Both the position numbers and the translations under genes were made by a program. From contig MHAK01000112.1 in NCBI GenBank assembly GCA_001802945.1, forward strand, positions 1-64,000: a stretch of 64,000 nucleotides of DNA. Direction: 5' to 3'. The notes under the pieces were generated by a model. The model was not told the DNA's origin, did no database searches, and saw only the letters and a list, made by a program, of their open reading frames with translations. This document shows positions 1-64,000 of the stretch, in pieces. Source of the DNA: Ignavibacteria bacterium RIFCSPLOWO2_12_FULL_56_21 (GTDB lineage: Bacteria > Bacteroidota > Ignavibacteria > UBA10030). Numbering within the stretch: the first letter of the stretch is position 1; every line of letters begins with the position of its first letter.

Positions 1-2447
1 TTCCGCCTGGAACGTACGACGTTCGTATCAGCAGCATCGGATATCAAACCAAAATTGTGCAGCAACTGAGAATATCGGCGGGGCAGACCACGACGCTCAA
101 CGAGTCTCTACCGGAAGAAGTGATCGAGTCACAGGAAGTCATCATCACGGCAGACCGACCGCTTGTGGATGTCCGTCAAACAAGTTCGGTTTCTATCCTT
201 GCAAAAGAAGACATCGCCGTTCTCCCCGTCCAGGACCTCAGCGATATTATCAACCTTCAGGCAGGTGTTGTCGACGGCCATTTTCGTGGGGGTCGCAAGG
301 GGGAAGTACAATACCAGCTCGATGGGGTGTCGGTCAATAATCCGTTCGATAATTCTTCCAGCGTTCGTCTCGATCGGTCGGTGCTTCAAGAAGTGCAAGT
401 TATCAGTGGGACGTTTGATGCAGAGTATGGACAGGCGATGAGCGGTGTAGTCAATGCCATTCTGAAAAGTGGTTCTGAGAACGCTTTCGAGTGGAGCGGG
501 GAAACATACATAGGCGATGTGCACACGTCCTCAAGCAACCGTGGATTCACGTTTACCAGAGCCTTGCGTCCATGGGCTATCCAGAATTATCAATTTAGCC
601 TGAGTGGCCCGACGTTTCTTCCTGCAACAACTTTCCTCGTGGGCCTTCGCCGCTATACAAGTGATGGGTATCTCTTTGGTGAAAGGAGATTCTCGCCGAC
701 GGACAGATCTGACCTCGAGAGCAAGACCTTCTATCCCACGGGAGATGGATCTGTTGTTCCCATGACTCCTTTTGGCGAATGGGGCGGTCAGCTCAAACTC
801 TCCAATCGATCGCTGGACAACATCCAGGTTGGCTACCAGGCCATTGGCAATAACATTACCGAAAAGAGATACAACCATTTTTTCAGGTTGAACCCCGATG
901 GTGAAAAAACGCAGAGAAGCGTATCGCTGGCTCACGGGTTCGATTGGACACATACGCTTTCAGACATCATGTTCTACACTGTAAACGTTCGCCAAAATTT
1001 CTTCGAGTATTCCGACCTGATGTATGAAGATGTCTTTGACCCGCGTTATCTGGAGGCAGGAGATCCAAAATCGGATGCGACGTACAGTTTAGGGGCGGCG
1101 GTGCAGGGCGTTGACCTGAACCGCTTCAGACAAAAGACGAATTCGTTCGTCGTGAAAGCGTCGGCAACGTATCAAGCGACGAGGTCTCACCTCATGAAGC
1201 TTGGTGGTGAAGGCCAACTCTCCTTGCTTTCGTTCGGTTCACCGGGTGTGCTGGTGCCGACGACAGTGGGAGGGGTGCAAGTTCTTCTTCCCCGCATCGA
1301 TCATCCGGATTATCCCGGAGTGAGGACGTACAAACCTGTATCGTATGCGGTGTTTGCGCAAGATCGTATGGAGTGGAACGACATTACGGTTCGGGCCGGT
1401 TTGCGCATGGAGTACTTTTCCGCAAACACCCGCGTACCGAGCGATCTGCAAAACCCTGCGAACACCATCTCCGGTGCTCCTCTTTCCATTCCCATTAAGA
1501 CCACAGACAAGATCGTAGTGGCTCCTCGATTGGGCGTATCGTATCCCATACTCGAACGAGGCTCGATCTTTTTCTCCTACGGGCATTTCTATCAAATGCC
1601 GGGATTGGGACAACTCTTTTCAAACTCGGATTACTCCGTTCTGAAAGAGCTTCAAGCTGGAGGTGTCTCGTATGGTGTACTCGGTAATCCCGATTTGAAG
1701 CCGGAGTTCACCGCGCAGTATGAGTTTGGCTTCAAGGCGGAATTCACAGAGTATTTTGGTATGGATGTAAGTTTGTTCTCGAAAGATATCCGGGACCTTT
1801 TGGGAGTTGAGTTCATTTCCACATATGCTGCGGCGGAATATGCCCACCTCACGAATGTCGATTTTGGAACCGTCAGCGGATTCACCATTGCGCTCGACCA
1901 CCGTAGTTTCGGGATGCTCAACGTCAACGTGGACTATACATACCAATTTGCTCAAGGAAACTCGAGTGATCCACGAGAGACGGCCACGCGCGCTGAAGCT
2001 GGGGAAGATCCGCGCCCGCGACAGGTACCCCTGTTGTGGGACCAACGTCACACGTTGAATGCGGTTTTTGTGCTGCAAGAGCCGGGTGATTTTAGCGTCA
2101 CGTCGATCATTAAATTCGCGAGCGGCCAACCGTATACACCCTCCATCGGAACCGGATTTGGTGCTTCGCTGGAGGCCAATTCGGGTCGAAAACCTTCTTC
2201 CGTGCTTGTGGATGTCCGGGGTGAAAAACACTTCGCATTTGGCGGTCTCGATCTGAGTGTCTTTGCTCGAGTGTTCAATCTGTTCGACTCGCGCTTCTTC
2301 AACGGCTTTGTGTTCGCCGATACCGGGAGCCCAGATTATTCGCTCAATCCCGTCGGTGATCAAGTGACACTTTCCGACCCGAGCCGATACTATGCACCGC
2401 GAAGAATTGAAATCGGGATGTCTTTCAGGGGCATCGTGCAACAATGA
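1..2447 (+). CDS. TonB-dependent outer-membrane receptor, 5' end outside the window
   Basis: Outer-membrane 22-stranded barrel that imports ligands using TonB energy. The reading frame is open from base 3, so the gene starts upstream of the window; about 814 residues are visible. The first residues look like the end of a CarboxypepD_reg-like N-terminal domain. A plug domain follows (motifs QYQLDGVSVNNPF and DAEYGQAMSGVVNAILKSG), then a long beta-rich barrel with alternating aromatic residues ending in a terminal aromatic-rich strand (RRIEIGMSFRG). It overlaps the next gene by 4 nt (ATGA) and heads a triad with a T9SS cargo protein and a PorV-like barrel. The carbohydrate genes that follow suggest a glycan ligand, but nothing in the protein itself shows the substrate. 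The family assignment is firm; the ligand is inference. Confidence 0.9.
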   Translation, partial: PPGTYDVRISSIGYQTKIVQQLRISAGQTTTLNESLPEEVIESQEVIITADRPLVDVRQTSSVSILAKEDIAVLPVQDLSDIINLQAGVVDGHFRGGRKGEVQYQLDGVSVNNPFDNSSSVRLDRSVLQEVQVISGTFDAEYGQAMSGVVNAILKSGSENAFEWSGETYIGDVHTSSSNRGFTFTRALRPWAIQNYQFSLSGPTFLPATTFLVGLRRYTSDGYLFGERRFSPTDRSDLESKTFYPTGDGSVVPMTPFGEWGGQLKLSNRSLDNIQVGYQAIGNNITEKRYNHFFRLNPDGEKTQRSVSLAHGFDWTHTLSDIMFYTVNVRQNFFEYSDLMYEDVFDPRYLEAGDPKSDATYSLGAAVQGVDLNRFRQKTNSFVVKASATYQATRSHLMKLGGEGQLSLLSFGSPGVLVPTTVGGVQVLLPRIDHPDYPGVRTYKPVSYAVFAQDRMEWNDITVRAGLRMEYFSANTRVPSDLQNPANTISGAPLSIPIKTTDKIVVAPRLGVSYPILERGSIFFSYGHFYQMPGLGQLFSNSDYSVLKELQAGGVSYGVLGNPDLKPEFTAQYEFGFKAEFTEYFGMDVSLFSKDIRDLLGVEFISTYAAAEYAHLTNVDFGTVSGFTIALDHRSFGMLNVNVDYTYQFAQGNSSDPRETATRAEAGEDPRPRQVPLLWDQRHTLNAVFVLQEPGDFSVTSIIKFASGQPYTPSIGTGFGASLEANSGRKPSSVLVDVRGEKHFAFGGLDLSVFARVFNLFDSRFFNGFVFADTGSPDYSLNPVGDQVTLSDPSRYYAPRRIEIGMSFRGIVQQ

Positions 2448-5400
2448 ACACTCCCCTCATGCGACGGCATTCTTTTGCGATTTTCTTTTCTCTTTCTCAC
2501 CTCTCCTTGCTCGTACTCGTGCCGGCGTTGGCACAGCTTCAACCTGTCGTACCACTGGATCAGCGGGGGCGTGTGGATGCAGAGCGAAGCGGCATTCATG
2601 ATGCCAATAGCATCAGATCCGTCTTTTACAACTACGGAATGGTCGGCGATTTTCCACCGGATCCGGGAAATGTTGATCTCAGCGTTTTCCACTCCGTGGA
2701 AGTTCCAAAGGGAAGTGGCATCAACTACAGCGACGGCATCACGCCTTTTGTTCTTGCGAGAATCCGGCAGCGGAATGGTGTTGAGGCATACATCATGGAA
2801 ACGGGCTACAGAGAGAATCAGGGATTCAGTCCAAACAGGAATCGGGTGATGCGCTTCGAACCGCGGCCCGGTTTTTTTCAAGCTGATCCCGCCATCAACC
2901 GGGGGCGTTCCGTAGCACTCAGCAACGACCCGCGAACATGGCCGGATGCGTGGATCGACAAGACGAACGATCCCGATGATCCCGGATGGTCTGGATCCTG
3001 GAACGGCTATTTTGGAAAACGCCCCGCGGCAGATCTTGAGAGCTTCAGTCTGATGGATGATGATTTCTATGACGCCTGGGACTACTACCCGGATTCGCGC
3101 GACACGACACGTCGGGGACTTGGACTGCGTATAGTCGTAAGAGGGTTCCAATGGGCGAATCCTCAGGCGGCAAACGTCGTCTTCTGGCACTATGATATTA
3201 CCAATGAAAGCACAACAGATTACGACGACAACATCATCTTTGGACTGTACATGGATTCCGGCGTCGGGGGCTCCGCTATGTCCTGCGACGGAGTATTCGA
3301 ATCGGATGACGACAATGCATTCTTTGATAAATCGTTTGGACTCAATCTCGTGTACACGTGGGACAAGCAGGGGCATGGCGTGGGGCTCAGGACTAACTGT
3401 GCAACGACCGGCTATCTTGGATACGCGTATCTCGAAACGCCCGGCAACGGCACCGATGGTATTGACAACGATGTCGACGGGATCACAGAAGAAGGGCGAG
3501 ACTCGGGCCCGGGGCAACTGATCGTCGGAACTGCAACAATTCTAGCGTACGTGCAGACCCAATACAACCTCGTTAATTTCGAGCAGGCGTACGGACCGAT
3601 TGATCAGCTTCCCGCAGTCAAGGCAGGACGATGGTGGACGGGTGATGAAGATATGGATTGGGTGGCCGATCTTCATGACACCGGTGTGGATGGAATCTGG
3701 GGAACGAACGATACCGGAGAAGGAGATGGAATTCCGACCGATGGAGAGACAAACTTCGATCGCACCGATCTTCACGAGTCCGATCAAATAGGATTGACCG
3801 GATTCAAGATGAATCGGATCAGACCGGGGCAGGGAAATCCGTCCACGGAACAAGATTACATCGTGTTCTTTGATGACGGGAGAGCTTGGCCACGACGTCT
3901 GTGGGAACATTTCACGAATGTAGACCCGGGCGCTCGATTTGATTCGGCCTTGGTGGCGAATTATAATCTCGGTTTTCTGTTTGCTTCCGGTCCCTTCAAG
4001 CTGGCAGCCGGCAAGACAGAGCGATTTAGCCTGGCATTGGGATATGGAGGGGATCTGGACGAACTTCGGAGATCCGTGCGCACCGTGCAGCAGATCTACA
4101 ATGCGAACTACCAGTTTGCCGTTCCACCGCCAATGCCCACGGTTCACGCTGAAGCTGGTGATGGGTATGTGCGGTTGTCATGGGATGATGTAGCCGAGCG
4201 GGGTGTTGATCCGGTTACGCTGAAGAACGATTTCGAAGGGTATCGGATCTACCGATCGACCGAACCGTTCTTTCTCGACCCAAAAGTCGTTTCTAATGCC
4301 CGCGGCACTGGCCCGATCGGCCACGGTCGCCCGATTGCTCAATTTGACCTGAAGAACGGCATCAAGGAATTCTCCCAGCAGATGGTTGAAGGAGTCGGCT
4401 ATTATCTTGGGGACGATGTAGGAATCACTCATACGTGGGTTGACAGCAACGTGACAAATGGACAGCTCTATAATTATGCGATCACGTCCTACGACCATGG
4501 CTCAGACTCGTTGGAATTCTATCCTTCAGAGAATGCGATCACAATTTCGCGGACGGCCCGCGGTGGAGTCATCTTGCCGCAAAATGCAGTTGAAGTCCGG
4601 CCAAATCCGAAGGTGCTCGGATATGCAGGGGCAACGACGAGTTCTCTTTTTCGCCTCTCCGGGATCGGAACAGGGACGATAGAAACGAAAGTTGTCAATT
4701 CTGACCTTGTTCCGGACAATCATACATTCAATCTCGTGTTCAAAACCGACGCATCGGTGAATATCCGGGCGGATTTCTATGAGCTCATCGACAGCACAAC
4801 CGGAAAAATCTTGATCAGCAAGGGAACAATACTCGACGGAAAAGAAACAGGTCAGGTGGGAGGTGGGATACTCCCCGTTATCAACACCCCGCAGACTGTT
4901 CTTTTCAACAACGCGCTGAGTGGGTTCAGTCCACAAAGTCAATCGAACACCCGCTTGAAGCTCACGTATCAGGAAGTTCTTCCCATTAATCAATTCCGGC
5001 CGGGCTTCCCCGATAATCTAACGATCACATTCAGTAGCGTTCCACTCGACACATCCCTTCCTGCTGTCGGCCGGCCGGCAAAGCCGGTGAGATTTAGAGT
5101 CGTCGCCAATACAGACAGCGGCGCATACCGGCTGAAAACTCAGTTCCGCGACCTTGACAATGACAGCACGCTCAGTCGGCCCGACGAATTCTTTGACATT
5201 GTAACGTATCTCCCGAGCGCGCCCTCTACACCGCGCGCAACGTGGCGCGTAGAACTTGACACCACCGACCAGTATGTGCGTGGCGCCATCGTCCCACCGA
5301 CGCAAGGTGATGTGTTTGAAGCCATCATTGATAAGCCTTTTGGAGCGGGCGATAATTTTACCTTTATCACCACAGGCTATTCCGTCAATGTTGAAAAGGC

Positions 5401-5725
5401 GAAGCAAGAGTTCACATTCAGACCGTATGTTGTTCCGAATCCTTACGTCGGGTCAGCCAGTTTTGAGCCTGAACGGTTTGCAGTGGCTGGACGTGGTGAG
5501 CGCCGGATCGAATTCCGCGGATTACCCGCAAATGCGATCATTCGCATTTACACAGTCAGAGGAGAACTCGTCCAAACGCTGCACCACGATGGTTCGATCG
5601 ATGGATTTGTAGCGTGGAATCTCAGGACGAAAGATAATCTTGAGATCGCTCCGGGACTCTACATTTACCATGTGGATAGTAATGAATTCGGATCTTCCAT
5701 AGGAAAGTTCGCGGTCATCAAATAG
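2444..5725 (+). CDS. large secreted protein with fibronectin-III-like and T9SS C-terminal sorting domain
   Basis: Predicted extracellular or cell-surface protein of 1,093 residues. An N-terminal signal peptide (hydrophobic run ending in PALAQ, about residue 30) is followed by a large region of unknown function. Asp/Gly-rich stretches resembling calcium-binding loops occur near residues 330-350 (GTDGIDNDVDGITEEGRDSG) and 400-440. A fibronectin type III-like segment starts near residue 565 (DGYVRLSWDDV, FEGYRIYRS). The last about 95 residues (YVVPNPYVGSA, then RIYTVRGELVQTL and APGLYIYHVDS) match the FlgD/T9SS type A sorting fold. Start ATG overlaps the receptor stop. Placed between a TonB receptor and a PorV-like protein, it may be a surface partner of that receptor, but I recognise no catalytic domain. 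The function is unknown; the secretion route is inferred from the C-terminus. Confidence 0.85.
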   Translation: MNTPLMRRHSFAIFFSLSHLSLLVLVPALAQLQPVVPLDQRGRVDAERSGIHDANSIRSVFYNYGMVGDFPPDPGNVDLSVFHSVEVPKGSGINYSDGITPFVLARIRQRNGVEAYIMETGYRENQGFSPNRNRVMRFEPRPGFFQADPAINRGRSVALSNDPRTWPDAWIDKTNDPDDPGWSGSWNGYFGKRPAADLESFSLMDDDFYDAWDYYPDSRDTTRRGLGLRIVVRGFQWANPQAANVVFWHYDITNESTTDYDDNIIFGLYMDSGVGGSAMSCDGVFESDDDNAFFDKSFGLNLVYTWDKQGHGVGLRTNCATTGYLGYAYLETPGNGTDGIDNDVDGITEEGRDSGPGQLIVGTATILAYVQTQYNLVNFEQAYGPIDQLPAVKAGRWWTGDEDMDWVADLHDTGVDGIWGTNDTGEGDGIPTDGETNFDRTDLHESDQIGLTGFKMNRIRPGQGNPSTEQDYIVFFDDGRAWPRRLWEHFTNVDPGARFDSALVANYNLGFLFASGPFKLAAGKTERFSLALGYGGDLDELRRSVRTVQQIYNANYQFAVPPPMPTVHAEAGDGYVRLSWDDVAERGVDPVTLKNDFEGYRIYRSTEPFFLDPKVVSNARGTGPIGHGRPIAQFDLKNGIKEFSQQMVEGVGYYLGDDVGITHTWVDSNVTNGQLYNYAITSYDHGSDSLEFYPSENAITISRTARGGVILPQNAVEVRPNPKVLGYAGATTSSLFRLSGIGTGTIETKVVNSDLVPDNHTFNLVFKTDASVNIRADFYELIDSTTGKILISKGTILDGKETGQVGGGILPVINTPQTVLFNNALSGFSPQSQSNTRLKLTYQEVLPINQFRPGFPDNLTITFSSVPLDTSLPAVGRPAKPVRFRVVANTDSGAYRLKTQFRDLDNDSTLSRPDEFFDIVTYLPSAPSTPRATWRVELDTTDQYVRGAIVPPTQGDVFEAIIDKPFGAGDNFTFITTGYSVNVEKAKQEFTFRPYVVPNPYVGSASFEPERFAVAGRGERRIEFRGLPANAIIRIYTVRGELVQTLHHDGSIDGFVAWNLRTKDNLEIAPGLYIYHVDSNEFGSSIGKFAVIK

Positions 5726-5726
5726 C

Positions 5727-6752
5727 ATGAGAGCGCAAGCACACTTTCGACGGATCGCCGCCTTTCTTATCGTCCAACTGTGCGTCAGTGGATTTCTTCG
5801 GGCGCAAAGCAAGACCGGCACGACCATTGGCCAGTTTTTGATGATCGAACCGAGTGCGCGGATGGGTGCCATGGGAAATGCGGGAGTGGCGTCGTACGAT
5901 GAAGTCATTGCCGCCTACTATAACCCCGGAGCACTGGGTCATGTGGCTTCCAGCCAGGCACAGTTCACGCACAGTCTCTGGATCGCCGATATTGCTTACG
6001 ATTATGCAGGGGTCGGTATAAAGTTGGCTGAAACCCAAATGCTGTATCTCAGCATGACTTCCCTCAATTCCGGTGAGATCGACGTCCGGACCGTTGAAAG
6101 GCCGTTGGGAACCGGAGAACGATACACGGTCTCCAATGTCGCTTTTGGCATAGGGTATGGCCGGCGCATCACCGACAGATTCTCCGCCGGGCTTCAGGTC
6201 TCGTACATGCAGGAAACCATCTGGCACAGTTCGCTTGGCGCATTCGCTCTGAATTTCGGGACTCTGTATCAACTGTCGGCGGACGGCATAAACATCGGCG
6301 CCAGCATTTCCAATTTTGGAACCCGGGGGCGTTACAATGGACGAGACCTTCGCATTCGCTACGATCTGGACCCGGATAAATACGGTGATAACAGCAATCT
6401 TCCGGGTGAAGTCTACACGGAAGAATTCTCGTTGCCCGTCATCTTCCGCGTTGGTCTTGCTGTACCGCTGCTCATCGATGAGAACAACCGATTTCGATTT
6501 GCGATCGATGCGTTCCATCCCAACGACAACACAGAAAGTGTCAGCTTGGGTGCTGAGTGGAACTTCATGGGAATATTTTCTCTTCGGGGGGGGTATCAGA
6601 ATCTTTACCAGAAGGATGCTGAGGTTGGACTAACAACGGGCGCCGGGTTGGAGTATGAGGTTTTTGGCTCACTACTTCATGTTGACTATGCATGGGCAGA
6701 ACATGGGCGGTTGAACGATACACATCGGTTCACCGTTGGAGTAGGATTCTGA
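5727..6752 (+). CDS. PorV/PorQ family outer-membrane protein
   Basis: 341-residue beta-barrel protein with a signal peptide (cleavage probably after FLRAQ). The N-terminal block (PSARMGAMGNAGVAS, then AYYNPGALG) is the hallmark of the PorV/PorQ (UPF0164, FadL-like) family, in which members act as shuttle or attachment proteins for T9SS substrates. The rest is alternating beta strand ending in VGF, a typical barrel terminus. The ATG lies one base after the upstream stop, so it is probably co-transcribed with the receptor and the T9SS cargo protein. Many Ignavibacteria encode numerous PorV paralogues beside cargo genes, which fits here. Whether it serves its neighbour specifically is inference. 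Confidence 0.85.
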   Translation: MRAQAHFRRIAAFLIVQLCVSGFLRAQSKTGTTIGQFLMIEPSARMGAMGNAGVASYDEVIAAYYNPGALGHVASSQAQFTHSLWIADIAYDYAGVGIKLAETQMLYLSMTSLNSGEIDVRTVERPLGTGERYTVSNVAFGIGYGRRITDRFSAGLQVSYMQETIWHSSLGAFALNFGTLYQLSADGINIGASISNFGTRGRYNGRDLRIRYDLDPDKYGDNSNLPGEVYTEEFSLPVIFRVGLAVPLLIDENNRFRFAIDAFHPNDNTESVSLGAEWNFMGIFSLRGGYQNLYQKDAEVGLTTGAGLEYEVFGSLLHVDYAWAEHGRLNDTHRFTVGVGF

Positions 6753-6860
6753 ATCGCAGCGTGTAGGTCAAAGATTCGCGAAGGTCCTTCACCAAACACG
6801 TCATCCCCGACTGTCGCGTTTGCTGGCGCAGGTCCTCAGTTTCCCTTCTTTCTTCCACCG

Positions 6861-9281
6861 TTGTCCAAAGATCACTCTGAATTGAAACTCTTCAAGAACA
6901 CATACGGTTACTTTGACAAGACGCATAACGAATACGTTATTACGAATCCAAAAACACCGCGCCCTTGGATTAATGTTCTTGGTAACGGCGATTATGGAAT
7001 GACGATCTCTCAAACTGGTTCTGGTTATAGCTGGAGAACCCACGCGCAATTGAATCGCCTGACGCGATGGGAGCAGGACATCATTAAGGACGAGTGGGGA
7101 AAGTACGTCTACGTTCGTGATGCAAACACCAAAAGGGTCTGGTCGGTCGGATGGAAACCCGTGTGTGCCAAACCGGACCGATACGAATGCCGGCATGGTA
7201 TCGGCTACACCATCATCACATCGCTCAATGAAGGCATAGAAACTGAGTTGTTAACATTTGTGCCGATTGATGAGCCGATGGAAGTCTGGAACCTTACGCT
7301 CAGAAACACTACGCGAAAAGCGCGCAAACTGAGTCTCTTTACGTATCTTGAATGGGGTCTCGGTGCGTCGCCCGATTGGCATCGGGAGTTTCACAAGTGC
7401 TTCATCGAAACTTCGTATGACAACCGACTGGCTGCATTGTTTGCAACAAAAAGGCTGTGGGAGGTTCCGACGGAGAACGGGCATTGGAATACCGGCTGGC
7501 CCTACATTGCCTTTCATGCTTCCAGTATAAAGCCCGCATCGTTCGATGCCGACAAGGAATCGTTTCTTGGCATGTATAGGGACCAACAAATGCCTCGCTC
7601 TGTCCTGGAGGGGCGCCTCCAAAAGCATACGGGAAACGGTCTCGATCCTGTAGCAAGTTTGCACATTAATGTCGCCCTCCAACCAGGGGAAGAAAAGACC
7701 GTATCGTTTGTCCTCGGGGCAGCTTCTTCACTGGAAGAAGCGAAGATGCTTGTGAAGAAGTACAGGAAGACTGGAGCGGTCCGTGGTGCGCTGGAGCGAG
7801 TCAAACAAGGTTGGACGGAACGCCTGGGTACCGTTCGTGTCGACACACCCGATGAGGCCATGAACCTTATGTTGAACGTATGGCTGAAGTATCAGGCCAT
7901 TTCGGGGAGGATATGGGGACGCACGGCCTACTACCAAACGGGTGGCGCGTATGGTTTTCGTGATCAACTCCAGGATTCTCAGATCTTCCTTCCGATCGCC
8001 CCGGAGCGAACACAACAGCAAATACTAATTCATGCGAAGCATCAGTTTAAGGACGGAACCGTCTATCACTGGTGGCATCCCCTTACAGAGATCGGCCATC
8101 ACCCTGACGTTTCCGATAACCTCCTCTGGCTCCCGTTTGTTGTACACAGCTATCTTCAGGAGACGGATGACGCAGCAATTCTCGATAGTCAGGTTCCCTT
8201 TGTCGATGAGGCAACGCCTGCTTCACTCTACCAGCATTGCTGCCGGGCGATAGACAGAGCGTTGGAGCGCTTCAGCGAGAACGGTCTGCCACTCATCGGG
8301 TCGGGGGACTGGAACGACGGTTTGAGTGCAGTCGGATTGAAGATGAAAGGGGAATCCGTTTGGCTGGGTCATTTCCTTCATAAGATCCTTCATGATTTTT
8401 CGGAATGCACGTCAGCGCGTGGCGACCAGGATCGCACGGTCCGATACAAAGAACGAGCGGGCCAATTGCGTGAGGTTCTGAATTCCCGAGCATGGGATGG
8501 TGAGTGGTTCTGGAGGGCAACGAAAGACTCAGGGGAGAAGATCGGATCAAAAGAAAACCGGGAAGGAAGATTGTTTCTGAACGCCCAAACGTGGGCTGTC
8601 ATCTCCGGCGTGGCGGACCGCGAGCGATCGGAGCGGGTGATGGATGTCGTTGAGCAGAAATTGGAGTTCAAAGCAGGACCGGTGCTGCTCTACCCGGCTT
8701 ACAAAGCCACGGATGAAAAGATCGGATACCTCACTCGCTACGCCCCCGGTTCGCGTGAGAACGGGGGTGTCTATACGCACGCGGCTACATGGAGTGTGAT
8801 CTCGGCGGCGATGCTTGGACGTGGTGAAGCGGCATATCGCATTTTCTCAAAGCTCAATCCCGTCAACCGCAGCGGAAAAGCGGATGAGTACATGGCGGAA
8901 CCTTACGTTACACCAGGAAATATCGATGGACCCGAGTCTCCCTTCTACGGACGGGGCGGATGGACATGGTATACAGGATCGGCAGCGTGGCTGTTCAAGG
9001 TGGGATTGGAGTGGATCCTCGGTGTTCGTCCGACGAAGAAAGGTCTATTACTAAGTCCCTGCATTCCTAAGAAATGGAAGGGATTCAAGGTGCACAGGGT
9101 TTTCCGTGGGGCTGAGTATGAGATCGAAGTAAAGAACCCTACCCGCGTTAATACAGGAATTATCCGCGTGACGATTGATGGAAGCGAAACGGAAAGGTTC
9201 ACTCCGGATGATTCGGTTTTGCTTCCCGTATTTCAGGCCGGCTCGCGCCACGTTGTTTCTATAACGATGGGCTCGAAATGA
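6861..9281 (+). CDS. GH94 family glycoside phosphorylase
   Basis: 806-residue enzyme of glycoside hydrolase family 94, which reversibly phosphorolyses beta-linked gluco-oligosaccharides to alpha-glucose 1-phosphate. There is no signal peptide, so it is cytosolic. The N-terminal beta-sandwich (YGYFDKTHNEYVIT, PWINVLGNGDY) resembles cellobiose phosphorylase, whereas the (alpha/alpha)6 core (GGAYGFRDQLQDSQ, YHWWHPL, DNLLWLPFVVHSYLQ) is closer to the GH94 part of NdvB and relatives. The general-acid motif DWNDG is present at residues 483-487. Length matches cellobiose/cellobionate phosphorylases (about 800) rather than 1,2-beta-oligoglucan phosphorylase (about 1,100), so the linkage is uncertain. 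The start is TTG with no clear ribosome-binding site; a second TTG lies seven codons later. The stop overlaps the next gene. Context with GH144 enzymes suggests sophoro-oligosaccharides. Confidence 0.88.
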   Translation: MSKDHSELKLFKNTYGYFDKTHNEYVITNPKTPRPWINVLGNGDYGMTISQTGSGYSWRTHAQLNRLTRWEQDIIKDEWGKYVYVRDANTKRVWSVGWKPVCAKPDRYECRHGIGYTIITSLNEGIETELLTFVPIDEPMEVWNLTLRNTTRKARKLSLFTYLEWGLGASPDWHREFHKCFIETSYDNRLAALFATKRLWEVPTENGHWNTGWPYIAFHASSIKPASFDADKESFLGMYRDQQMPRSVLEGRLQKHTGNGLDPVASLHINVALQPGEEKTVSFVLGAASSLEEAKMLVKKYRKTGAVRGALERVKQGWTERLGTVRVDTPDEAMNLMLNVWLKYQAISGRIWGRTAYYQTGGAYGFRDQLQDSQIFLPIAPERTQQQILIHAKHQFKDGTVYHWWHPLTEIGHHPDVSDNLLWLPFVVHSYLQETDDAAILDSQVPFVDEATPASLYQHCCRAIDRALERFSENGLPLIGSGDWNDGLSAVGLKMKGESVWLGHFLHKILHDFSECTSARGDQDRTVRYKERAGQLREVLNSRAWDGEWFWRATKDSGEKIGSKENREGRLFLNAQTWAVISGVADRERSERVMDVVEQKLEFKAGPVLLYPAYKATDEKIGYLTRYAPGSRENGGVYTHAATWSVISAAMLGRGEAAYRIFSKLNPVNRSGKADEYMAEPYVTPGNIDGPESPFYGRGGWTWYTGSAAWLFKVGLEWILGVRPTKKGLLLSPCIPKKWKGFKVHRVFRGAEYEIEVKNPTRVNTGIIRVTIDGSETERFTPDDSVLLPVFQAGSRHVVSITMGSK

Positions 9282-11419
9282 AACTTCTCCTGCGAATATG
9301 TTTCCTGACCGTAACGCTTGCCGCTTCTGTCGCGGCGCAGGGAACATTCTCTGTCATATTTGATGACGATCTGATCTCCTCGGTCTACCGCGACGCGTCG
9401 TACGGATTTGCATCCAGCGGCGATTACCTAAAGCTGATGAACACGGACAAAATGCCCCTTGACGCCGTCCATCGCTACAGTGGTACGATGTCAGCTGTTC
9501 TCGAGTACGATCACATGTCCGGCGGCAACTGGGAGATGTTTCTGGCGAGCAATGGATGGCAAACACGCGATTTTTCCGGTTATGACAGTCTGGTATTCTT
9601 CGTGAACGCTCCGGCGCCTATCCCAGGGGTGGAATTGCCGAAGGTCGGACTTGAAGAAGCAACGACCAATGCCAAGACGCCGCTCGTTGACATGGGGTCG
9701 TACGTCACACTCGATGGGGACACGAACAGCTGGCAGCGTGTCGCAATTCCCTTCAGCGCATTCGAGCCCTTTGGCGGGTTTTCACTTGCTTCCGTCAAAA
9801 CGGTCCGTTTTACTGCCAATGGACTGACATCGGGCACTAGAACATTGTGGATCGACCTCCTCGCGGCTGTTCGCATCACGGGGGGGCCTTCCACGCCGCC
9901 TCCGCTCTCGACCGATCGTCTCCTGGATACTCTCCAGTATGCTGCGTTTGCGTATTTCTGGAATGAAGCAAATCTCGCAACCGGACTTGTGAAGGATCGC
10001 AGCTCTCAGGGAGCACCCGCAAGCATCGCAGCCGTCGGCTTTGGCCTCAGCGCGCTCACCATTGGCGTTGATCGGGCGTGGGTCACGCGCGAATCTGCAA
10101 GCGACCGCGTGCTGACGACTCTGAGGACTTTCTGGGAGAAGCCGCAGGGAACGAGTGTTTCAGGGATGATCGGATATAAAGGATGGTTCTATCATTTCCT
10201 CGACATGAATACTGGCGTTCGGACTTGGAATTCAGAATTGTCTTCCATCGACACAGGGCTTTTGTTGGCGGGCATTCTCGACGCACAGATGTACTTCAAC
10301 GGCTCGGACTCCACTGAATCTTTGATTCGTTCTCTGGCAGATTCGATCTACAATCGAGTGGATTGGGTTTGGATGGCGAACAGCGGGTCGACCCTCTCGA
10401 TGGGATGGTTCCCGGAAAATGGCGGATCGTTTCTCGGTGCAAGATGGATCGGCTACAACGAAGCGATGATATTGTATATTCTCGGCATGGGGGCCACTGA
10501 AAACGCTCTCCGCGGAAGCGCCTGGGGAGCATGGACCAGCGGTTACCAGTGGAAATCATACGCTGGCTACGACCATGTTGCCTACCCTGCGTTGTTCACT
10601 CACCAATACTCGCAATGCTGGGTTGATTTTCGAAACATTGACGATATGTATATGCGAGGGCGGGGAATTACGTACTTTGAAAACTCGCGGCGGGCAACCC
10701 TCGCCAACCGGGCATACTGTATCGCTAATCCCGGCGGGCGCGCAGGATACGGCCCCGATATCTGGGGATTGACGGCATGTGATGGGCCAACCGAATACCG
10801 TGAACGTGGAGCTCCATTTGGGTATGACGATGGCACGATTGCACCGACCGCGGCGATCAGCTCCATTGCTTTCACGCCGAACGAATCGATCCAAGCCGCA
10901 CATGCAATGTACGAGAGATATGGTGAGGAGCTTTTCGGACCATACGGTTTTCGGGACGCGTTCAATGTCGGCGCAAATTGGTTTGCCACTGATTACCTCG
11001 GCATCGATGAAGGCCCGATCATTATCATGATCGAAAACCATCTCCGACAAACGGTATGGAACCGTTTCATGGAACATCCGGTAGTAATAGCCGGCCTGGC
11101 GGCGGCCGGATTTCAGACCATTACGGCTCTGGCCGAGGGGGGTGGATCTGTCCCACAGGCTTTTTCACTTTCCCAAAATTATCCAAATCCGTTCAATTCC
11201 ACGACGATCATTGAGTTCCGCATTCCTCATGCTGCGCACGTGAGTCTGCAGGTGTACGATGTGCTTGGAAGGGAGGTTGGCTCTTTAGTCGAGGAAGTCT
11301 TGCCGTCTGGTAGATACACTCGGAATTGGAACGCAAGCGGTCTTCCCTCAGGCGTGTACTACTATCGTCTCGATGCTGCCAGCTACCGTGAGACGAAGAA
11401 GATGATTTTTTTGCAATAG
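9278..11419 (+). CDS. secreted GH144-type (glycoamylase domain) glucanase with CBM-like and T9SS domains
   Basis: 713 residues. A signal peptide (ends AASVAAQG) is followed by a galactose-binding/CBM11-like beta domain (about 25-200). The (alpha/alpha)6 glycoamylase domain (PF10091; about 205-615) contains YKGWFYHFLD, ELSSIDTGLLLAGIL and the terminal GPIIIMIENHLR block. The T9SS type A sorting domain (about 625-713) contains LSQNYPNPFNS and LPSGVYYYRLDA. Bacterial members of this domain family form GH144, endo-beta-1,2-glucanases or sophorohydrolases. The T9SS tail predicts export across the outer membrane and surface anchoring, so this is the likely first enzyme on polymeric glucan. ATG overlaps the GH94 stop (ATGA). 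Its neighbour is a shorter paralogue without the CBM and sorting domain. The fold is firm; the beta-1,2 specificity is inferred. Confidence 0.88.
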   Translation: MKLLLRICFLTVTLAASVAAQGTFSVIFDDDLISSVYRDASYGFASSGDYLKLMNTDKMPLDAVHRYSGTMSAVLEYDHMSGGNWEMFLASNGWQTRDFSGYDSLVFFVNAPAPIPGVELPKVGLEEATTNAKTPLVDMGSYVTLDGDTNSWQRVAIPFSAFEPFGGFSLASVKTVRFTANGLTSGTRTLWIDLLAAVRITGGPSTPPPLSTDRLLDTLQYAAFAYFWNEANLATGLVKDRSSQGAPASIAAVGFGLSALTIGVDRAWVTRESASDRVLTTLRTFWEKPQGTSVSGMIGYKGWFYHFLDMNTGVRTWNSELSSIDTGLLLAGILDAQMYFNGSDSTESLIRSLADSIYNRVDWVWMANSGSTLSMGWFPENGGSFLGARWIGYNEAMILYILGMGATENALRGSAWGAWTSGYQWKSYAGYDHVAYPALFTHQYSQCWVDFRNIDDMYMRGRGITYFENSRRATLANRAYCIANPGGRAGYGPDIWGLTACDGPTEYRERGAPFGYDDGTIAPTAAISSIAFTPNESIQAAHAMYERYGEELFGPYGFRDAFNVGANWFATDYLGIDEGPIIIMIENHLRQTVWNRFMEHPVVIAGLAAAGFQTITALAEGGGSVPQAFSLSQNYPNPFNSTTIIEFRIPHAAHVSLQVYDVLGREVGSLVEEVLPSGRYTRNWNASGLPSGVYYYRLDAASYRETKKMIFLQ

Positions 11420-11438
11420 TCAGCGAAAGGTATTGGAC

Positions 11439-12833
11439 GTGAAGCGTCTGCTTCTCAATCTAAGCTTCGTCTGTATAGCGACCTTCTCTGGTTTTCCTTC
11501 AGGAAACCACAGCCTCTCCGCGCAACAACGTTGGGACCCTTTCCTCGACACACTTCAACAACGGACGTTTATGTGGTTTTGGCAAACCACCAACCCTGCG
11601 AACGGCCTCACGCCGGATCGTTGGCCGACGCAATCGTTTTCGAGCGTTGCTGCCATTGGTTTCGCACTCACGGCATATCCGGTCGGTGTCGAGCGGGGCT
11701 ATGTTGGGCGCGCTGCCGTTGCCGATCGTGTGTTGACCACGCTGAAGTTTCTCTGGTACGCGCCGCAGAGCGATCACCCGAATCAAGCAACAGGATACAA
11801 AGGATTTTTCTATCATTTCCTCGATCACGAAAGCGGCTTGCGGTTCGAGAAGGTCGAGCTCTCGACGATCGACACGGCACTTCTGCTTGCTGGAATCCTC
11901 ATGTGCCAATCATACTTCGACCGTCAGAACCGGGCCGAAAAAGATATTCGCGCGTATGCCGATTCCGTCTATCGGCGTGTCGATTGGCGGTGGGCGCAGT
12001 CGAGGCCTCCGCGGGTAGCGTTAGGATGGTATCCCGATCGGGGATTCATCGAACATGACTGGAAGGGCTATGATGAAGCGATGATTTTGTATATCCTTGC
12101 GCTCGGTTCTCCAACATACGGGATAGAACCTGAGGCGTGGGGAGCATGGACAGAGACGTATGTGTGGGCGAGCTATTACGGGGCCGAATTCGTCAGCTTT
12201 GGGCCTCTCTTTGGACACCAATACTCGCATTGTTGGATAGACTTCCGTGGAATTCAGGATCCGTACATGAAAGCGAAGGGGATCGACTACTTCGAGAATG
12301 CGCGACGTGCTACGTATTCTCAACGGGCGTACGCGAAGGAAAATCCCCGAAAGTACCGGGATTATTCAGAAAACATTTGGGGATTGACGGCGTGTGACGG
12401 TCCGGGAGACAAGGCCTTCGCGGTGGACGGGCAAAAGAGGCGATTTCTGGGGTATGCCGCACGCGGAGTTTCCTTCGACTGGGTCAATGACGATGGAACG
12501 ATCGCTCCGACGGCCGCGGGGGGATCGTTGGCGTTTGCCCCGGAGATCAGTCTGCCGGCGCTCAAAACGATGCGAGAGAAATACGGCTCACAGCTTTTCA
12601 GAGAGTACGGTTTTGCGGATGCATTCAATCCGACCTATATAACACCGTCAACTCCGAACGGATGGTTCGATGTAGATTATCTGGGAATTGATCAAGGGCC
12701 CATAGTGATCATGATCGAAAACCTGCGCTCGGAGTTCATCTGGAAGACTATGCAGAAGAATCCTTACGTCGTTCGGGGATTGAACAGAGCCGGCTTCACC
12801 GGCGGATGGTTAGAAAAGTCCAAAGGGAATTGA
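11439..12833 (+). CDS. periplasmic GH144-type glucanase (paralogue of upstream enzyme)
   Basis: Glycoamylase-domain protein of 464 residues, with motifs shared with its upstream neighbour: YKGFFYHFLD, ELSTIDTALLLAGIL, NIWGLTACDGP and GPIVIMIENLRSEF. It has a signal peptide (KRLLLNLSFVCIA...SLSAQ) but no carbohydrate-binding domain and no T9SS tail, so it should stay in the periplasm. I chose GTG 11439 because the GAAAGG at 11425-11430 lies 8 nt upstream; a TTG at 11433 would leave only 2 nt. It lies 19 nt after the upstream stop. It would cut imported oligosaccharides further, complementing the surface enzyme. The tandem pair probably arose by duplication. Family assignment is strong; exact endo or exo activity cannot be told. 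Confidence 0.87.
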   Translation: MKRLLLNLSFVCIATFSGFPSGNHSLSAQQRWDPFLDTLQQRTFMWFWQTTNPANGLTPDRWPTQSFSSVAAIGFALTAYPVGVERGYVGRAAVADRVLTTLKFLWYAPQSDHPNQATGYKGFFYHFLDHESGLRFEKVELSTIDTALLLAGILMCQSYFDRQNRAEKDIRAYADSVYRRVDWRWAQSRPPRVALGWYPDRGFIEHDWKGYDEAMILYILALGSPTYGIEPEAWGAWTETYVWASYYGAEFVSFGPLFGHQYSHCWIDFRGIQDPYMKAKGIDYFENARRATYSQRAYAKENPRKYRDYSENIWGLTACDGPGDKAFAVDGQKRRFLGYAARGVSFDWVNDDGTIAPTAAGGSLAFAPEISLPALKTMREKYGSQLFREYGFADAFNPTYITPSTPNGWFDVDYLGIDQGPIVIMIENLRSEFIWKTMQKNPYVVRGLNRAGFTGGWLEKSKGN

Positions 12834-12850
12834 ATTGTAAGGAATGACAT

Positions 12851-15556
12851 TTGTCCGAACCGAACGTATTCTCTTCCGATAGCGCGAAAGTCCGAAATGA
12901 ATTCTCGCTGAACGGCCTTTGGGAGCTTCAAGCCGGAAGCGGGGAGAAGCGTCCACAGAAATACCTGAGCGTCGTTCCTGTACCGGGGCTAGTTGATCTT
13001 GCAGTCCCTTCATACAACTGGGATGGGGTCGATTACCATTGGTATAGAACGCATTTCACTGTTGACGATGATGAGATGCCGACGTTGGCGTTCCTCAGGA
13101 TCAACCAGGCCCAATTCGGAACGGTCGCGTGGTTGAACGGCAAGGAGATAGGTTCAAGCATCAGTTGTTACACTTCTCAGGAGTACCGGATCGATTCCGT
13201 ACTCAAGCTCAACGATCTCAACGAACTGATCGTTCGGATCGGGGCAAAGGGGACGCTGCCTCCGGAGAGTGCCGTGGGGAAGGACCAGGAGAAGGAGCGA
13301 TTCATCCCCGGTGTGTGGGGCGATGTCTCGCTGATGTTCTGCGGCAATCCCCGCATTCAACATGTTCAGATCATTCCCCACATCGACAAAGCCATTGCCG
13401 AAGTGGTCGTTACACTTGAGAATACCGATTCATCCCCGAAGAACGTCTCACTCTCTCTCCGCGTTTCTGAACGAGTATCGCGCAAGTTCGCCTCAGAGCG
13501 ATTCGTCAAACATGTCGAAACGCCTGCATCTCAACTGACAATAGCCACGTTCATGGTCCCGATCGAGAACGTGCAGCTTTGGTCACCGGATTCTCCGTTT
13601 CTCTATGAACTGGAATCGGCCGTCAGCGATGAAGACGGTCCAGCCGACCTGGTTGTCACGGTTTTTGGAATGCGGAAATTCGGAATCACGGGGAAAGGAT
13701 TCTTTCTGAACGGAAAGCGAATATTCCTGAAAGGGGGGAATATTGCATTCCATCGATTTCTATCGGACAAGGAACGGATGCTCCTGCCATGGAATCGCGA
13801 GTGGATCATGCGGGCGCTTATTGAAATTCCAAAAGAACATCATTTCAACTTCTTTCGGAATCATCTCGGACAGATGTACAGCGCCTGGTATGATATCGCG
13901 GATGAACACGGGATGCTCATCCAAAACGAATGGCACTTTTGGGGAGCGACAGGGAGCACAAAGCAGATCTCAAAAGAATTCACCGAATGGATTAGGGACA
14001 ACTGCAATCATCCCAGTATTATCATGTGGGACGCCTTGAATGAGTCATCCGATGAACATGTTCAGCAAGAGATCGTACCGAAGATGAAATTACTCGATCC
14101 CACGCGACCGTGGGAGTCGGTGGATTTCGTCGAAGAGCACCCATACATCTACTCTTTGGGGCCGGTTTTGAATAACACGCGGTTTGGATTTACGCGGGCA
14201 CTTGAGGACATTGAGAACTCCGCGACTCCAACTATGCTTAATGAATTTGTCTGGTGGTGGCTCAACAGCAATGGGGAGCCCACTTATCTTATGAAAGGTG
14301 TCACCGAGCGCTGGCTTGGACCAGAGAGCTCGAAGGGAGAACTGCTTGAGCATCAGGCATTTCTCGCCCAGGAATTGGTCGAGCTGTTCCGAAGAATGCG
14401 GGTGGATGCCATTCAGCCTTTTGTGTATCTCAGCAACAATAATGGACCCACTGCGCATTGGTTTCTCGGACCCATTGAACAACTTAAGCCGAAGCCGATC
14501 CTCGCGGCTCTCAAGAATGCATTTGCCCCCTTTGGTATCAGTCTGGAATTGTGGGACCGCCATTTTTTCACCGGGGAAAAGCGATTAGTGAATACCTGGG
14601 TGTTCAATGATGAACCGCAGGTGAAGGAGGGTATGATCCGATACGGCGTCACCGATTCGAGCGGGGTCTGGGTCTGGGAAAAGGAAGTTCCCGTCATCGC
14701 GGCACCGTCAGACGCCCAAGAACTTTCCCTCGAATTCGAATTCCCTTCAAGGCCCGGCGTGTATCACGCGAGCGTGGAGTTGCACGATCGGGGTTCGGGG
14801 AGGCGCACGTCGGTGAGCCGGAAGGTGGCTCATGTGTTGAGTACGATTGCGGCTCCCGGAGATCATGCGGGAAAATATCTTGCCATACTCGAGCGATCCG
14901 GCGAGTACCGCTCATTCTTCGAAGGGCACGGCATCCGGGTTTGTGATGTTGTGACCCAGCCCCTCGGCAGTTGCGGGGCAGTCGTTATCGGAGAAGGTGT
15001 AACGGAGTCTCTGCGAACCGGAGAGTTTCTGGACCGACTCTCGAACTACGTATCGGGCGGTGGATATCTCGTCATTATTGAACCTGAGTTTGGAATTCAA
15101 GCGAAGTGCGTACTCCCTGTGTTGAGGGACCTTGACATTGTTATTGAACCGAGAGAAGATGCTGATCGAGGAGGATACGATTCGTATGTTTTCGCTTCAG
15201 ACTTGCTGCACCCGCTTTGGGTGGGTATTTCCCGGGAACATCTGAAAATGTTCAACGGTGGATATGGCGGAGAAGTGGTGTCGCAACATAACCTCGTTCC
15301 TAGCGTGGAGCCGATTGTACACGCCCGCTCCGGCATAGCACTGGCGATCCCCGCAATAATGGAGATTCCGTACGGGAAAGGGAAGGTTATCATATCCCGT
15401 CTCCAGACCCGTGGACGTTTGTCAGGGAATGAAAGCACGACGAATGCGTTCGCGCGAAGACCAGATCCGGTTCTGCAGCGCTTCATGCTCAACCTCCTCC
15501 GCTACGCCTTTGCATGGTCAAACCCAGTGCCTACCATGGCGATGAAAAATGCTTGA
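12851..15556 (+). CDS. glycoside hydrolase family 2 protein
   Basis: 901-residue GH2 enzyme, no signal peptide, hence cytosolic. Order: sugar-binding jelly roll (about 15-165; VPVPGLVDLAVP, YHWYRTHF), immunoglobulin-like domain (about 170-285), TIM barrel (about 290-590), then an accessory region. The proposed acid/base is Glu398 in WDALNES and the nucleophile Glu465 in TMLNEFVWWW; their spacing fits the family. The C-terminal 220 residues (about 670-890; GAVVIGEG, YVSGGGYLVIIEPEFG) look like a class I glutamine-amidotransferase-like fold without catalytic residues, as in some beta-galactosidase trimerisation domains. TTG start with AAGGA 7 nt upstream. GH2 covers beta-galactosidases, mannosidases and glucuronidases; in this operon a beta-glucosidase-like role on disaccharides is possible but unproven. 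Confidence 0.88.
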   Translation: MSEPNVFSSDSAKVRNEFSLNGLWELQAGSGEKRPQKYLSVVPVPGLVDLAVPSYNWDGVDYHWYRTHFTVDDDEMPTLAFLRINQAQFGTVAWLNGKEIGSSISCYTSQEYRIDSVLKLNDLNELIVRIGAKGTLPPESAVGKDQEKERFIPGVWGDVSLMFCGNPRIQHVQIIPHIDKAIAEVVVTLENTDSSPKNVSLSLRVSERVSRKFASERFVKHVETPASQLTIATFMVPIENVQLWSPDSPFLYELESAVSDEDGPADLVVTVFGMRKFGITGKGFFLNGKRIFLKGGNIAFHRFLSDKERMLLPWNREWIMRALIEIPKEHHFNFFRNHLGQMYSAWYDIADEHGMLIQNEWHFWGATGSTKQISKEFTEWIRDNCNHPSIIMWDALNESSDEHVQQEIVPKMKLLDPTRPWESVDFVEEHPYIYSLGPVLNNTRFGFTRALEDIENSATPTMLNEFVWWWLNSNGEPTYLMKGVTERWLGPESSKGELLEHQAFLAQELVELFRRMRVDAIQPFVYLSNNNGPTAHWFLGPIEQLKPKPILAALKNAFAPFGISLELWDRHFFTGEKRLVNTWVFNDEPQVKEGMIRYGVTDSSGVWVWEKEVPVIAAPSDAQELSLEFEFPSRPGVYHASVELHDRGSGRRTSVSRKVAHVLSTIAAPGDHAGKYLAILERSGEYRSFFEGHGIRVCDVVTQPLGSCGAVVIGEGVTESLRTGEFLDRLSNYVSGGGYLVIIEPEFGIQAKCVLPVLRDLDIVIEPREDADRGGYDSYVFASDLLHPLWVGISREHLKMFNGGYGGEVVSQHNLVPSVEPIVHARSGIALAIPAIMEIPYGKGKVIISRLQTRGRLSGNESTTNAFARRPDPVLQRFMLNLLRYAFAWSNPVPTMAMKNA

Positions 15557-16841
15557 GCAAGCTCAACTGTTGGCAACCTCTAAGCGCTTTCTCTGGTGTG
15601 CCGTGCTGATTGTTGTGGCAGCTTCATGCAGGCATGAACAAGGCTCGGAGGTCCTGGTCACTTTTTGGGCAATGGGTGCGGAAGGTGAACGTGTACAGAC
15701 GCTGATACCGGAGTTCGAGCGTCGAAATCCGGGGATTCGAGTAAAAGTCCAGGCGATCCCGTGGACAGCCGCTCATGAGAAGCTCTTGACGGCGTACGCG
15801 GGTACCTCAACGCCCGATGTTGCCCAACTTGGGAACACGTGGATCCCGGAGTTCACAACGCTCGAGGCTCTTGAGAATCTCGACCCGTGGATCGGTGAGT
15901 CTACGGTCATTCGGAACGCCAACTACTTCCAGGGTTTCTGGGAAACAAATGTCATTCAGGGGTCGGTGTACGGTATCCCATGGTATTGCGACACCCGCGT
16001 GCTCTTCTACCGAAGAGATATTTTGACGCATGTCGGGTATCCCTCCGGTCCGGCAACGTGGGATGAATTGTTGGAAGCTTCTGTGAAGATCAAGGCCATG
16101 GATAAGAGTGTAGATCGGTACGCAATCTTTCTCCCCACCAATGAATGGAACGTTCCTGTCATCATAGGACTTCAGGCCGGGTCACCCATTTTAAGGGACC
16201 GTCATCAATACGGCGATTTCTCCGGGACGGCGTTTAGAAAGGCATTCGAACTGTATATCGACCTTTTTCGAAAGGGTCTCGCACCATCCGGCCTTTCCCA
16301 AATGACCAATGTATATCTCTCGTTTGCGGAGGGGTACTTCTCCATGTATGTTACAGGCCCATGGAATGTCGGAGAATTCCGCCGTCGAATGCCCGCGAAC
16401 TTGCGAGACCAATGGATGACAGCTCCTATCCCCGGTTTTGCAGGGAACATTCCAGGTATCTCGCTTGCCGGCGGATCAAGTCTGGTGATGTTTAAGTCGT
16501 CCACGCGAAAGGCGGAAGCATGGAAATTCATAGAGTTTCTTTCGGAGCCGGAACAACAGGTTGCCTTTTATCGTCTCACGGGCGACCTTCCGCCGGGAAT
16601 CAAAGCGTGGGAGGATACCGTGCTCGTCAACGACCCTCATCTCAGGGCATTCCGAACCCAACTCCAGCATGTCGAGCCCACACCGAGAATTCCCGAATGG
16701 GAACAGATCGCGATAAAGGTTCAGGAATACGCTGAAGCAGTTTCCATGAATCGGATGACGGTAGACCAAGCTCTTGCCGCGCTGGATCGCGATGCCGACC
16801 GAATTCTCGAAAAACGCCGCTGGCTTCTTGCTCAGGAATGA
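15549..16841 (+). CDS. sugar ABC transporter substrate-binding lipoprotein
   Basis: 430-residue family 1 extracellular solute-binding protein. A signal anchor ending in the lipobox VAASC predicts a lipid-anchored periplasmic protein. The mature start (VLVTFWAMGAEGERVQTLIPEFERRNPGIRV) is typical of MalE-like binding proteins, and the C-terminal SLAGGSSLVMFKSS and EAWKFIEFLSEPEQQ blocks are conserved. It overlaps the GH2 gene by 8 nt and the first permease by 4 nt, so it forms one import system with them. By analogy with the Listeria sophoro-oligosaccharide binding protein that sits beside a GH94 enzyme, its ligand may be short beta-1,2-glucans; the sequence alone only shows a sugar-type binding protein. 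Confidence 0.9.
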   Translation: MLEQAQLLATSKRFLWCAVLIVVAASCRHEQGSEVLVTFWAMGAEGERVQTLIPEFERRNPGIRVKVQAIPWTAAHEKLLTAYAGTSTPDVAQLGNTWIPEFTTLEALENLDPWIGESTVIRNANYFQGFWETNVIQGSVYGIPWYCDTRVLFYRRDILTHVGYPSGPATWDELLEASVKIKAMDKSVDRYAIFLPTNEWNVPVIIGLQAGSPILRDRHQYGDFSGTAFRKAFELYIDLFRKGLAPSGLSQMTNVYLSFAEGYFSMYVTGPWNVGEFRRRMPANLRDQWMTAPIPGFAGNIPGISLAGGSSLVMFKSSTRKAEAWKFIEFLSEPEQQVAFYRLTGDLPPGIKAWEDTVLVNDPHLRAFRTQLQHVEPTPRIPEWEQIAIKVQEYAEAVSMNRMTVDQALAALDRDADRILEKRRWLLAQE

Positions 16842-17749
16842 AAGTTCCGTTTCTTCATAGCACTGCCCGCCGATTCGGGCACCTCACCTCAGCGATTCTC
16901 TTCCTCGGTCCTGCTCTCATTGCCATAACGTTTTTCTTCGTAATTCCCGTTGTTGCGGCGTTCTTCATGAGCTTCACAGATTTCGATATATATGCTCTCG
17001 GCGATCTTGGTCACCTGAGATTTGTCGGATTGATGAACTATGCGCACCTGTTTGAAGACCCTCTTTTCTGGAAGGCCCTCCAAAACACAGTGTATTTCGT
17101 GGTAGCCGGGGGTCCGCTCTCCGTTGCCGTTTCTCTTGTTGCCGCCCTGCTCCTTCATTCTCGGCTTGTTCGATGGAAGGGATTCTTCCGCATTGTGTAT
17201 TTCATTCCGGTGGTAACGACCCTTGTTGCAGTGGCGGTGGTGTGGCGAGCAATATATCATCCGAGATTCGGTTTGCTGAATTATGTCCTGGGGTTTGTGG
17301 GGATCGATGCGATCGATTGGTTAGGTGACCCCGTTTGGGCCATGCCTGCAATCATTCTTCTCGCGGTCTGGAAGAACTTCGGCTACAACATGATCATTTT
17401 CCTGGCGGGATTGCAAAGCATTCCGGGTGAATTGTACGAAGCTGCGCGCATCGATGGCGCCACTCCGTTCAATCAGTTCCGAAACGTGACGCTTCCCTTG
17501 CTCGCGCCGACATCGCTCTTCGTTGGCATCATTACGATGATCGGATATTTCCAGCTCTTTGCTGAGCCCTATGTGATGACCCAAGGAGGGCCATCCTACG
17601 CAACCCTCAGCATCATCTTGCTCATGTATCAGCACGGCTTCCGCTGGTGGAGTATGGGCTATTCCACCGCGATCGCATTCGTTCTGTTCGCCATCGTGCT
17701 TGTCGTGACCATGATCCAAATGAGGATGCAGAAAGGACTCAACGATTGA
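16838..17749 (+). CDS. sugar ABC transporter permease (MalF-like)
   Basis: 303-residue inner-membrane permease of the binding-protein-dependent transport family. Six membrane segments are evident: one near residues 17-40 (LFLGPALIAITFFFVIPVVAAFF), others near 75-100, 110-135, 165-185, 215-235 and 265-290. The cytoplasmic EAA loop (ELYEAARIDGATPFNQF) contacts the ATPase. ATG overlaps the stop of the binding-protein gene, and the stop overlaps the next permease start. No ATPase gene is present in the locus, so it must use one encoded elsewhere. Confidence in the family is high; the substrate is inferred from neighbours. Confidence 0.92.
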   Translation: MKVPFLHSTARRFGHLTSAILFLGPALIAITFFFVIPVVAAFFMSFTDFDIYALGDLGHLRFVGLMNYAHLFEDPLFWKALQNTVYFVVAGGPLSVAVSLVAALLLHSRLVRWKGFFRIVYFIPVVTTLVAVAVVWRAIYHPRFGLLNYVLGFVGIDAIDWLGDPVWAMPAIILLAVWKNFGYNMIIFLAGLQSIPGELYEAARIDGATPFNQFRNVTLPLLAPTSLFVGIITMIGYFQLFAEPYVMTQGGPSYATLSIILLMYQHGFRWWSMGYSTAIAFVLFAIVLVVTMIQMRMQKGLND

Positions 17750-18567
17750 TGCGTAATGTCCAGAAAGTGCTGATCCACGTCCTGATGTTCGGGCTTGCCG
17801 CTGTGACTGCCGCGCCGCTGATATGGATGGTCTCGGCGTCGCTGATGCCTCCCGGCGGGGCAAGTTCATTCCCGATTCGCCTCATCCCCGAAGTTTTCAC
17901 TTTGGAGCACTACGAAGTTCTCTTCACGCGGCTCAATCTGGGCAAGTACTTTCTTAACAGCACACTTCTTGCGCTCAGCATTACGTTCATTTCGCTCCTC
18001 ATCAATTCGATGGCCGGATATGCCTTTGCAAAATTCCGTTTTCCAGGTCGGGACCCGCTGTTCAGGTCCCTGCTGACCGCGTTGGTCATACCGGCTCAGG
18101 TTACAATGCTTCCGCTGTTTCTCATGCTCAACAAGATGGGGCTGATCAACACATACTGGGGTGTCTTGATTCCGGGAATGGCGAGCATCTTCGGCATTTT
18201 TCTCATCCGGCAGTATGCACTTTCTATTCCGGACAGTCTCATTGAGGCTGCCCGGATGGATGGCGCCAGCGATTTCCGCATCTATTGGAAGATCATCTTG
18301 CCACTGTGCAGGCCGATTCTGGTCACCCTCGGCATTTTCACATTCATGGGGACATGGAATGATTTCCTCTGGCCGTTGATCGTGATGACCGATGATTCCA
18401 TGTATACACTCCCCGTCGCCCTGGCAAACCTCTCCGGCGAACATGTGCAGGATACCGAGCTCATGATGGCCGGTTCGGTTCTCACCATTCTTCCCGTTAT
18501 ACTCGTCTTTATGGTCGTTCAACGGTACTACATCCAGGGCATCATGATGGGAAGCGTCAAGGGGTAA
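17749..18567 (+). CDS. sugar ABC transporter permease (MalG-like)
   Basis: 272-residue second permease of the importer. I start at the ATG at 17749, which overlaps the TGA of the first permease by one base, giving the usual N-terminus MRNVQKVLIHVLMFGLA; an upstream start at 17647 would read into the preceding gene. It has six hydrophobic segments and the EAA motif (SLIEAARMDGASDFRIY), and ends in the common VQRYYIQGIMMGSVKG tail of MalG-type permeases. It pairs with the MalF-like protein to form the channel. Followed after 4 nt by a BNR-repeat gene. Confidence 0.92.
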   Translation: MRNVQKVLIHVLMFGLAAVTAAPLIWMVSASLMPPGGASSFPIRLIPEVFTLEHYEVLFTRLNLGKYFLNSTLLALSITFISLLINSMAGYAFAKFRFPGRDPLFRSLLTALVIPAQVTMLPLFLMLNKMGLINTYWGVLIPGMASIFGIFLIRQYALSIPDSLIEAARMDGASDFRIYWKIILPLCRPILVTLGIFTFMGTWNDFLWPLIVMTDDSMYTLPVALANLSGEHVQDTELMMAGSVLTILPVILVFMVVQRYYIQGIMMGSVKG

Positions 18568-18571
18568 TCGC

Positions 18572-20056
18572 ATGAAGCCGGCCGCCTGCTTCATCCTTCT
18601 ACTCGTATCTGTTTCCGCGTTTGGCCAAAAGAAAGTTCTGGATACGTTCGACCTCCTTGAGGGATGGAACGTCCATGCTTCTGACGGCGGCGTCACATGG
18701 ACCGGACGTGATACTCTCCCCACACATGACAACTTGGCTCAATGGATGCTCGACCCCTCTGTTGGAATCGATACCGATGGAAATCTCTTCATTGCGACGC
18801 TGATGCGTCGGTTCCCCGGCTATGGTATTAGAGTTTCCAAGTCAACCGACGAGGGCCAGTCATGGACACAAAGCAACTTTGCGCTATCGGACCATGTCGA
18901 CAAGCTCCACATGACGATCGATGTCGGGGAAACGAGTCCGTACAAGAATAACGTGTACATAGCATATACAGATGAGAATTTTAGTCCGCGCGTCGACAAG
19001 TTTTCCCGTTCAACAAATGGAGGCCAAGATTTTTCCACGCCGGTGGTAATCACGGGCTCGATCGTCGCTGACCGAACCGGCGGAGTGAATCTTACGGTCG
19101 GTCCCGGCGGTGAAGTGTATGCGACTTGGAGAGCATACAACATTACGTCACGGAGAGGCCGTGTGGGCTTCAACAAGTCTACCGATGGAGGATCTTCGTG
19201 GGGAACGGCGACTGGTATCGACACTCTCCTTTACGAGGGGAGCAGTAAGGGGTTGTTATATCGCAATTTTCCATCCATGGCTGTCGACCGGAGTACGCCT
19301 TCACGGCAAGGATGGATTTACATTGTCTTTGCCGACTCCTCAGCTTCTACATCACCCGATATCTTTCTGATCCGATCTAAGGATAACGGCGCCACATGGA
19401 GCTCTCGTAGGCGGGTCAATCAGGATGCCGGCGCCAAAGATCAGTTCATGCCCTGGCTCACCGTCGATCCGAGCAGCGGCAACCTGTATGTTATCTATTA
19501 CGACAGCCGAAATTTTCCAGCCAACGATTCCGCTCAGGTATACATCTCCGCGTCAAACGATGGCGGCGAGACATTCAAAGACCTGTCGGTGAGCGATCCG
19601 TTCCTTCCGAAACCTGTGCTTCATGGACCGCCGGGCTACATGGGTTCCTACATCGGCATTGTTGCCTCGAACGGAGTCATCCGGCCTTGTTGGATGGATG
19701 ATCGCACCGGCATAAATCAAATCTACTCAACCCGGATCCCTGATTCTGTTTTTCTTACCTCTGTTCCCGAAGTCATCGAAGGAACCGTCCCTGCAGCCTT
19801 CCAGCTTTACCAGAATTTTCCAAACCCATTCAACCCAAGCACGGAGATACAATTCTCTCTGCCGCAAAAGAACCACGTGACGTTGACGATCTTTGATTTG
19901 TTGGGACGGGAGATTGCGGCTTTGCTGGACAAGGATTTGTCGGCAGGCAGCTACAGCACGCGATGGGATGCGGGTTGCATGCCGAGCGGCACGTATTTGT
20001 ATAGGTTGCGCGTGGAAAATTTCGTGGAAGTACGAAAGCTTTTATTGATGCGCTGA
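18572..20056 (+). CDS. secreted BNR-repeat (sialidase-fold) protein with T9SS sorting domain
   Basis: 494 residues with a signal peptide (ends VSAFGQ) and at least five Asp-box/BNR motifs (STDEGQSWTQ, STNGGQDFS, STDGGSSWG, SKDNGATWS, SNDGGETFK), typical of six-bladed propellers such as exo-sialidases and their non-enzymatic relatives. The C-terminus (LYQNFPNPFNPSTEIQFSLP through PSGTYLYRLRVE) is a T9SS type A sorting domain, so the protein should reach the cell surface. I do not see a convincing arginine triad, so a true sialidase is unproven; glycan binding is equally possible. It is the last gene of the glycan operon: an AAGGGG at 18558-18563 precedes ATG at good spacing, 4 nt after the permease stop. 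Confidence 0.8.
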   Translation: MKPAACFILLLVSVSAFGQKKVLDTFDLLEGWNVHASDGGVTWTGRDTLPTHDNLAQWMLDPSVGIDTDGNLFIATLMRRFPGYGIRVSKSTDEGQSWTQSNFALSDHVDKLHMTIDVGETSPYKNNVYIAYTDENFSPRVDKFSRSTNGGQDFSTPVVITGSIVADRTGGVNLTVGPGGEVYATWRAYNITSRRGRVGFNKSTDGGSSWGTATGIDTLLYEGSSKGLLYRNFPSMAVDRSTPSRQGWIYIVFADSSASTSPDIFLIRSKDNGATWSSRRRVNQDAGAKDQFMPWLTVDPSSGNLYVIYYDSRNFPANDSAQVYISASNDGGETFKDLSVSDPFLPKPVLHGPPGYMGSYIGIVASNGVIRPCWMDDRTGINQIYSTRIPDSVFLTSVPEVIEGTVPAAFQLYQNFPNPFNPSTEIQFSLPQKNHVTLTIFDLLGREIAALLDKDLSAGSYSTRWDAGCMPSGTYLYRLRVENFVEVRKLLLMR

Positions 20057-20296
20057 CCATGGAAGGTAGTCGATAACTGCGTCTGTCAACTCACCCTTCG
20101 ACATGTTCATAGCTCGAAGCTTCGGCGGACGACCGCCTGCCACAGAACGAGTCAGCAACTGGCGGCTGGCTGAAAATAACAACGGAGCCAGTTTCACCTT
20201 TCTGCTAACCAGCCGGTAGTTTCAGCCCTGTAATTTTTGAATTTTCAGGTTGCCGTTTGTTTGTCTCTTGATCATTTGTTTCTTGCACTTGTCAAA
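20057..20296. other. intergenic stretch without recognised gene
   Basis: About 240 nt between the BNR gene and the terminator of the tRNA unit. I see no conserved ORF and no clear promoter. It contains a CCCTTCGAC motif near 20094 that recurs in another intergenic palindrome near 50973. Confidence 0.4.
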
Positions 20297-20340
20297 CGAA
20301 AAATCCCTCTCCAAGATTTCTCTGAGAGAGGGATTTTTCG
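20297..20340 (-). terminator. intrinsic terminator of the tRNA-Gln/tRNA-Glu unit
   Basis: A perfect 15-bp inverted repeat (CGAAAAATCCCTCTC at 20297-20311 against 20326-20340). Read on the minus strand it follows the 3' end of tRNA-Glu by 8 nt and ends its second arm in a T-rich run. Its symmetric A/T edges could also stop transcription from the plus strand. Confidence 0.85.
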
Positions 20341-20348
20341 TTCGGCAG

Positions 20349-20420
20349 TAGCCCTAACGGGAATCGAACCCGTATTTTGGCCTTGAGAGGGCCACGTCCT
20401 AACCGTTAGACGATAGGGCC
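20349..20420 (-). tRNA. tRNA-Glu (CUC anticodon)
   Basis: 72-nt cloverleaf on the minus strand. The anticodon loop CTCTCAA sits between GGCC/GGCC stem bases, giving anticodon CUC (reads GAG). The D-arm TCTAACGGTTAGGA and T-arm ACGGGTTCGATTCCCGT are canonical. The acceptor stem GGCCCTA/TAGGGCT has a terminal G-U pair. CCA is not encoded. Downstream of tRNA-Gln, separated only by a palindrome. Confidence 0.95.
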
Positions 20421-20421
20421 T

Positions 20422-20554
20422 TAACATTGGTACATTTGACATTTTACATTGAACATTGGTTTGAGTCGCGGAGAAGCGGTGAGTCGATTGACTCACCCCA
20501 ATGTCCCCGACCTCCATCAATGTAAAATGTCCAATGTTAAATGTACCAATGTTA
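20422..20554. repeat. palindrome fitted between two tRNA genes
   Basis: Imperfect inverted repeat with arms at 20422-20452 and 20517-20554. The arms are strings of a degenerate 7-mer, ACATTNN (ACATTGG, ACATTTG, ACATTTT, ACATTGA); the right arm has one unit more. Inside is a second perfect hairpin, GGTGAGTC-GATT-GACTCACC (20478-20497). The outer ends lie one base from tRNA-Glu and one base from tRNA-Gln, so the palindrome fills the whole spacer of the tRNA precursor. Confidence 0.85.
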
Positions 20555-20555
20555 G

Positions 20556-20628
20556 CTGCCCGACCAGGGCTCGAACCTGGACTCTTCTGATCCAGAGTCA
20601 GACGTGTTGCCAATTACACCATCGGGCA
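20556..20628 (-). tRNA. tRNA-Gln (CUG anticodon)
   Basis: 73-nt cloverleaf on the minus strand. Acceptor TGCCCGA/TCGGGCA with discriminator G, anticodon stem TCTGA/TCAGA around loop CTCTGGA (anticodon CUG, reads CAG), T-arm CCAGGTTCGAGCCCTGG. CCA is not encoded. It is first in the unit, followed by the palindrome and tRNA-Glu. Confidence 0.95.
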
Positions 20629-20970
20629 AATTCAACAGCAAACCGTTCAGTTTCTTTGAATCCTCAGAATGCTCCGCGAGCGGGACGTGTTGCCAGTTCC
20701 AATTCGACACAAGTTAGCGAACGGAGTGAAGCAAACTTGTCAGTCGAATTGAGAATCCCCGCCGCTGTTTGGCGGGATTACACTGCGGGGCAAAAGTTTG
20801 GTCTCAGTTAGCCCATATTGAATGGCCTGAGCGAGTGAAGCGAGTCGAAGGCCACCACGGGACAATGAAGAACTTAAATATATGCAAATCTTCATTGCAG
20901 TTCAATCGTCCCGTGCTTCCATTTCCCCCCATGCTTCGCTATATTCACCCACCATTTTCTCACGACCTGC
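20629..20970. other. gene-free stretch upstream of dut
   Basis: 342 nt without a recognised protein gene. It holds a tRNA-like remnant (20684-20792), a palindrome with arms CAATTCGACACAAGTT at 20700-20715 and 20734-20751, and a smaller hairpin GGCCT...AGGCC near 20823-20852. Confidence 0.5.
20684..20792 (-). pseudogene. possible tRNA-Gln-like remnant interrupted by a palindrome
   Basis: Read on the minus strand, TGCCCCGCAGTGTAAT (from 20792) resembles the first 16 nt of the intact tRNA-Gln, and TGGCAACACGTC (20695-20684) matches its D-arm continuation exactly. The two parts are separated by about 80 nt containing a palindrome. The 3' half has no proper anticodon or T-arm, so it cannot be functional. 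It could be coincidence between D-arm-like sequences. Confidence 0.35.
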
Positions 20971-21432
20971 GTGCACTCCTTGCTCACCGTCCGCATCTCC
21001 CGCGTCTCAACCGATGTTACCGACATCCCACTCCCTTCGTATGCGACTGAGGGGTCGGCCGGCATGGATCTGTGCGCAGCGGTGACGGAGGACGTTACGA
21101 TCGCACCGGGACAAACCGTTCTGATACCGACGGGCGTCTCCATCGAATTGCCGCAAGGGCACGAAGCTCAGGTTCGGCCTCGGAGCGGTCTTGCCATTAA
21201 ACACAGCGTCGGCATTTTGAACAGCCCCGGCACAATCGATTCCGACTATCGGGGCGAGGTGAAGGTGATACTCACGAATTTCGGACACGCGCCCTTCGTC
21301 GTGCGACGAGGGGATAGAGTGGCGCAGATGGTCGTGGCGAAGTATGAACGCGTGCAATGGACGGAATCTGACGGCCTGGCCTCGACGAAACGCGGCAGCG
21401 GGGGCTTCGGCCACACCGGTCACAGGAGATAA
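20971..21432 (+). CDS. dut: deoxyuridine 5'-triphosphate nucleotidohydrolase (dUTPase)
   Basis: Hydrolyses dUTP to dUMP and pyrophosphate, keeping uracil out of DNA and feeding dTMP synthesis. 153 residues, normal for the trimeric family. All five motifs are visible: [38 protein letters not shown] and the C-terminal arm [10 protein letters not shown]. Start taken as GTG 20971; a TTG three codons later is possible and no strong ribosome-binding site marks either. Followed after 5 nt by the AI-2E transporter gene. Confidence 0.96.
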
Positions 21433-21437
21433 TTTCC

Positions 21438-22739
21438 ATGCCCAAACGACCTGTTTCTCGTCAAGCCCGCCCGGCTGCTGCAAACGATACGGACATTCCG
21501 TGGACCTCAATGTTCTCGTCCCTCGGAAGGATCGAAGTCGTGCTCCTGGTTGGGGGTGTGCTGCTGCTCCTGATGCTGATCTATACGATCCAATCGATCC
21601 TTTCGCCCTTCCTCGTCCTGGGAGCCATTCTTTTTCTCCTGTTTCCTCTCAGGCAATACATCCTTGCCAGAAATCTGATGTGGCTGGCCGCCATTTTGTT
21701 CGGGCTGTGGTTCCTCCACGAAGTGTCTCCCATTTTGGCGCCGTTTGTCGTGTCGCTCGTCTTTGCGTATATCCTGGCCCCCCTGGTCGATGTCTTCGAA
21801 CGATGGCGCGTGCCCCGATGGTTGACTTCCCTCGTCCTGCTTTTCCTCTTTGTCGCCGGCATTGTGCTTGCGGTGTTCTTCATTCTCCCGGTTGCGGTCG
21901 CACAGCTTGAAGGCGTGCTCGATGCCGTGTCGTCGGTCATTTCGGATTGGCGTTCGACGCTGTGGAACAGCAATATTGTCCGCCTGCTGCAGCGGTATGG
22001 AATTCCCGCCAACGACCTCCGTTCCATTCTCTCCAATCAACTGACGCCCCGGCTGGAGGATATTCTGAAGACGCTCTTCAGCGCGTCTGCTTCTTTGCTT
22101 TCGAGCATTTCCGGCGTGTTGACACAAATCTTCTATCTCATCCTGGTTCCATTCCTCACATTCTACATGTTGACTGATTTTCCGAAGATCAGTCATCGGT
22201 TCAAAATGCTATTTCCACGCCCGGTGCGGGACAAGGTAGCGCTCGGCATGGAGCAGGCAGACGAATTGATCGGACATTACCTCCGTGGAGCGCTGACCGT
22301 GGCGATTCTGCAGGGATTTACCGTCTCGGTCATCTTCTCCATCTTCGGGATCAAGTATGCCCTGCTCTTGGGCCTCCTCGCCGCAGTCCTGGACCTCGTG
22401 CCGTACTTCGGCCTTATCATCACCATGCTCATTTCCATGCTCGTCGCGTCGTTCAGCGACCCGCCGGTCGTTCCAAAGATCATCTTCGCGCTGGGGTCGG
22501 TCGGCGCACTCCATTTGTTCGAAGTGGCGTTCCTCTCCCCGCGCATCGTCGGCAGCAAAGTCGGGCTGCACCCGCTGCTCATCATCCTTGCCCTGCTCGT
22601 GTTCATGCAATTCCTTGGGTTCGTAGGACTCCTGGTCGCTGTACCGGCCACGGCGCTGCTTATTCAGATCACCAAGGAGTGGGAAAAGGGCCGGCGCCGG
22701 GGAGCGTCCGAGAACGACGGAACCTACGCCCAATCGTGA
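21438..22739 (+). CDS. AI-2E family transporter (PerM/UPF0118)
   Basis: 433-residue polytopic inner-membrane protein. After a charged 30-residue N-terminus it has hydrophobic pairs near 35-75 and 80-115, a central segment near 130-160, a soluble amphipathic stretch, then several more segments to residue 415. LVPFLTFYMLTDFPKI and AVLDLVPYFGLIITM are characteristic of the AI-2E/PerM exporter family. Members export autoinducer-2 or act as Na+/H+ antiporters, so the substrate is open. ATG with AGGAGA 8 nt upstream; its stop overlaps rsmI by one base, implying translational coupling. Confidence 0.9.
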   Translation: MPKRPVSRQARPAAANDTDIPWTSMFSSLGRIEVVLLVGGVLLLLMLIYTIQSILSPFLVLGAILFLLFPLRQYILARNLMWLAAILFGLWFLHEVSPILAPFVVSLVFAYILAPLVDVFERWRVPRWLTSLVLLFLFVAGIVLAVFFILPVAVAQLEGVLDAVSSVISDWRSTLWNSNIVRLLQRYGIPANDLRSILSNQLTPRLEDILKTLFSASASLLSSISGVLTQIFYLILVPFLTFYMLTDFPKISHRFKMLFPRPVRDKVALGMEQADELIGHYLRGALTVAILQGFTVSVIFSIFGIKYALLLGLLAAVLDLVPYFGLIITMLISMLVASFSDPPVVPKIIFALGSVGALHLFEVAFLSPRIVGSKVGLHPLLIILALLVFMQFLGFVGLLVAVPATALLIQITKEWEKGRRRGASENDGTYAQS

Positions 22740-23431
22740 TGTCCGGCATCCTGTATTTGGTCGCCACGCCCATCGGCAACCTTGAAGACATCACTCTTCG
22801 CGCTATACGCGTTCTCAAAGAGGTCGATGTCGTCGTGTACGAGGAACGGAAGGAAGGCGGGCGGCTTCTTCGTCATTTGGGCATCGAGAAGCCGGTGGAA
22901 AGCCTTAATGAACACAATGAGGCCGCGGCGACCGGGATCATTCTCGACCTCATCAAGTCCGGCAAGTCTGTCGCGCTTATTTCCGACGCCGGCACACCGG
23001 TCTTTTCGGACCCGGGACAGCTTCTCGTCCAGCGCGCCGTGGATGCGGACATTCGCATCGTTCCCATTCCGGGTGCGTCATCGTTGCTTCCCGCGCTGAC
23101 AGTGTCCGGATTTTCCATCGGCGAATTTGTCTTCGCCGGATTCCTTTCACCGAAGCGCAATCGCCGCATCGTCGAATTGCAGCAGCTCAAGCGCGAGCAA
23201 CGAACCATCGTCTTGATGGATGCTCCGTACCGTCTCGTGCAGCTCATGCGCGACATCGCCGATGTTCTGGGGAAGGAGCGACGGGTGTGCGTGGCCTTCG
23301 ACCTAACCCTGCCGACGGAGACGATCTTTCACGGAACTGCCCCGCAGCTCTTTCAGGAATTCTCGCGATCGGAGAAGAAGGGGGAATTTGTCGTCGTACT
23401 GGAAGGTTCCTCGAGAATCTCCGACCGATGA
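22739..23431 (+). CDS. rsmI: 16S rRNA (cytidine1402-2'-O)-methyltransferase
   Basis: Uses S-adenosylmethionine to methylate the 2'-hydroxyl of C1402 in the ribosomal decoding centre. 230 residues from the ATG at 22739, which overlaps the previous stop (TGATG); a start upstream at 22679 would add residues unlike the family. Family motifs: LYLVATPIGNLEDITLRA, LISDAGTPVFSDPG and PIPGASSLL. This is shorter than E. coli RsmI (286), lacking part of the C-terminal helical domain, as in several other phyla. It overlaps the following lipoprotein gene by 4 nt. Confidence 0.95.
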   Translation: MSGILYLVATPIGNLEDITLRAIRVLKEVDVVVYEERKEGGRLLRHLGIEKPVESLNEHNEAAATGIILDLIKSGKSVALISDAGTPVFSDPGQLLVQRAVDADIRIVPIPGASSLLPALTVSGFSIGEFVFAGFLSPKRNRRIVELQQLKREQRTIVLMDAPYRLVQLMRDIADVLGKERRVCVAFDLTLPTETIFHGTAPQLFQEFSRSEKKGEFVVVLEGSSRISDR

Positions 23432-23841
23432 ACCTGCGTGTCGCAGTTGCCATGACGTTCGCCCTGGGCTGCTCGGGAGAGACAAATTCACCGCAGCTTG
23501 AGCAGATCGAACCTTCCTTCGCGAGCATTCAACGCGTTGTCTTCAACGCCTCGTGTTCAGCAACTTCCTGCCACGGGTCGACGGCGAAGGCGGGACTGAC
23601 ATTGACGCCGGGCTCGTCGTACGCAAACCTCGTCAATGTGACCAGCCAGAACGACAACGCGCACTCTCCGCAATTCAAGCGCGTCCTACCCGGTTCGCCG
23701 GATTCCAGCTTCCTGTGGATCAAGCTGACAAACCCGGGGCCTCAACAGGGAGACCGTATGCCGCAGGTTGGAAACTCATTGCCCGATGAGTATCTTCAGG
23801 CCATTCGGACATGGATCGTCCAGGGTGCTCAGAACAACTGA
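23428..23841 (+). CDS. cytochrome-like lipoprotein with CX4CH motif
   Basis: 137-residue exported protein. The start MNLRVAVAMTFALGC (ATG 23428, overlapping the rsmI stop) gives a lipoprotein signal with lipobox FALGC. Around residue 45 lies CSATSCHGS, a CX4CH variant of the haem c attachment motif, followed by AGLTLTPGSSYANLVNV, a VLPGSPDSSFLWIKL block, and GDRMPQVG whose Met could be the distal haem ligand, then IRTWIVQGAQ. This layout matches a small lipoprotein family common in Deltaproteobacteria and FCB bacteria, related to planctomycete-type cytochromes. Haem binding is inferred, since CX4CH is non-standard. The next gene, a copper-protein homologue, begins 10 nt on, suggesting a redox pair. 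Confidence 0.75.
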   Translation: MNLRVAVAMTFALGCSGETNSPQLEQIEPSFASIQRVVFNASCSATSCHGSTAKAGLTLTPGSSYANLVNVTSQNDNAHSPQFKRVLPGSPDSSFLWIKLTNPGPQQGDRMPQVGNSLPDEYLQAIRTWIVQGAQNN

Positions 23842-23851
23842 TAGGGCCGCG

Positions 23852-24799
23852 ATGACACGGTACCTCTTTCCTTCAGTCGGATTGATCTTCTTTCTCTCCT
23901 GCGCGACGAAAGGTCCCTCAGGTCCGGACCCGTCTGCCAGTGACGTACAGTTGGATCCCCCGCCTCAGGGCCAGGGCGTTCAGCTGGCCATCCCGCCATT
24001 CAGCGTTCCGCAAGGAGATGAAGTTCAGCGCAACTACTTCATGACACTGCCGTCGGATTCCGACCTGTATGTAACGCGCGTGGAGTTCCGGTACAACGAA
24101 GGGAGCCATCATTGCAACGTCTTCAAGTCCGATTCCCTGACCATGCCTGAAGGGACATTCACCGAAACCTTCATAACACTCGACTACACCAAATGGGACA
24201 TGTTCACGGCATCACAGCGAGAAGCTTTTACCTGGCAGTTACCTCCGGGCGTGGCCATTTATCTGAAAGCGCATCAGCAGATCTGCATCCAAACGCACTA
24301 CGTGAACGCCTCAACACAAGAGACGCCAACTGCACGGGGCAAAGTGCTGTTGAATCTCTGGTCCATGCCGGCGTCCGAAGTAACATCAGTCGCCGGGCTT
24401 CTCTTTGCTTCCAATACAAGGATCATTTTACCCCCGGGGTCCATCGATACGGTGAGAAAATTCGTCGTCAAGATCCCATGGGACATTAACATCCTCACTC
24501 TTACGGGACATTTTCACAGTCGGGGAAGGAATTTTTGGGCCGTGCGATTCACGACCGGAGAAGAATTCTACCGCAATGTCTCCTGGGACGAGCCACCGAT
24601 CAAGGTCTTTCCGGATATGGGATACCCTTTGATCCGGAATGAGCAGATCGTGTATTACTCGGATTACTACAACGCGTCAGCCGACACGGTGTATATGGGC
24701 CCGCACGTGGAGAACCAGGAGCATTCAAACCTCTTCATGGTGTATTGGCCGGGGCCTGCGAACGGCAAGACGATCTACGATGTGGATCAGGGTTGGTGA
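23852..24799 (+). CDS. PHM/DBM-like copper type II monooxygenase-fold lipoprotein
   Basis: 315-residue lipoprotein (MTRYLFPSVGLIFFLSC, lipobox at residue 20). The pattern of His and Met residues matches the catalytic core of peptidylglycine alpha-hydroxylating monooxygenase. His86-His87 (NEGSHHCNVF) and His149 (CIQTHYVN) fit the CuH site; His220, His222 (LTGHFHSRG) and Met296 (SNLFMVYW) fit the CuM site. The spacings (62, 71 and 74) resemble those of PHM (64, 70 and 70). This suggests a periplasmic or surface oxidase of unknown substrate using two mononuclear coppers. I start at ATG 23852; an upstream start at 23768 would overlap the preceding gene and hide the lipobox. Coupled with the CX4CH cytochrome-like gene. 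Confidence 0.72.
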   Translation: MTRYLFPSVGLIFFLSCATKGPSGPDPSASDVQLDPPPQGQGVQLAIPPFSVPQGDEVQRNYFMTLPSDSDLYVTRVEFRYNEGSHHCNVFKSDSLTMPEGTFTETFITLDYTKWDMFTASQREAFTWQLPPGVAIYLKAHQQICIQTHYVNASTQETPTARGKVLLNLWSMPASEVTSVAGLLFASNTRIILPPGSIDTVRKFVVKIPWDINILTLTGHFHSRGRNFWAVRFTTGEEFYRNVSWDEPPIKVFPDMGYPLIRNEQIVYYSDYYNASADTVYMGPHVENQEHSNLFMVYWPGPANGKTIYDVDQGW

Positions 24800-24870
24800 G
24801 GGGTAAGTAGAGAGTTGTGAACTGGTGAAGAAGTATGGGGCAGGTGAAAAGCTATTTGCGGGAATGGCCT

Positions 24871-26643
24871 CTATTTCACAAGAAGGAGTGCGCGGATTGA
24901 CGATGAGCGGCTCGTCGTAAGGCGGCACAAGTACACACCGGAAGGGAGAAGGGAAGCATTGAACGTCGCACTGTGTGATCCCGCCTCGAAGCGCTGATCG
25001 GCGATGAGGGCGACGCTGCGGCCGAGTTGGTCGAAGATCTCCAGACGGACACGTCCGGAAAAGGAGAGTGAAAAGGAGATGCGCGTCGACGTATTGAACG
25101 GGTTCGGGTAGTTGTGGAGTGCAACGGGGTCTTCGACCTCCTGGACCTGTTCGGTTTCATCAGCGACGCCTGTGGCCGTTCCCTCATCAAGCTGATGCGT
25201 TGTATTCACGGCAAGACCAAACCAATATTCCACCTTCCCCGGTCCCCACGTCACCTCCACCGTATCAAGTATTGCCGCAGAGCCGACGCCGAAGAGTGCG
25301 ACGGGACTTACCTGCGAGCAATAGCTGGAACCGGCAATTACGCTGCGGACAAAGCGCTGTCCTCCTGCACGAACAAGGATCGTAGCGCCGACAGCACCGC
25401 GATTGACGGATGTCCCACGCAGATGGAACGACGCCCAATTGCCGACACCCGATGTAGCGTTGATCCAAAGCTTGTTTTGTCCAGAAGGTGAAAAACTGGC
25501 CCCCACGATGTCCTGCCTCCCGTCGCCGTTGAAGTCCCCGGTGGCAAGTCCGTAAAAGTCCGCGTTCGATGCAAAACCAGATTGGGGTCCGACGTCTGTA
25601 AAAGTGCCATTGCCGTTGTTGCGGTACAAGAGACTGGTTCTGTGTAGGCCGCCGAAGCTCGCAATGTTGACGATCGCCAGGTCCTCATTGCCGTCATTGT
25701 CAAAGTCGGACCACGCAACTCCCCAGGACATGCCATTGGAATCCGCGTTGGCGGTTGCAGCGATCTCCTGGAAGTTGCTCCCCGCCACATTGCGATATAA
25801 CCCTCCATGGTCGATCCGCGTGACATACACATCCTGCCAACCATCGTTATTCATGTCGCCCCACGCGACGCCCATGCTGTTGCCAGCGCCGACGCTGTCG
25901 AGATGCACCTGTGGCGCAACATCGGGCATGGGCATCGTGCCGTCGTTTCTGAACAACTGACTCTTGTCGAACCCGTCGTGAACGGCAAACAGATCCACGT
26001 CGCCATCCTGATCGTAGTCGATCCACGTCGCTTGCATTGCGATGGTTGACGGTCCCCCGGCAACGCCGGCCTCACTGGTAACGTCGTCAAACGTAATCGT
26101 GGAATTCACGGAGGAATTCCTGTACAACCGATCGGGTGAATCCCGCGTGGCAAGGAACAGATCGAGGCGGCCGTCGTTATTGAAGTCTCCAGCGGCAGCT
26201 GTGCCGACGGACACAAGTGTGTCGATGCCGGAACCCTTTGTTACATCGGTGAAATGTCCGCTATCGTTGCGAAGGAGACGATTGGTGCCGACAGCATCCT
26301 GCGCCCCGAGAAAGAGGTCGGGGTCGCTGTCGTTGTCCCAATCGGCGAAGATGGGAGCCACATAGCGGCCGCTTCGAGAGACACCCGAGGTTGCGGTAAC
26401 ATTTGTGAAGTGGGCCGAGCCGTCGTTCTGGAACAACGCAACGCCGTACCATCCGGCAAAGAGGATGTCGTCATCCCCGTCGACGTCATAGTCGGCGACG
26501 GCCACACCTTGGGGACTGAAGGTAGTTGCCAGGCCGGCGGCGATTCCGTTTTCGTAGAACGTGATCTGCGAATGCAGGGGGGCGATAGATGCGGAAAAAA
26601 TGAGGGAGAGTGCTATCCTCGAGCTGATCGAGACGATGTTCAC
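24871..26643 (-). CDS. secreted VCBS/FG-GAP and ASPIC/UnbV protein with T9SS sorting domain
   Basis: 590 residues. The signal peptide ends ASIAPLHSQ. Residues about 35-390 are FG-GAP/VCBS propeller repeats with Asp-rich calcium loops (DYDVDGDDDILFAG, DWDNDSDPDLFLG, DFNNDGRLDLFLA, DYDQDGDVDLFAV, DMNNDGWQDVYV, DFDNDGNEDLAIV, DFNGDGRQDIVGA). An ASPIC/UnbV domain follows (about 395-490; SVNRGAVGATILVRAGGQRFVRSV), then a T9SS type A tail (LHNYPNPFNTSTRISFSLSF to LPSGVYLCRLTTS). The layout is CRTAC1-like: a surface protein for adhesion or display, not an enzyme. It starts 4 nt after pdaD on the same strand. No specific ligand can be proposed. Confidence 0.88.
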   Translation of the reverse strand: MNIVSISSRIALSLIFSASIAPLHSQITFYENGIAAGLATTFSPQGVAVADYDVDGDDDILFAGWYGVALFQNDGSAHFTNVTATSGVSRSGRYVAPIFADWDNDSDPDLFLGAQDAVGTNRLLRNDSGHFTDVTKGSGIDTLVSVGTAAAGDFNNDGRLDLFLATRDSPDRLYRNSSVNSTITFDDVTSEAGVAGGPSTIAMQATWIDYDQDGDVDLFAVHDGFDKSQLFRNDGTMPMPDVAPQVHLDSVGAGNSMGVAWGDMNNDGWQDVYVTRIDHGGLYRNVAGSNFQEIAATANADSNGMSWGVAWSDFDNDGNEDLAIVNIASFGGLHRTSLLYRNNGNGTFTDVGPQSGFASNADFYGLATGDFNGDGRQDIVGASFSPSGQNKLWINATSGVGNWASFHLRGTSVNRGAVGATILVRAGGQRFVRSVIAGSSYCSQVSPVALFGVGSAAILDTVEVTWGPGKVEYWFGLAVNTTHQLDEGTATGVADETEQVQEVEDPVALHNYPNPFNTSTRISFSLSFSGRVRLEIFDQLGRSVALIADQRFEAGSHSATFNASLLPSGVYLCRLTTSRSSSIRALLLVK

Positions 26644-26647
26644 GTGT

Positions 26648-27193
26648 CTAAGGCAGAAGCACGGCCGATGCTACGACCGTCGTCCACAGTCCGGTCCGGT
26701 CTCCCTCGGCAGACTGTGTGATGTTGAACGTGCGGACGATCTTTCCCGAGAGCTTGAACATCTTTTCCCGCTCGTCCCAGGCAATGTTCGGGTCAAAGGG
26801 AATGCCGAGTGTCGTCGCGAGCATGGTCGCTGCAAGGTCCTCGGAATATTCGCCCGCCCGCTCGTCGGTTTCGCCGAACGGATGATGTTCGGAGAGATAG
26901 CCATACTGGCTGTCGTCCGCCGGCGTAGCGACGCCGATCGACGCGGCGATCAGGCGGTTGGGCTCGTTGGTCGCATTGCGCGCCATGACGCAGAACGTGA
27001 TCGCTCCGGGGAGCAGGAGCTTCAAGCCTTCGTCCTTTGAGATGCGTTTGCACCCCGGCGGATAGATGCTCGAGACCGTGACGATATTGCACTTTTCGAT
27101 CCCTGCATCTCTCAACGCCAGCTCAAACGATTGCAGGTAATCCTTATGGCGTCCGACGCCTTTCGTGAAGAACATTTTTGCGGGTACGAACAC
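26648..27193 (-). CDS. pdaD: pyruvoyl-dependent arginine decarboxylase
   Basis: Converts arginine to agmatine, the first step of polyamine synthesis. 181 residues, family length about 165-195. The self-cleavage site is VSSIYPPGC, where Ser42 would become the pyruvoyl group and residues 1-41 the beta chain, as in the Methanocaldococcus enzyme. Other family blocks: [18 protein letters not shown] and [14 protein letters not shown] start at 27193 with GGAG about 10 nt upstream; an internal ATG at codon 7 is less likely. It lies 27 nt after tyrS and 4 nt before the ASPIC/UnbV gene on the same strand. No agmatinase or deiminase is nearby. Confidence 0.93.
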
Positions 27194-27220
27194 TGGAAAT
27201 ACTCCGGGAAGAAGTGATGG

Positions 27221-28447
27221 TCAGTGGGAATGCTGGACTTTGATTCTGAGGAAGCGGCGCTTCCCTACTTTGAGAATGAACTCTGGTTTCTCCGGCAGCA
27301 TGGCGCGATGGTCCGTCACCTTTTCTCCATCGATCGTCACTCCGCCCTGCTCGATGAGCCGGCGGGCTTCGCCGTTCGAGGCGACGAGCTTTGCACGCGT
27401 CAGGAGCGTCAAAATGTCCACAGAACCGGCGTTGTCGCGGACCTCGAACTCTTCGACCTCGTCCGGGAGGGCTTTCTGCACGAAGATGCGGTCGAACTCT
27501 TCCTCCGACTTGGATGCATCGTCGGGAGAATGATACAACGCAACGAGCGACCGCGCAAGCCGGCGCTTGAGGTCGCGCGGATTCGACTTCTTCTGGTCGA
27601 GTTCCTGCTTGATCGACTTCAGGTCTTTGGTGGTGACATCCGTCGTCAATTCAAAGTACGCATAAATCAATTCGTCCGGTATGCGCAGCGTTTTGCCGTA
27701 GATCTCTCGTGCCGGTTCGCTGATCCCGATGTAGTTGTCGAGCGACTTGCTCATTTTCTCCACCCCATCCGTGCCGGGGAGGATGGGCATCATCAACGTC
27801 ACCTGCGGCTCGAGACCGAACTCGCGCTGAATGTCCCGCCCGACCAGGAGATTGAACTTCTGGTCGGTCCCGCCGAGCTCCACATCCGCCTTGATCGCCA
27901 CGGAATCCATGGCTTGGGCAAGCGGATACAGCAATTCATGGACGCTGATGGGCTCGCCGGCCTTGAACCGCTGCGAGAAATCGTCCCGTTCCATCATCCT
28001 GGCGACGGTGTATTTGCTGGCCAGCTTGATGACGTCGGCGAAGTTCATTTTCCCCAGCCATTCCGAATTATAATACATGCTGATGCGCTGGGCCGAGAGG
28101 ATCTTTGTCGCCTGTTCAAAGTACGTTTGGCCGTTCTGCCGAGTGTCATCCATGGAAAGTGCCGGGCGGGTCTTGCTCCTTCCGGAGGGGTCGCCGATCA
28201 TCCCCGTGAAATCCCCAATGATGAGAATCGCCTGGTGTCCGATGTCCTGAAATTGGCGGAGTTTTCGGAGGACGACAGAATGGCCGAGATGCAGGTCGGG
28301 GCGGCTCGGATCGCAGCCGAGCTTAATGTTGAGGGACTTTTTCGTCTTGATGGACCTCTCGATCTTGCGGACGAGATCGTCTTCGGGGATGATCTCCGCA
28401 ACACCCCTCTTGATGAGGTCCATCTGTTCGTTCAGTCGTGGGAACAA
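27221..28447 (-). CDS. tyrS: tyrosyl-tRNA synthetase
   Basis: Charges tRNA-Tyr in the cytosol. 408 residues, class I fold of the TyrZ-like bacterial subgroup. Signature HLGHSVVLRKL (HIGH) near residue 53, GGTDQKFNLLVGRD in the tyrosine pocket, EKMSKSLDN (KMSKS) near residue 233, and a C-terminal S4 RNA-binding domain (LVASNGEARRLIEQGGVTIDG). TTG start at 28447 gives the usual short lead before EQMDLIKRGV; the next candidate is ATG eight codons in. Upstream lies a palindrome and then smpB, all on the minus strand. Confidence 0.97.
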   Translation of the reverse strand: MFPRLNEQMDLIKRGVAEIIPEDDLVRKIERSIKTKKSLNIKLGCDPSRPDLHLGHSVVLRKLRQFQDIGHQAILIIGDFTGMIGDPSGRSKTRPALSMDDTRQNGQTYFEQATKILSAQRISMYYNSEWLGKMNFADVIKLASKYTVARMMERDDFSQRFKAGEPISVHELLYPLAQAMDSVAIKADVELGGTDQKFNLLVGRDIQREFGLEPQVTLMMPILPGTDGVEKMSKSLDNYIGISEPAREIYGKTLRIPDELIYAYFELTTDVTTKDLKSIKQELDQKKSNPRDLKRRLARSLVALYHSPDDASKSEEEFDRIFVQKALPDEVEEFEVRDNAGSVDILTLLTRAKLVASNGEARRLIEQGGVTIDGEKVTDHRAMLPEKPEFILKVGKRRFLRIKVQHSH

Positions 28448-28520
28448 TGCGGTTTCGATAGTGAGAGCAATGATATCCAGTCACAAGTCATAGAAGCCCG
28501 GCTCTGTAATATAGGATTCA

Positions 28521-28586
28521 CCCACGAATCTTCGCGAATCCACGCGAACATAGACAGACAAATTATCATTCGTGTAGATTCATGTG
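28521..28586. repeat. small palindrome between smpB and tyrS
   Basis: Arms at 28521-28539 and 28568-28586 pair at about 15 of 19 positions. The left arm and its extension to 28549 are built of CGCGAAT/CACGAAT units, the same unit that forms the arms of the palindrome at 33582-33691. Confidence 0.6.
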
Positions 28587-28605
28587 TACTCTTTACGTCG
28601 GAAAC

Positions 28606-29067
28606 TTATGCCTTCCGTCGTCGTGCCCGGTCCAGGTCCCGCTTCGTCTCTCGCTCCCTGATCGATTCGCGCTTGTCGTACGTCTTCTTGCCACGGGCAA
28701 GAGCCAGCTCAAGCTTGGCGAACGCTCCACTGAAATATACGGACAACGGAATGAGCGTAAGGCCTTTTTCTGCGACGCGGCCGATGAGTTTCCGGACCTG
28801 TTTTTTCTGGAGGAGTAGCTTTCGGGTGCGGAGGGGGTCGTGGTTGGCAATACTGCCGTGCTCGTACGGATTGATGTGCATGCCGAGGAGCCACACCTCG
28901 CCGTTCTTCACCATGGCGTACGCGTCCAGAAGGCTTGCGTTCCCTTGCCGGAGCGATTTCACTTCCGTTCCGGTGAGCACCAGTCCAGCTTCGACCGTCT
29001 CCAGTATTGCGTACTCATGCCGCGCCTTGCGGTTGGAAACGACGACGCGTTGCTCTTTCTCGGTCAT
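28606..29067 (-). CDS. smpB: SsrA-binding protein SmpB
   Basis: Binds tmRNA and delivers it to stalled ribosomes for trans-translation. 153 residues, typical length. Family blocks: VVVSNRKARHEYAILET near the start, GLVLTGTEVKSLRQGNASLLDAY, and the C-terminal basic tail (LARGKKTYDKRESIRERETKRD) that becomes helical in the decoding centre. ATG at 29067. Upstream (minus strand) a TTGATT-17-TAAGTT pair may serve as promoter. No ssrA gene is visible in the window. Confidence 0.97.
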   Translation of the reverse strand: MTEKEQRVVVSNRKARHEYAILETVEAGLVLTGTEVKSLRQGNASLLDAYAMVKNGEVWLLGMHINPYEHGSIANHDPLRTRKLLLQKKQVRKLIGRVAEKGLTLIPLSVYFSGAFAKLELALARGKKTYDKRESIRERETKRDLDRARRRKA

Positions 29068-29151
29068 CCCGCTGAAAATTTTGCGTAAAACTTAATCGAA
29101 AAGAGAACAACAATCAAGAAAATGCCCGTTCGAAGCGCATCGGCGGTTTTG

Positions 29152-29180
29152 TTGTATTTGGAAGCACTTCTGGGTATATT
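29152..29180 (+). promoter_or_regulatory. possible promoter of the lpdA cluster
   Basis: TTGTAT (29152-29157), a 17-nt spacer and TATATT (29175-29180). The -10 box is good and the -35 box weak. It sits about 105 nt before lpdA in the divergent smpB/lpdA gap. Confidence 0.35.
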
Positions 29181-29200
29181 CGCAGGGCAATCATGTAGAA

Positions 29201-29240
29201 CCTATCTCAAAAAAGGAGATTGCCGCAAAAAGGCGCACAA
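29201..29240 (+). repeat. copy of the 'CATCTCAAAAA...GCCACAAAA' intergenic repeat
   Basis: The stretch CTATCTCAAAAAAGG...TTGCCGCAAAAAGGCGCAC resembles both ends of the composite repeat at 40278-40473 and the copy at 44818-44849. Confidence 0.45.
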
Positions 29241-29285
29241 CACGCAGCAGCGGGTCGGCGTTCGAGGACAGCAAAAAGGAATTCC

Positions 29286-30680
29286 ATGGCGGAGAAACAA
29301 TTCGACCTCACGGTTATCGGCTCGGGTCCAGGCGGATACATCGCCGCGATTCGCGCTGCCCAACACGGTCTCAAAGTCGGTATCGTCGAACGCGACAAGC
29401 TCGGCGGTATTTGCCTGAATTGGGGCTGCATTCCGTCAAAAGCGCTGCTCAAAAGCGCCGAGGTCTACACAACGTTCAAGAAAGCGGGCGAATTCGGGTT
29501 TTCGTACAAGGACCTCACGTTCGATTTCTCCAAGATCATTCAACGAAGCCGCGGTGTCGCCGACCGGATCTCGAAGGGCGTTGAATATCTCATGAAGAAG
29601 AACAAGATCGAGGTGGTCCCCGGAACCGCCAAACTGACAGGGAAGAATGCCGTCGAAGTCTCGAAAGATGGGAAGGTCGTCGACACGATCAAAACGAAAC
29701 ACATGATCCTGGCAACCGGCGGTCGACCGAGAACGATTCCCGGCGTCACGATCGACCGAAAGAGGATCATCACCAGTACGGAAGCCATGAGCCTCGCCGA
29801 ACAGCCGAAGTCGCTCGCGGTCATCGGCGGCGGGGCAATAGGCGTCGAATTCGCCTACTTCTATAATGCGCTTGGCACAAAGGTCACGATCATCGAAATG
29901 ATGCCCAGTATCCTGCCGCTCGAGGACAAGGAGATCAGCAAGATCGTCGAATCCAGCCTGAAAAAGCAGGGCATCAACATTCTGACCGGGGCAAAGGTCG
30001 AGAGTGTCAAAATTGACAAGGGTGTCGTTATCGCGGTTTCAACCAAAGATGGCAACGTCGATGTTCAGGGAGAACTCGCGCTGATGGCCGTTGGCGTTCA
30101 AGGGAATGTCGAAAATCTCGGGCTCGAGTCGGTTGGTGTGAAAACGGACCGCGGGTTTGTCGTTGTCAATGAATTTATGAAGTCGAGCGTGGACGGAATC
30201 TACGCGATCGGCGATGTTTCGGGACCGCCGCTCCTTGCCCACGTCGCGTCGCATGAAGGAATCGTGGCCGCCGATCATATTGCCGGCAAAGCGAAGCATG
30301 GCATTGACAAGAACACTATTCCGGCCTGCACCTATTGTCAGCCGCAAGTGGCCAGCGTTGGCATGACCGAAGAGGCGGCGATCGCAAAAGGGTACAAAGT
30401 AAAGGTCGGACGCTTCCCGTTCCGTCCGCTTGGGAAAGCCATGGCGATCGGCGAAACAGAAGGGACCGTGAAGCTTGTGTTCGACGAGAAATACGGCGAA
30501 CTCCTCGGCGCTCATATCGTCGGGTCCGAAGCGACGGAAATGATCTCTGAGCTTGTTATGGCGAAGTCCCTGGAAACGACGTGGGAAGAGTTGTTTAATA
30601 CCATGCACGCGCATCCGACACTTTCCGAAGCGGTCATGGAGGCTGCAGGAGATTCGCACGGCGTAGCGCTCAATATGTAG
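29286..30680 (+). CDS. lpdA: dihydrolipoyl dehydrogenase (E3)
   Basis: FAD flavoenzyme that reoxidises the dihydrolipoyl arm of 2-oxoacid dehydrogenase and glycine cleavage complexes, passing electrons to NAD+. 464 residues from ATG 29286, with AAGGA 5 nt upstream; starting at 29220 would add a non-homologous stretch. FAD-binding VIGSGPGGYIAAIRAAQ, redox disulfide GGICLNWGCIPSKALL, NAD-binding VIGGGAIGVEFAYFY, and the C-terminal HAHPTLSEAVMEAA with the catalytic His. It leads a run with lipB, E1, E2 and lipA; gcvH at 50542 encodes another possible partner. Confidence 0.97.
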   Translation: MAEKQFDLTVIGSGPGGYIAAIRAAQHGLKVGIVERDKLGGICLNWGCIPSKALLKSAEVYTTFKKAGEFGFSYKDLTFDFSKIIQRSRGVADRISKGVEYLMKKNKIEVVPGTAKLTGKNAVEVSKDGKVVDTIKTKHMILATGGRPRTIPGVTIDRKRIITSTEAMSLAEQPKSLAVIGGGAIGVEFAYFYNALGTKVTIIEMMPSILPLEDKEISKIVESSLKKQGINILTGAKVESVKIDKGVVIAVSTKDGNVDVQGELALMAVGVQGNVENLGLESVGVKTDRGFVVVNEFMKSSVDGIYAIGDVSGPPLLAHVASHEGIVAADHIAGKAKHGIDKNTIPACTYCQPQVASVGMTEEAAIAKGYKVKVGRFPFRPLGKAMAIGETEGTVKLVFDEKYGELLGAHIVGSEATEMISELVMAKSLETTWEELFNTMHAHPTLSEAVMEAAGDSHGVALNM

Positions 30681-30765
30681 GACGTTGGTTGGAATGATGG
30701 AATGATGGAATTGAATTCTCAGACCCGATCTCGCACACCCCAGTTCAACACTGTACCTTAGGCTC

Positions 30766-31494
30766 TTGCGGAACTCTCATCCCACAATTGCCGTCACCGA
30801 GCTTGGCAGAACCGACTACCGAACATGCTGGGATCTGCAGAAGAGATTGTGGGAATGCCGGCATTATGGTCTTATCGGAGATCTCCTCCTGCTTACAGAG
30901 CACGATCACGTGTACACGATCGGGAAGGGGGGAGATGAAAACCATGTTCTTGCGAGCAATCAAGAACTGGCCGAGCTTGGAGCAGAGGTTGTTCGGATCG
31001 ATCGGGGAGGGGACGTCACATATCACGGACCCGGACAGATCGTCGGTTATCCCATCCTCGACCTGACGGCATACGGCAGTGACATCCATCGATATCTCCG
31101 TGCGCTTGAGGAAGTGATCATCCTGACTCTGGAAGACTTCGACATCGAGGCCTCCCGCGAGGAGGGAATGACCGGAGTGTGGGTGAACGGCGAGAAGATC
31201 GGAGCGATCGGAGTGAAAGTGAGCCGGTGGGTGACGATGCACGGGTTTGCGCTGAATGTTTCCACAGACCTTTCCCGATTCGACCGGATCATTCCCTGCG
31301 GTATCTTCCATAAAGGCGTGACGTCGATGGAACGGCTTCTCGGACGCCCGGTCGCAGCGGCGGACGTCACCCGCCGGCTTTCCGAGATCATGTGCGCAGT
31401 TTTCGGCGCCACTCCTGTGCACATCGCCCCCGAGACGATCAACGCGCGCATCGCCCATTTGGACCCCGGCTCGTTGCAGACGTCGGCCGCATGA
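30766..31494 (+). CDS. lipB: octanoyl-[acyl-carrier-protein]:protein octanoyltransferase
   Basis: Transfers octanoate from acyl carrier protein to the lipoyl domain lysine, the first step of lipoate synthesis. 242 residues. RIDRGGDVTYHGPGQIVGYP, the catalytic Lys in GAIGVKVSRWVTMHG and the nucleophilic Cys in IIPCGIFHKGVTS are present. The start TTG 30766 is uncertain, with only an AGG 3 nt upstream, and no in-frame ATG lies nearby. It is placed between lpdA and E1 with lipA four genes on, so the cluster encodes the dehydrogenase with its own cofactor maturation. Confidence 0.95.
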   Translation: MRNSHPTIAVTELGRTDYRTCWDLQKRLWECRHYGLIGDLLLLTEHDHVYTIGKGGDENHVLASNQELAELGAEVVRIDRGGDVTYHGPGQIVGYPILDLTAYGSDIHRYLRALEEVIILTLEDFDIEASREEGMTGVWVNGEKIGAIGVKVSRWVTMHGFALNVSTDLSRFDRIIPCGIFHKGVTSMERLLGRPVAAADVTRRLSEIMCAVFGATPVHIAPETINARIAHLDPGSLQTSAA

Positions 31495-31507
31495 ACATAG
31501 AACACAC

Positions 31508-33562
31508 ATGCCCAAAATAGCCGCCGCAGCGTCCAAACAGAGTTCAGCTCCCCTGCCGCATGGTCTGACGAACGAGAGCGTCCTTCAAGCTTACCGCACG
31601 ATGCTCTTGTCGCGCAGGATCGATGAAAAGCATCTTATACTTCTCAAGCAGGGGAAATCCTTTTTTCACATCGGCGGATCGGGCCACGAGGCGGCACAGG
31701 TTGCCGCCGCACTTGCGCTCAAGCCCGGCTACGATTGGCCCAACTGCTACTATCGTGATGTCGCTTTTGCCTTGCAGAACGGTGTCACGCCCGAAGACAT
31801 CTTCCTTGCGGCGCTCCATCGTGCGGATGACCCGAGCAGCGGGGCGCGTCAAATGCCCGCGCACTGGGGAAAGAAAAGCGCGCGCATGGTCACACAGTCG
31901 AGTCCCACCGGCACCCAATACCTGCAGTCGGTCGGCATGGCGCTCGCGGCGAAAAAAGAAGGGACGGATGAAGTTGTCTACGTCTCTTCGGGTGAAGGGG
32001 CAACGAGCGAAGGCGAGTTTTTTGAGGCCGTGAACTGGGCCGCGCGGGAATCGCTTCCCGTCATCTTTTTCGTTCAGGATAACAAATTTGCGATCTCCGT
32101 CCCCGTCAATCAGCAAACAGCCGGTGGGTCGGTCTTCGAAGTGACAAAAGGGTTTCAGGGCCTGCATCGCGAGAATGTGGACGGCACGGACTTCTTCGCC
32201 GTCCACGAGGTCATGCAGCGTGCGGTCACACGGGCCCGCAAAGGCGATGGTCCTTCTCTCATCGTCGCACACACGGTCAGGTTGTTGCCTCACTCGTCGT
32301 CGGATGACCATACGAAGTACAGGTCGAAGGAAGAGATCGACAGAGACAAAAAACTCGACCCTATTCCGAAACTGGCCGGTTGGCTGATTGAACAGGGGAT
32401 CCTGACCGACGAATCTGCGGGCGCCATGCTGGACGAGGTGAAACGGGCGGTCGATCGTGCTGCGGAGTGGGCGGAAACGCGGCCGGTGCCCGAGGCGTCG
32501 ACGGTGCTGGACCATGTTTACGGAAAGTCGCACGCAGATGCGCCGAAGGATTTCGTCGAACCTGAACATGCGGGTGGAAAGATCGTCTTTGTCGACGCCG
32601 TGAACCATGCGTTGGCCGAAGAAATGGATCGCAGCAAGAAGGTCGTTGTGTTCGGCGAGGATGTCGCCGGGGGCAAAGGGGGCGTGTTTACGGCGACGAA
32701 AGGACTTACGGCGAAGTTCGGCGAGGGCCGGTGCTTCAATTCTCCTCTTGCGGAAGCCAGCATTATCGGCGTTGCCATCGGCATGGCGCTGAAGGGCTGG
32801 AAGCCCGTTCCGGAGATACAGTTCGGCGACTACATCTGGCCCGCATTCATGCAGATCCGGGATGAACTCGCGATGTTGCGCTATCGCTCGAACGGCGCAT
32901 GGTCATGCCCCATGGTGATCCGTGTTCCGGTCGGCGGCTATATCCATGGCGGCCACTATCACAGCCAGTCAATCGACGGTTTCTTTGCTCACATTCCAGG
33001 ACTTCGGCTCGCATTCCCGTCGAATGCGGCGGATGCAAAGGGGCTTCTCAAATCCGCTATTCGGGGGGACGACCCGGTCGTCTTCATGGAGCACAAAGGC
33101 CTGTACCGACAAGGGTATGCCTCGTCGTCCGAGCCCTCGGCAGAGTATCTTCTGCCGTTTGGCGTTGCTGCGACGCGGCGTGAAGGTACGGACGTCACCG
33201 TGATCACGTGGGGTTTCCAGGTGCAGCAATCATTGGAAGCGGCCCGGACGCTGGAGCAAAAAGGGATCAGCGTGGAAGTGATCGATCTTCGCACTCTGAA
33301 TCCGCTGGATGAAGAAGCGATCTTTTCCTCGGTGCGAAAGACGAACAGAGTGCTCATTGCTCACGAGGATACTCTCACGGGAGGGTTCGGCGGCGAGATC
33401 GCTGCGCGTATCGCGCAACATTGCTTCGAACACCTCGACGCACCGGTGATGCGGGTAGCGGCAAAAGATTCGCCTGTACCGTACAGTCCGCCGCTTGAAG
33501 ACGCGATGCTGCCGAACAAGGGGGATATTGTGGCTGCGCTCGAACAACTTGCAGCGTATTAA
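31508..33562 (+). CDS. 2-oxoacid (branched-chain type) dehydrogenase E1, alpha-beta fusion
   Basis: Thiamine-diphosphate enzyme that decarboxylates a 2-oxoacid and acylates E2. 684 residues join both E1 chains. Alpha part about 1-340: FHIGGSGHEAAQVAAALAL, the ThDP motif GEGATSEGEFFEAVNWAA...DNKFAIS, and a phosphorylation-loop-like RLLPHSSSDDH. Beta part about 350-684: VNHALAEEMDRSKKVVVFGEDV, GGYIHGGHYHSQSIDGFF and EDTLTGGFGGEIAARI. Such fusions are common in Bacteroidota and relatives and are usually annotated as 2-oxoisovalerate or pyruvate dehydrogenase; the substrate cannot be fixed from sequence. Thirteen nt after lipB; E2 follows after a 173-nt palindromic gap. Confidence 0.93.
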   Translation: MPKIAAAASKQSSAPLPHGLTNESVLQAYRTMLLSRRIDEKHLILLKQGKSFFHIGGSGHEAAQVAAALALKPGYDWPNCYYRDVAFALQNGVTPEDIFLAALHRADDPSSGARQMPAHWGKKSARMVTQSSPTGTQYLQSVGMALAAKKEGTDEVVYVSSGEGATSEGEFFEAVNWAARESLPVIFFVQDNKFAISVPVNQQTAGGSVFEVTKGFQGLHRENVDGTDFFAVHEVMQRAVTRARKGDGPSLIVAHTVRLLPHSSSDDHTKYRSKEEIDRDKKLDPIPKLAGWLIEQGILTDESAGAMLDEVKRAVDRAAEWAETRPVPEASTVLDHVYGKSHADAPKDFVEPEHAGGKIVFVDAVNHALAEEMDRSKKVVVFGEDVAGGKGGVFTATKGLTAKFGEGRCFNSPLAEASIIGVAIGMALKGWKPVPEIQFGDYIWPAFMQIRDELAMLRYRSNGAWSCPMVIRVPVGGYIHGGHYHSQSIDGFFAHIPGLRLAFPSNAADAKGLLKSAIRGDDPVVFMEHKGLYRQGYASSSEPSAEYLLPFGVAATRREGTDVTVITWGFQVQQSLEAARTLEQKGISVEVIDLRTLNPLDEEAIFSSVRKTNRVLIAHEDTLTGGFGGEIAARIAQHCFEHLDAPVMRVAAKDSPVPYSPPLEDAMLPNKGDIVAALEQLAAY

Positions 33563-33581
33563 GGTCGACGTTAGAAGATTC

Positions 33582-33691
33582 AACCGCGAATCCACGCGAA
33601 TGAACGCGAATCAAGGAGTGAAGTTTGTTTTTGTCTTAGTCTCATTACACAAAAAATCCCTATTCGCGTGTATTCGCGTCCATTCGCGGTT
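33582..33691. repeat. palindrome with CGCGAAT-unit arms between E1 and E2 genes
   Basis: Arms 33582-33611 and 33662-33691 (30 nt each) are complementary at about 26 positions. Each arm is three degenerate copies of a 10-nt unit of the type NNCGCGAATN. The 50-nt loop has no ORF. It lies inside what otherwise looks like one operon. Confidence 0.85.
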
Positions 33692-33735
33692 TGTCTTTTA
33701 AACAGCGCTCTACGTACATACATAGGTATCCGCGC

Positions 33736-35061
33736 ATGCTGATCGAAGTGATCATGCCCAAGATGGGTGAGAGCATTCAGGAAGGGAAGATCCTCCGCTG
33801 GACGAAGAAGGTCGGCGAGAAGATCACGAAGGACGAAACCATCCTGGAGATTAGCACGGACAAGGTCGATTCCGAAATCCCGTCCCCCGTAGCCGGGACG
33901 CTTGCGAAGATCGTTGTGCAGGAGCAGGAGACTGTCCCTGTCGGGACGGTGATCGCCTTCGTCGAGACCGATGCCGCTGCAGCACCCAAATCGGGCGGAA
34001 GCGTTTCCATTCCTCCTTCTGTCATGGCACAGCCCGACGCGGCTCCTTCTGTCGGCCCGGCTCCCGTCGTCGAATCGGGTCCGTCGCGCACTGAAGTACC
34101 TGCAAGGGGTAACGGCCGCAGATTCTATTCCCCGCTCGTCCGAACGATCGCCAAGCAGGAAGGGTTGTCTCTGCAGGACCTTGAGCGGCTCTCCGGATCC
34201 GGAGCCGGAGGACGCGTTACGAAGCACGATGTCCTGGGGTATCTGCGGAATCGCGGATCGGGGGGCGGTGCCGGCGTCACTTCCGGCGCGCGTATCGATC
34301 ACGCGATCCAAAAGATGGATGTCGGAGAGCTTCAGAAGAAATATCCCGCGCCGCGGTACGAGGTCGTCCGCATGGACACCGTCCAGCAGAAAATGGCGGA
34401 ACACATGGTGCGGAGCGTTGCCACGTCCCCCCACGTGCAGGCCATCGACGAGATCGACGTTACAGGCATTGTGAACTACCGGAACGAACACGCCGCTACG
34501 TTTGAACAGAGCGAAGGATTCAAGCTCACATTCACGCCGTTCTTCTTCTACGCCGTCGTCAACGCATTGAAGGAATTTCCTGTTGTCAATGCCTCCGTCG
34601 AAGGTGACGTCATCATTCTCAAGAAGTTCATCAATCTCGGCATGGCGGTTGCCGCTCCCCAGGGACTGCTCGTGCCCGTCATCAAGAATGCCGAAGAAAA
34701 GAGCTTCCTCGGACTTGCGCGGGCGATCAATGATGTGGCGGTCCGCACGAGGAACCGGAAGCTTCAGCCGGATGAGATCCAGGGAGGCACGTTTACGATC
34801 ACGAACTACGGTGTGTTCGGAAATATTATCGGAATTCCGATCATCAATCAGCCGCAGGTGGCCATCCTCGGCACGGGGGCTATCAAGAAACGGCCGGTGG
34901 TCATCACGGATCAATGGGGCGGCGACCTCCTGGGCATTCGTTCAATGATGTACGCAACGCTTTCCTTCGACCACCGGGTCATCGATGGCGCTATCGGCGG
35001 TCAGTTCCTGGCGAAAGTGAAGTCGGGCATCGAAAACTTTGATTTTGGGAAGGTAAAGTAG
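33736..35061 (+). CDS. 2-oxoacid dehydrogenase E2, dihydrolipoamide acyltransferase
   Basis: 441-residue core protein that carries the lipoyl arm and transfers acyl groups to CoA. The lipoyl domain (about 1-80) has the modified Lys in LEISTDKVDSEIPSP. A Pro/Ala-rich linker follows, then a peripheral subunit-binding domain (about 130-170; YSPLVRTIAKQEG, GAGGRVTKHDVLGYL), then the catalytic domain (about 210-441) ending with the His/Asp motif LSFDHRVIDGAIGGQFL. ATG 33736 is chosen because it starts directly at MLIEVIMPKMGES. The stop TAG overlaps the GTG start of lipA, tying lipoylation to its target. Confidence 0.95.
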   Translation: MLIEVIMPKMGESIQEGKILRWTKKVGEKITKDETILEISTDKVDSEIPSPVAGTLAKIVVQEQETVPVGTVIAFVETDAAAAPKSGGSVSIPPSVMAQPDAAPSVGPAPVVESGPSRTEVPARGNGRRFYSPLVRTIAKQEGLSLQDLERLSGSGAGGRVTKHDVLGYLRNRGSGGGAGVTSGARIDHAIQKMDVGELQKKYPAPRYEVVRMDTVQQKMAEHMVRSVATSPHVQAIDEIDVTGIVNYRNEHAATFEQSEGFKLTFTPFFFYAVVNALKEFPVVNASVEGDVIILKKFINLGMAVAAPQGLLVPVIKNAEEKSFLGLARAINDVAVRTRNRKLQPDEIQGGTFTITNYGVFGNIIGIPIINQPQVAILGTGAIKKRPVVITDQWGGDLLGIRSMMYATLSFDHRVIDGAIGGQFLAKVKSGIENFDFGKVK

Positions 35062-35996
35062 TGGAGCACGTATTCGCTGAGATCCCCGCAGAAGAGAATC
35101 GCGTAGGCACGGGCACACCTGGCGGCGGAACGCGGCCAGCCGAACGGCGGCCCGAATGGCTCAAAGCCCGCATACCCGGCGGCGAAGAATACACCCGTCT
35201 TCATGGCATCATGCGTTCGCATCGCCTTCACACAGTGTGCGAAGAAGCGCGTTGTCCGAACATGGGTGAATGCTGGAATGCCGGGACCGCGACGTTTATG
35301 ATTCTCGGCGATACCTGCACACGATCGTGCGGTTTCTGCGCCGTGAAGACCGGCCGGCCGGAATATGGGCTCGATTGGGACGAACCGCGCCGCGTGGCGG
35401 ATGCGGTGGAACTCATGGGTGTCAAGCACGCCGTCATAACATCCGTCAACCGCGACGAGCGAAAAGACGGCGGCGCGCCGATCTTTGCCGAGACCATCCG
35501 GCTCGTGCGTGCACGCGTTCCGGCATGCAGCATAGAAGTGCTCATCCCGGACTTTAAAGGAAGCGAAGAAGCGCTGTCGATCGTTCTCGACGCGCGACCG
35601 GACATTCTTAACCATAACCTCGAGACCGTTCCCCGGCTGTACAGATCGGTCCGGCCGCAGGCCAACTACAGGCAATCTCTGGAGGTTCTGGAACGTTCGA
35701 AAAGGCGAGGGTTCCTCACAAAGACGGGCCTGATGCTGGGCATCGGTGAAAGGACGGAAGAGGTTGTCGATGTGATGAAAGACTGCCGAACATCCGGCGT
35801 TGACATCCTGACGCTCGGTCAGTATCTGCAACCGACGAAAGAGCATCTTCCCATCGACCGGTATGTTCATCCCGACGAATTTGCATCGCTGAAACAGATT
35901 GCGCTTGAGATGGGATTCCGGCATGTGCAGTCGGGCCCGCTTGTCCGGAGCTCGTACCACGCCGAACAGGCGGTCGAGACTGCCGATACCAGGTGA
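35061..35996 (+). CDS. lipA: lipoyl synthase
   Basis: Radical SAM enzyme that inserts two sulfurs into protein-bound octanoyl groups. 311 residues. The auxiliary cluster motif CEEARCPNMGEC (CX4CX5C), the radical SAM motif CTRSCGFC (CX3CX2C) and the C-terminal SGPLVRSSYHAE (conserved RSSY) are all present. GTG start at 35061 shares a base with the E2 stop and has AAGG upstream. The 3' end abuts or overlaps the phosphatidylserine decarboxylase gene. Confidence 0.97.
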   Translation: MEHVFAEIPAEENRVGTGTPGGGTRPAERRPEWLKARIPGGEEYTRLHGIMRSHRLHTVCEEARCPNMGECWNAGTATFMILGDTCTRSCGFCAVKTGRPEYGLDWDEPRRVADAVELMGVKHAVITSVNRDERKDGGAPIFAETIRLVRARVPACSIEVLIPDFKGSEEALSIVLDARPDILNHNLETVPRLYRSVRPQANYRQSLEVLERSKRRGFLTKTGLMLGIGERTEEVVDVMKDCRTSGVDILTLGQYLQPTKEHLPIDRYVHPDEFASLKQIALEMGFRHVQSGPLVRSSYHAEQAVETADTR

Positions 35997-36007
35997 GCCA
36001 GGTTTCG

Positions 36008-36664
36008 ATGATCACCCGCTACGGCTATGACGTGTATTTTACGGTTGCCGGCGTCTGTGTCGCCGCAATTGTTATCGCAATACTTTTTGTCGACCCGAGA
36101 TCGGTGCGATACGCCGTCGTCGGGTCGGGGGGACTCGTACTGTTGTTTGCGACGAATTTCTTCCGTGACCCGGACCGGGTGATACCTTCGGGGGACGGGA
36201 TCGTGGTCTCACCCGCCGACGGCAAAGTGATCGTCGTGAAAGAAGTGGACCAGCCGGAATACATCGGCGGACCGTCCGTGCAGATCAGCATCTTCATGTC
36301 GCCGCTGAATGTCCATGTGAACAGAGTCCCCATTACCGGCACCGTCAAACACTTGCGATATGTCGCAGGGGAGTATTTCGCGGCATTCGCAGACAAGGCT
36401 TCCGAGAAAAACGAGCAGATGATCGTCGGCATGGAGAATGCCCATGGAAAAGTGTTGTTCAAGCAGATCGCCGGCTTTGTAGCGCGCCGGATCGTCTGCG
36501 AATTACGGCAGGACCAAGAAGTGGGGGCGGGGGAGCGATTCGGCATGATCAAGTTCGGGTCGCGTGTTGATGTGTTCGTGCGGCCGTCGGCCGATGTGTC
36601 CGTGAAGATCGGCGACGTCGTGACTGCAGGGGAAACGATCCTTGCTGCATATCGTTCACCATGA
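36008..36664 (+). CDS. psd: phosphatidylserine decarboxylase proenzyme
   Basis: Makes phosphatidylethanolamine from phosphatidylserine using a self-generated pyruvoyl group. 218 residues from ATG 36008 (CCAGG 5 nt upstream); a GTG at 35993 overlapping the lipA stop would add five residues. It belongs to the short (archaeal/Sinorhizobium-type) family. An N-terminal membrane segment pair (about 10-55) precedes VVSPADGKVIVV, FMSPLNVHVNRVPITG and the cleavage site IKFGSRVD, where the Ser after Gly becomes pyruvoyl. Directly upstream of pssA, the enzyme that supplies its substrate. Confidence 0.95.
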   Translation: MITRYGYDVYFTVAGVCVAAIVIAILFVDPRSVRYAVVGSGGLVLLFATNFFRDPDRVIPSGDGIVVSPADGKVIVVKEVDQPEYIGGPSVQISIFMSPLNVHVNRVPITGTVKHLRYVAGEYFAAFADKASEKNEQMIVGMENAHGKVLFKQIAGFVARRIVCELRQDQEVGAGERFGMIKFGSRVDVFVRPSADVSVKIGDVVTAGETILAAYRSP

Positions 36665-36677
36665 GAGGTCCCAACGC

Positions 36678-37433
36678 ATGAAGATCACACGAGCGGTCGT
36701 CCCGAGTCTGTTTACGACGCTGAATATTTTCTGCGGATTTCTTTCGATCGTCAACGCGAGCCAGGGACGGATCGAAATGGCCGCGTGGTTCATTATACTC
36801 GCGGGAGTGTTCGATTCATTAGACGGCGTCATGGCACGGATCACGAAGTCATCGAGTCAGTTCGGCGTCGAGCTTGATTCGCTGGCGGATGTCGTGTCGT
36901 TCGGCGCCGCTCCGTCCTTCATGGTCTGGAAGGTCTACTTGTCCTCGATCGAAAGCTGGGGGGTCCTGATCGCAGCGTTTCCTTTGGTATTCGGCGCAAT
37001 CAGGCTTGCAAGGTTCAACGTTCAATTGTCGGGGTTTGAAAAGGATCATTTCAAGGGCCTTCCGATTCCCATGCAGGCCGTGACTATTTGTGCGTACATT
37101 CTGCAATACTACAGTCAGGACTACGGTCTGACAGGCTGGCCAAAAGATGCGCTCGCGCCGCTGACGATCGTTCTTGGGTTGCTTATGGTCAGCCGCATCA
37201 CGTACGACACCTTGCCGAAATTCACGAGGAGAGATCTTTTGGCCCATCCGTGGAGGGTCGTAGGGTTCGGTATCGGCGCTCTGTTAGTGGTGTTCTCAAA
37301 AGGTCAGTTGTTCTTCGCCGTCATCGCGTCGTTCGTTGGGTTGGGGATCGTGCGTGCGGCGGTTCGATGGGTCCGCAAGCCGGCGGAAACAGAAGCGGAA
37401 GAAGACGCTGAGACGTCGAATATTGAAGTGTAA
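36678..37433 (+). CDS. pssA: CDP-diacylglycerol--serine O-phosphatidyltransferase
   Basis: Makes phosphatidylserine from CDP-diacylglycerol and serine at the inner membrane. 251 residues from ATG 36678 with GAGAGG 8 nt upstream. The CDP-alcohol phosphatidyltransferase motif is complete (FDSLDGVMARITK, then FGVELDSLADVVSFG). About seven to eight membrane segments follow and the cytoplasmic tail is Glu-rich. With psd 13 nt upstream it forms a phosphatidylethanolamine unit. A palindrome lies downstream before purS. Confidence 0.95.
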   Translation: MKITRAVVPSLFTTLNIFCGFLSIVNASQGRIEMAAWFIILAGVFDSLDGVMARITKSSSQFGVELDSLADVVSFGAAPSFMVWKVYLSSIESWGVLIAAFPLVFGAIRLARFNVQLSGFEKDHFKGLPIPMQAVTICAYILQYYSQDYGLTGWPKDALAPLTIVLGLLMVSRITYDTLPKFTRRDLLAHPWRVVGFGIGALLVVFSKGQLFFAVIASFVGLGIVRAAVRWVRKPAETEAEEDAETSNIEV

Positions 37434-37453
37434 GGTCAGGAAGAGCATTGGTA

Positions 37454-37543
37454 AAAGAAAAACGCCAAGGGGCCAAGAGGGCCAAGGGAGCCAAGGCAAG
37501 TTGGATGTATACATTTCAAAAATATCCCTTGGCGTTTCTCTTT
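37454..37543. repeat. palindrome with GCCAAGG-unit arms between pssA and purS
   Basis: Arms 37454-37472 and 37525-37543 pair at 17 of 19 positions. The left arm continues as a run of degenerate GCCAAGG units to about 37497. No ORF is visible inside. Confidence 0.75.
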
Positions 37544-37594
37544 GAGCATGATGGTCTCTTCGTAACACAGGTCTCTGAATGAAATTCCACAACC

Positions 37595-37858
37595 ATGAGT
37601 GTCCCCGTGTATAACGCAAGGATTATTGTCACACTCAGGAAATCGATTCTCGACCCTCAGGGAAAAGCGGTGGAGCTTGGAATCCATACCATGGGCTACA
37701 CAAATGTGGAACAGGTCAGGATCGGGAAATTCATTGAGATGCAGATCGACGCTCCGAACCAGGGTGCAGCGGAGAAGGTTGCGAGGGAGGCGGCACAGAA
37801 ATTGCTGGCAAATCCGGTGATGGAAGACTTCCACATTGTGGTTGAGAAAGCTTCATGA
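37595..37858 (+). CDS. purS: phosphoribosylformylglycinamidine synthase subunit PurS
   Basis: Small structural subunit of the three-part FGAM synthase (PurS-PurQ-PurL) in purine synthesis. 87 residues, family length about 80-90. Typical features are the opening YNARIIVTLRKSILDPQGKAV, the central GYTNVEQVRIGKFIEM and LLANPVMEDFHI near the end. ATG overlaps purQ at its 3' end (ATGA), so the two are translationally coupled. purL is not in the window. Confidence 0.96.
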   Translation: MSVPVYNARIIVTLRKSILDPQGKAVELGIHTMGYTNVEQVRIGKFIEMQIDAPNQGAAEKVAREAAQKLLANPVMEDFHIVVEKAS

Positions 37859-38595
37859 AGAAGGTGAGATTTGGCATCGTCGTTTTCCCGGGTTCCAATT
37901 GCGATCATGACGCGCACTACACGGCGGGGACGATCATGGGACAGGAGGCGCGATTCATCTGGCACAAGGAGGGAAGCCTGGGCGATGTGGATGTCGTCAT
38001 TCTGCCGGGCGGATTTTCGTACGGCGACTATCTCCGCTGCGGCGCGATCGCACGATTCTCGCCAATTATGAAGGATGTGGTCCAGTTCGCGGAACGGGGC
38101 GGTCCGGTGATCGGCATCTGCAATGGGTTCCAGGTGCTCACAGAGGCCGGCTTGTTGCCCGGTGTCCTGCTCAGAAACGCATCGCTCCGATTCATCTGCA
38201 AGTATGTCCACCTCAGGGTCGAACGAAACGACTTGCTCTGGACCAACCGATGTACCGCGGGAGAAGTGATCGAAGTCCCCATCGCGCACGGCGATGGGAA
38301 TTATTTTGGGGAGCCGGATGTCATTCGCCGGCTGGAAGAGGGCGGACAGGTGGTGTTTCGGTATTGCGAACCCGACGGACGTCTGACGGAATCGGCGAAT
38401 CCGAACGGGGCAGTCAATAACATCGCTGGCATCGTCAATGAACGCGGCAACGTGCTCGGCCTGATGCCGCATCCCGAGCGGGCTGCCGACGAGGCGTTGC
38501 GCCACGTCGACGGACGCAAGGTGTTCGATTCCATCGTTGCACATTTCGTTGCACAACAAACCTCCGCCGCGCTAGCGACGGCGGAAAGGAGCTGA
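37855..38595 (+). CDS. purQ: phosphoribosylformylglycinamidine synthase subunit PurQ
   Basis: Glutaminase subunit that supplies ammonia for FGAM synthesis. 246 residues, slightly above the usual 225-235. Class I amidotransferase features: FPGSNCDHDAHYT at the start, the nucleophilic Cys in GICNGFQVLTEAGLLPG, and the His/Glu pair in LMPHPERAADE. The start overlaps purS and tatA follows 2 nt after the stop. Confidence 0.96.
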   Translation: MKKVRFGIVVFPGSNCDHDAHYTAGTIMGQEARFIWHKEGSLGDVDVVILPGGFSYGDYLRCGAIARFSPIMKDVVQFAERGGPVIGICNGFQVLTEAGLLPGVLLRNASLRFICKYVHLRVERNDLLWTNRCTAGEVIEVPIAHGDGNYFGEPDVIRRLEEGGQVVFRYCEPDGRLTESANPNGAVNNIAGIVNERGNVLGLMPHPERAADEALRHVDGRKVFDSIVAHFVAQQTSAALATAERS

Positions 38596-38597
38596 CT

Positions 38598-38801
38598 ATG
38601 TTTGGAAACCTGGGCGGGAGCGAGATATTTCTCATCCTGCTGATCGTACTTGTTTTTTTCGGCGCCAAGAAGCTTCCTGAACTCGCCAAAGGCCTCGGTC
38701 AGGGCATTCGCGAATTCCGCAAGGCCGCACGCGACGTGCAGGAAGAGGTAGAGAAAGAGACGAAGAAGATCGACGACACCACAAAGCCGCCGCCGCAGTA
38801 A
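38598..38801 (+). CDS. tatA: Sec-independent translocase TatA/TatE
   Basis: 67-residue pore-forming component of the twin-arginine export system. FGNLGGSEIFLILLIVLVFFG is the N-terminal membrane helix, GAKKLPELAKGLGQGIREFRKA the hinge and amphipathic helix, followed by a charged, Pro-rich tail. AGGAG lies 6 nt before the ATG. No tatC or tatB is nearby, as is usual for scattered tat genes in this group. Confidence 0.95.
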   Translation: MFGNLGGSEIFLILLIVLVFFGAKKLPELAKGLGQGIREFRKAARDVQEEVEKETKKIDDTTKPPPQ

Positions 38802-38846
38802 CCGGCGCGCCGCATTGTCCTTCACTCCTACCGCCGCGCACGCGTG

Positions 38847-40259
38847 ATGCGTTCGCACGAATCTATCCATGCCGACCTGGCTGCAGGCCGAACGACGGTG
38901 GAATCCGTCGTGACGGAATGTCTTGCCTCGATCGAGCGTCAACGGTCGTTGAACGCCTTTCTGTCCGTTTTTCATGAAGAAGCCGTTTCGCAAGCACGCG
39001 CCGTCGACAAGAAAGTTTCAGCCGGAACGGCCGGCCCGCTTGCGGGCATGGTGGTGTCGATCAAGGATGTCATTTGCGTCAAAGGGCACCGTGCGACGTG
39101 CGGATCGAAGATCCTGGAGAATTTTGTTGCCCCGTACGATGCCACCGTCGTCGCCCGGCTGAAAGACGCAGACGCGGTGATCGTCGGCAAATGCAACATG
39201 GATGAATTCGCCATGGGGTCGTCGACCGAGAATTCCGCGTTCGGCCGGGTTCACCTGCCGCAGGATGTTTCTCGCATTCCGGGCGGTTCGAGCGGAGGCT
39301 CTGCCGTTTCCGTGCGGGCCGGGATGGCAACGACGTCGCTGGGGACAGACACCGGCGGATCGATCCGACAGCCGGCGGCGTTTACCGGCGTCGTCGGCCT
39401 CAAACCGACGTATGGCCGCGTGTCTCGGTACGGTCTGATCGCTTTTGCGTCGTCATTCGATTCCATCGGGCCATTCGGTTCGACCGTTCATGACGTCGCC
39501 TCAGTGTTGCAGGTGATCGCCGGAAAGGACCCGAACGACGCGACGTCTTCGGACGTCCCCGTCCCCGATTATCGGATGGCGATGACGGGAAACGTCAAGG
39601 GACTGCGCATTGGCCTGCCCAAAGAGTATTACGGCGATGGGTTGGACCCGCATGTACGAAAGGCCGTCGAGGTACAGGTGGAAAAGCTTCGTAAGCAGGG
39701 GGCCGTGATATCGGAGGTATCGCTTCCGCACACCGAATACACGATCGCGGCGTACTACATACTTGCGACCGCCGAGGCTTCATCGAATCTTGCCCGTTAT
39801 GACGGTGCCCGGTACGGGTTCCGGTCAAAAAACGCCGGCAACCTCACGGATATGTACGTCGCATCCCGGTCCGAAGGGTTTGGAGCCGAGGTCAAGCGGC
39901 GGATCATGCTCGGAACGTACGTCCTTTCCGCGGGCTATTACGACGCGTATTATCGCAAGGGACAAAAAGTCCGTCGTCTCATCAAAAACGATTTCGCCAA
40001 TGTGTTCAAGAGTGTGGATTGCTTGATCACTCCGACAGCGCCGACCACGGCGTTCAGGGCGGGCGAAAAGACGGACGATCCATTGCAGATGTATCTCTCC
40101 GATATCTACACCGTCTCAGCAAACCTTGCGGGTATCCCGGGCATCAGTCTCCCCTGCGGAAACGACCCGGAAGGACTTCCGATCGGCATCCAGGTGTTGG
40201 GCAAGGAATTCGATGAAGCGACAGTACTACGGGTTGCGCATGCCCTGGAGACTCCGTAA
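38847..40259 (+). CDS. gatA: aspartyl/glutamyl-tRNA amidotransferase subunit A
   Basis: Amidase subunit of GatCAB, which converts Glu-tRNA(Gln) or Asp-tRNA(Asn) to the amide form using glutamine. 470 residues from ATG 38847; a GTG immediately before it (38844) is an equal candidate. The Ser-cisSer-Lys triad regions are intact: SIKDVICVKGHRATCGS (Lys), GGSSGGSAVSVRAG and TDTGGSIRQPAAFTG. GatB and GatC genes are elsewhere. The amidated product would be charged tRNA-Gln such as the one at 20556-20628. Confidence 0.96.
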   Translation: MRSHESIHADLAAGRTTVESVVTECLASIERQRSLNAFLSVFHEEAVSQARAVDKKVSAGTAGPLAGMVVSIKDVICVKGHRATCGSKILENFVAPYDATVVARLKDADAVIVGKCNMDEFAMGSSTENSAFGRVHLPQDVSRIPGGSSGGSAVSVRAGMATTSLGTDTGGSIRQPAAFTGVVGLKPTYGRVSRYGLIAFASSFDSIGPFGSTVHDVASVLQVIAGKDPNDATSSDVPVPDYRMAMTGNVKGLRIGLPKEYYGDGLDPHVRKAVEVQVEKLRKQGAVISEVSLPHTEYTIAAYYILATAEASSNLARYDGARYGFRSKNAGNLTDMYVASRSEGFGAEVKRRIMLGTYVLSAGYYDAYYRKGQKVRRLIKNDFANVFKSVDCLITPTAPTTAFRAGEKTDDPLQMYLSDIYTVSANLAGIPGISLPCGNDPEGLPIGIQVLGKEFDEATVLRVAHALETP

Positions 40260-40277
40260 CGATGTTCTCTTTACTAC

Positions 40278-40473
40278 AGCCCATCTCAAAAACTCATTCA
40301 TTGAAGAGATTTAGCCACAAAAGTGCACAAAATGCACAAAAACGACTTTTGCCCGCCCTCGGCCACGACCGGCCTCGGGCGTGGCCGGGGTGACTTTTGC
40401 CCGCCCTCGGCCACGGCCGGCCTCGGGCGTGGCCGGGGTGCTTTTTGTGGCAAGTATTTTTGAGACGGCTTCT
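40278..40473. repeat. composite palindromic element between gatA and sucD
   Basis: The left end (40278-40322: CCATCTCAAAAA ... TTAGCCACAAAAG) and right end (40441-40473: CTTTTTGTGGCAAGTATTTT then GAGACGGCTTCT) are inverted copies of one motif, which recurs singly at 29201-29240 and 44818-44849. The interior carries the GC-rich tandem repeat. No ORF is likely. Confidence 0.75.
40344..40439. repeat. 48-bp GC-rich tandem duplication
   Basis: Two head-to-tail 48-bp units (40344-40391, 40392-40439) differ at one base (CGACC versus CGGCC). Each unit is itself palindromic: CGGCCACG pairs with CGTGGCCG. It is flanked by the element described above. Confidence 0.9.
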
Positions 40474-40517
40474 ATTCACAATTCCCTATTCACCCTCCCT
40501 CAGATCTCAACACGCAC

Positions 40518-41516
40518 ATGAGCATTCTCGTTGGCAAGAAGACCCGTCTCGTCGTTCAGGGCATCACCGGCGGTGAGGGCACATTCCACACCATGCAAAT
40601 GATCGACTACGGCACGAACGTTGTCGCCGGAGTCACTCCCGGAAAAGGAGGCACGCAGTACAGGGGAGACGAGAAGAATCCCTTTAAGCGAGCGGTTCCC
40701 GTTTTCAACACGGTCCGTGAAGCAGTTGAAAAGACGAAAGCCGATACGTCGATCATCTTTGTCCCGGCGGGATTCGCTGCCGACGCCATTCTGGAAGCGG
40801 CCGATGCGGGGATCCAACTCGTCATCACGATCACTGAGGGCATACCGGCGGCCGACATGATCCGCGTCTACGACCACCTGAACACCAAGGGCGTGCGCAT
40901 GATCGGACCGAACTGTCCGGGCATTATCACACCCGGCGGAGCGAAGATCGGCATTATGCCCGGCTTCATTCACAAACCCGGACGTGTCGGAGTCATTTCG
41001 CGGAGCGGTACGCTGACCTATGAGGCAGTGTGGCAGCTTACCGAACGGGGAATAGGGCAGTCGACGTGCATCGGCATTGGCGGCGACCCGGTCATTGGAA
41101 CACGATTTGTGGACGCCCTCAAGCTCTTCAATGAAGACAGTGGCACGGACGCCGTGATCATGATCGGCGAGATAGGCGGAACAGCCGAAGAAGAGGCGGC
41201 GGACTACGTCGCAAAGCATATGAAAAAACCTGTCGTCGGGTTCATCGCCGGCCAAACGGCTCCTCCAGGACGGCGCATGGGTCATGCCGGTGCGATCATC
41301 TCCGGCGGCAAGGGAACTGCGGCTGAAAAGATGAAAGCCCTAAAGAAAGCGGGCATTTGGGTTGTCGAAAGCCCGGCACTGATCGGTGAAACACTGGCGA
41401 AAGCATTGAAGTCCAGAAGACAAGGCAAATCGACAACGAATAAGAAAGCAAAGAAGTCTTCAAAGGTCCGTACTAAACCTAAACGTAGTACATCTCATAA
41501 ACGTACTTCACGTTGA
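40518..41516 (+). CDS. sucD: succinyl-CoA synthetase alpha subunit with basic C-terminal extension
   Basis: Phosphorylated subunit of succinyl-CoA synthetase in the citric acid cycle. CoA-binding [20 protein letters not shown] near the start, [10 protein letters not shown], and the phospho-His256 in [15 protein letters not shown]. The family normally ends near residue 290; this protein has 332 residues, the last about 40 being a low-complexity Lys/Ser/Thr/Arg tail ([16 protein letters not shown] and similar). The beta subunit gene sucC is not adjacent. Catalytic function seems intact; the role of the tail is unknown. Confidence 0.95.
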
Positions 41517-41521
41517 AGAGA

Positions 41522-41613
41522 TTGTCCACGAAGGGCCACTAAGATTCACGAAGGATGATGAGTTGTTCATTACTCAAATCTATTAGTGGTCCTTCGTGGC
41601 GCTTCGTGGACAA
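41522..41613. repeat. palindrome with CACGAAG-unit arms between sucD and ndk
   Basis: Left TTGTCCACGAAGGGCCACTAA (41522-41542) and right 41583-41613 are inverted copies, the right having one extra CACGAAG-type unit. The same unit forms the palindrome at 46094-46189. Confidence 0.75.
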
Positions 41614-41662
41614 AACTTTTTTCTTCATCTTCATTCACTAGCACTTCTTAACTAGCTCTCAT

Positions 41663-42082
41663 ATGCCCACAGAAAGAACGTTAGCGATCCTCAAGCCCGA
41701 CTGTGTCCGTAAAGGCCTTCAAGGCGAAGTCATTGCCCGCATCCAAAAAGCCGGATTCAAAGTTCTCGGCATGAAGCAGATCAGACTGTCGAAAGAGACT
41801 GCCGGCGCGTTCTATGCCGTACACAAAGGCCGTCCGTTCTACGACGGTCTCGTCGAATTCATGACCAGCGGTCCTTGCATGCCTATCGCGCTGGAAAAAG
41901 CGAATGCAGTTGCCGACTTCCGCACCTTGATCGGAGCGACGGACCCAAAGGACGCCGCGCCAGGTACGATCCGCAAGCTCTATGCGGACAACAAGGGTGA
42001 GAACATTGTGCATGGGTCGGACTCGCCGGAAAACGGTCGCATTGAGGTGGGGTTTTTCTTTTCGGATAGTGAGTTGACTTGA
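41663..42082 (+). CDS. ndk: nucleoside diphosphate kinase
   Basis: Balances nucleoside triphosphate pools by transferring phosphate from ATP through His117, seen in [12 protein letters not shown]. 139 residues, the family length. Opening [16 protein letters not shown] and the [18 protein letters not shown] block are canonical. It is followed directly by the left arm of the S23-containing element, which begins within a few bases of the stop. Confidence 0.97.
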
Positions 42083-42084
42083 CA

Positions 42085-42691
42085 AGCAAATTCGAAATGC
42101 GAAATTCGAAATACGAAGGAAATGCGAAATCCGAAACGAGAAAGCAATGCGAATTTGAAGCACGAAGAGGGAGGACGGGGTGCCGCGTCCAGTCATTAGT
42201 CCGGTTTCATTGGAGTTGTTTCAAATTTCCGGACGATAGCACCAAAGATCTTCATGAGTTGTAGGGCTTCATCCGACAGGCTATTTCGGTTTCCCTCATT
42301 TGATGGGTCACATTCAATGATTTCGAGCCAATAGTGTGATTCCTTCGCTTCCTTCCGGGAAATACGTATGTGGTACAGGAAGTCCTTCTTCCCCAGAGCC
42401 TCGTTTGCTTCGATGTAGTTGGCTCCGACAGAGCAAGCTGAGCGAAGAAGCTGCCGGGAAACTTCTGTATTGGAGATTGTGTGAGGTAGATGCGAAATGA
42501 ACGATCGAACGCTTTTCGCGAAACGAAGTGTACGTTCTTCGAGATCAAATACTCTTGGCATACTCCCCTCCATGCGGCTCTCCCAAGATAACTCCGCACC
42601 CACCCTTGAGTCAAGCACTTTTCAGCCGTACGGTTTGGTTATTCAATATTGCCGGTTTTCTCATTCCTTCGGATTTCGTATTTCGAATTTC
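42085..42691. mobile_element. free-standing IVS-like element: inverted terminal repeats enclosing an S23 gene
   Basis: About 600 bp. A 17-bp exact inverted repeat (GAAATTCGAAATACGAA at 42101-42117 and its complement at 42675-42691) lies within longer arms of degenerate ATTCGAAAT/GCGAAAT units (left to about 42150, right from about 42655). The only gene inside encodes a four-helix-bundle S23 protein. The layout matches intervening sequences in 23S rRNA genes, but this copy lies between ndk and a NUDIX gene. Mobility is inferred, not shown. Confidence 0.6.
42196..42561 (-). CDS. S23 four-helix-bundle protein (23S rRNA intervening-sequence protein family)
   Basis: 121 residues from the ATG at 42561, which has GGAGG 5 nt upstream (the upstream in-frame start at 42618 lacks one and would make the protein longer than usual). 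The family pattern is clear: FDLEERTLRFAKSV, QLLRSACSVGANYIEANEA, FLYHIRISRKEAKESHYWLE and LMKIFGAIVRKF, four amphipathic helices that form homopentamers in known members. These proteins are typically encoded in insertions of 23S rRNA and are related to the Avd protein of diversity-generating retroelements. The biochemical role is unknown; nucleic-acid binding is supposed. The gene lies opposite its neighbours, inside a palindrome. Confidence 0.88.
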   Translation of the reverse strand: MPRVFDLEERTLRFAKSVRSFISHLPHTISNTEVSRQLLRSACSVGANYIEANEALGKKDFLYHIRISRKEAKESHYWLEIIECDPSNEGNRNSLSDEALQLMKIFGAIVRKFETTPMKPD

Positions 42692-42750
42692 AGATCTTCC
42701 CTTTCGGCAAGCGCTCTCCACAAAGTATTAGACCGTTCGGAAACGCCCGT

Positions 42751-43293
42751 ATGCCCCTGACGAAATGGAAGAAGCTCACCGAGTTCATAGTTTCCAAGAA
42801 CCCCTGGTGGACCTACCGTCGCGATGAGTTCCTCCTTCCCAACGGCAAGCAGGGAAACTATCACTATGTTCACACTCTCGGCTCAAGCCTGATCGTTCCG
42901 GTCCAGCCGGACGGCAGGATCGTGTTGGTCAATCAGTACCGCTACCTGCGCGACAAGGAAAGCATTGAGTTTCCATGCGGGGGTGTGAAGGACGGCCACT
43001 CGTATGACGGTACCGCTGTCCAAGAGCTTCAGGAGGAGGCTGGATACATCGCGCGTTCATGGATGGTAGCCGGCGAATTCAATCCATACAACGGCGTCAC
43101 CGACGAGATCTGCAGAGTGTATGTCGCCCGCGACCTTCAACCGGTCCCGCCAAAGCCCGACAACACGGAAGAATTCGAAGTGATCGCATTGCTGCCCGAC
43201 GAGATCGATGCGAGGATCATTTCGGGAGTAATTTGGGATGGAATGTCGATAGCTGCGTGGGCGATTGCGAAGACATACGTGAGGCCGCTATAG
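42751..43293 (+). CDS. NUDIX hydrolase
   Basis: 180 residues from ATG 42751; a longer start at 42649 would begin inside the palindrome arm. Probably hydrolyses a nucleoside diphosphate linked to another group, ADP-ribose pyrophosphatase-like. The NUDIX box is GGVKDGHSYDGTAVQELQEE followed by AGY: the metal-binding EE pair is kept, while the usual Arg before EL is Gln and the first Glu of the motif is missing. The upstream strand LVNQYRYLRDKESIEFPCGG is typical of the ADP-ribose/GDP-mannose branch. The substrate is not predictable. Confidence 0.85.
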   Translation: MPLTKWKKLTEFIVSKNPWWTYRRDEFLLPNGKQGNYHYVHTLGSSLIVPVQPDGRIVLVNQYRYLRDKESIEFPCGGVKDGHSYDGTAVQELQEEAGYIARSWMVAGEFNPYNGVTDEICRVYVARDLQPVPPKPDNTEEFEVIALLPDEIDARIISGVIWDGMSIAAWAIAKTYVRPL

Positions 43294-43300
43294 GGCAGGT

Positions 43301-43480
43301 GAATAAATTCCAAATATCATTCTTCAAATCACAAATAAATCACAAAAGCTCCCGCTATGGGCTCTGAGTAAAAGCCCAAATTTGAAAACTCCTTTTTCGC
43401 CCTTATTCCTGAAATTGACTATTCTCACGCGGCTTCGATTTCGTTGCTCTTGGAGCTTATTTGGCAGTTGGAATTTGTAC
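43301..43480. repeat. degenerate palindrome between NUDIX and namZ genes
   Basis: The left arm (43301-43352, with AAATTCCAA and CAAATCACAAATAAATCAC units, ending AAGCTCC) has a shorter inverted counterpart at 43452-43480 (GGAGCTTATTTGGCAGTTGG...). Pairing is interrupted, so this is less certain than the others. There is no convincing gene in the 253-nt gap. Confidence 0.45.
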
Positions 43481-43546
43481 ATTGGTGCTTTAGTTCAAAG
43501 ACTTCTCCTTCCGCAGGCTTACTTTCATTTCTCGAAAGCCACTCTG

Positions 43547-44764
43547 ATGAAAACACTCATAGCTATGTTCTTCCTTGTCTTCGCATCCACCGTCTCCCAG
43601 GTCCGCTCGGGAGCGGACGTGCTGCTCTCGGAGAGGATGGACCTCATCAAAGGAAAGAAGCTCGGTATTGTTACGAACCATTCGGCGTTGCTGTCCGACG
43701 GACGGCATCTGGTTGATGCGCTCGCTCGAGTGCCGGATGTGAAAGTGGTCGTCCTATTCGGTCCGGAACACGGCATCCGCGGTAACGCGCCCGACGGAAG
43801 GTCGATCAGGGACACCGTCGATGCCGCGACCGGTGCGCCCATTTTTTCGTTGTATGGCCGCATCAACAAGCCGACCTCCGAAATGCTCAAAGACGTTGAC
43901 GTGCTCATCTACGACATTCAGGATGTCGGCGTCAGGTTCTACACGTATTCGAGCACGCTCTCACTCGCCATGGAGGCCGCAGCAGAAAAGGGGATTCCGT
44001 ATATCGTGCTCGACCGGCCGAATCCGATACGTGGAACGTGGGTGGAAGGCTTTGTCCGGGAGGATTCGCTGAAGTCGTTTGTGGGTCTTCATCCGATCAC
44101 AATCGCGCACGGTATGACGCTCGGCGAGTTCGCAACGATGATCAACGGCGAAAAATGGTTGAAGGATGGGGTGAAGGCAAACCTCACCGTTGTGAAATGC
44201 GCGGGATGGAAGCGGGACATGTGGTACGACCAGACCGGCCTTGCGTGGGTGAAGCCGTCTCCGAACATGGCGGAACTCTCGACGGCAACCGTGTATCCCG
44301 GGACGTGCTTGTTCGAAGGGACGAACCTCTCAGAAGGGCGCGGGACGCCGAAGCCGTTCGAGTATATCGGAGCTCCCTACGTCGACGCAAAGGCGTGGGC
44401 TTCCGCGCTCAATGCGGCCAAGCTTCCGGGGGTGACATTCGAACCGATCGAGTTCACGACTGCGAGTATTGCGAACACAACCAACAACCCGAAGTATAAA
44501 GGTTTGCTGAGTCACGGGGTATATGTTCATGTCACCGACCGGAACGTATTTGAGCCAGTGAGATCAACCGTTCATATGCTTGTTGCCGCACGAAAGCTCT
44601 TTGGAGATAAATTCCAGTGGAGATCCTCGATCAATCGACTTTCGGGGACGTCGAGATTGGCCACAATGATCGACGCCGGCAAGACCGCAGAGGAGATCAC
44701 CGGGGTATGGAGGGCTGAGCAGGACAATTTCCGCTCGACTCGCCAGAAGTATCTTCTGTACTGA
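43547..44764 (+). CDS. DUF1343 / NamZ-like exo-beta-N-acetylmuramidase (GH171)
   Basis: 405 residues from ATG 43547, giving a signal peptide (MKTLIAMFFLVFASTVSQV); a start 55 codons earlier would prepend unrelated sequence. DUF1343 members such as NamZ release N-acetylmuramic acid from the non-reducing ends of cell-wall glycans. Visible family blocks: GIVTNHSALLSDGRHLVDAL, LFGPEHGIRG, IYDIQDVGVRFYTYSSTL, LDRPNPIRGTWVEG, KPSPNMAELSTATVYPGTCL and EGTNLSEGRGT. The exported enzyme probably acts in peptidoglycan recycling or scavenging. It is followed by a strong terminator. Confidence 0.9.
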   Translation: MKTLIAMFFLVFASTVSQVRSGADVLLSERMDLIKGKKLGIVTNHSALLSDGRHLVDALARVPDVKVVVLFGPEHGIRGNAPDGRSIRDTVDAATGAPIFSLYGRINKPTSEMLKDVDVLIYDIQDVGVRFYTYSSTLSLAMEAAAEKGIPYIVLDRPNPIRGTWVEGFVREDSLKSFVGLHPITIAHGMTLGEFATMINGEKWLKDGVKANLTVVKCAGWKRDMWYDQTGLAWVKPSPNMAELSTATVYPGTCLFEGTNLSEGRGTPKPFEYIGAPYVDAKAWASALNAAKLPGVTFEPIEFTTASIANTTNNPKYKGLLSHGVYVHVTDRNVFEPVRSTVHMLVAARKLFGDKFQWRSSINRLSGTSRLATMIDAGKTAEEITGVWRAEQDNFRSTRQKYLLY

Positions 44765-44794
44765 CGCTTACGTTCGTACTCTTTCACAAAGCAA

Positions 44795-44822
44795 AGGCCG
44801 GCGCTTCCAGCCGGCCTCTTTT
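44795..44822 (+). terminator. intrinsic terminator after the NamZ-like gene
   Basis: AGGCCGGC (44795-44802), a 7-nt loop and GCCGGCCT (44810-44817), followed by CTTTT. It lies 30 nt beyond the stop codon. Confidence 0.88.
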
Positions 44823-44849
44823 GTGGCAAACATTTTTGAGATGGCTTCT
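44818..44849. repeat. copy of the GTGGCAAA...TTTTTGAGA intergenic repeat
   Basis: CTTTTGTGGCAAACATTTTT then GAGATGGCTTCT differs from the right end of the 40278-40473 element at only a few bases. It starts immediately at the terminator T-run. Confidence 0.75.
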
Positions 44850-44900
44850 GGTCTCTTCCTTGTAGCTCTGACCGCGCCGTACACAGCAGGCGCGCGAGAC

Positions 44901-46055
44901 CTACACTCCCCCCAACGCCAGCTTCAAGTCTTCTAAAATATCCCCAACATCTTCTATCCCAACCGACATTCTCACAAGTCCGTCTGTCACTCCAATTGCC
45001 TGACGTTCAGCAGCGGGAACAGAGGCGTGTGTCATCGTGGCCGGATGTGAGATCAGCGTTTCAACGCCTCCCAAACTTTCCGCAAGCGCACACAGCCGGA
45101 CGCGTTTGAGGAAGGCCTTTGCCTTCGCCAGATTTCCCAGCTCGAATGAGATCATGCCGCCGAATCCGCGCATTTGTTGCGCTGCGAGTCGATGCTGCGG
45201 ATGCTTCATCAGTCCCGGATAATTCACCTTCACTACTTTCCGATGGCGTGATAGGAAGAGGGCGACTTCCATCGCGTTCGCGCAGTGCCGGTCCATGCGG
45301 ACGCTGAGCGTTTTGATCCCCCTCAGACAAAGCCATGCCTCAAACGGGCTCAAGATGCCGCCGATCGATTTCTGCAGGAACCGAAGTCGTTCGATGAGCC
45401 TCGCATCGTTGAGGATGACAAGCCCGCCGAGCATGTCGCTGTGGCCGTTCAGGTATTTCGTTGCACTGTGCACGACGATGTCGATCCCCAGTGCGAGCGG
45501 ATTCTGGAGGTACGGGCTCGCGAACGTGTTGTCCACGATGGAAACGAGCTTGTTGGCTTTGGCAATCTTTGCCACGGCCTTCAGGTCCGTGATTTCCATC
45601 GTTGGGTTTGTCGGTGTTTCGATGAAGACCATCTTCGTCGATGGACGGATCGCGTAGCTGATGTTCCGCACGTCCGTCGTGTCAACGAACTCGAAATCCA
45701 GACCGAACTGGTTGAGGACAAGCTTGCCCAGCCGATAGGTCCCGCCGTAGACATTCTTCGACAGAACGACATGATCCCCCGATTTCAACAAGTGGAAGAT
45801 CGTCGTGATGGCCGCCATGCCTGAACCGAACGCCAATCCCTCCTTTCCACCTTCCAGAGCCGCAATGTTCTTTTCCAGCACTGTGCGCGTAGGATTCGAC
45901 ACGCGCGCGTATTCATATCCTTTATTGACTCCCAATTCCTGCTGCACATACGTCGAAGTCAAGTGCACGGGGGTCATGATCGTACCGGTGGAAGGATCGG
46001 GTTCGATCGCGGCATGAACCGCCTTCGTAGAAAATCCTTGCTTACGTGGGGGCAT
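44901..46055 (-). CDS. cystathionine gamma-synthase/gamma-lyase family PLP enzyme
   Basis: 384 residues, Cys/Met metabolism PLP-dependent family. GSGMAAITTIFHLLKSGDHVV binds the PLP phosphate region, FIETPTNPTMEITDL is a family block, and the Schiff-base Lys is in VVHSATKYLNGHSDMLGG. Next to cystathionine beta-synthase, it most likely acts as cystathionine gamma-lyase (cysteine formation) or gamma-synthase; sequence does not separate these reliably. It lies downstream of the synthase on the same strand, with a palindromic 138-nt gap between. Confidence 0.93.
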   Translation of the reverse strand: MPPRKQGFSTKAVHAAIEPDPSTGTIMTPVHLTSTYVQQELGVNKGYEYARVSNPTRTVLEKNIAALEGGKEGLAFGSGMAAITTIFHLLKSGDHVVLSKNVYGGTYRLGKLVLNQFGLDFEFVDTTDVRNISYAIRPSTKMVFIETPTNPTMEITDLKAVAKIAKANKLVSIVDNTFASPYLQNPLALGIDIVVHSATKYLNGHSDMLGGLVILNDARLIERLRFLQKSIGGILSPFEAWLCLRGIKTLSVRMDRHCANAMEVALFLSRHRKVVKVNYPGLMKHPQHRLAAQQMRGFGGMISFELGNLAKAKAFLKRVRLCALAESLGGVETLISHPATMTHASVPAAERQAIGVTDGLVRMSVGIEDVGDILEDLKLALGGV

Positions 46056-46093
46056 TGGGGTTTAGAGATGTGGGTTGACCTTGAATCAAAGAT

Positions 46094-46189
46094 GGACACA
46101 AAGAAGACACGAAGAACCACAAGGAAGAGAAACAGAAAATGTCTTTCTTCGTGAAACTTCGTGTAATACTTCGTGGGACTTCGTGTTCC
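46094..46189. repeat. palindrome with CACGAAG-unit arms between cbs and the gamma-family gene
   Basis: Arms about 46094-46137 (GACACAAAGAAGACACGAAG and so on) and 46144-46189 (CTTCGTGAAACTTCGTGTAA and so on) are built of degenerate CACGAAG units in opposite orientation. Pairing is imperfect but extended. No ORF is visible. Confidence 0.65.
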
Positions 46190-46193
46190 CCTT

Positions 46194-47579
46194 CTACCGC
46201 GACATATATTGGATCACATCGTACCGCGTTACGATTCCCTCTATTTTCCCATCTTCTTCTACCAGCACAGCAGGATAGGTCTTTGAGAGGTATGCGACCG
46301 CAGACTGTACCTGCTCATCTTTGTGCACGAGAGGAAACGGGTCCTTCATAACTTTGCTCACGGGGGCATCGACCATCGAAGGCGTGTTGATGACCGTCGA
46401 CATCAGGTCGCTTTCGTCGACGCTGCCGACGCATTTTCCCTTGTCGATCACGGGAAGCTGTGAAACATGGTGCTGTGACGTCAGGTCGAGAGCGGAACGG
46501 ATTGTCGTGACCGGGTCGACAGAGACGAGTCCCGGCGTTCCGCGCTTGCTTTCAACGATGTATCGGAGCGTGATCCGCTCGGGGACGAGGAAGCGATGTT
46601 CCCGCATCCAGTCGTCGTTGTACATCTTGCTGAGATAGCGCTCGCCGGTATCGGGCAGGAGAACGACCATCAAGGTATCTTCGGGAAGTCGTTCGGCCAC
46701 CTTGAGCGCACCGGCCATTGCGGTGCCCGCCGATCCGCCGACGAGCAATCCCTCTTCCCGTGCCAGCCTTCTTCCCATCAGAAACGACTCTTTGTCGTCA
46801 GCTTCGACAACTTCGTCGACATACTGAAAATTCAGAACGCCGGGAACATAGTCCTGGCCGATCCCTTCCACTTTATACGTCTTGAAAACGGGGGAAAATT
46901 TCTTCGTGTAGTAATATTCGCGGAGGACGGAACCTTTCGGGTCCACGCCGACCACTTTGATGTTCGGGTTCTTTTCCTTCAAATACTTTCCCGCGCCGGT
47001 GATTGTTCCTCCCGTCCCTATTGCACAGACAAAGTAATCGACTTGTCCCCCCGTCTGTTCCCAGATTTCGGGACCGGTTGAACGGTAATGTGCGTCGGGA
47101 TTGCGTGGATTGTAGTACTGGTTGGCGAGAATGGAATTCGGTGTCTCCCGGACGATCCGCTTCGCCACTTCGGTGTAACTTTCGGGCGATTCGTGCGGGA
47201 CGGCAGTCGGCGTGACGATTACTTCCGCGCCGAGGGCCCGGAGGAGTCGTATTTTTTCAATGCTCATCTTGTCGGGCATTGTGAAGACACAATGATATCC
47301 CTTCACGGCGGCCGCCAAGGCCAGACCCATGCCCGTGTTTCCGGAAGTCGCTTCCACGATGGTTCCGCCCGGCTTCAGCCGGCCTTCACGTTCAGCTTCT
47401 TCAACGATTTCGACGCCGATTCTGTCTTTCACCGAGCCGCCCGGGTTGAAATACTCCAGCTTTGCCAACACGAGTGCCTTGCATCCTTTGTTCACCTTCT
47501 GAATGCGGACTAGGGGTGTTCGACCGATGGTAGAAAGAATGGAATCGTGGAATTGTACGTTCTTCAGGTTTTTTTTCAT
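46194..47579 (-). CDS. cystathionine beta-synthase with two CBS domains
   Basis: Condenses homocysteine and serine to cystathionine in the reverse transsulfuration pathway. 461 residues from ATG 47579; the longer frame to 47729 would add 50 residues upstream of the promoter. PLP Lys in NPGGSVKDRIG, EATSGNTGMGLALAAA and IGTGGTITGAGKYL mark the fold-type II catalytic domain (about 10-320). The C-terminal 130 residues hold a CBS pair (PVTTIRSALDLTSQHHVSQLPVID and VSKVMKDPFPLVHKDEQVQS). No haem-binding N-terminus is present. Partner of the PLP enzyme downstream. Confidence 0.93.
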   Translation of the reverse strand: MKKNLKNVQFHDSILSTIGRTPLVRIQKVNKGCKALVLAKLEYFNPGGSVKDRIGVEIVEEAEREGRLKPGGTIVEATSGNTGMGLALAAAVKGYHCVFTMPDKMSIEKIRLLRALGAEVIVTPTAVPHESPESYTEVAKRIVRETPNSILANQYYNPRNPDAHYRSTGPEIWEQTGGQVDYFVCAIGTGGTITGAGKYLKEKNPNIKVVGVDPKGSVLREYYYTKKFSPVFKTYKVEGIGQDYVPGVLNFQYVDEVVEADDKESFLMGRRLAREEGLLVGGSAGTAMAGALKVAERLPEDTLMVVLLPDTGERYLSKMYNDDWMREHRFLVPERITLRYIVESKRGTPGLVSVDPVTTIRSALDLTSQHHVSQLPVIDKGKCVGSVDESDLMSTVINTPSMVDAPVSKVMKDPFPLVHKDEQVQSAVAYLSKTYPAVLVEEDGKIEGIVTRYDVIQYMSR

Positions 47580-47603
47580 TTCCGAAAATCGATGTTTGGG
47601 GGA

Positions 47604-47634
47604 CAAATATAGCCGTATTTGGGCGGCCTTCCAA
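47604..47634 (-). promoter_or_regulatory. promoter of the cystathionine beta-synthase gene, Bacteroidota-like
   Basis: On the minus strand TTGGAA (47634-47629), a 17-nt spacer, then TATATTTG (47611-47604), which fits both TATAAT and the TAnnTTTG box of Bacteroidota. About 25 nt separate it from the ATG at 47579. Confidence 0.6.
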
Positions 47635-47812
47635 AAGGCCCTGTATTTGGGTGAATCATATTGTCTTTTCCGCTGAACGGACTTCAGACTCATGAAACTC
47701 GAGAGCCTGAATTGACCATGATTTCCCACTGACGTACCGTCAGTCCAAGATGACGGTCGCTGGACTTGGGCCGGTTCCAGACTTCGCTACCCCTCTTTGG
47801 GCTCATGATTCC

Positions 47813-47841
47813 TTGACTTTGGAGATCCGTTTCTCTATCTT
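47813..47841 (+). promoter_or_regulatory. probable promoter of efp
   Basis: TTGACT (47813-47818), a 17-nt spacer and TATCTT (47836-47841). This predicts a start near 47848 and a 5' leader of about 60 nt before the efp ATG. Confidence 0.55.
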
Positions 47842-47908
47842 TTCACCCCGTTTTTTGCAAAAAGTGGGTCATTTCTTACAAGTTTTGAGCATTTTTTAAC
47901 AAAATCTA

Positions 47909-48469
47909 ATGGCAACGACAAACGACTTTAGAGTAGGGATGGTCATTCGGTTCAACGGAGAACTCCACAGGATCGAGGAATACATTCATAGAACCCCCGG
48001 AAATCTTAGGGCTTTTGTACAGGCTAAACTTCGGAATCTCCGTAGCGGCAGGATTACGGAAACCCGGTATCGTTCTGGGGAAGAGGTGGAGGAGGTGAGG
48101 CTGGAGCAGAAGGAATTTCAGTTCCTGTACCATGACGGGGCGAGTTACCAGTTCATGGACAAGGAAAGCTACGAGCAGATGCCCGTTGAGGACAAAGTCC
48201 TTGGAGAAGGGGCAAAGTTTCTAAAGGAAGGGGAGACCGTGGAGTTGTTTCTGGTGGGGAACGACGTCATTTCAGCCGAGCTGCCGTTCAAAGTTGAACT
48301 CAAGGTTGTGGAGACTGTCCCCGGCGTCAAGGGGGACACGGCGTCGAGCACCTTGAAACCGGCTACGTTAGAAACAGGCGCAAACGTCAACGTTCCGCTG
48401 TTCGTGAACGAGGGGGACGTCATCCGGATCGATACCCGGACAGGCCAATACCTGGAACGGGTAAACTGA
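47909..48469 (+). CDS. efp: elongation factor P
   Basis: Rescues ribosomes stalled on polyproline. 186 residues with the three beta-barrel domains; the C-terminus VIRIDTRTGQYLERV is canonical. The loop that enters the peptidyl-transferase centre reads HRTPGNLRAF: Asn32 stands where most EF-Ps have the modified Lys or Arg, with Arg34 two residues on. I associate this version with Chlorobi and Ignavibacteria, so it serves as a lineage marker. It leads a set with accB and accC, both typical neighbours of efp. Confidence 0.96.
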   Translation: MATTNDFRVGMVIRFNGELHRIEEYIHRTPGNLRAFVQAKLRNLRSGRITETRYRSGEEVEEVRLEQKEFQFLYHDGASYQFMDKESYEQMPVEDKVLGEGAKFLKEGETVELFLVGNDVISAELPFKVELKVVETVPGVKGDTASSTLKPATLETGANVNVPLFVNEGDVIRIDTRTGQYLERVN

Positions 48470-48493
48470 TCCCCCACCACTCCGGAGACCCTA

Positions 48494-48946
48494 ATGGAGA
48501 TCTCGTACGTCAAGAAGATCATAAAACTCCTCGAAAACAGCGGTATTGACGAAATCGAAATCGAGGAGGAAGGGAAGAAGATTCGAGTCGCGAGAAACAA
48601 AAACACTATTCACACGTTGGCCGCCGCGTATCCGCAGCTTGCCGCCCAGCCTGGCTCGGTCGCACCGACAGAATCAACCTCCCCAACCCACCGGGCGGAG
48701 AAGGCTTTTCACGAGGTCCGGTCCCCCATTGTCGGCACTTTCTATCGCGCCCCCTCCCCCGATGCCGATCCCTACGTCACCGAAGGCCAGCTTGTCAAAG
48801 TAGGCCAGGTACTCTGCATTGTCGAGGCGATGAAGCTCATGAATGAGATCGAATCGGATGCAGACGGGAAGGTCGTGAAGATCATGGTGGAGAACGGCAA
48901 GCCGGTAGAGTATAATCAGGTCCTTTTTCTGGTGGATAAGGGTTGA
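48494..48946 (+). CDS. accB: biotin carboxyl carrier protein of acetyl-CoA carboxylase
   Basis: Carries the carboxybiotin arm in fatty-acid synthesis. 150 residues. N-terminal helical domain ([20 protein letters not shown]), a Pro/Ala-rich linker, and a biotinyl domain with Lys114 in [34 protein letters not shown] is the typical start of the domain. 24 nt after efp; its stop overlaps a candidate accC start. Confidence 0.97.
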
Positions 48947-48981
48947 CGTCCGCCAGACCGTCCTCACAAGGCCCACTTCGT

Positions 48982-50322
48982 GTGTTCAAGAAGATCCTGA
49001 TCGCCAATCGGGGCGAGATCGCCCTCCGGATCATCCGCGCCTGCCGCGAACTGGGTATCAAGACGGTCGCCGTGTACTCCACGGCCGACCGCGACTCTCT
49101 CCATGTCCGGTTTGCCGATGAGGCCGTTTGCATCGGTCCCCCGCCGAGCAAGGAGAGCTACCTTAACATTCCGCGCATCCTCGCAGCCGCCGAGGTGACC
49201 AACGCGGACGCCGTCCACCCTGGTTATGGATTCCTCTCGGAAAACTCTGGTTTTGCGGACATCTGCACCGCTTCGGGGCTGACCTTCATCGGCCCATCCG
49301 CTGCAGCCATCGCGAAAATGGGGGACAAGGCCCTTGCGAAGGAAACGATGCGGAAAGCGGGCGTTCCGGTGGTGCCGGGGAGCGGCGGCATCATTTCTGA
49401 CCTCTCGGAAGCGGTGAACGTTGCGCACGAAGTGGGATTTCCGGTCATCATCAAGGCGACGGCAGGCGGAGGCGGCAGGGGCATGCGCATCGTTCGTGAA
49501 GAGGCGGAACTGGAGAAAGCGTTCCAAACGGCGAGTCATGAGGCTGAAACAGCGTTCGGCAATCCAGCGGTCTACATCGAAAAGTATGTGGAAGAGCCGC
49601 GTCACATCGAAATCCAGATTATGGGAGATCTTCACGGGACGGTTGTCCACTTTGGCGAACGGGAATGCAGCATTCAGCGGCGTCATCAGAAATTGATTGA
49701 AGAATCGCCTTCGCCCGCGTTGACACCGGCGCTTCGCGACGCCATGGGGAAGGCGGCAGTCGACGGAGCCCGCAGCGTCAATTATCTCGGCGCCGGAACG
49801 ATTGAATTCCTCGTGGATAAGTACAAAAATTTCTACTTCATGGAGATGAACACCCGGATCCAGGTTGAGCACCCGGTGACGGAAGAGGTCTATGGCGTCG
49901 ATCTTGTAAAGCTCCAGATTCAGGTTGTTGCCGGGCAAAAGCTCAGGAAGTTTAAGCCCAAGCCGCAGTTCCATGCGATCGAATGCCGCATCAATGCAGA
50001 GGACCCGAATCATGATTTCCGGCCCTCCCCGGGGAAGATCCACACGCTGCATTTTCCGAGCGGTTTCGGCGTCCGAGTCGACACGCACGCCTACGACGGT
50101 TATGAGATACCGCCGTACTACGACTCGCTTGTGGCCAAGCTGATCGTGCGGAGCACGACGCGCGACGAAGCGATCGCGAAGATGTCGGGTGCACTGGAGG
50201 AGTTTGTCGTTGAGGGTCCGAAAACAACAATCCCGTTCCACATGAAATTGATGAAGAACGAGAAGTTTCGCAGCGGCAATTTCGACACCAAATTCATCGA
50301 GTCGTTCGACTTCAAAGACTAG
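48982..50322 (+). CDS. accC: biotin carboxylase subunit of acetyl-CoA carboxylase
   Basis: ATP-dependent carboxylation of the biotin on AccB. 446 residues from GTG 48982, which gives the usual N-terminus [16 protein letters not shown] and has AAGG 10 nt upstream; a TTG at 48943 overlapping accB would add 13 residues. ATP-grasp signatures [19 protein letters not shown], the Glu-rich [16 protein letters not shown], and [18 protein letters not shown] are complete. It works with AccB just upstream; accA and accD are elsewhere. Confidence 0.97.
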
Positions 50323-50426
50323 TGCCGTTTCCAATAATTAACCTTGCATTCCACTTGATTTAAAGCATTGGAAACGTGCACTAGTGCTCGCTCCCACACA
50401 GACTTTAATAGTGGGAGCGGCACTAG
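50319..50426. repeat. two abutting hairpins sharing a CTAGTGC end, downstream of accC
   Basis: Hairpin 1: 50319-50334 with 50368-50384 (GTTTCCAA/TTGGAAAC core). Hairpin 2: 50381-50397 with 50411-50426 (GCTCCCAC/GTGGGAGC core). Each is bounded by CTAGTGC or its complement, and the middle copy is shared. The first arm overlaps the accC stop codon. Confidence 0.75.
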
Positions 50427-50447
50427 CAAGTTGTAGAATTTGTGCCC

Positions 50448-50470
50448 GCCTGCCGGCAAGCAGGCATTTT
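50448..50470 (+). terminator. weak candidate terminator between accC and gcvH
   Basis: GCCTGC (50448-50453), loop CGGCAA, GCAGGC (50460-50465), then ATTTT. The stem is short and the U-run minimal. Confidence 0.35.
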
Positions 50471-50541
50471 GTGCCTCTTATGGCTAATTTATTCCAAGGC
50501 AAGCTCTTCATGGATCCAATTTCCATAACGAAAGACCACAC

Positions 50542-50922
50542 ATGACGTTTCCTGAGAACCTGAAATACACAAAAGACCACGAATGGATGCGCGTTGAAGG
50601 TGAAGTCGGCTGGATCGGCGTTACCGACTATGCGCAGGGCGAGCTCGGAGACGTCGTGTTCGTTGAGCTTCCCGCGGTCGGCTCGAAGTTGGAGCAGGGC
50701 AAATCCTTCGGAACGATCGAGGCAGTCAAGGCCGTTTCAGACCTCTACGCTCCGGTGACCGGCGAGGTCGTGGAGATCAACAAAGAAGTTGCTGACAGTC
50801 CAGAAGTGGTGAACAAAGAGCCTTACGAGCGCGGATGGATGGTCAAAGTGAGGATCGCGAATCCCACGGAGCTCTCTGCTCTGCTCGATGCCGCCGCGTA
50901 TCGCAAGCTTATCGGCAAATAA
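50542..50922 (+). CDS. gcvH: glycine cleavage system H protein
   Basis: Lipoyl carrier that shuttles the aminomethyl group between P, T and L proteins. 126 residues, standard length. The lipoylated Lys63 is in FGTIEAVKAVSDLYAPVTGE, preceded by GDVVFVELPAVGSKL. No gcvP or gcvT is adjacent. The lipoyl group would come from the LipB/LipA system encoded at 30766-35996. Confidence 0.97.
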   Translation: MTFPENLKYTKDHEWMRVEGEVGWIGVTDYAQGELGDVVFVELPAVGSKLEQGKSFGTIEAVKAVSDLYAPVTGEVVEINKEVADSPEVVNKEPYERGWMVKVRIANPTELSALLDAAAYRKLIGK

Positions 50923-50971
50923 CTGTCCGTCGGCGACCCCCAGCCTCGCTCGAGGTGTGCAATGAGTACGC

Positions 50972-51040
50972 CGACCCTTCGACTCTTGGACTCCCCTGGA
51001 TCGCTCGGGGAAGACGCTCGTTGAGAGTTCAGGAGGGTCG
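50972..51040. repeat. imperfect palindrome between gcvH and the histidine kinase gene
   Basis: CGACCCTTCGACTCTT (50972-50987) has an imperfect inverted counterpart at 51023-51040. The inner part CCCCTGGATCGCTCGGGG can also fold. Pairing is weak, so this is tentative. Confidence 0.35.
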
Positions 51041-51113
51041 AACTGTCCACCTCGGCCCAGGCGGACGCCTCTCTCACGGCTGGCTGTCTTGACGAGACGA
51101 GGAACGACGTCGC

Positions 51114-53738
51114 ATGAACATTCGATCACGCCTTTCCCTCATTATCGGGGTCTGGGCCATTCTCGTCGGAGCCGTGGCTCTGCTCGCTTCGTTCTATCTC
51201 GGCTTCCGTTCCTCCGTGGAAAAGGAGAAGTCGACCCTCCGATCCTTCGTTGTCCAGGATTCCCTCCTTTTTGTGACGGATCGCCAAGCCTTCGAACTCA
51301 TCAGTAACTGCCTGCGGACGCTCGCCGAGCCGGGACAGTTCGATCTTCAGCGCGACATGTTCCACAGGACTTCAGCCTCACTTCGTTCGACGCGCCGGGC
51401 CAATGACTCCTTGTTTGCCAAATCCGTGCATACCGGCAGCGCGGTGGAGGCGTATGTGAGCATGCTCGATAGCGTCCTGACAATGCTCGATGAGTATTTC
51501 GCCCCATCCACCGCTGCACGTGTACGCGCGACGCTTGCCCGATCGTTGCTTTCGGTCGATCCTGCGTCCATCACCTGGCGGCTTCACACTCGTTTTGAAG
51601 AGCTCCATGAGCGCAACCTCGAGTCGGCCGCCATGAGAATCTCCGGAATTGACGCCGAAGTCGAGCGCCGTTACTCGGTGTGGGTGTTGTTCTCTTTCGC
51701 TCTTATCATTGCCGGCCTTGTCTTGGCAGTCTCGCTGACGGTTGCGGACCGGCGAAGGTCCCTCCAACATCAACGCACTGAAACTTTACTGCGTCACACG
51801 CACACAGCACTCGTCGCGTTCGACATTGGCGGACGTGCGACGTTGGTCAACGATGCGTTCCGTGAATGGCTGGGGATGGGTCCGGTAGGCGGGCAAACGA
51901 TTGACCGCATGGAATACTTCAAGCCTCGAGGCGCCGGCCAGAACGTCACATCTGTATGGAGCGACGTCGTCGATGCATTGCGTACGGGACTGACGTGGAC
52001 GGCGGAGGGGAGCGTGCGGCGCGAGTCGGGTGAGGTGAGAGACTGCACGGTCGTCGCCTTTCCGGTCCATTCGGCATCCGGTTTGTTGGCGGAATGCATC
52101 GTCTATCATGCAGACACGACCGAACAGCGCCGCTGGCTCCAGCATGCCGAAGAGGCGCAGCGTCAGTATCAGCATATTGTGGAAAGCTCACTCGACGGGA
52201 TCGTAGTGATCCAGGATGGCAAGCCGGTGTACGCCAACCCGACTGCGGTCAAGCTCTTCGGGTTTGCCAGTGCGGAGGAACTGCAGGTCGTGCATTTTCT
52301 CGATTTGCTCGGTTCGTGGGGCAAAGCTCAGCTTGGCGGCGACCTGAAGAAACATTCGCCGGGGGATGAGCTGCTTCGGGACCATGAACTTCGAGGATTG
52401 ACAAAGCAAGGTAGGCTGATCGACCTCGAGGCGAATGCCCAGGTGATTATATGGAACGACCGGCCGGCTGTTCAGGCTTCGATTCGCGATATCACTGAAC
52501 GGAAGATGCTCGAGCGTGAGCAGGCCCTGTGGTTGTGGGAGCAGGAAACGCTGACCGAGATCGATCGCAGGCTTGTGGGCGTGGTCGACCTTCAGAGAAT
52601 CCTCGACGGGATATTGCAGCATACGATGAACTTGACGAAATCCCCATGGGTGGGCGTGCTGATGCGGGAAGAAGGGTCGACATACGTCCGATGGCGGGCA
52701 TTGAAGGGAAATCGGACTTCGCCGTACCTGAATCCGTTCGACCCCGGTCCGGGTATCCTGGCGATCCTTGCCAATGCAGAGCCCCTCGTGATCCAGGAGC
52801 TTGCTGAAAACACGCGCTTCCATCTTTCCACTGTCCCAGGGATAGCAGAGGAAGGCATTGTCTCGTCCGCGTGGCTGCCGTTGAAGGGAGAGGGCGAAGT
52901 ACGTGGCGTGCTGACGATTGGATACAGGAATTACCATGATTTTTCGGGTCGGGAAATGCGGTTGCTCCTGTCTCTGGGTGAAAAAACGTCCATAGCGCTT
53001 GCGAACGCGACGTTGTATGAACACTTGCTGGAGCGCGAACAGGAGCTGGAGATGTTGTCGGGTGCCCGAGTGAAGGCGCAGGAAGAGGAACGACGTCGGA
53101 TCGCACGCGAGATCCACGACGGCTTGGGCCAGATGCTGACGGCGATCAAATTGAACCTGGAGATCCTGGAGGACGCCGTTGATCTCGCAGGCGAAGAGCG
53201 GCGGAGGGTCACGGATATGAAGAGCCTTCTTGACAGCGTCATGCAGGAGGCCCGCGAGATCTCGTACAATCTCATGCCCAGCGTGCTCGATGATTTCGGT
53301 CTGGCGCCGGCCCTGCAACTTTTGTGCGAACGTGTGAGCAGCCGCTCGGGCATTCAAGTGACGTTCCACGCCCATGGCATGCAGGATCGCTTGTCTCCGA
53401 CTGAAGAGATATCGCTCTATCGCATTGTGCAAGAGGCGCTCAACAATGCAACCAGGCACGCGGAGGCGACGGAGATCGGTGTGCAGGTCATTCGGCACGA
53501 CCGCATGATACGGCTGACCGTTGAGGACAACGGCCGCGGGATGCCGTCGGCGAGTGCGCGCCAAAGGCGCGTGGAAGGGGGCGGTATGGGTCTGGCCAGC
53601 ATGCGGGAACGGGCAAGTTCATTCAACGGGACCCTCACGATCGACAGCTCGCCCGGGAAGGGTACGCTGGTCGCGGTGGAAATTCCGCTTGAACCGGAAG
53701 GACAAGGGAATGGCAAAGATCAGAATCCTGCTCGCTGA
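51114..53738 (+). CDS. membrane sensor histidine kinase (NarX/DegS-type HisKA_3) with PAS and GAF domains
   Basis: 874 residues. Membrane helix 1 (about 8-30), a periplasmic helical sensor region (about 31-185), membrane helix 2 (about 188-211), PAS 1 (about 222-330), PAS 2 (about 345-470; IVESSLDGIVVIQDGKPVYA), GAF (about 490-640), HisKA_3 with phospho-accepting His668 in IAREIHDGLGQML, and a HATPase domain (about 765-865; EALNNATRHAEATE, VEDNGRGMP). This architecture pairs with NarL/LuxR-type regulators, and such a gene overlaps its 3' end by 29 nt. The signal sensed is unknown. Confidence 0.93.
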   Translation: MNIRSRLSLIIGVWAILVGAVALLASFYLGFRSSVEKEKSTLRSFVVQDSLLFVTDRQAFELISNCLRTLAEPGQFDLQRDMFHRTSASLRSTRRANDSLFAKSVHTGSAVEAYVSMLDSVLTMLDEYFAPSTAARVRATLARSLLSVDPASITWRLHTRFEELHERNLESAAMRISGIDAEVERRYSVWVLFSFALIIAGLVLAVSLTVADRRRSLQHQRTETLLRHTHTALVAFDIGGRATLVNDAFREWLGMGPVGGQTIDRMEYFKPRGAGQNVTSVWSDVVDALRTGLTWTAEGSVRRESGEVRDCTVVAFPVHSASGLLAECIVYHADTTEQRRWLQHAEEAQRQYQHIVESSLDGIVVIQDGKPVYANPTAVKLFGFASAEELQVVHFLDLLGSWGKAQLGGDLKKHSPGDELLRDHELRGLTKQGRLIDLEANAQVIIWNDRPAVQASIRDITERKMLEREQALWLWEQETLTEIDRRLVGVVDLQRILDGILQHTMNLTKSPWVGVLMREEGSTYVRWRALKGNRTSPYLNPFDPGPGILAILANAEPLVIQELAENTRFHLSTVPGIAEEGIVSSAWLPLKGEGEVRGVLTIGYRNYHDFSGREMRLLLSLGEKTSIALANATLYEHLLEREQELEMLSGARVKAQEEERRRIAREIHDGLGQMLTAIKLNLEILEDAVDLAGEERRRVTDMKSLLDSVMQEAREISYNLMPSVLDDFGLAPALQLLCERVSSRSGIQVTFHAHGMQDRLSPTEEISLYRIVQEALNNATRHAEATEIGVQVIRHDRMIRLTVEDNGRGMPSASARQRRVEGGGMGLASMRERASSFNGTLTIDSSPGKGTLVAVEIPLEPEGQGNGKDQNPAR

Positions 53739-54381
53739 CGACCATCCTCTCGTCCGGTCGGGACTCGTGAATCTGCTTGAACCGCACGGCGAGTTCGAAG
53801 TCGTTGGAGAAGCGGGAGACGGCGAAGAGGCGGTGGCAATGACGAAAAAGCTGCGTCCGGACATTGTCGTCATCGACCTTTCGATGCCGAAGCTCTCCGG
53901 AATTGAAGCGACGAAACTCATTCGTCAGCATGTTCCGGCCACTCGCGTCCTGGTCCTGACGATGCACGAGAACGAAGAATACGTCTACCAGATCTTCAGA
54001 TCGGGGGCAGGAGGGTACATCCTGAAGAATTGCGGCAAAGAAGAACTTGCTGCCGCGATCCGCGCAGTGGCACGGGGAGAAAAGTTCTTCAGCCCCCGCA
54101 TTTCGGAGATCATGGTGCAGGCGTATTTGAAAAAAGCCGATGCCCGGGAGGAGATTTCTTTTCCTTCAGGAGAAAGTCCCCTCACACGACGTGAACTGGA
54201 GGTCCTCTCATGTGTCGCCGAGGGTCTCACGAATCAACAGATCGCGGAGGTCTTGTTCATCAGTCCTCGCACAGTTGAGACGCACAAGACCAATATCATG
54301 CAGAAGCTCAATATCAGCGATTCAGCCAAGCTTATTCGCTTTGCCGTTGAAAACAAGATCGCCGGAGAGCGTAAGAGATAG
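53710..54381 (+). CDS. NarL/LuxR-family response regulator
   Basis: 223 residues from ATG 53710 (GGAAGGACAAGGGA just upstream); an upstream start in the same frame lies inside the kinase gene and is rejected. Receiver domain with acidic pair LLADDHP, phospho-acceptor Asp56 in VVIDLSMPK, Thr in VLTMHEN and Lys in YILKNCGK. The LuxR helix-turn-helix (about 155-220) reads SPLTRRELEVLSCVAEG, NQQIAEVLFISPRTVETH. It overlaps and probably answers to the kinase upstream. A strong terminator follows. Confidence 0.95.
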   Translation: MAKIRILLADDHPLVRSGLVNLLEPHGEFEVVGEAGDGEEAVAMTKKLRPDIVVIDLSMPKLSGIEATKLIRQHVPATRVLVLTMHENEEYVYQIFRSGAGGYILKNCGKEELAAAIRAVARGEKFFSPRISEIMVQAYLKKADAREEISFPSGESPLTRRELEVLSCVAEGLTNQQIAEVLFISPRTVETHKTNIMQKLNISDSAKLIRFAVENKIAGERKR

Positions 54382-54454
54382 TCCTGACATTTTGTGAGAA
54401 GTCCTGTCTACGGGACTTCCCGCCCCCCGGTGCGCTGTATCCCACGTCACGCAC

Positions 54455-54495
54455 AAACCGCCGATTCCTGTATGGATTCGGCGGTTTCGTTTTTC
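54455..54495 (+). terminator. intrinsic terminator after the response regulator
   Basis: AAACCGCCGATTCC and GGATTCGGCGGTTT form a 14-bp stem with one mismatch around loop TGTAT (54455-54487), followed by CGTTTTT. Confidence 0.88.
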
Positions 54496-54657
54496 CTCCA
54501 ATCGAGCTCGTGAAGCTCAGTACTTCCCCGTAGGTCCCTGCGAGGTTTCCCGTATTCCCAAAAATACGGTTCACGTACAATTCGCCTCGACTTCCTGCCC
54601 GTTAAGTTGTGTCAGCACATTCACTTAACCCATTCACATTTCAGAAAGGATCCTTCA

Positions 54658-55062
54658 ATGAAAAGGATCAGAGTACTCATCGCAGACGATCATGTTGATT
54701 TTCGACGGGTCGTCCATGAATTCCTGGACAAACTGCCGGAAGTCGCCGTTGTAGGCGAGGCCTGCGACGGCATCGAGGCAGTGCAGAAGGTCGAAGCGCT
54801 TGCGCCCGATGTCGTGCTGATGGACATCGCCATGCCGCGATCGTCCGGATTGGAAGCGACCAGGATCATCAAGCAGCGCTGGCCGTCGACGCGTGTCCTC
54901 ATCGCGACGATGCACGACAATCCGCTGTACCGCATTCAGGCTTTGGAAGCGAAGGCAGACGGATTTGTCGTCAAGACGTCGCTGAAACTCTCGCTCGAAC
55001 GGGAGCTTCGTGCCCCGGGCACAGAACGAAGCCGAGTAGTTTCATATCCCCCCCAGCCGTGA
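54658..55062 (+). CDS. stand-alone receiver-domain protein 1
   Basis: 134 residues, ATG 54658 with AGAAAGGA 8 nt upstream. Receiver domain of the NarL kind: acidic pair IADDHVD, phospho-acceptor Asp56 in VLMDIAMPR, Thr in IATMHDN and Lys in FVVKTSLK. The chain ends about 15 residues later in a Pro/Arg-rich tail, so no DNA-binding domain is encoded. It may relay or buffer phosphate from the nearby kinase, or act by protein contact. It has its own upstream gap after a terminator, so it starts a new transcript or is read through. Confidence 0.88.
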   Translation: MKRIRVLIADDHVDFRRVVHEFLDKLPEVAVVGEACDGIEAVQKVEALAPDVVLMDIAMPRSSGLEATRIIKQRWPSTRVLIATMHDNPLYRIQALEAKADGFVVKTSLKLSLERELRAPGTERSRVVSYPPQP

Positions 55063-55090
55063 CATCACCTCAACCTACAAGGATTCCAAC

Positions 55091-55495
55091 ATGAGCACAC
55101 TCCGCATTCTCCTCGCCGACGACCATCCCCTCGTCCGGGCCACTCTGGCGGCATATCTGCGTTCGCACGACGGCGTAGAGGTCGTCGCAGAAGTGACGAA
55201 CGGGTCGGCAGCCGTCGAAGCAACGATGTCGTGCAGACCCGACGTCGTCCTGATGGATCAACGAATGCCCGAACGCAACGGCCTGGACGCAACGGATGCC
55301 ATCAAAACGGCCATGCCGGACGCCCGGGTGTATGTTATGTCGTTCACGACGGACTTGCACTGCGCCGGCTATGCACGCGCTGTCAGCGTGGATGGATTCA
55401 TCGACAAGCGCACCTTGAAACAGTCTGTCGAGGCTATGCTTGTGGTCGAACGTTCGCTTGCGAAGAAGGCAGTCGCAGAGACGGAAGCAGCCTGA
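55091..55495 (+). CDS. stand-alone receiver-domain protein 2
   Basis: 134 residues, ATG 55091 with AAGGA about 9 nt upstream. The receiver fold has LLADDHPLVRATL, Asp56 in VLMDQRMPERNG, Thr in VMSFTTD and Lys in FIDKRTLK. Like its upstream neighbour, it lacks an output domain. It sits 28 nt after receiver 1 and only 22 nt before the giant repeat protein, so it may be co-transcribed with both. The function is unknown beyond phospho-signalling. Confidence 0.88.
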   Translation: MSTLRILLADDHPLVRATLAAYLRSHDGVEVVAEVTNGSAAVEATMSCRPDVVLMDQRMPERNGLDATDAIKTAMPDARVYVMSFTTDLHCAGYARAVSVDGFIDKRTLKQSVEAMLVVERSLAKKAVAETEAA

Positions 55496-55517
55496 CGGAG
55501 CATTCACGCACAATCAC

Positions 55518-58500
55518 GTGCGACTGAAACACTCCATATCGCTGCTTTCGGTCATTGCCGGACTTCTGCTCGTTCTGCCGGCCGTCGCGTTTGCTCAAGT
55601 GACGGTGACGGCTGGAAGCGGAGGTACGAATCTCTCTGCCGATAAGGCGCAGAATGCCACAACGCCGGCCTTCACCACGCTCGGGAATATTGTCATTACC
55701 GAGACGACAAAAGGCTCATTTTCCGGCTCGGGGACGCTGATCCTTACCGCTCCATCCGGATGGCGGTTCAATTCGCCCGGTTCGGTCACAACGACCGTCA
55801 CCGGCGGTTCGGGTGGTCAGAATGTCACGGTCACCGGAGTCTCGGTCTCCGCGAGCACTGTTACTGTGACCCTGACGGTCTCCGGCACGACGAAGACCGA
55901 TATCCTGACGATCATCGGCGTTGCTGTGCAGGCGACGAGCGGGGCAACTCTTCCCGCTACGGGGAATATTCTCAGGACTTCCGCGAACCCGGGAACCGCA
56001 ACGATCAGCGGCATTATCAACGGCACGACGAACTTCGGCTCGCTTTCCCAGATCGCAGGGGCTGCCAAAGTGCTGGCCGTGGCGACACAGCCTTCGGCAA
56101 CTGCCACCGCCGGCTCAACATTCGCCCAACAACCCGCAGTAGCGGTCCGCGACCAGTTCGGGAATACCCTGAACGCGGCGAACGGCAATGCCGACAATAC
56201 TACGGTGGTTACCGCAGCCCGCAATGCCGGGACGGGCACGCTCCAAGGAACGTTGACTGCGACCTCTTCCAACGGGACGGCGACATTCCTGAACCTCTCG
56301 CACAATGTCGCTACATCCATTTCCATCGATTTCACCGGGACCGGACTCACATCGGCAACCTCAAACACAATTGTCGTGAGTCCGTCGACAGCAACGAAGC
56401 TCGTCTTCGGGCAGCAACCGTCGACCACCACGGCCGGTGTGGCGATTTCACCCGCAATTACAGTACAGATGCAGGACGCCTATTCAAACAACGTTCTCAG
56501 TTCAGGGATCTCAGTCTCCATGACGCTTTCCACCGGTACCGGATCGTTGGGCGGTACAACATCCCAGCTGACGAATGCTTCCGGTCTGGCGACCTTCAAC
56601 GATCTCAGCATCACAACCAGCGGGACAAAGAATTTGACCGCTGCGGCATCCGGTCTCACATCGGCCGTGAGCAACGCATTCGACATTAATCCTTCAACAA
56701 CAACGCAAGTGTCGTTTGTCCAGGAACCGACGAACGCTCAGGCGGGCGTGACAATCAGCCCGTCGCCGACGGTGCAGTTGAAGGATCAGTACGGAAACAG
56801 CGTGCTTACGTCCGGCGTGTCCGTGAGCATTTCGCTCACATCCGGCACAGGAAGCCTCGGTGGGACAACGACCCGACTGACTGACGCCGCCGGTCTTGCC
56901 ACGTTCACGGACCTGAGCATTGACGCCATGGGTTCGAAGCAGCTGACCGCTGCGAGCAGCGGCCTAACGTCGGACGTAAGCGCTGCATTCTCAGTAACAG
57001 CCGCATCAGCGTCGGCACTCGCCATCGTGCAGCAGCCGACAACAACGAATGCGGGCGTTCCGATTAGTCCGTCCGTTACCGTTCAGCTGAAGGATGCCTT
57101 CAGTAATAACGTGACGACCTCGGGTGTCTCGATCACGATGTCGCTCACGTCCGGGATCGGCACTCTTGCCGGAACAGTCTCGAGGAACACAAACGCTTCC
57201 GGTGTCTCCACATTCGACGACCTCAGCATCAATCTCGCCGGATCGAAGACGCTCACTGCATCGAGTTCCGGCCTCACCTCTGCCGCGACGAATTCCTACA
57301 CGGTACTACCGCTCGGCGCGTCCAAGCTCGCATTCCTCCAGCAGCCGTCGGCCGCAGCCGCGAACGATACTATCACGCCGCCCGTCACTGTCGAAGTCCG
57401 TGACGCCTTTGACAACAGGGTCGACACGGCGGGAATATCGATCGCCCTGACGCTCACCACAGGCTCCGGAACGCTGAGCGGTACGACCGTCAAGGTCACG
57501 GCGGATACGGGAGTGGCGACCTTCGATACGCTCATTGTCGATCTCATCGGAGACAAGAGGATCACGGCGAGCGCGAGCGGATTGACGTCCGCGGTCAGCG
57601 ATACGTTCGTGATCGCCGCTGCCGGAACGGCAACGAAGATCGCGTTTGTCCAACAACCGACGAATGCGGTCGCCGGTCAGACGATCGCACCATCTGTCAC
57701 GGTCCAGTTGAAGGATGATGCTAACGTAAATGTCGCTTCGTCGGGCGTCTCGATCACCATCTCGCTGAGTTCCGGTTCCGGAGCGCTGAGCGGTACACTC
57801 ACACGGGTCACCAATGGCGGTGGTTTGGCAACGTTCGACGACCTGAGCATCAATTTGGCTGGTTCGAAACAACTGACCGCGTCGAGCAGCGGGCTCCCGG
57901 ACACAACGAGCGCGAGCTTCGTTATTACTCCGTCCGTTGCGACGAATCTCGCCTTTGTTCAGCAGCCTTCGGCTGCGGCCGCCGGATCTTCAATCTCACC
58001 TTCGGTCACAGTGCAACTGAGGGACGCGTACGGGAACGATGTCGATTCCAGCGGTGTCGCGATCTCGATAGCGCTGACGTCCGGGACAGGAACATTGAGC
58101 GGCACAGCGTCGCAATCAACGAACGGCGCAGGTCTGGCGACATTCAATGACCTGAGCATAGACGTCGCCGGATCGAAGGAATTGACCGCGAGTCATGGTT
58201 CGCTGACGTCGGCGGTCAGCTCTTCCTTCACGATCAATCCCGGCGCATTTACGAAACTTCAAACCCTCGTCCCGGGAGAAACGGCCTCGCCCGGCGTGGG
58301 GAGCGGAAAAACAGGAACACCTTCGACGCGCACTGCAGGTACGTCATTCAACGTGACCGTCAATGCCGTCGATGCGTACTGGAACGTCGTCACGACCGTT
58401 ACAGACGTCGTGGGCATCACATCAAGCGACGCAAATGCCTCTCTACCGGCAAATGCTGCACTGGTCGCCGGTACGAACACCTATAGCGTGACCCTCAAGA

Positions 58501-61500
58501 CGGCCGGAACGGCGACTGTGACGGCGACCGACATCACCGACGGCGGAAAGACGCCAAGCACCAGTCCGTCGATCACCGTGGTCGCCGGAGCCTTCACAAA
58601 GTTGCAGCTTTTGGTTCCGGGCGAGACTGCGGCCCCCGGCACGGTGTCCGGGAAGACCGGAAGTCCGTCAGCACGCACGGCAGGGACCGGATTTAGCGTG
58701 ACCGTGAATGCGGTCGACGCGAACTGGAACCTGGTCAGTTCGATCGCGGATATCGTCGGCATTTCCTCGAGCGACGCGAATGCGACGCTTCCCGGCAATG
58801 CACTGTTGTCGTCAGGGACCCAGACCTTCAGCATAACACTCCGCACGGCGGGTTCGGCGACAGTGACGGCCTCCGATGTAACCGATGGGTCGAAGTCCCT
58901 GAATACAAGCCCGACCGTGACCGTCAATGCAGGGGCGTTCTCCAAGCTCCAACTCCTTGTTCCCGGTGAAACTGCAAGTGCCGGTTCAGTTACAGGCAAA
59001 ACCGGCTCGCCGACCACGCAATTCGTGGGGGGACAATTCTCGGTCACAGCGAACGCCGTTGATGCGAACTGGAATCTCGTCTCATCGACCGACGTCGTCG
59101 GCATCACGTCGAGCGACGGCGCAGCAACGCTCCCCGCGAACGCGGCAATGGTCGCCGGGACACAGTCGTTCACCTTCTCATTCGGAACCGCGGGCACACA
59201 AACGATCACCGCCTCGGACATCACCAACGGTGTCATCTCGCAGAATACGAGCCCGTCAATTACGGTCAATGCCTCGGGGACCGGCATCGTCACGGCGGCG
59301 ACGGGCGGTGGAGCGGTCTCTGCCGACAACGTGGGCGGTGCGTACACAAGCCTGACAGGTCCCCTCTACACAGAGACATCGAGCGGAAATGCCGGAACAG
59401 GCACGATCATCCTGAACGCTCCTTCCGGGTTTGCATTCGACACGACTACGCCGTTGCCCACGGTGTTGGTCACGAGGACCGGCGGCGTCGGCGCCGATAC
59501 GCGAAACATTAACAATGTCGCAGGCGGGACCAGTGTTGCGGTGGGTTCGGTGACGTCGACGCAAATAACGTTCACGGTCACTGATGTCAGCAGCAACGGT
59601 GTCACGAACTCACTTACATGGCAGAATGTGCGGATACGTCCAACCGCCGGATCGCCGCTCGCCACCGCGAATATCACGAAATCCGGAACGTCAACAATGA
59701 CCGGCGTTACCGCCGGCACGACAAACTTTGGAACGCTCACGGAGGTTGCGGGGACCGTAACGAAATTGATCATCACGCTCCCCGGGGAGACCTTCACGTC
59801 CGGCAGCGGCAATTCCGGCACTCCATCCGTCCAGACCGCAGGAACTAACTTCACAATCGTTAGCATCAGCGCTACCGATCAGTACTCAAATGTCACGACG
59901 TCGTACAACGGGGTCAAAACTCTGAGTTACTCCGGCCCCTCGGGAGAAGGGACGTACACGACGTCCGTTTCCTTCACTTCAGGTCAATCGACGACAACGC
60001 TCACAACGAACCTGAAGAAGGCCGAGACCACCACGTTGTCGGTCAACGACGGTTCGATCAGCGGTCCGGTGAGTTCCTCACTTACTGTCCAGACCGGATC
60101 CTTCTCCAAGCTGCAAATCCTTGTGCCGGGCGAGTCGGCCGCACCCGGGACTTCTTCAGGGAAGACCGGAAGCCCGTCCCCACAGACCGTAGGGTCCTCA
60201 TTTACCGTCACCATTAATGCCGTCGACGACAATTGGAATTTTGTATCGAGCGGCACCGATGTCGTCGGCATAACGTCCAGTGACGGGGCTGCGACTCTGC
60301 CGGCGAATCAGGCTCTGGTCGGCGGTACGAAGACGTCCAGCGTCACGCTGAATACTGCCGGTTCCAAGACCGTCACCGCAAGCGATATCACCCAGCCGTC
60401 AAGGACTGCGAACACAAGTCCTGCGATCTCCGTGGCCGCCGGGGCGTTTGTGAAGCTTCAGATCCTGATGCCCGGAGAGACGGCGGACCCGGGTTCGGTA
60501 ACAGGGAAGACCGGAACTCCGACGGCACGTACGGCAGGTACAGCGTTTACCGTGACCGTCAATGCGGTCGATGCGAACTGGAACGTGATCTCCTCAGTCA
60601 CAGACATCGTCGGCATTACTTCGAACGACACGTACGCCTCTTTGCCCGCTGATGCGGCATTGGTCAGCGGGACAAAGACGTTCAGTGTAACCCTCACAAC
60701 AGCAGGTTCTGCAACCGTCACAGTTTCGGACATTTCCGACGGCACAAAGACGCTCAACACAAGTCCTTCAACGACGGTCAATGCCGGCGCATTCACCAAG
60801 CTTCAGGTGATCGTTCCCGGTGAATCGACCGTTCCTGGTTCACCGAGCGGAAAGACCGGAACGCCGTCGACACAAATCGCAGGATCCGGTTTCATCATTA
60901 CCGTACATGCGGTCGATGCCAATTGGAATTCCGTCACAAGCGTGGCAGACGTCGTCGGGATCACATCGAGTGACGGCGCTGCAACATTGCCCGCAAGCGC
61001 GGCGCTCGTTGCGGGCAGCCAAACGTTCAATGTGGCGCTCGGAACGGCCGGAAGCGGTACCGTCACTGCATCGGACATCACGGACGGCGGAAAGGCTGCC
61101 AATACGAGCTCGTCGATCACGGTCAGTCCGGCAGGGACCGGCACAGTAACGGCCGCGACAGGTGGGACGTCGATATCCGCCGATAATACGGGCGGTTCGT
61201 TTACGACGCTCACGGGACCTGTGTATGCGGAGTCCACTCCGGGCAACGCAACGGCCGGAACGGTCATTCTAAAGGCGCCCGCAGGATTCATTTTCGACAC
61301 AGGCGGGACGGCACCGACTGTCCTTATCACCAGACTTGTAGGGTCTGGACCCGATGCAGACAACATCAACGGCGTTGCCGGCGGAACAAGCCTTGCGATC
61401 GATTCGATCAACGATTCGCTCATCACATTCACGATAACGAGCGCTAGTACCAACGGAGCTCAAAACTCTTTGACGTGGCAGAACATCCGTGTTCGTCCCA

Positions 61501-64000
61501 CTCAGGGGACTCCGTTGGTAAGCGATACGATCACCGTGGATACGGCCTCGACCGCCACGATGACCGGCGTTACCGAGGATTCGACGAATTTCGGTCTCCT
61601 CACCGAAGTTTCGGGCGCCATGACGCAACTCTTCGTCACGCTCCCGGGGGAGACCTTTGTGGCCGGCTCGGGCAACAGCGGTTCAGCAAGCGCGCAATCG
61701 GCCGGTTCGTCTTTTGTCATACCATCTCTCACCGCCGCCGACCAATTCAAGAACATCGTCACAACGTATAGCGGCGCGAAGACCATCAGTTATTCAGGTC
61801 CGACGGGAGAAGCTTCGTACACGACCGGTGTCGTGTTCACTTCCGGACAGTCGACGACCTCGCTTGCGACGACGCTGAAGAAGGCGGAAACGACGACCCT
61901 CGCTGCAGATGACGGAACAATCAACGGTCCGGCAAGTTCATCCCTGACCGTCAACGCCGGCGCATTCTCCAAACTCCAGCTTCTTGTGCCGGGCGAAACT
62001 GCCGCTCCAGGAACGACGACCGGGAAGACCGGATCGCCGTCCTCGCAGGCGGTTGGAGTCGCCTTCAATGTCACGGTGAAAGCGGTCGACGCGAACTGGA
62101 ATCCCGTGTCGTCCACGGATGCCGTCGCAATCACGTCCAGCGATGGCGGCGCGTCGCTCCCGGCAAACGCCAACCTTGTGGCCGGAGTGCAGACGTTCAG
62201 CGTCACTCTGAATACGGCGGGTTCGCAAACCGTAACGGCGACGGATGCGACGGACGGCGGCAAGAGTCCGAATACGAGCCCCTCGATCATAGTCACGCCG
62301 GGCGCGTTCACGAAGCTCCAGATCCTCTTGCCGGGTGAAACAGCCGCGCCGGGCACGCCAAGCGGAAAGACCGGGTCCCCGACGGCGCAAACGGCCGGGA
62401 CCTCCTTCAGCGTCACAGTGAATGCAGTCGACGCGAACTGGAACGTGGTCTCAAGCGTGACGGATGTCGTCGCCATCACGTCAACTGATACCTACGCAAC
62501 GCTCCCGTCGAATGCCGCCCTCGTCAGCGGAACGAAGACCTTCAGCGTCACGCTGAAGACCGCCGGCACAGCTACCGTGACCGCAACCGATATCACGGAC
62601 GGCGGCAAAACGCCGAACATAAGTCCGTCGGTGACGGTCAATGCCGGCTCGTTCACAAAGCTTCAGCTTCTCGTTCCTGGAGAGTCGGCCGTTCCCGGCT
62701 CCCCCACGGGAAAGACCGGAACGCCGGCATCCACGACCGAAGGCGCATCCTTCAGCGTCACGGTAAAATCAGTGGACGCGAACTGGAATCCGGTGACGTC
62801 GACAGACGTCGTGGGGATCACTTCGAGCGATGGAACGGCGACGCTTCCAGCCAATGCAGCGCTTATCGCCGGTGTGCAGACTTTCAATGTAACGCTCAAC
62901 ACGGCGGGTTCGCAGACCGTTACGGCGTCCGATATCACGGACGGCGGGAAGAGCGCGAACACGAGTCCGGCGATAACGGTGAATGCGGCGGGGACGATCC
63001 AAAGCGCGACGACGGGCGGATTGTGGAATGCGACAAGCACCTGGGTCGGCGGCTCTGTGCCGACCGCGACGTCAAATGTCGTAATCGCAACGACAGGAGC
63101 AAATGCGGTCACGATCAACGCGAATGTCAGCGTCCGGACCCTCGTGATCAACTCCGGCGCGCTCCTTCAAGGGGACGGATCTGCCAGGACCTTCTCCGTT
63201 GGGAAGAGCAACTCCCTCAGCCTCACGAACAACGGAACCTTGAACGCGAACGGGACATCGATCATCGTCGCCACGGCGTCGTCGTGGGAGGGATCAGGCA
63301 CATTCAACCTCTTCAGCATTGACCTCAACGCAAAGACGCTCACCATCGCCTTCGCGGCTCCCGACACCATGTCGCTCTCGGCGGCCGGCACGCCTCTCTT
63401 CGGAGGTGGCTCAATCGTTCCGGACGTCAATTGCGCGTTCAACTTCAACGGCACCGCGGCACAGACCATTCCTATCGGGACCTACACGTTTTCGAACGTG
63501 TATTCAAGCAACAGTGCGGGCGCAACGCTCGGCGCTGCGATCACAACGGCGAACGTCACGGGCGATCTCCGGGTCCTGAGTGGAACGCTGGGCAATGGCG
63601 GATTTGCAGTGGCCGGAAACGCCGGCAAGACATTCGGTGTCGCGAACGGTGCGACGTTCGTCCTGACCGGCACGAGTGCATTCCCGACCGGCTTCACGGC
63701 GGATCTCGGATTGACGAGTGTGATCGCGTACGAAGGAACAAATCAGGTCATCATGGCCCAGGATTATGGGTCGCTGGAATTGACAACGGGCGGGACGCGG
63801 ACATTCGAAGCGGGTACGATCCGTATCTCGGGCGACTTTGTCGTGTCCGGGACGACCGTCGACGTAACGACGAACTCGGTGACGGTCGAATTCAACGGGA
63901 CATCGGCGCAGTCGATTGCGGGTATTACCTATTACATCGTGGTGTTCTCGAACGCAGGCATCAAGACGCTGTCCGAAACTGCGACGTTCAACAATCTCCT
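55518..64000 (+). CDS. giant secreted repeat (Ig-like/adhesin-type) protein, 3' end outside the window
   Basis: One uninterrupted frame from GTG 55518 to the window end, at least 2,827 codons. Signal peptide: LKHSISLLSVIAGLLLVLP, cleavage after AVAFA. Regions: an N-terminal beta domain (about 30-180), a divergent Ig-like unit (56064-56393), six tandem 103-residue units, then 115-residue units with the LVPGET motif arranged in a higher-order repeat, then from 62991 a different beta-rich region opening with GLWNATSTWVGGSVP as seen in many FCB surface proteins. The composition is rich in Thr, Ser, Gly, Ala and Val with almost no Cys. A T9SS tail would lie beyond the window. A role in adhesion or as a surface layer is inferred. 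No ribosome-binding site is close to the GTG. Confidence 0.9.
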   Translation, partial: MRLKHSISLLSVIAGLLLVLPAVAFAQVTVTAGSGGTNLSADKAQNATTPAFTTLGNIVITETTKGSFSGSGTLILTAPSGWRFNSPGSVTTTVTGGSGGQNVTVTGVSVSASTVTVTLTVSGTTKTDILTIIGVAVQATSGATLPATGNILRTSANPGTATISGIINGTTNFGSLSQIAGAAKVLAVATQPSATATAGSTFAQQPAVAVRDQFGNTLNAANGNADNTTVVTAARNAGTGTLQGTLTATSSNGTATFLNLSHNVATSISIDFTGTGLTSATSNTIVVSPSTATKLVFGQQPSTTTAGVAISPAITVQMQDAYSNNVLSSGISVSMTLSTGTGSLGGTTSQLTNASGLATFNDLSITTSGTKNLTAAASGLTSAVSNAFDINPSTTTQVSFVQEPTNAQAGVTISPSPTVQLKDQYGNSVLTSGVSVSISLTSGTGSLGGTTTRLTDAAGLATFTDLSIDAMGSKQLTAASSGLTSDVSAAFSVTAASASALAIVQQPTTTNAGVPISPSVTVQLKDAFSNNVTTSGVSITMSLTSGIGTLAGTVSRNTNASGVSTFDDLSINLAGSKTLTASSSGLTSAATNSYTVLPLGASKLAFLQQPSAAAANDTITPPVTVEVRDAFDNRVDTAGISIALTLTTGSGTLSGTTVKVTADTGVATFDTLIVDLIGDKRITASASGLTSAVSDTFVIAAAGTATKIAFVQQPTNAVAGQTIAPSVTVQLKDDANVNVASSGVSITISLSSGSGALSGTLTRVTNGGGLATFDDLSINLAGSKQLTASSSGLPDTTSASFVITPSVATNLAFVQQPSAAAAGSSISPSVTVQLRDAYGNDVDSSGVAISIALTSGTGTLSGTASQSTNGAGLATFNDLSIDVAGSKELTASHGSLTSAVSSSFTINPGAFTKLQTLVPGETASPGVGSGKTGTPSTRTAGTSFNVTVNAVDAYWNVVTTVTDVVGITSSDANASLPANAALVAGTNTYSVTLKTAGTATVTATDITDGGKTPSTSPSITVVAGAFTKLQLLVPGETAAPGTVSGKTGSPSARTAGTGFSVTVNAVDANWNLVSSIADIVGISSSDANATLPGNALLSSGTQTFSITLRTAGSATVTASDVTDGSKSLNTSPTVTVNAGAFSKLQLLVPGETASAGSVTGKTGSPTTQFVGGQFSVTANAVDANWNLVSSTDVVGITSSDGAATLPANAAMVAGTQSFTFSFGTAGTQTITASDITNGVISQNTSPSITVNASGTGIVTAATGGGAVSADNVGGAYTSLTGPLYTETSSGNAGTGTIILNAPSGFAFDTTTPLPTVLVTRTGGVGADTRNINNVAGGTSVAVGSVTSTQITFTVTDVSSNGVTNSLTWQNVRIRPTAGSPLATANITKSGTSTMTGVTAGTTNFGTLTEVAGTVTKLIITLPGETFTSGSGNSGTPSVQTAGTNFTIVSISATDQYSNVTTSYNGVKTLSYSGPSGEGTYTTSVSFTSGQSTTTLTTNLKKAETTTLSVNDGSISGPVSSSLTVQTGSFSKLQILVPGESAAPGTSSGKTGSPSPQTVGSSFTVTINAVDDNWNFVSSGTDVVGITSSDGAATLPANQALVGGTKTSSVTLNTAGSKTVTASDITQPSRTANTSPAISVAAGAFVKLQILMPGETADPGSVTGKTGTPTARTAGTAFTVTVNAVDANWNVISSVTDIVGITSNDTYASLPADAALVSGTKTFSVTLTTAGSATVTVSDISDGTKTLNTSPSTTVNAGAFTKLQVIVPGESTVPGSPSGKTGTPSTQIAGSGFIITVHAVDANWNSVTSVADVVGITSSDGAATLPASAALVAGSQTFNVALGTAGSGTVTASDITDGGKAANTSSSITVSPAGTGTVTAATGGTSISADNTGGSFTTLTGPVYAESTPGNATAGTVILKAPAGFIFDTGGTAPTVLITRLVGSGPDADNINGVAGGTSLAIDSINDSLITFTITSASTNGAQNSLTWQNIRVRPTQGTPLVSDTITVDTASTATMTGVTEDSTNFGLLTEVSGAMTQLFVTLPGETFVAGSGNSGSASAQSAGSSFVIPSLTAADQFKNIVTTYSGAKTISYSGPTGEASYTTGVVFTSGQSTTSLATTLKKAETTTLAADDGTINGPASSSLTVNAGAFSKLQLLVPGETAAPGTTTGKTGSPSSQAVGVAFNVTVKAVDANWNPVSSTDAVAITSSDGGASLPANANLVAGVQTFSVTLNTAGSQTVTATDATDGGKSPNTSPSIIVTPGAFTKLQILLPGETAAPGTPSGKTGSPTAQTAGTSFSVTVNAVDANWNVVSSVTDVVAITSTDTYATLPSNAALVSGTKTFSVTLKTAGTATVTATDITDGGKTPNISPSVTVNAGSFTKLQLLVPGESAVPGSPTGKTGTPASTTEGASFSVTVKSVDANWNPVTSTDVVGITSSDGTATLPANAALIAGVQTFNVTLNTAGSQTVTASDITDGGKSANTSPAITVNAAGTIQSATTGGLWNATSTWVGGSVPTATSNVVIATTGANAVTINANVSVRTLVINSGALLQGDGSARTFSVGKSNSLSLTNNGTLNANGTSIIVATASSWEGSGTFNLFSIDLNAKTLTIAFAAPDTMSLSAAGTPLFGGGSIVPDVNCAFNFNGTAAQTIPIGTYTFSNVYSSNSAGATLGAAITTANVTGDLRVLSGTLGNGGFAVAGNAGKTFGVANGATFVLTGTSAFPTGFTADLGLTSVIAYEGTNQVIMAQDYGSLELTTGGTRTFEAGTIRISGDFVVSGTTVDVTTNSVTVEFNGTSAQSIAGITYYIVVFSNAGIKTLSETATFNNL
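56394..58250 (+). repeat. six tandem Ig-like repeats of about 309 bp
   Basis: Units begin at 56394, 56703, 57012, 57321, 57633 and 57942, each 103 (once 104) codons. The consensus opens with TKLAFVQQPT, then AGxxISPSVTVQLKDAYGN, SGTGSLSGT, GLATFNDLSI and GSKxLTASSSGLTS. All are in one frame. Confidence 0.92.
58251..59276 (+). repeat. three tandem 345-bp LVPGET repeats
   Basis: Units begin at 58251, 58596 and 58941. The motif order is KLQLLVPGET, GKTGSPSxRTAG, VTVNAVDANWN, VVGITSSD, ATLPANAAL and TVTASDITDG. The same unit recurs six times in the higher-order repeat that follows. Confidence 0.92.
59277..62990 (+). repeat. higher-order tandem repeat, two copies of 1,857 bp
   Basis: Copy 1 is 59277-61133 and copy 2 is 61134-62990, each exactly 1,857 bp (619 codons) although internal boundaries shift by a few codons. 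Each holds one GTGxVTAATGG unit (about 160 residues), one LPGETF variant unit (from 59760 and 61623) and three 115-residue LVPGET units (60105, 60450, 60795 and 61968, 62310, 62655). Confidence 0.88.

Follow-up and report, generated by a model that had tools for sequence, protein, structure and literature searches.

Two adjacent lipoprotein genes in an Ignavibacteria genome encode a protein with a two-domain fold like that of peptidylglycine hydroxylating monooxygenase (PHM)—a fold supported by sequence profiles and a structure model—and a small predicted haem c protein that probably serves as its electron donor. The C-domain copper site of the PHM-like protein is predicted to consist of three histidines (His3), where PHM itself has two histidines and a methionine (His2Met). 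The sequence analysed here, which we call the window, is a stretch of 64,000 nucleotides from one contig (MHAK01000112.1) of the 3.36 Mb draft genome of Ignavibacteria bacterium RIFCSPLOWO2_12_FULL_56_21. Its relevant features are as follows.

23428..23841, plus strand: gene A, lipoprotein of 137 aa, predicted to carry one haem c; lipobox Cys15, haem motif C43-X4-C48-H49, predicted axial Met111 (GDRMP)
23852..24799, plus strand: gene B, PHM-fold lipoprotein, 315 aa; predicted CuH-type ligands H86, H87 and H149; predicted CuM-type ligands H220, H222 and H291
24722..24724, plus strand: codon for His291 (QEHSNLF), positional equivalent of PHM Met314
24737..24739, plus strand: codon for Met296, the ligand proposed in the initial annotation, variable in the clade
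24871..26643, minus strand: gene F, 590 aa; FG-GAP beta-propeller, UnbV_ASPIC domain and T9SS sorting domain (Pfam matches)

Both open reading frames of the pair are real, as the initial annotation had it, and its residue numbers for the putative ligands (H86, H87, H149, H220, H222 and M296) are right. The two frames are consecutive on the plus strand, 10 nt apart, with lipoboxes ending ...ALGC15 (gene A) and ...FLSC17 (gene B); an rsmI-like frame (22679-23431) lies upstream and its end overlaps the start of gene A at 23428 by 4 nt. Searches around the pair found no promoter- or terminator-like sites, and a search for a plasmid match found none. Elsewhere in the window, genes for tRNA-Glu(ctc) and tRNA-Gln(ctg) occupy 20348-20628 on the minus strand, and a glycoside hydrolase family 2 gene, sugar-type ABC importer genes and a BNR-repeat T9SS protein follow one another at 12851-20056, which is likely a carbohydrate-use cluster.

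The initial annotation had proposed a profile search and a structure prediction as checks on the PHM-like protein. Searched alone against Pfam, gene B gave no relevant match and fell below the cut-offs for Cu2_monooxygen and Cu2_monoox_C, but its relatives did match: two relatives (L002 and L025) exceed the curated Cu2_monoox_C cut-off, all 17 of the 17 Met-type relatives in alignment A6 match that model at E<0.1, and a profile of 18 relatives matched rat PHM at E=2e-8 over both domains, with dopamine beta-hydroxylase following at 1e-7. Even a profile built from the His clade alone (seven sequences) still matched PHM at E 5e-4. The structure prediction also returned a PHM fold. An AF2 model of gene B, built from a four-sequence alignment, reached a mean pLDDT of 74.7 and a pTM of 0.77, with residues 282-289, just ahead of His291, below pLDDT 50; in a Foldseek search of this model against the PDB, the 31 best matches were all PHM or dopamine beta-hydroxylase, headed by 1yip (E 1.8e-10, TM 0.60). 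Since these two largely independent routes agree, the two-domain PHM fold of gene B is supported, and a likeness this far above chance is homology. A match to cytochrome f (E 0.005-0.015), seen in single-sequence NCBIfam and PDB searches and absent from the profile search, was dismissed as chance.

Five of the six PHM copper ligands are in place. H86, H87, H149, H220 and H222 correspond to PHM H107, H108, H172, H242 and H244 in every alignment and are invariant across all members and PHM, with the first three occupying the three-histidine CuH site. In PHM, mutation of H107, H108 or H172 abolishes activity, and the two coppers lie about 11 Å apart (PMC6123673). The initial annotation had counted all six ligands, with Met296 as the sixth; the five histidines stand, and the sixth position falls instead to His291, where PHM ...SSDEM314CNLYIMYY aligns with gene B ...NQEH291SNLFMVYW. 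This register, which puts His291 in the Met314 column, was the same in five alignments: MAFFT on 18 sequences, an HMM built from Met-type proteins only, MAFFT including PHM in two modes, the clade profile against PHM, and HHalign of the clade against its sister group. In the final ligand set (15 members of the clade plus 25 sister proteins, a few of the latter closely related to one another), the column holds His in 15/15 clade members and Met in 25/25 sister proteins and in rat PHM. In a tree that held 8 of the 15, the His-type proteins are split from the others by a branch with 100/100 support. Because His is fixed throughout a monophyletic clade, His291 is best read as a retained ligating residue, not as a loss, and the CuM-type site in the C domain is accordingly predicted, from the alignments, to be His3 (H220, H222 and H291). 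Gene B is homologous to the PHM/dopamine beta-hydroxylase superfamily while missing one of its defining features, the His2Met site, of which it keeps H220 and H222, with His291 at the position of Met314.

The surroundings of the copper sites bear on the likely substrate. PHM Arg240 anchors the carboxylate of the substrate and, together with Asn316 and Tyr318, takes part in peptide binding. Gene B shares with rat PHM (1phm, 1yip, 1opm) the two-domain fold, the five histidine positions and the positions of Q170 and N316 (its Q147 and N293, both in columns that differ in the sister group), but besides His291 for Met314 it has Thr218 for Arg240, Phe295 for Tyr318 and Cys88 for Met109, and it is a lipoprotein with a haem protein partner and without a fused PAL. 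Q170 sits in the peptide-binding water network of PHM (PMC6123673). The carboxylate anchor that marks peptidylglycine monooxygenase proper is missing from gene B, so a glycine-extended peptide is disfavoured as its substrate. With dopamine beta-hydroxylase (4zel), gene B has in common the fold and the five histidine positions; it differs in lacking a DOMON domain, in having His for the CuM Met and in its likely electron source, a cytochrome c in place of ascorbate/cytochrome b561.

A functional link between genes A and B, suggested in the initial annotation, is borne out by natural fusions and by conserved clusters. Most sister proteins (440-550 aa) begin with a cytochrome domain that contains MPLG and a CX2CH, CX3CH or CX4CH motif and carry the PHM-like domain behind it, and a single HMM of these fusion proteins matches gene B at E 3e-39 (model 167-441) and, through their N-terminal domain, gene A at E 4e-29. 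Such bacterial cytochrome-Cu2_monoox_C fusions (for example L002, L005 and L012) share with genes A and B the two modules, the cytochrome family and the fold, and differ in being one chain, in having Met at CuM and Asn where gene B has Q147, and in a haem spacing that ranges from CX2CH to CX4CH. Close relatives of the window genome, such as L032, are Bacteroidota. In this phylum, 10/10 assessable loci have a homologue of gene A no more than about 4 kb from gene B, in most cases right beside it: the window, G434, G438, G467 (= L032), G441, G208, G498, G486, G528 and G508. G520 and G513 fall outside this count, as their contigs end too soon. The gene A homologues in these clusters carry CX4CH, except for CX5CH in G528; that one (CTAPGSCH; L109, G528:C37, 3652-4107, plus strand) overlaps its gene B homologue by 4 bp. 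No cytochrome was found within about 6 kb of the two Polyangium members (L033 and L034), which are myxobacterial, His-type and have a different downstream lipoprotein. Stand-alone Met-type PHM-like lipoproteins also occur (L003 in G299 and L074 in G468), with flanks that contain no cytochrome motif.

Gene A is, as first described, a lipoprotein with a CX4CH haem motif (C43-SATS-C48-H49; lipobox Cys15), and C15, C43, C48, H49, M111 and P112 are invariant in gene A and its homologues (alignment A3). It thus carries the CXnCH motif and distal Met of a c-type cytochrome, and haem c assembly genes of CcmC/CcmF/CcsA type are encoded in the window genome. Its matches to Cytochrome_CBB3 and TIGR03806 are weak and under the cut-off, its profile weakly matches the C-terminal cytochrome domain of hydrazine synthase alpha and also FoxE, and its AF2 model reached a pLDDT of 34. 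With TIGR03806-type cytochrome domains, the hydrazine synthase domain and FoxE it has in common the CXnCH motif and an ending (MP... then W-I-x-x-G-A); it differs from them in being a single small lipoprotein and in falling below every curated cut-off. An acyloxyacyl hydrolase match (E 0.017) was set aside as chance.

Gene F, overlooked in the initial annotation, is probably a third component of the system. It is the sole UnbV_ASPIC gene of the window genome and shares 39% identity with its counterpart in the L032 operon; it or a homologue adjoins gene A/B homologues in six loci (the window, L032/G467, G438, G208, G508 and G520). In L032 and G438 the homologue immediately precedes gene A, the two overlapping by 4 bp; in G208 it separates B from A, and in G520 it neighbours B. 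G508 has five homologues, interspersed with two B genes and a single A gene. The G508 locus (L110, G508:C85:70001-85354) runs at 3028-15353 on the minus strand through a cut PHM-like gene, three FG-GAP-type genes, a PHM-like gene, two more of FG-GAP type and a CX4CH cytochrome, and then an OmpA-like gene. In G434 and G441, the one UnbV gene of the genome is located elsewhere, away from A and B. A beta-barrel-like exported frame replaces the FG-GAP gene between B and A in G498 and G486 (L106 8309-9247, L107 9420-10346; 55% identical). Gene F shares FG-GAP repeats and UnbV_ASPIC with UnbV_ASPIC/CRTAC1-like proteins, with a T9SS tail, and differs from them in its linkage to a PHM-fold protein and a cytochrome.

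These computed results—fold, ligand positions, fixation of His291 and gene linkage—frame a scheme in which we infer copper and haem loading, the direction of electron flow, monooxygenase chemistry, the substrate and the role of gene F. Gene B would be a copper type II enzyme tethered to the membrane and folded like PHM and dopamine beta-hydroxylase, with a CuH-type site in its N domain and a CuM-type site of three histidines in its C domain. PHM draws its electrons from ascorbate (PMC6123673). Gene A would hand single electrons to the coppers of gene B, in the role that ascorbate plays in animals; a haem donor instead of ascorbate is plausible. The O2-binding C-domain copper could then hydroxylate a substrate outside the cytoplasm, one not anchored as in PHM by a C-terminal glycine carboxylate, and gene F, exported through the T9SS, might present the substrate, be the substrate or organise the complex. 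On balance, we lean towards gene B as a tethered two-copper monooxygenase with a His3 C-domain site and the gene A haem as its electron donor. The broader proposal, that a natural PHM-fold clade activates oxygen at an all-His CuM-type site with its own c-type cytochrome and an exported FG-GAP/UnbV partner, is more tentative, and we would sooner doubt than assert it.

The strongest competing explanation keeps the fold and the copper sites and drops the monooxygenase: the His3 site would bind O2 or relay electrons, as an oxidase, an O2 sensor or a copper relay, and the cytochrome would either take up or supply electrons. Only in this clade has His become fixed in place of Met at the catalytic copper, and the clade departs from its sister group at N293 and Q147 as well. 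Moreover, Met314His in rat PHM reportedly abolishes activity (work of the Blackburn laboratory), so the His3 site may not hydroxylate; that report leaves substantial weight with a non-oxygenase function, and makes the finding interesting. However, the remaining ligands and the fold are intact, and among the sister proteins, those that carry this cytochrome domain retain Met along with every other PHM ligand, 17/17 of them matching Cu2_monoox_C; we judge this explanation rather unlikely, if a serious contender. A dead PHM-fold scaffold or adhesin, its histidines kept for structure, would suit the link to an FG-GAP beta-propeller surface protein, but it is improbable given that, at an overall identity of 30-60%, all six ligand positions hold fixed metal-binding residues, and that a haem partner is nearly always present. 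Very little can be said for the original suggestion of a PHM-type His2Met CuM site using Met296, which lies 74 residues past H222, near the PHM spacing of 70: Met296 aligns with PHM Ile319 and not with Met314, its column reads M2 L5 A2 V2 T3 C1 in the 15 clade members, and relatives at 60% identity carry Leu there, so that, of the ligands first listed, the five histidines are conserved among orthologues and Met296 alone is not. That chance alone placed genes A and B side by side, as the Polyangium members might hint, is the least credible reading of all, contradicted by natural A-B fusions in many genomes and by clusters conserved in every assessable Bacteroidota locus.

The open-access literature yielded no description of the pairing of a cytochrome with a PHM-like protein, nor of a CuM site with a naturally occurring His; most subscription chemistry journals lay outside this search, so the absence argues weakly for novelty. 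The oxygen-binding copper of PHM and dopamine beta-hydroxylase requires one Met, for a reason that has been debated for decades, and a clade with a fixed His and a dedicated haem donor is a natural experiment on that requirement. If the His3 clade is active, Met would not be essential for coupled two-copper hydroxylation; if it is inactive as a hydroxylase, it would reveal an alternative job for a His3 site. The linkage gives a context to hypothetical proteins tied to UnbV/ASPIC proteins, and the pairing of genes A and B suggests how bacteria without ascorbate may run the PHM fold.
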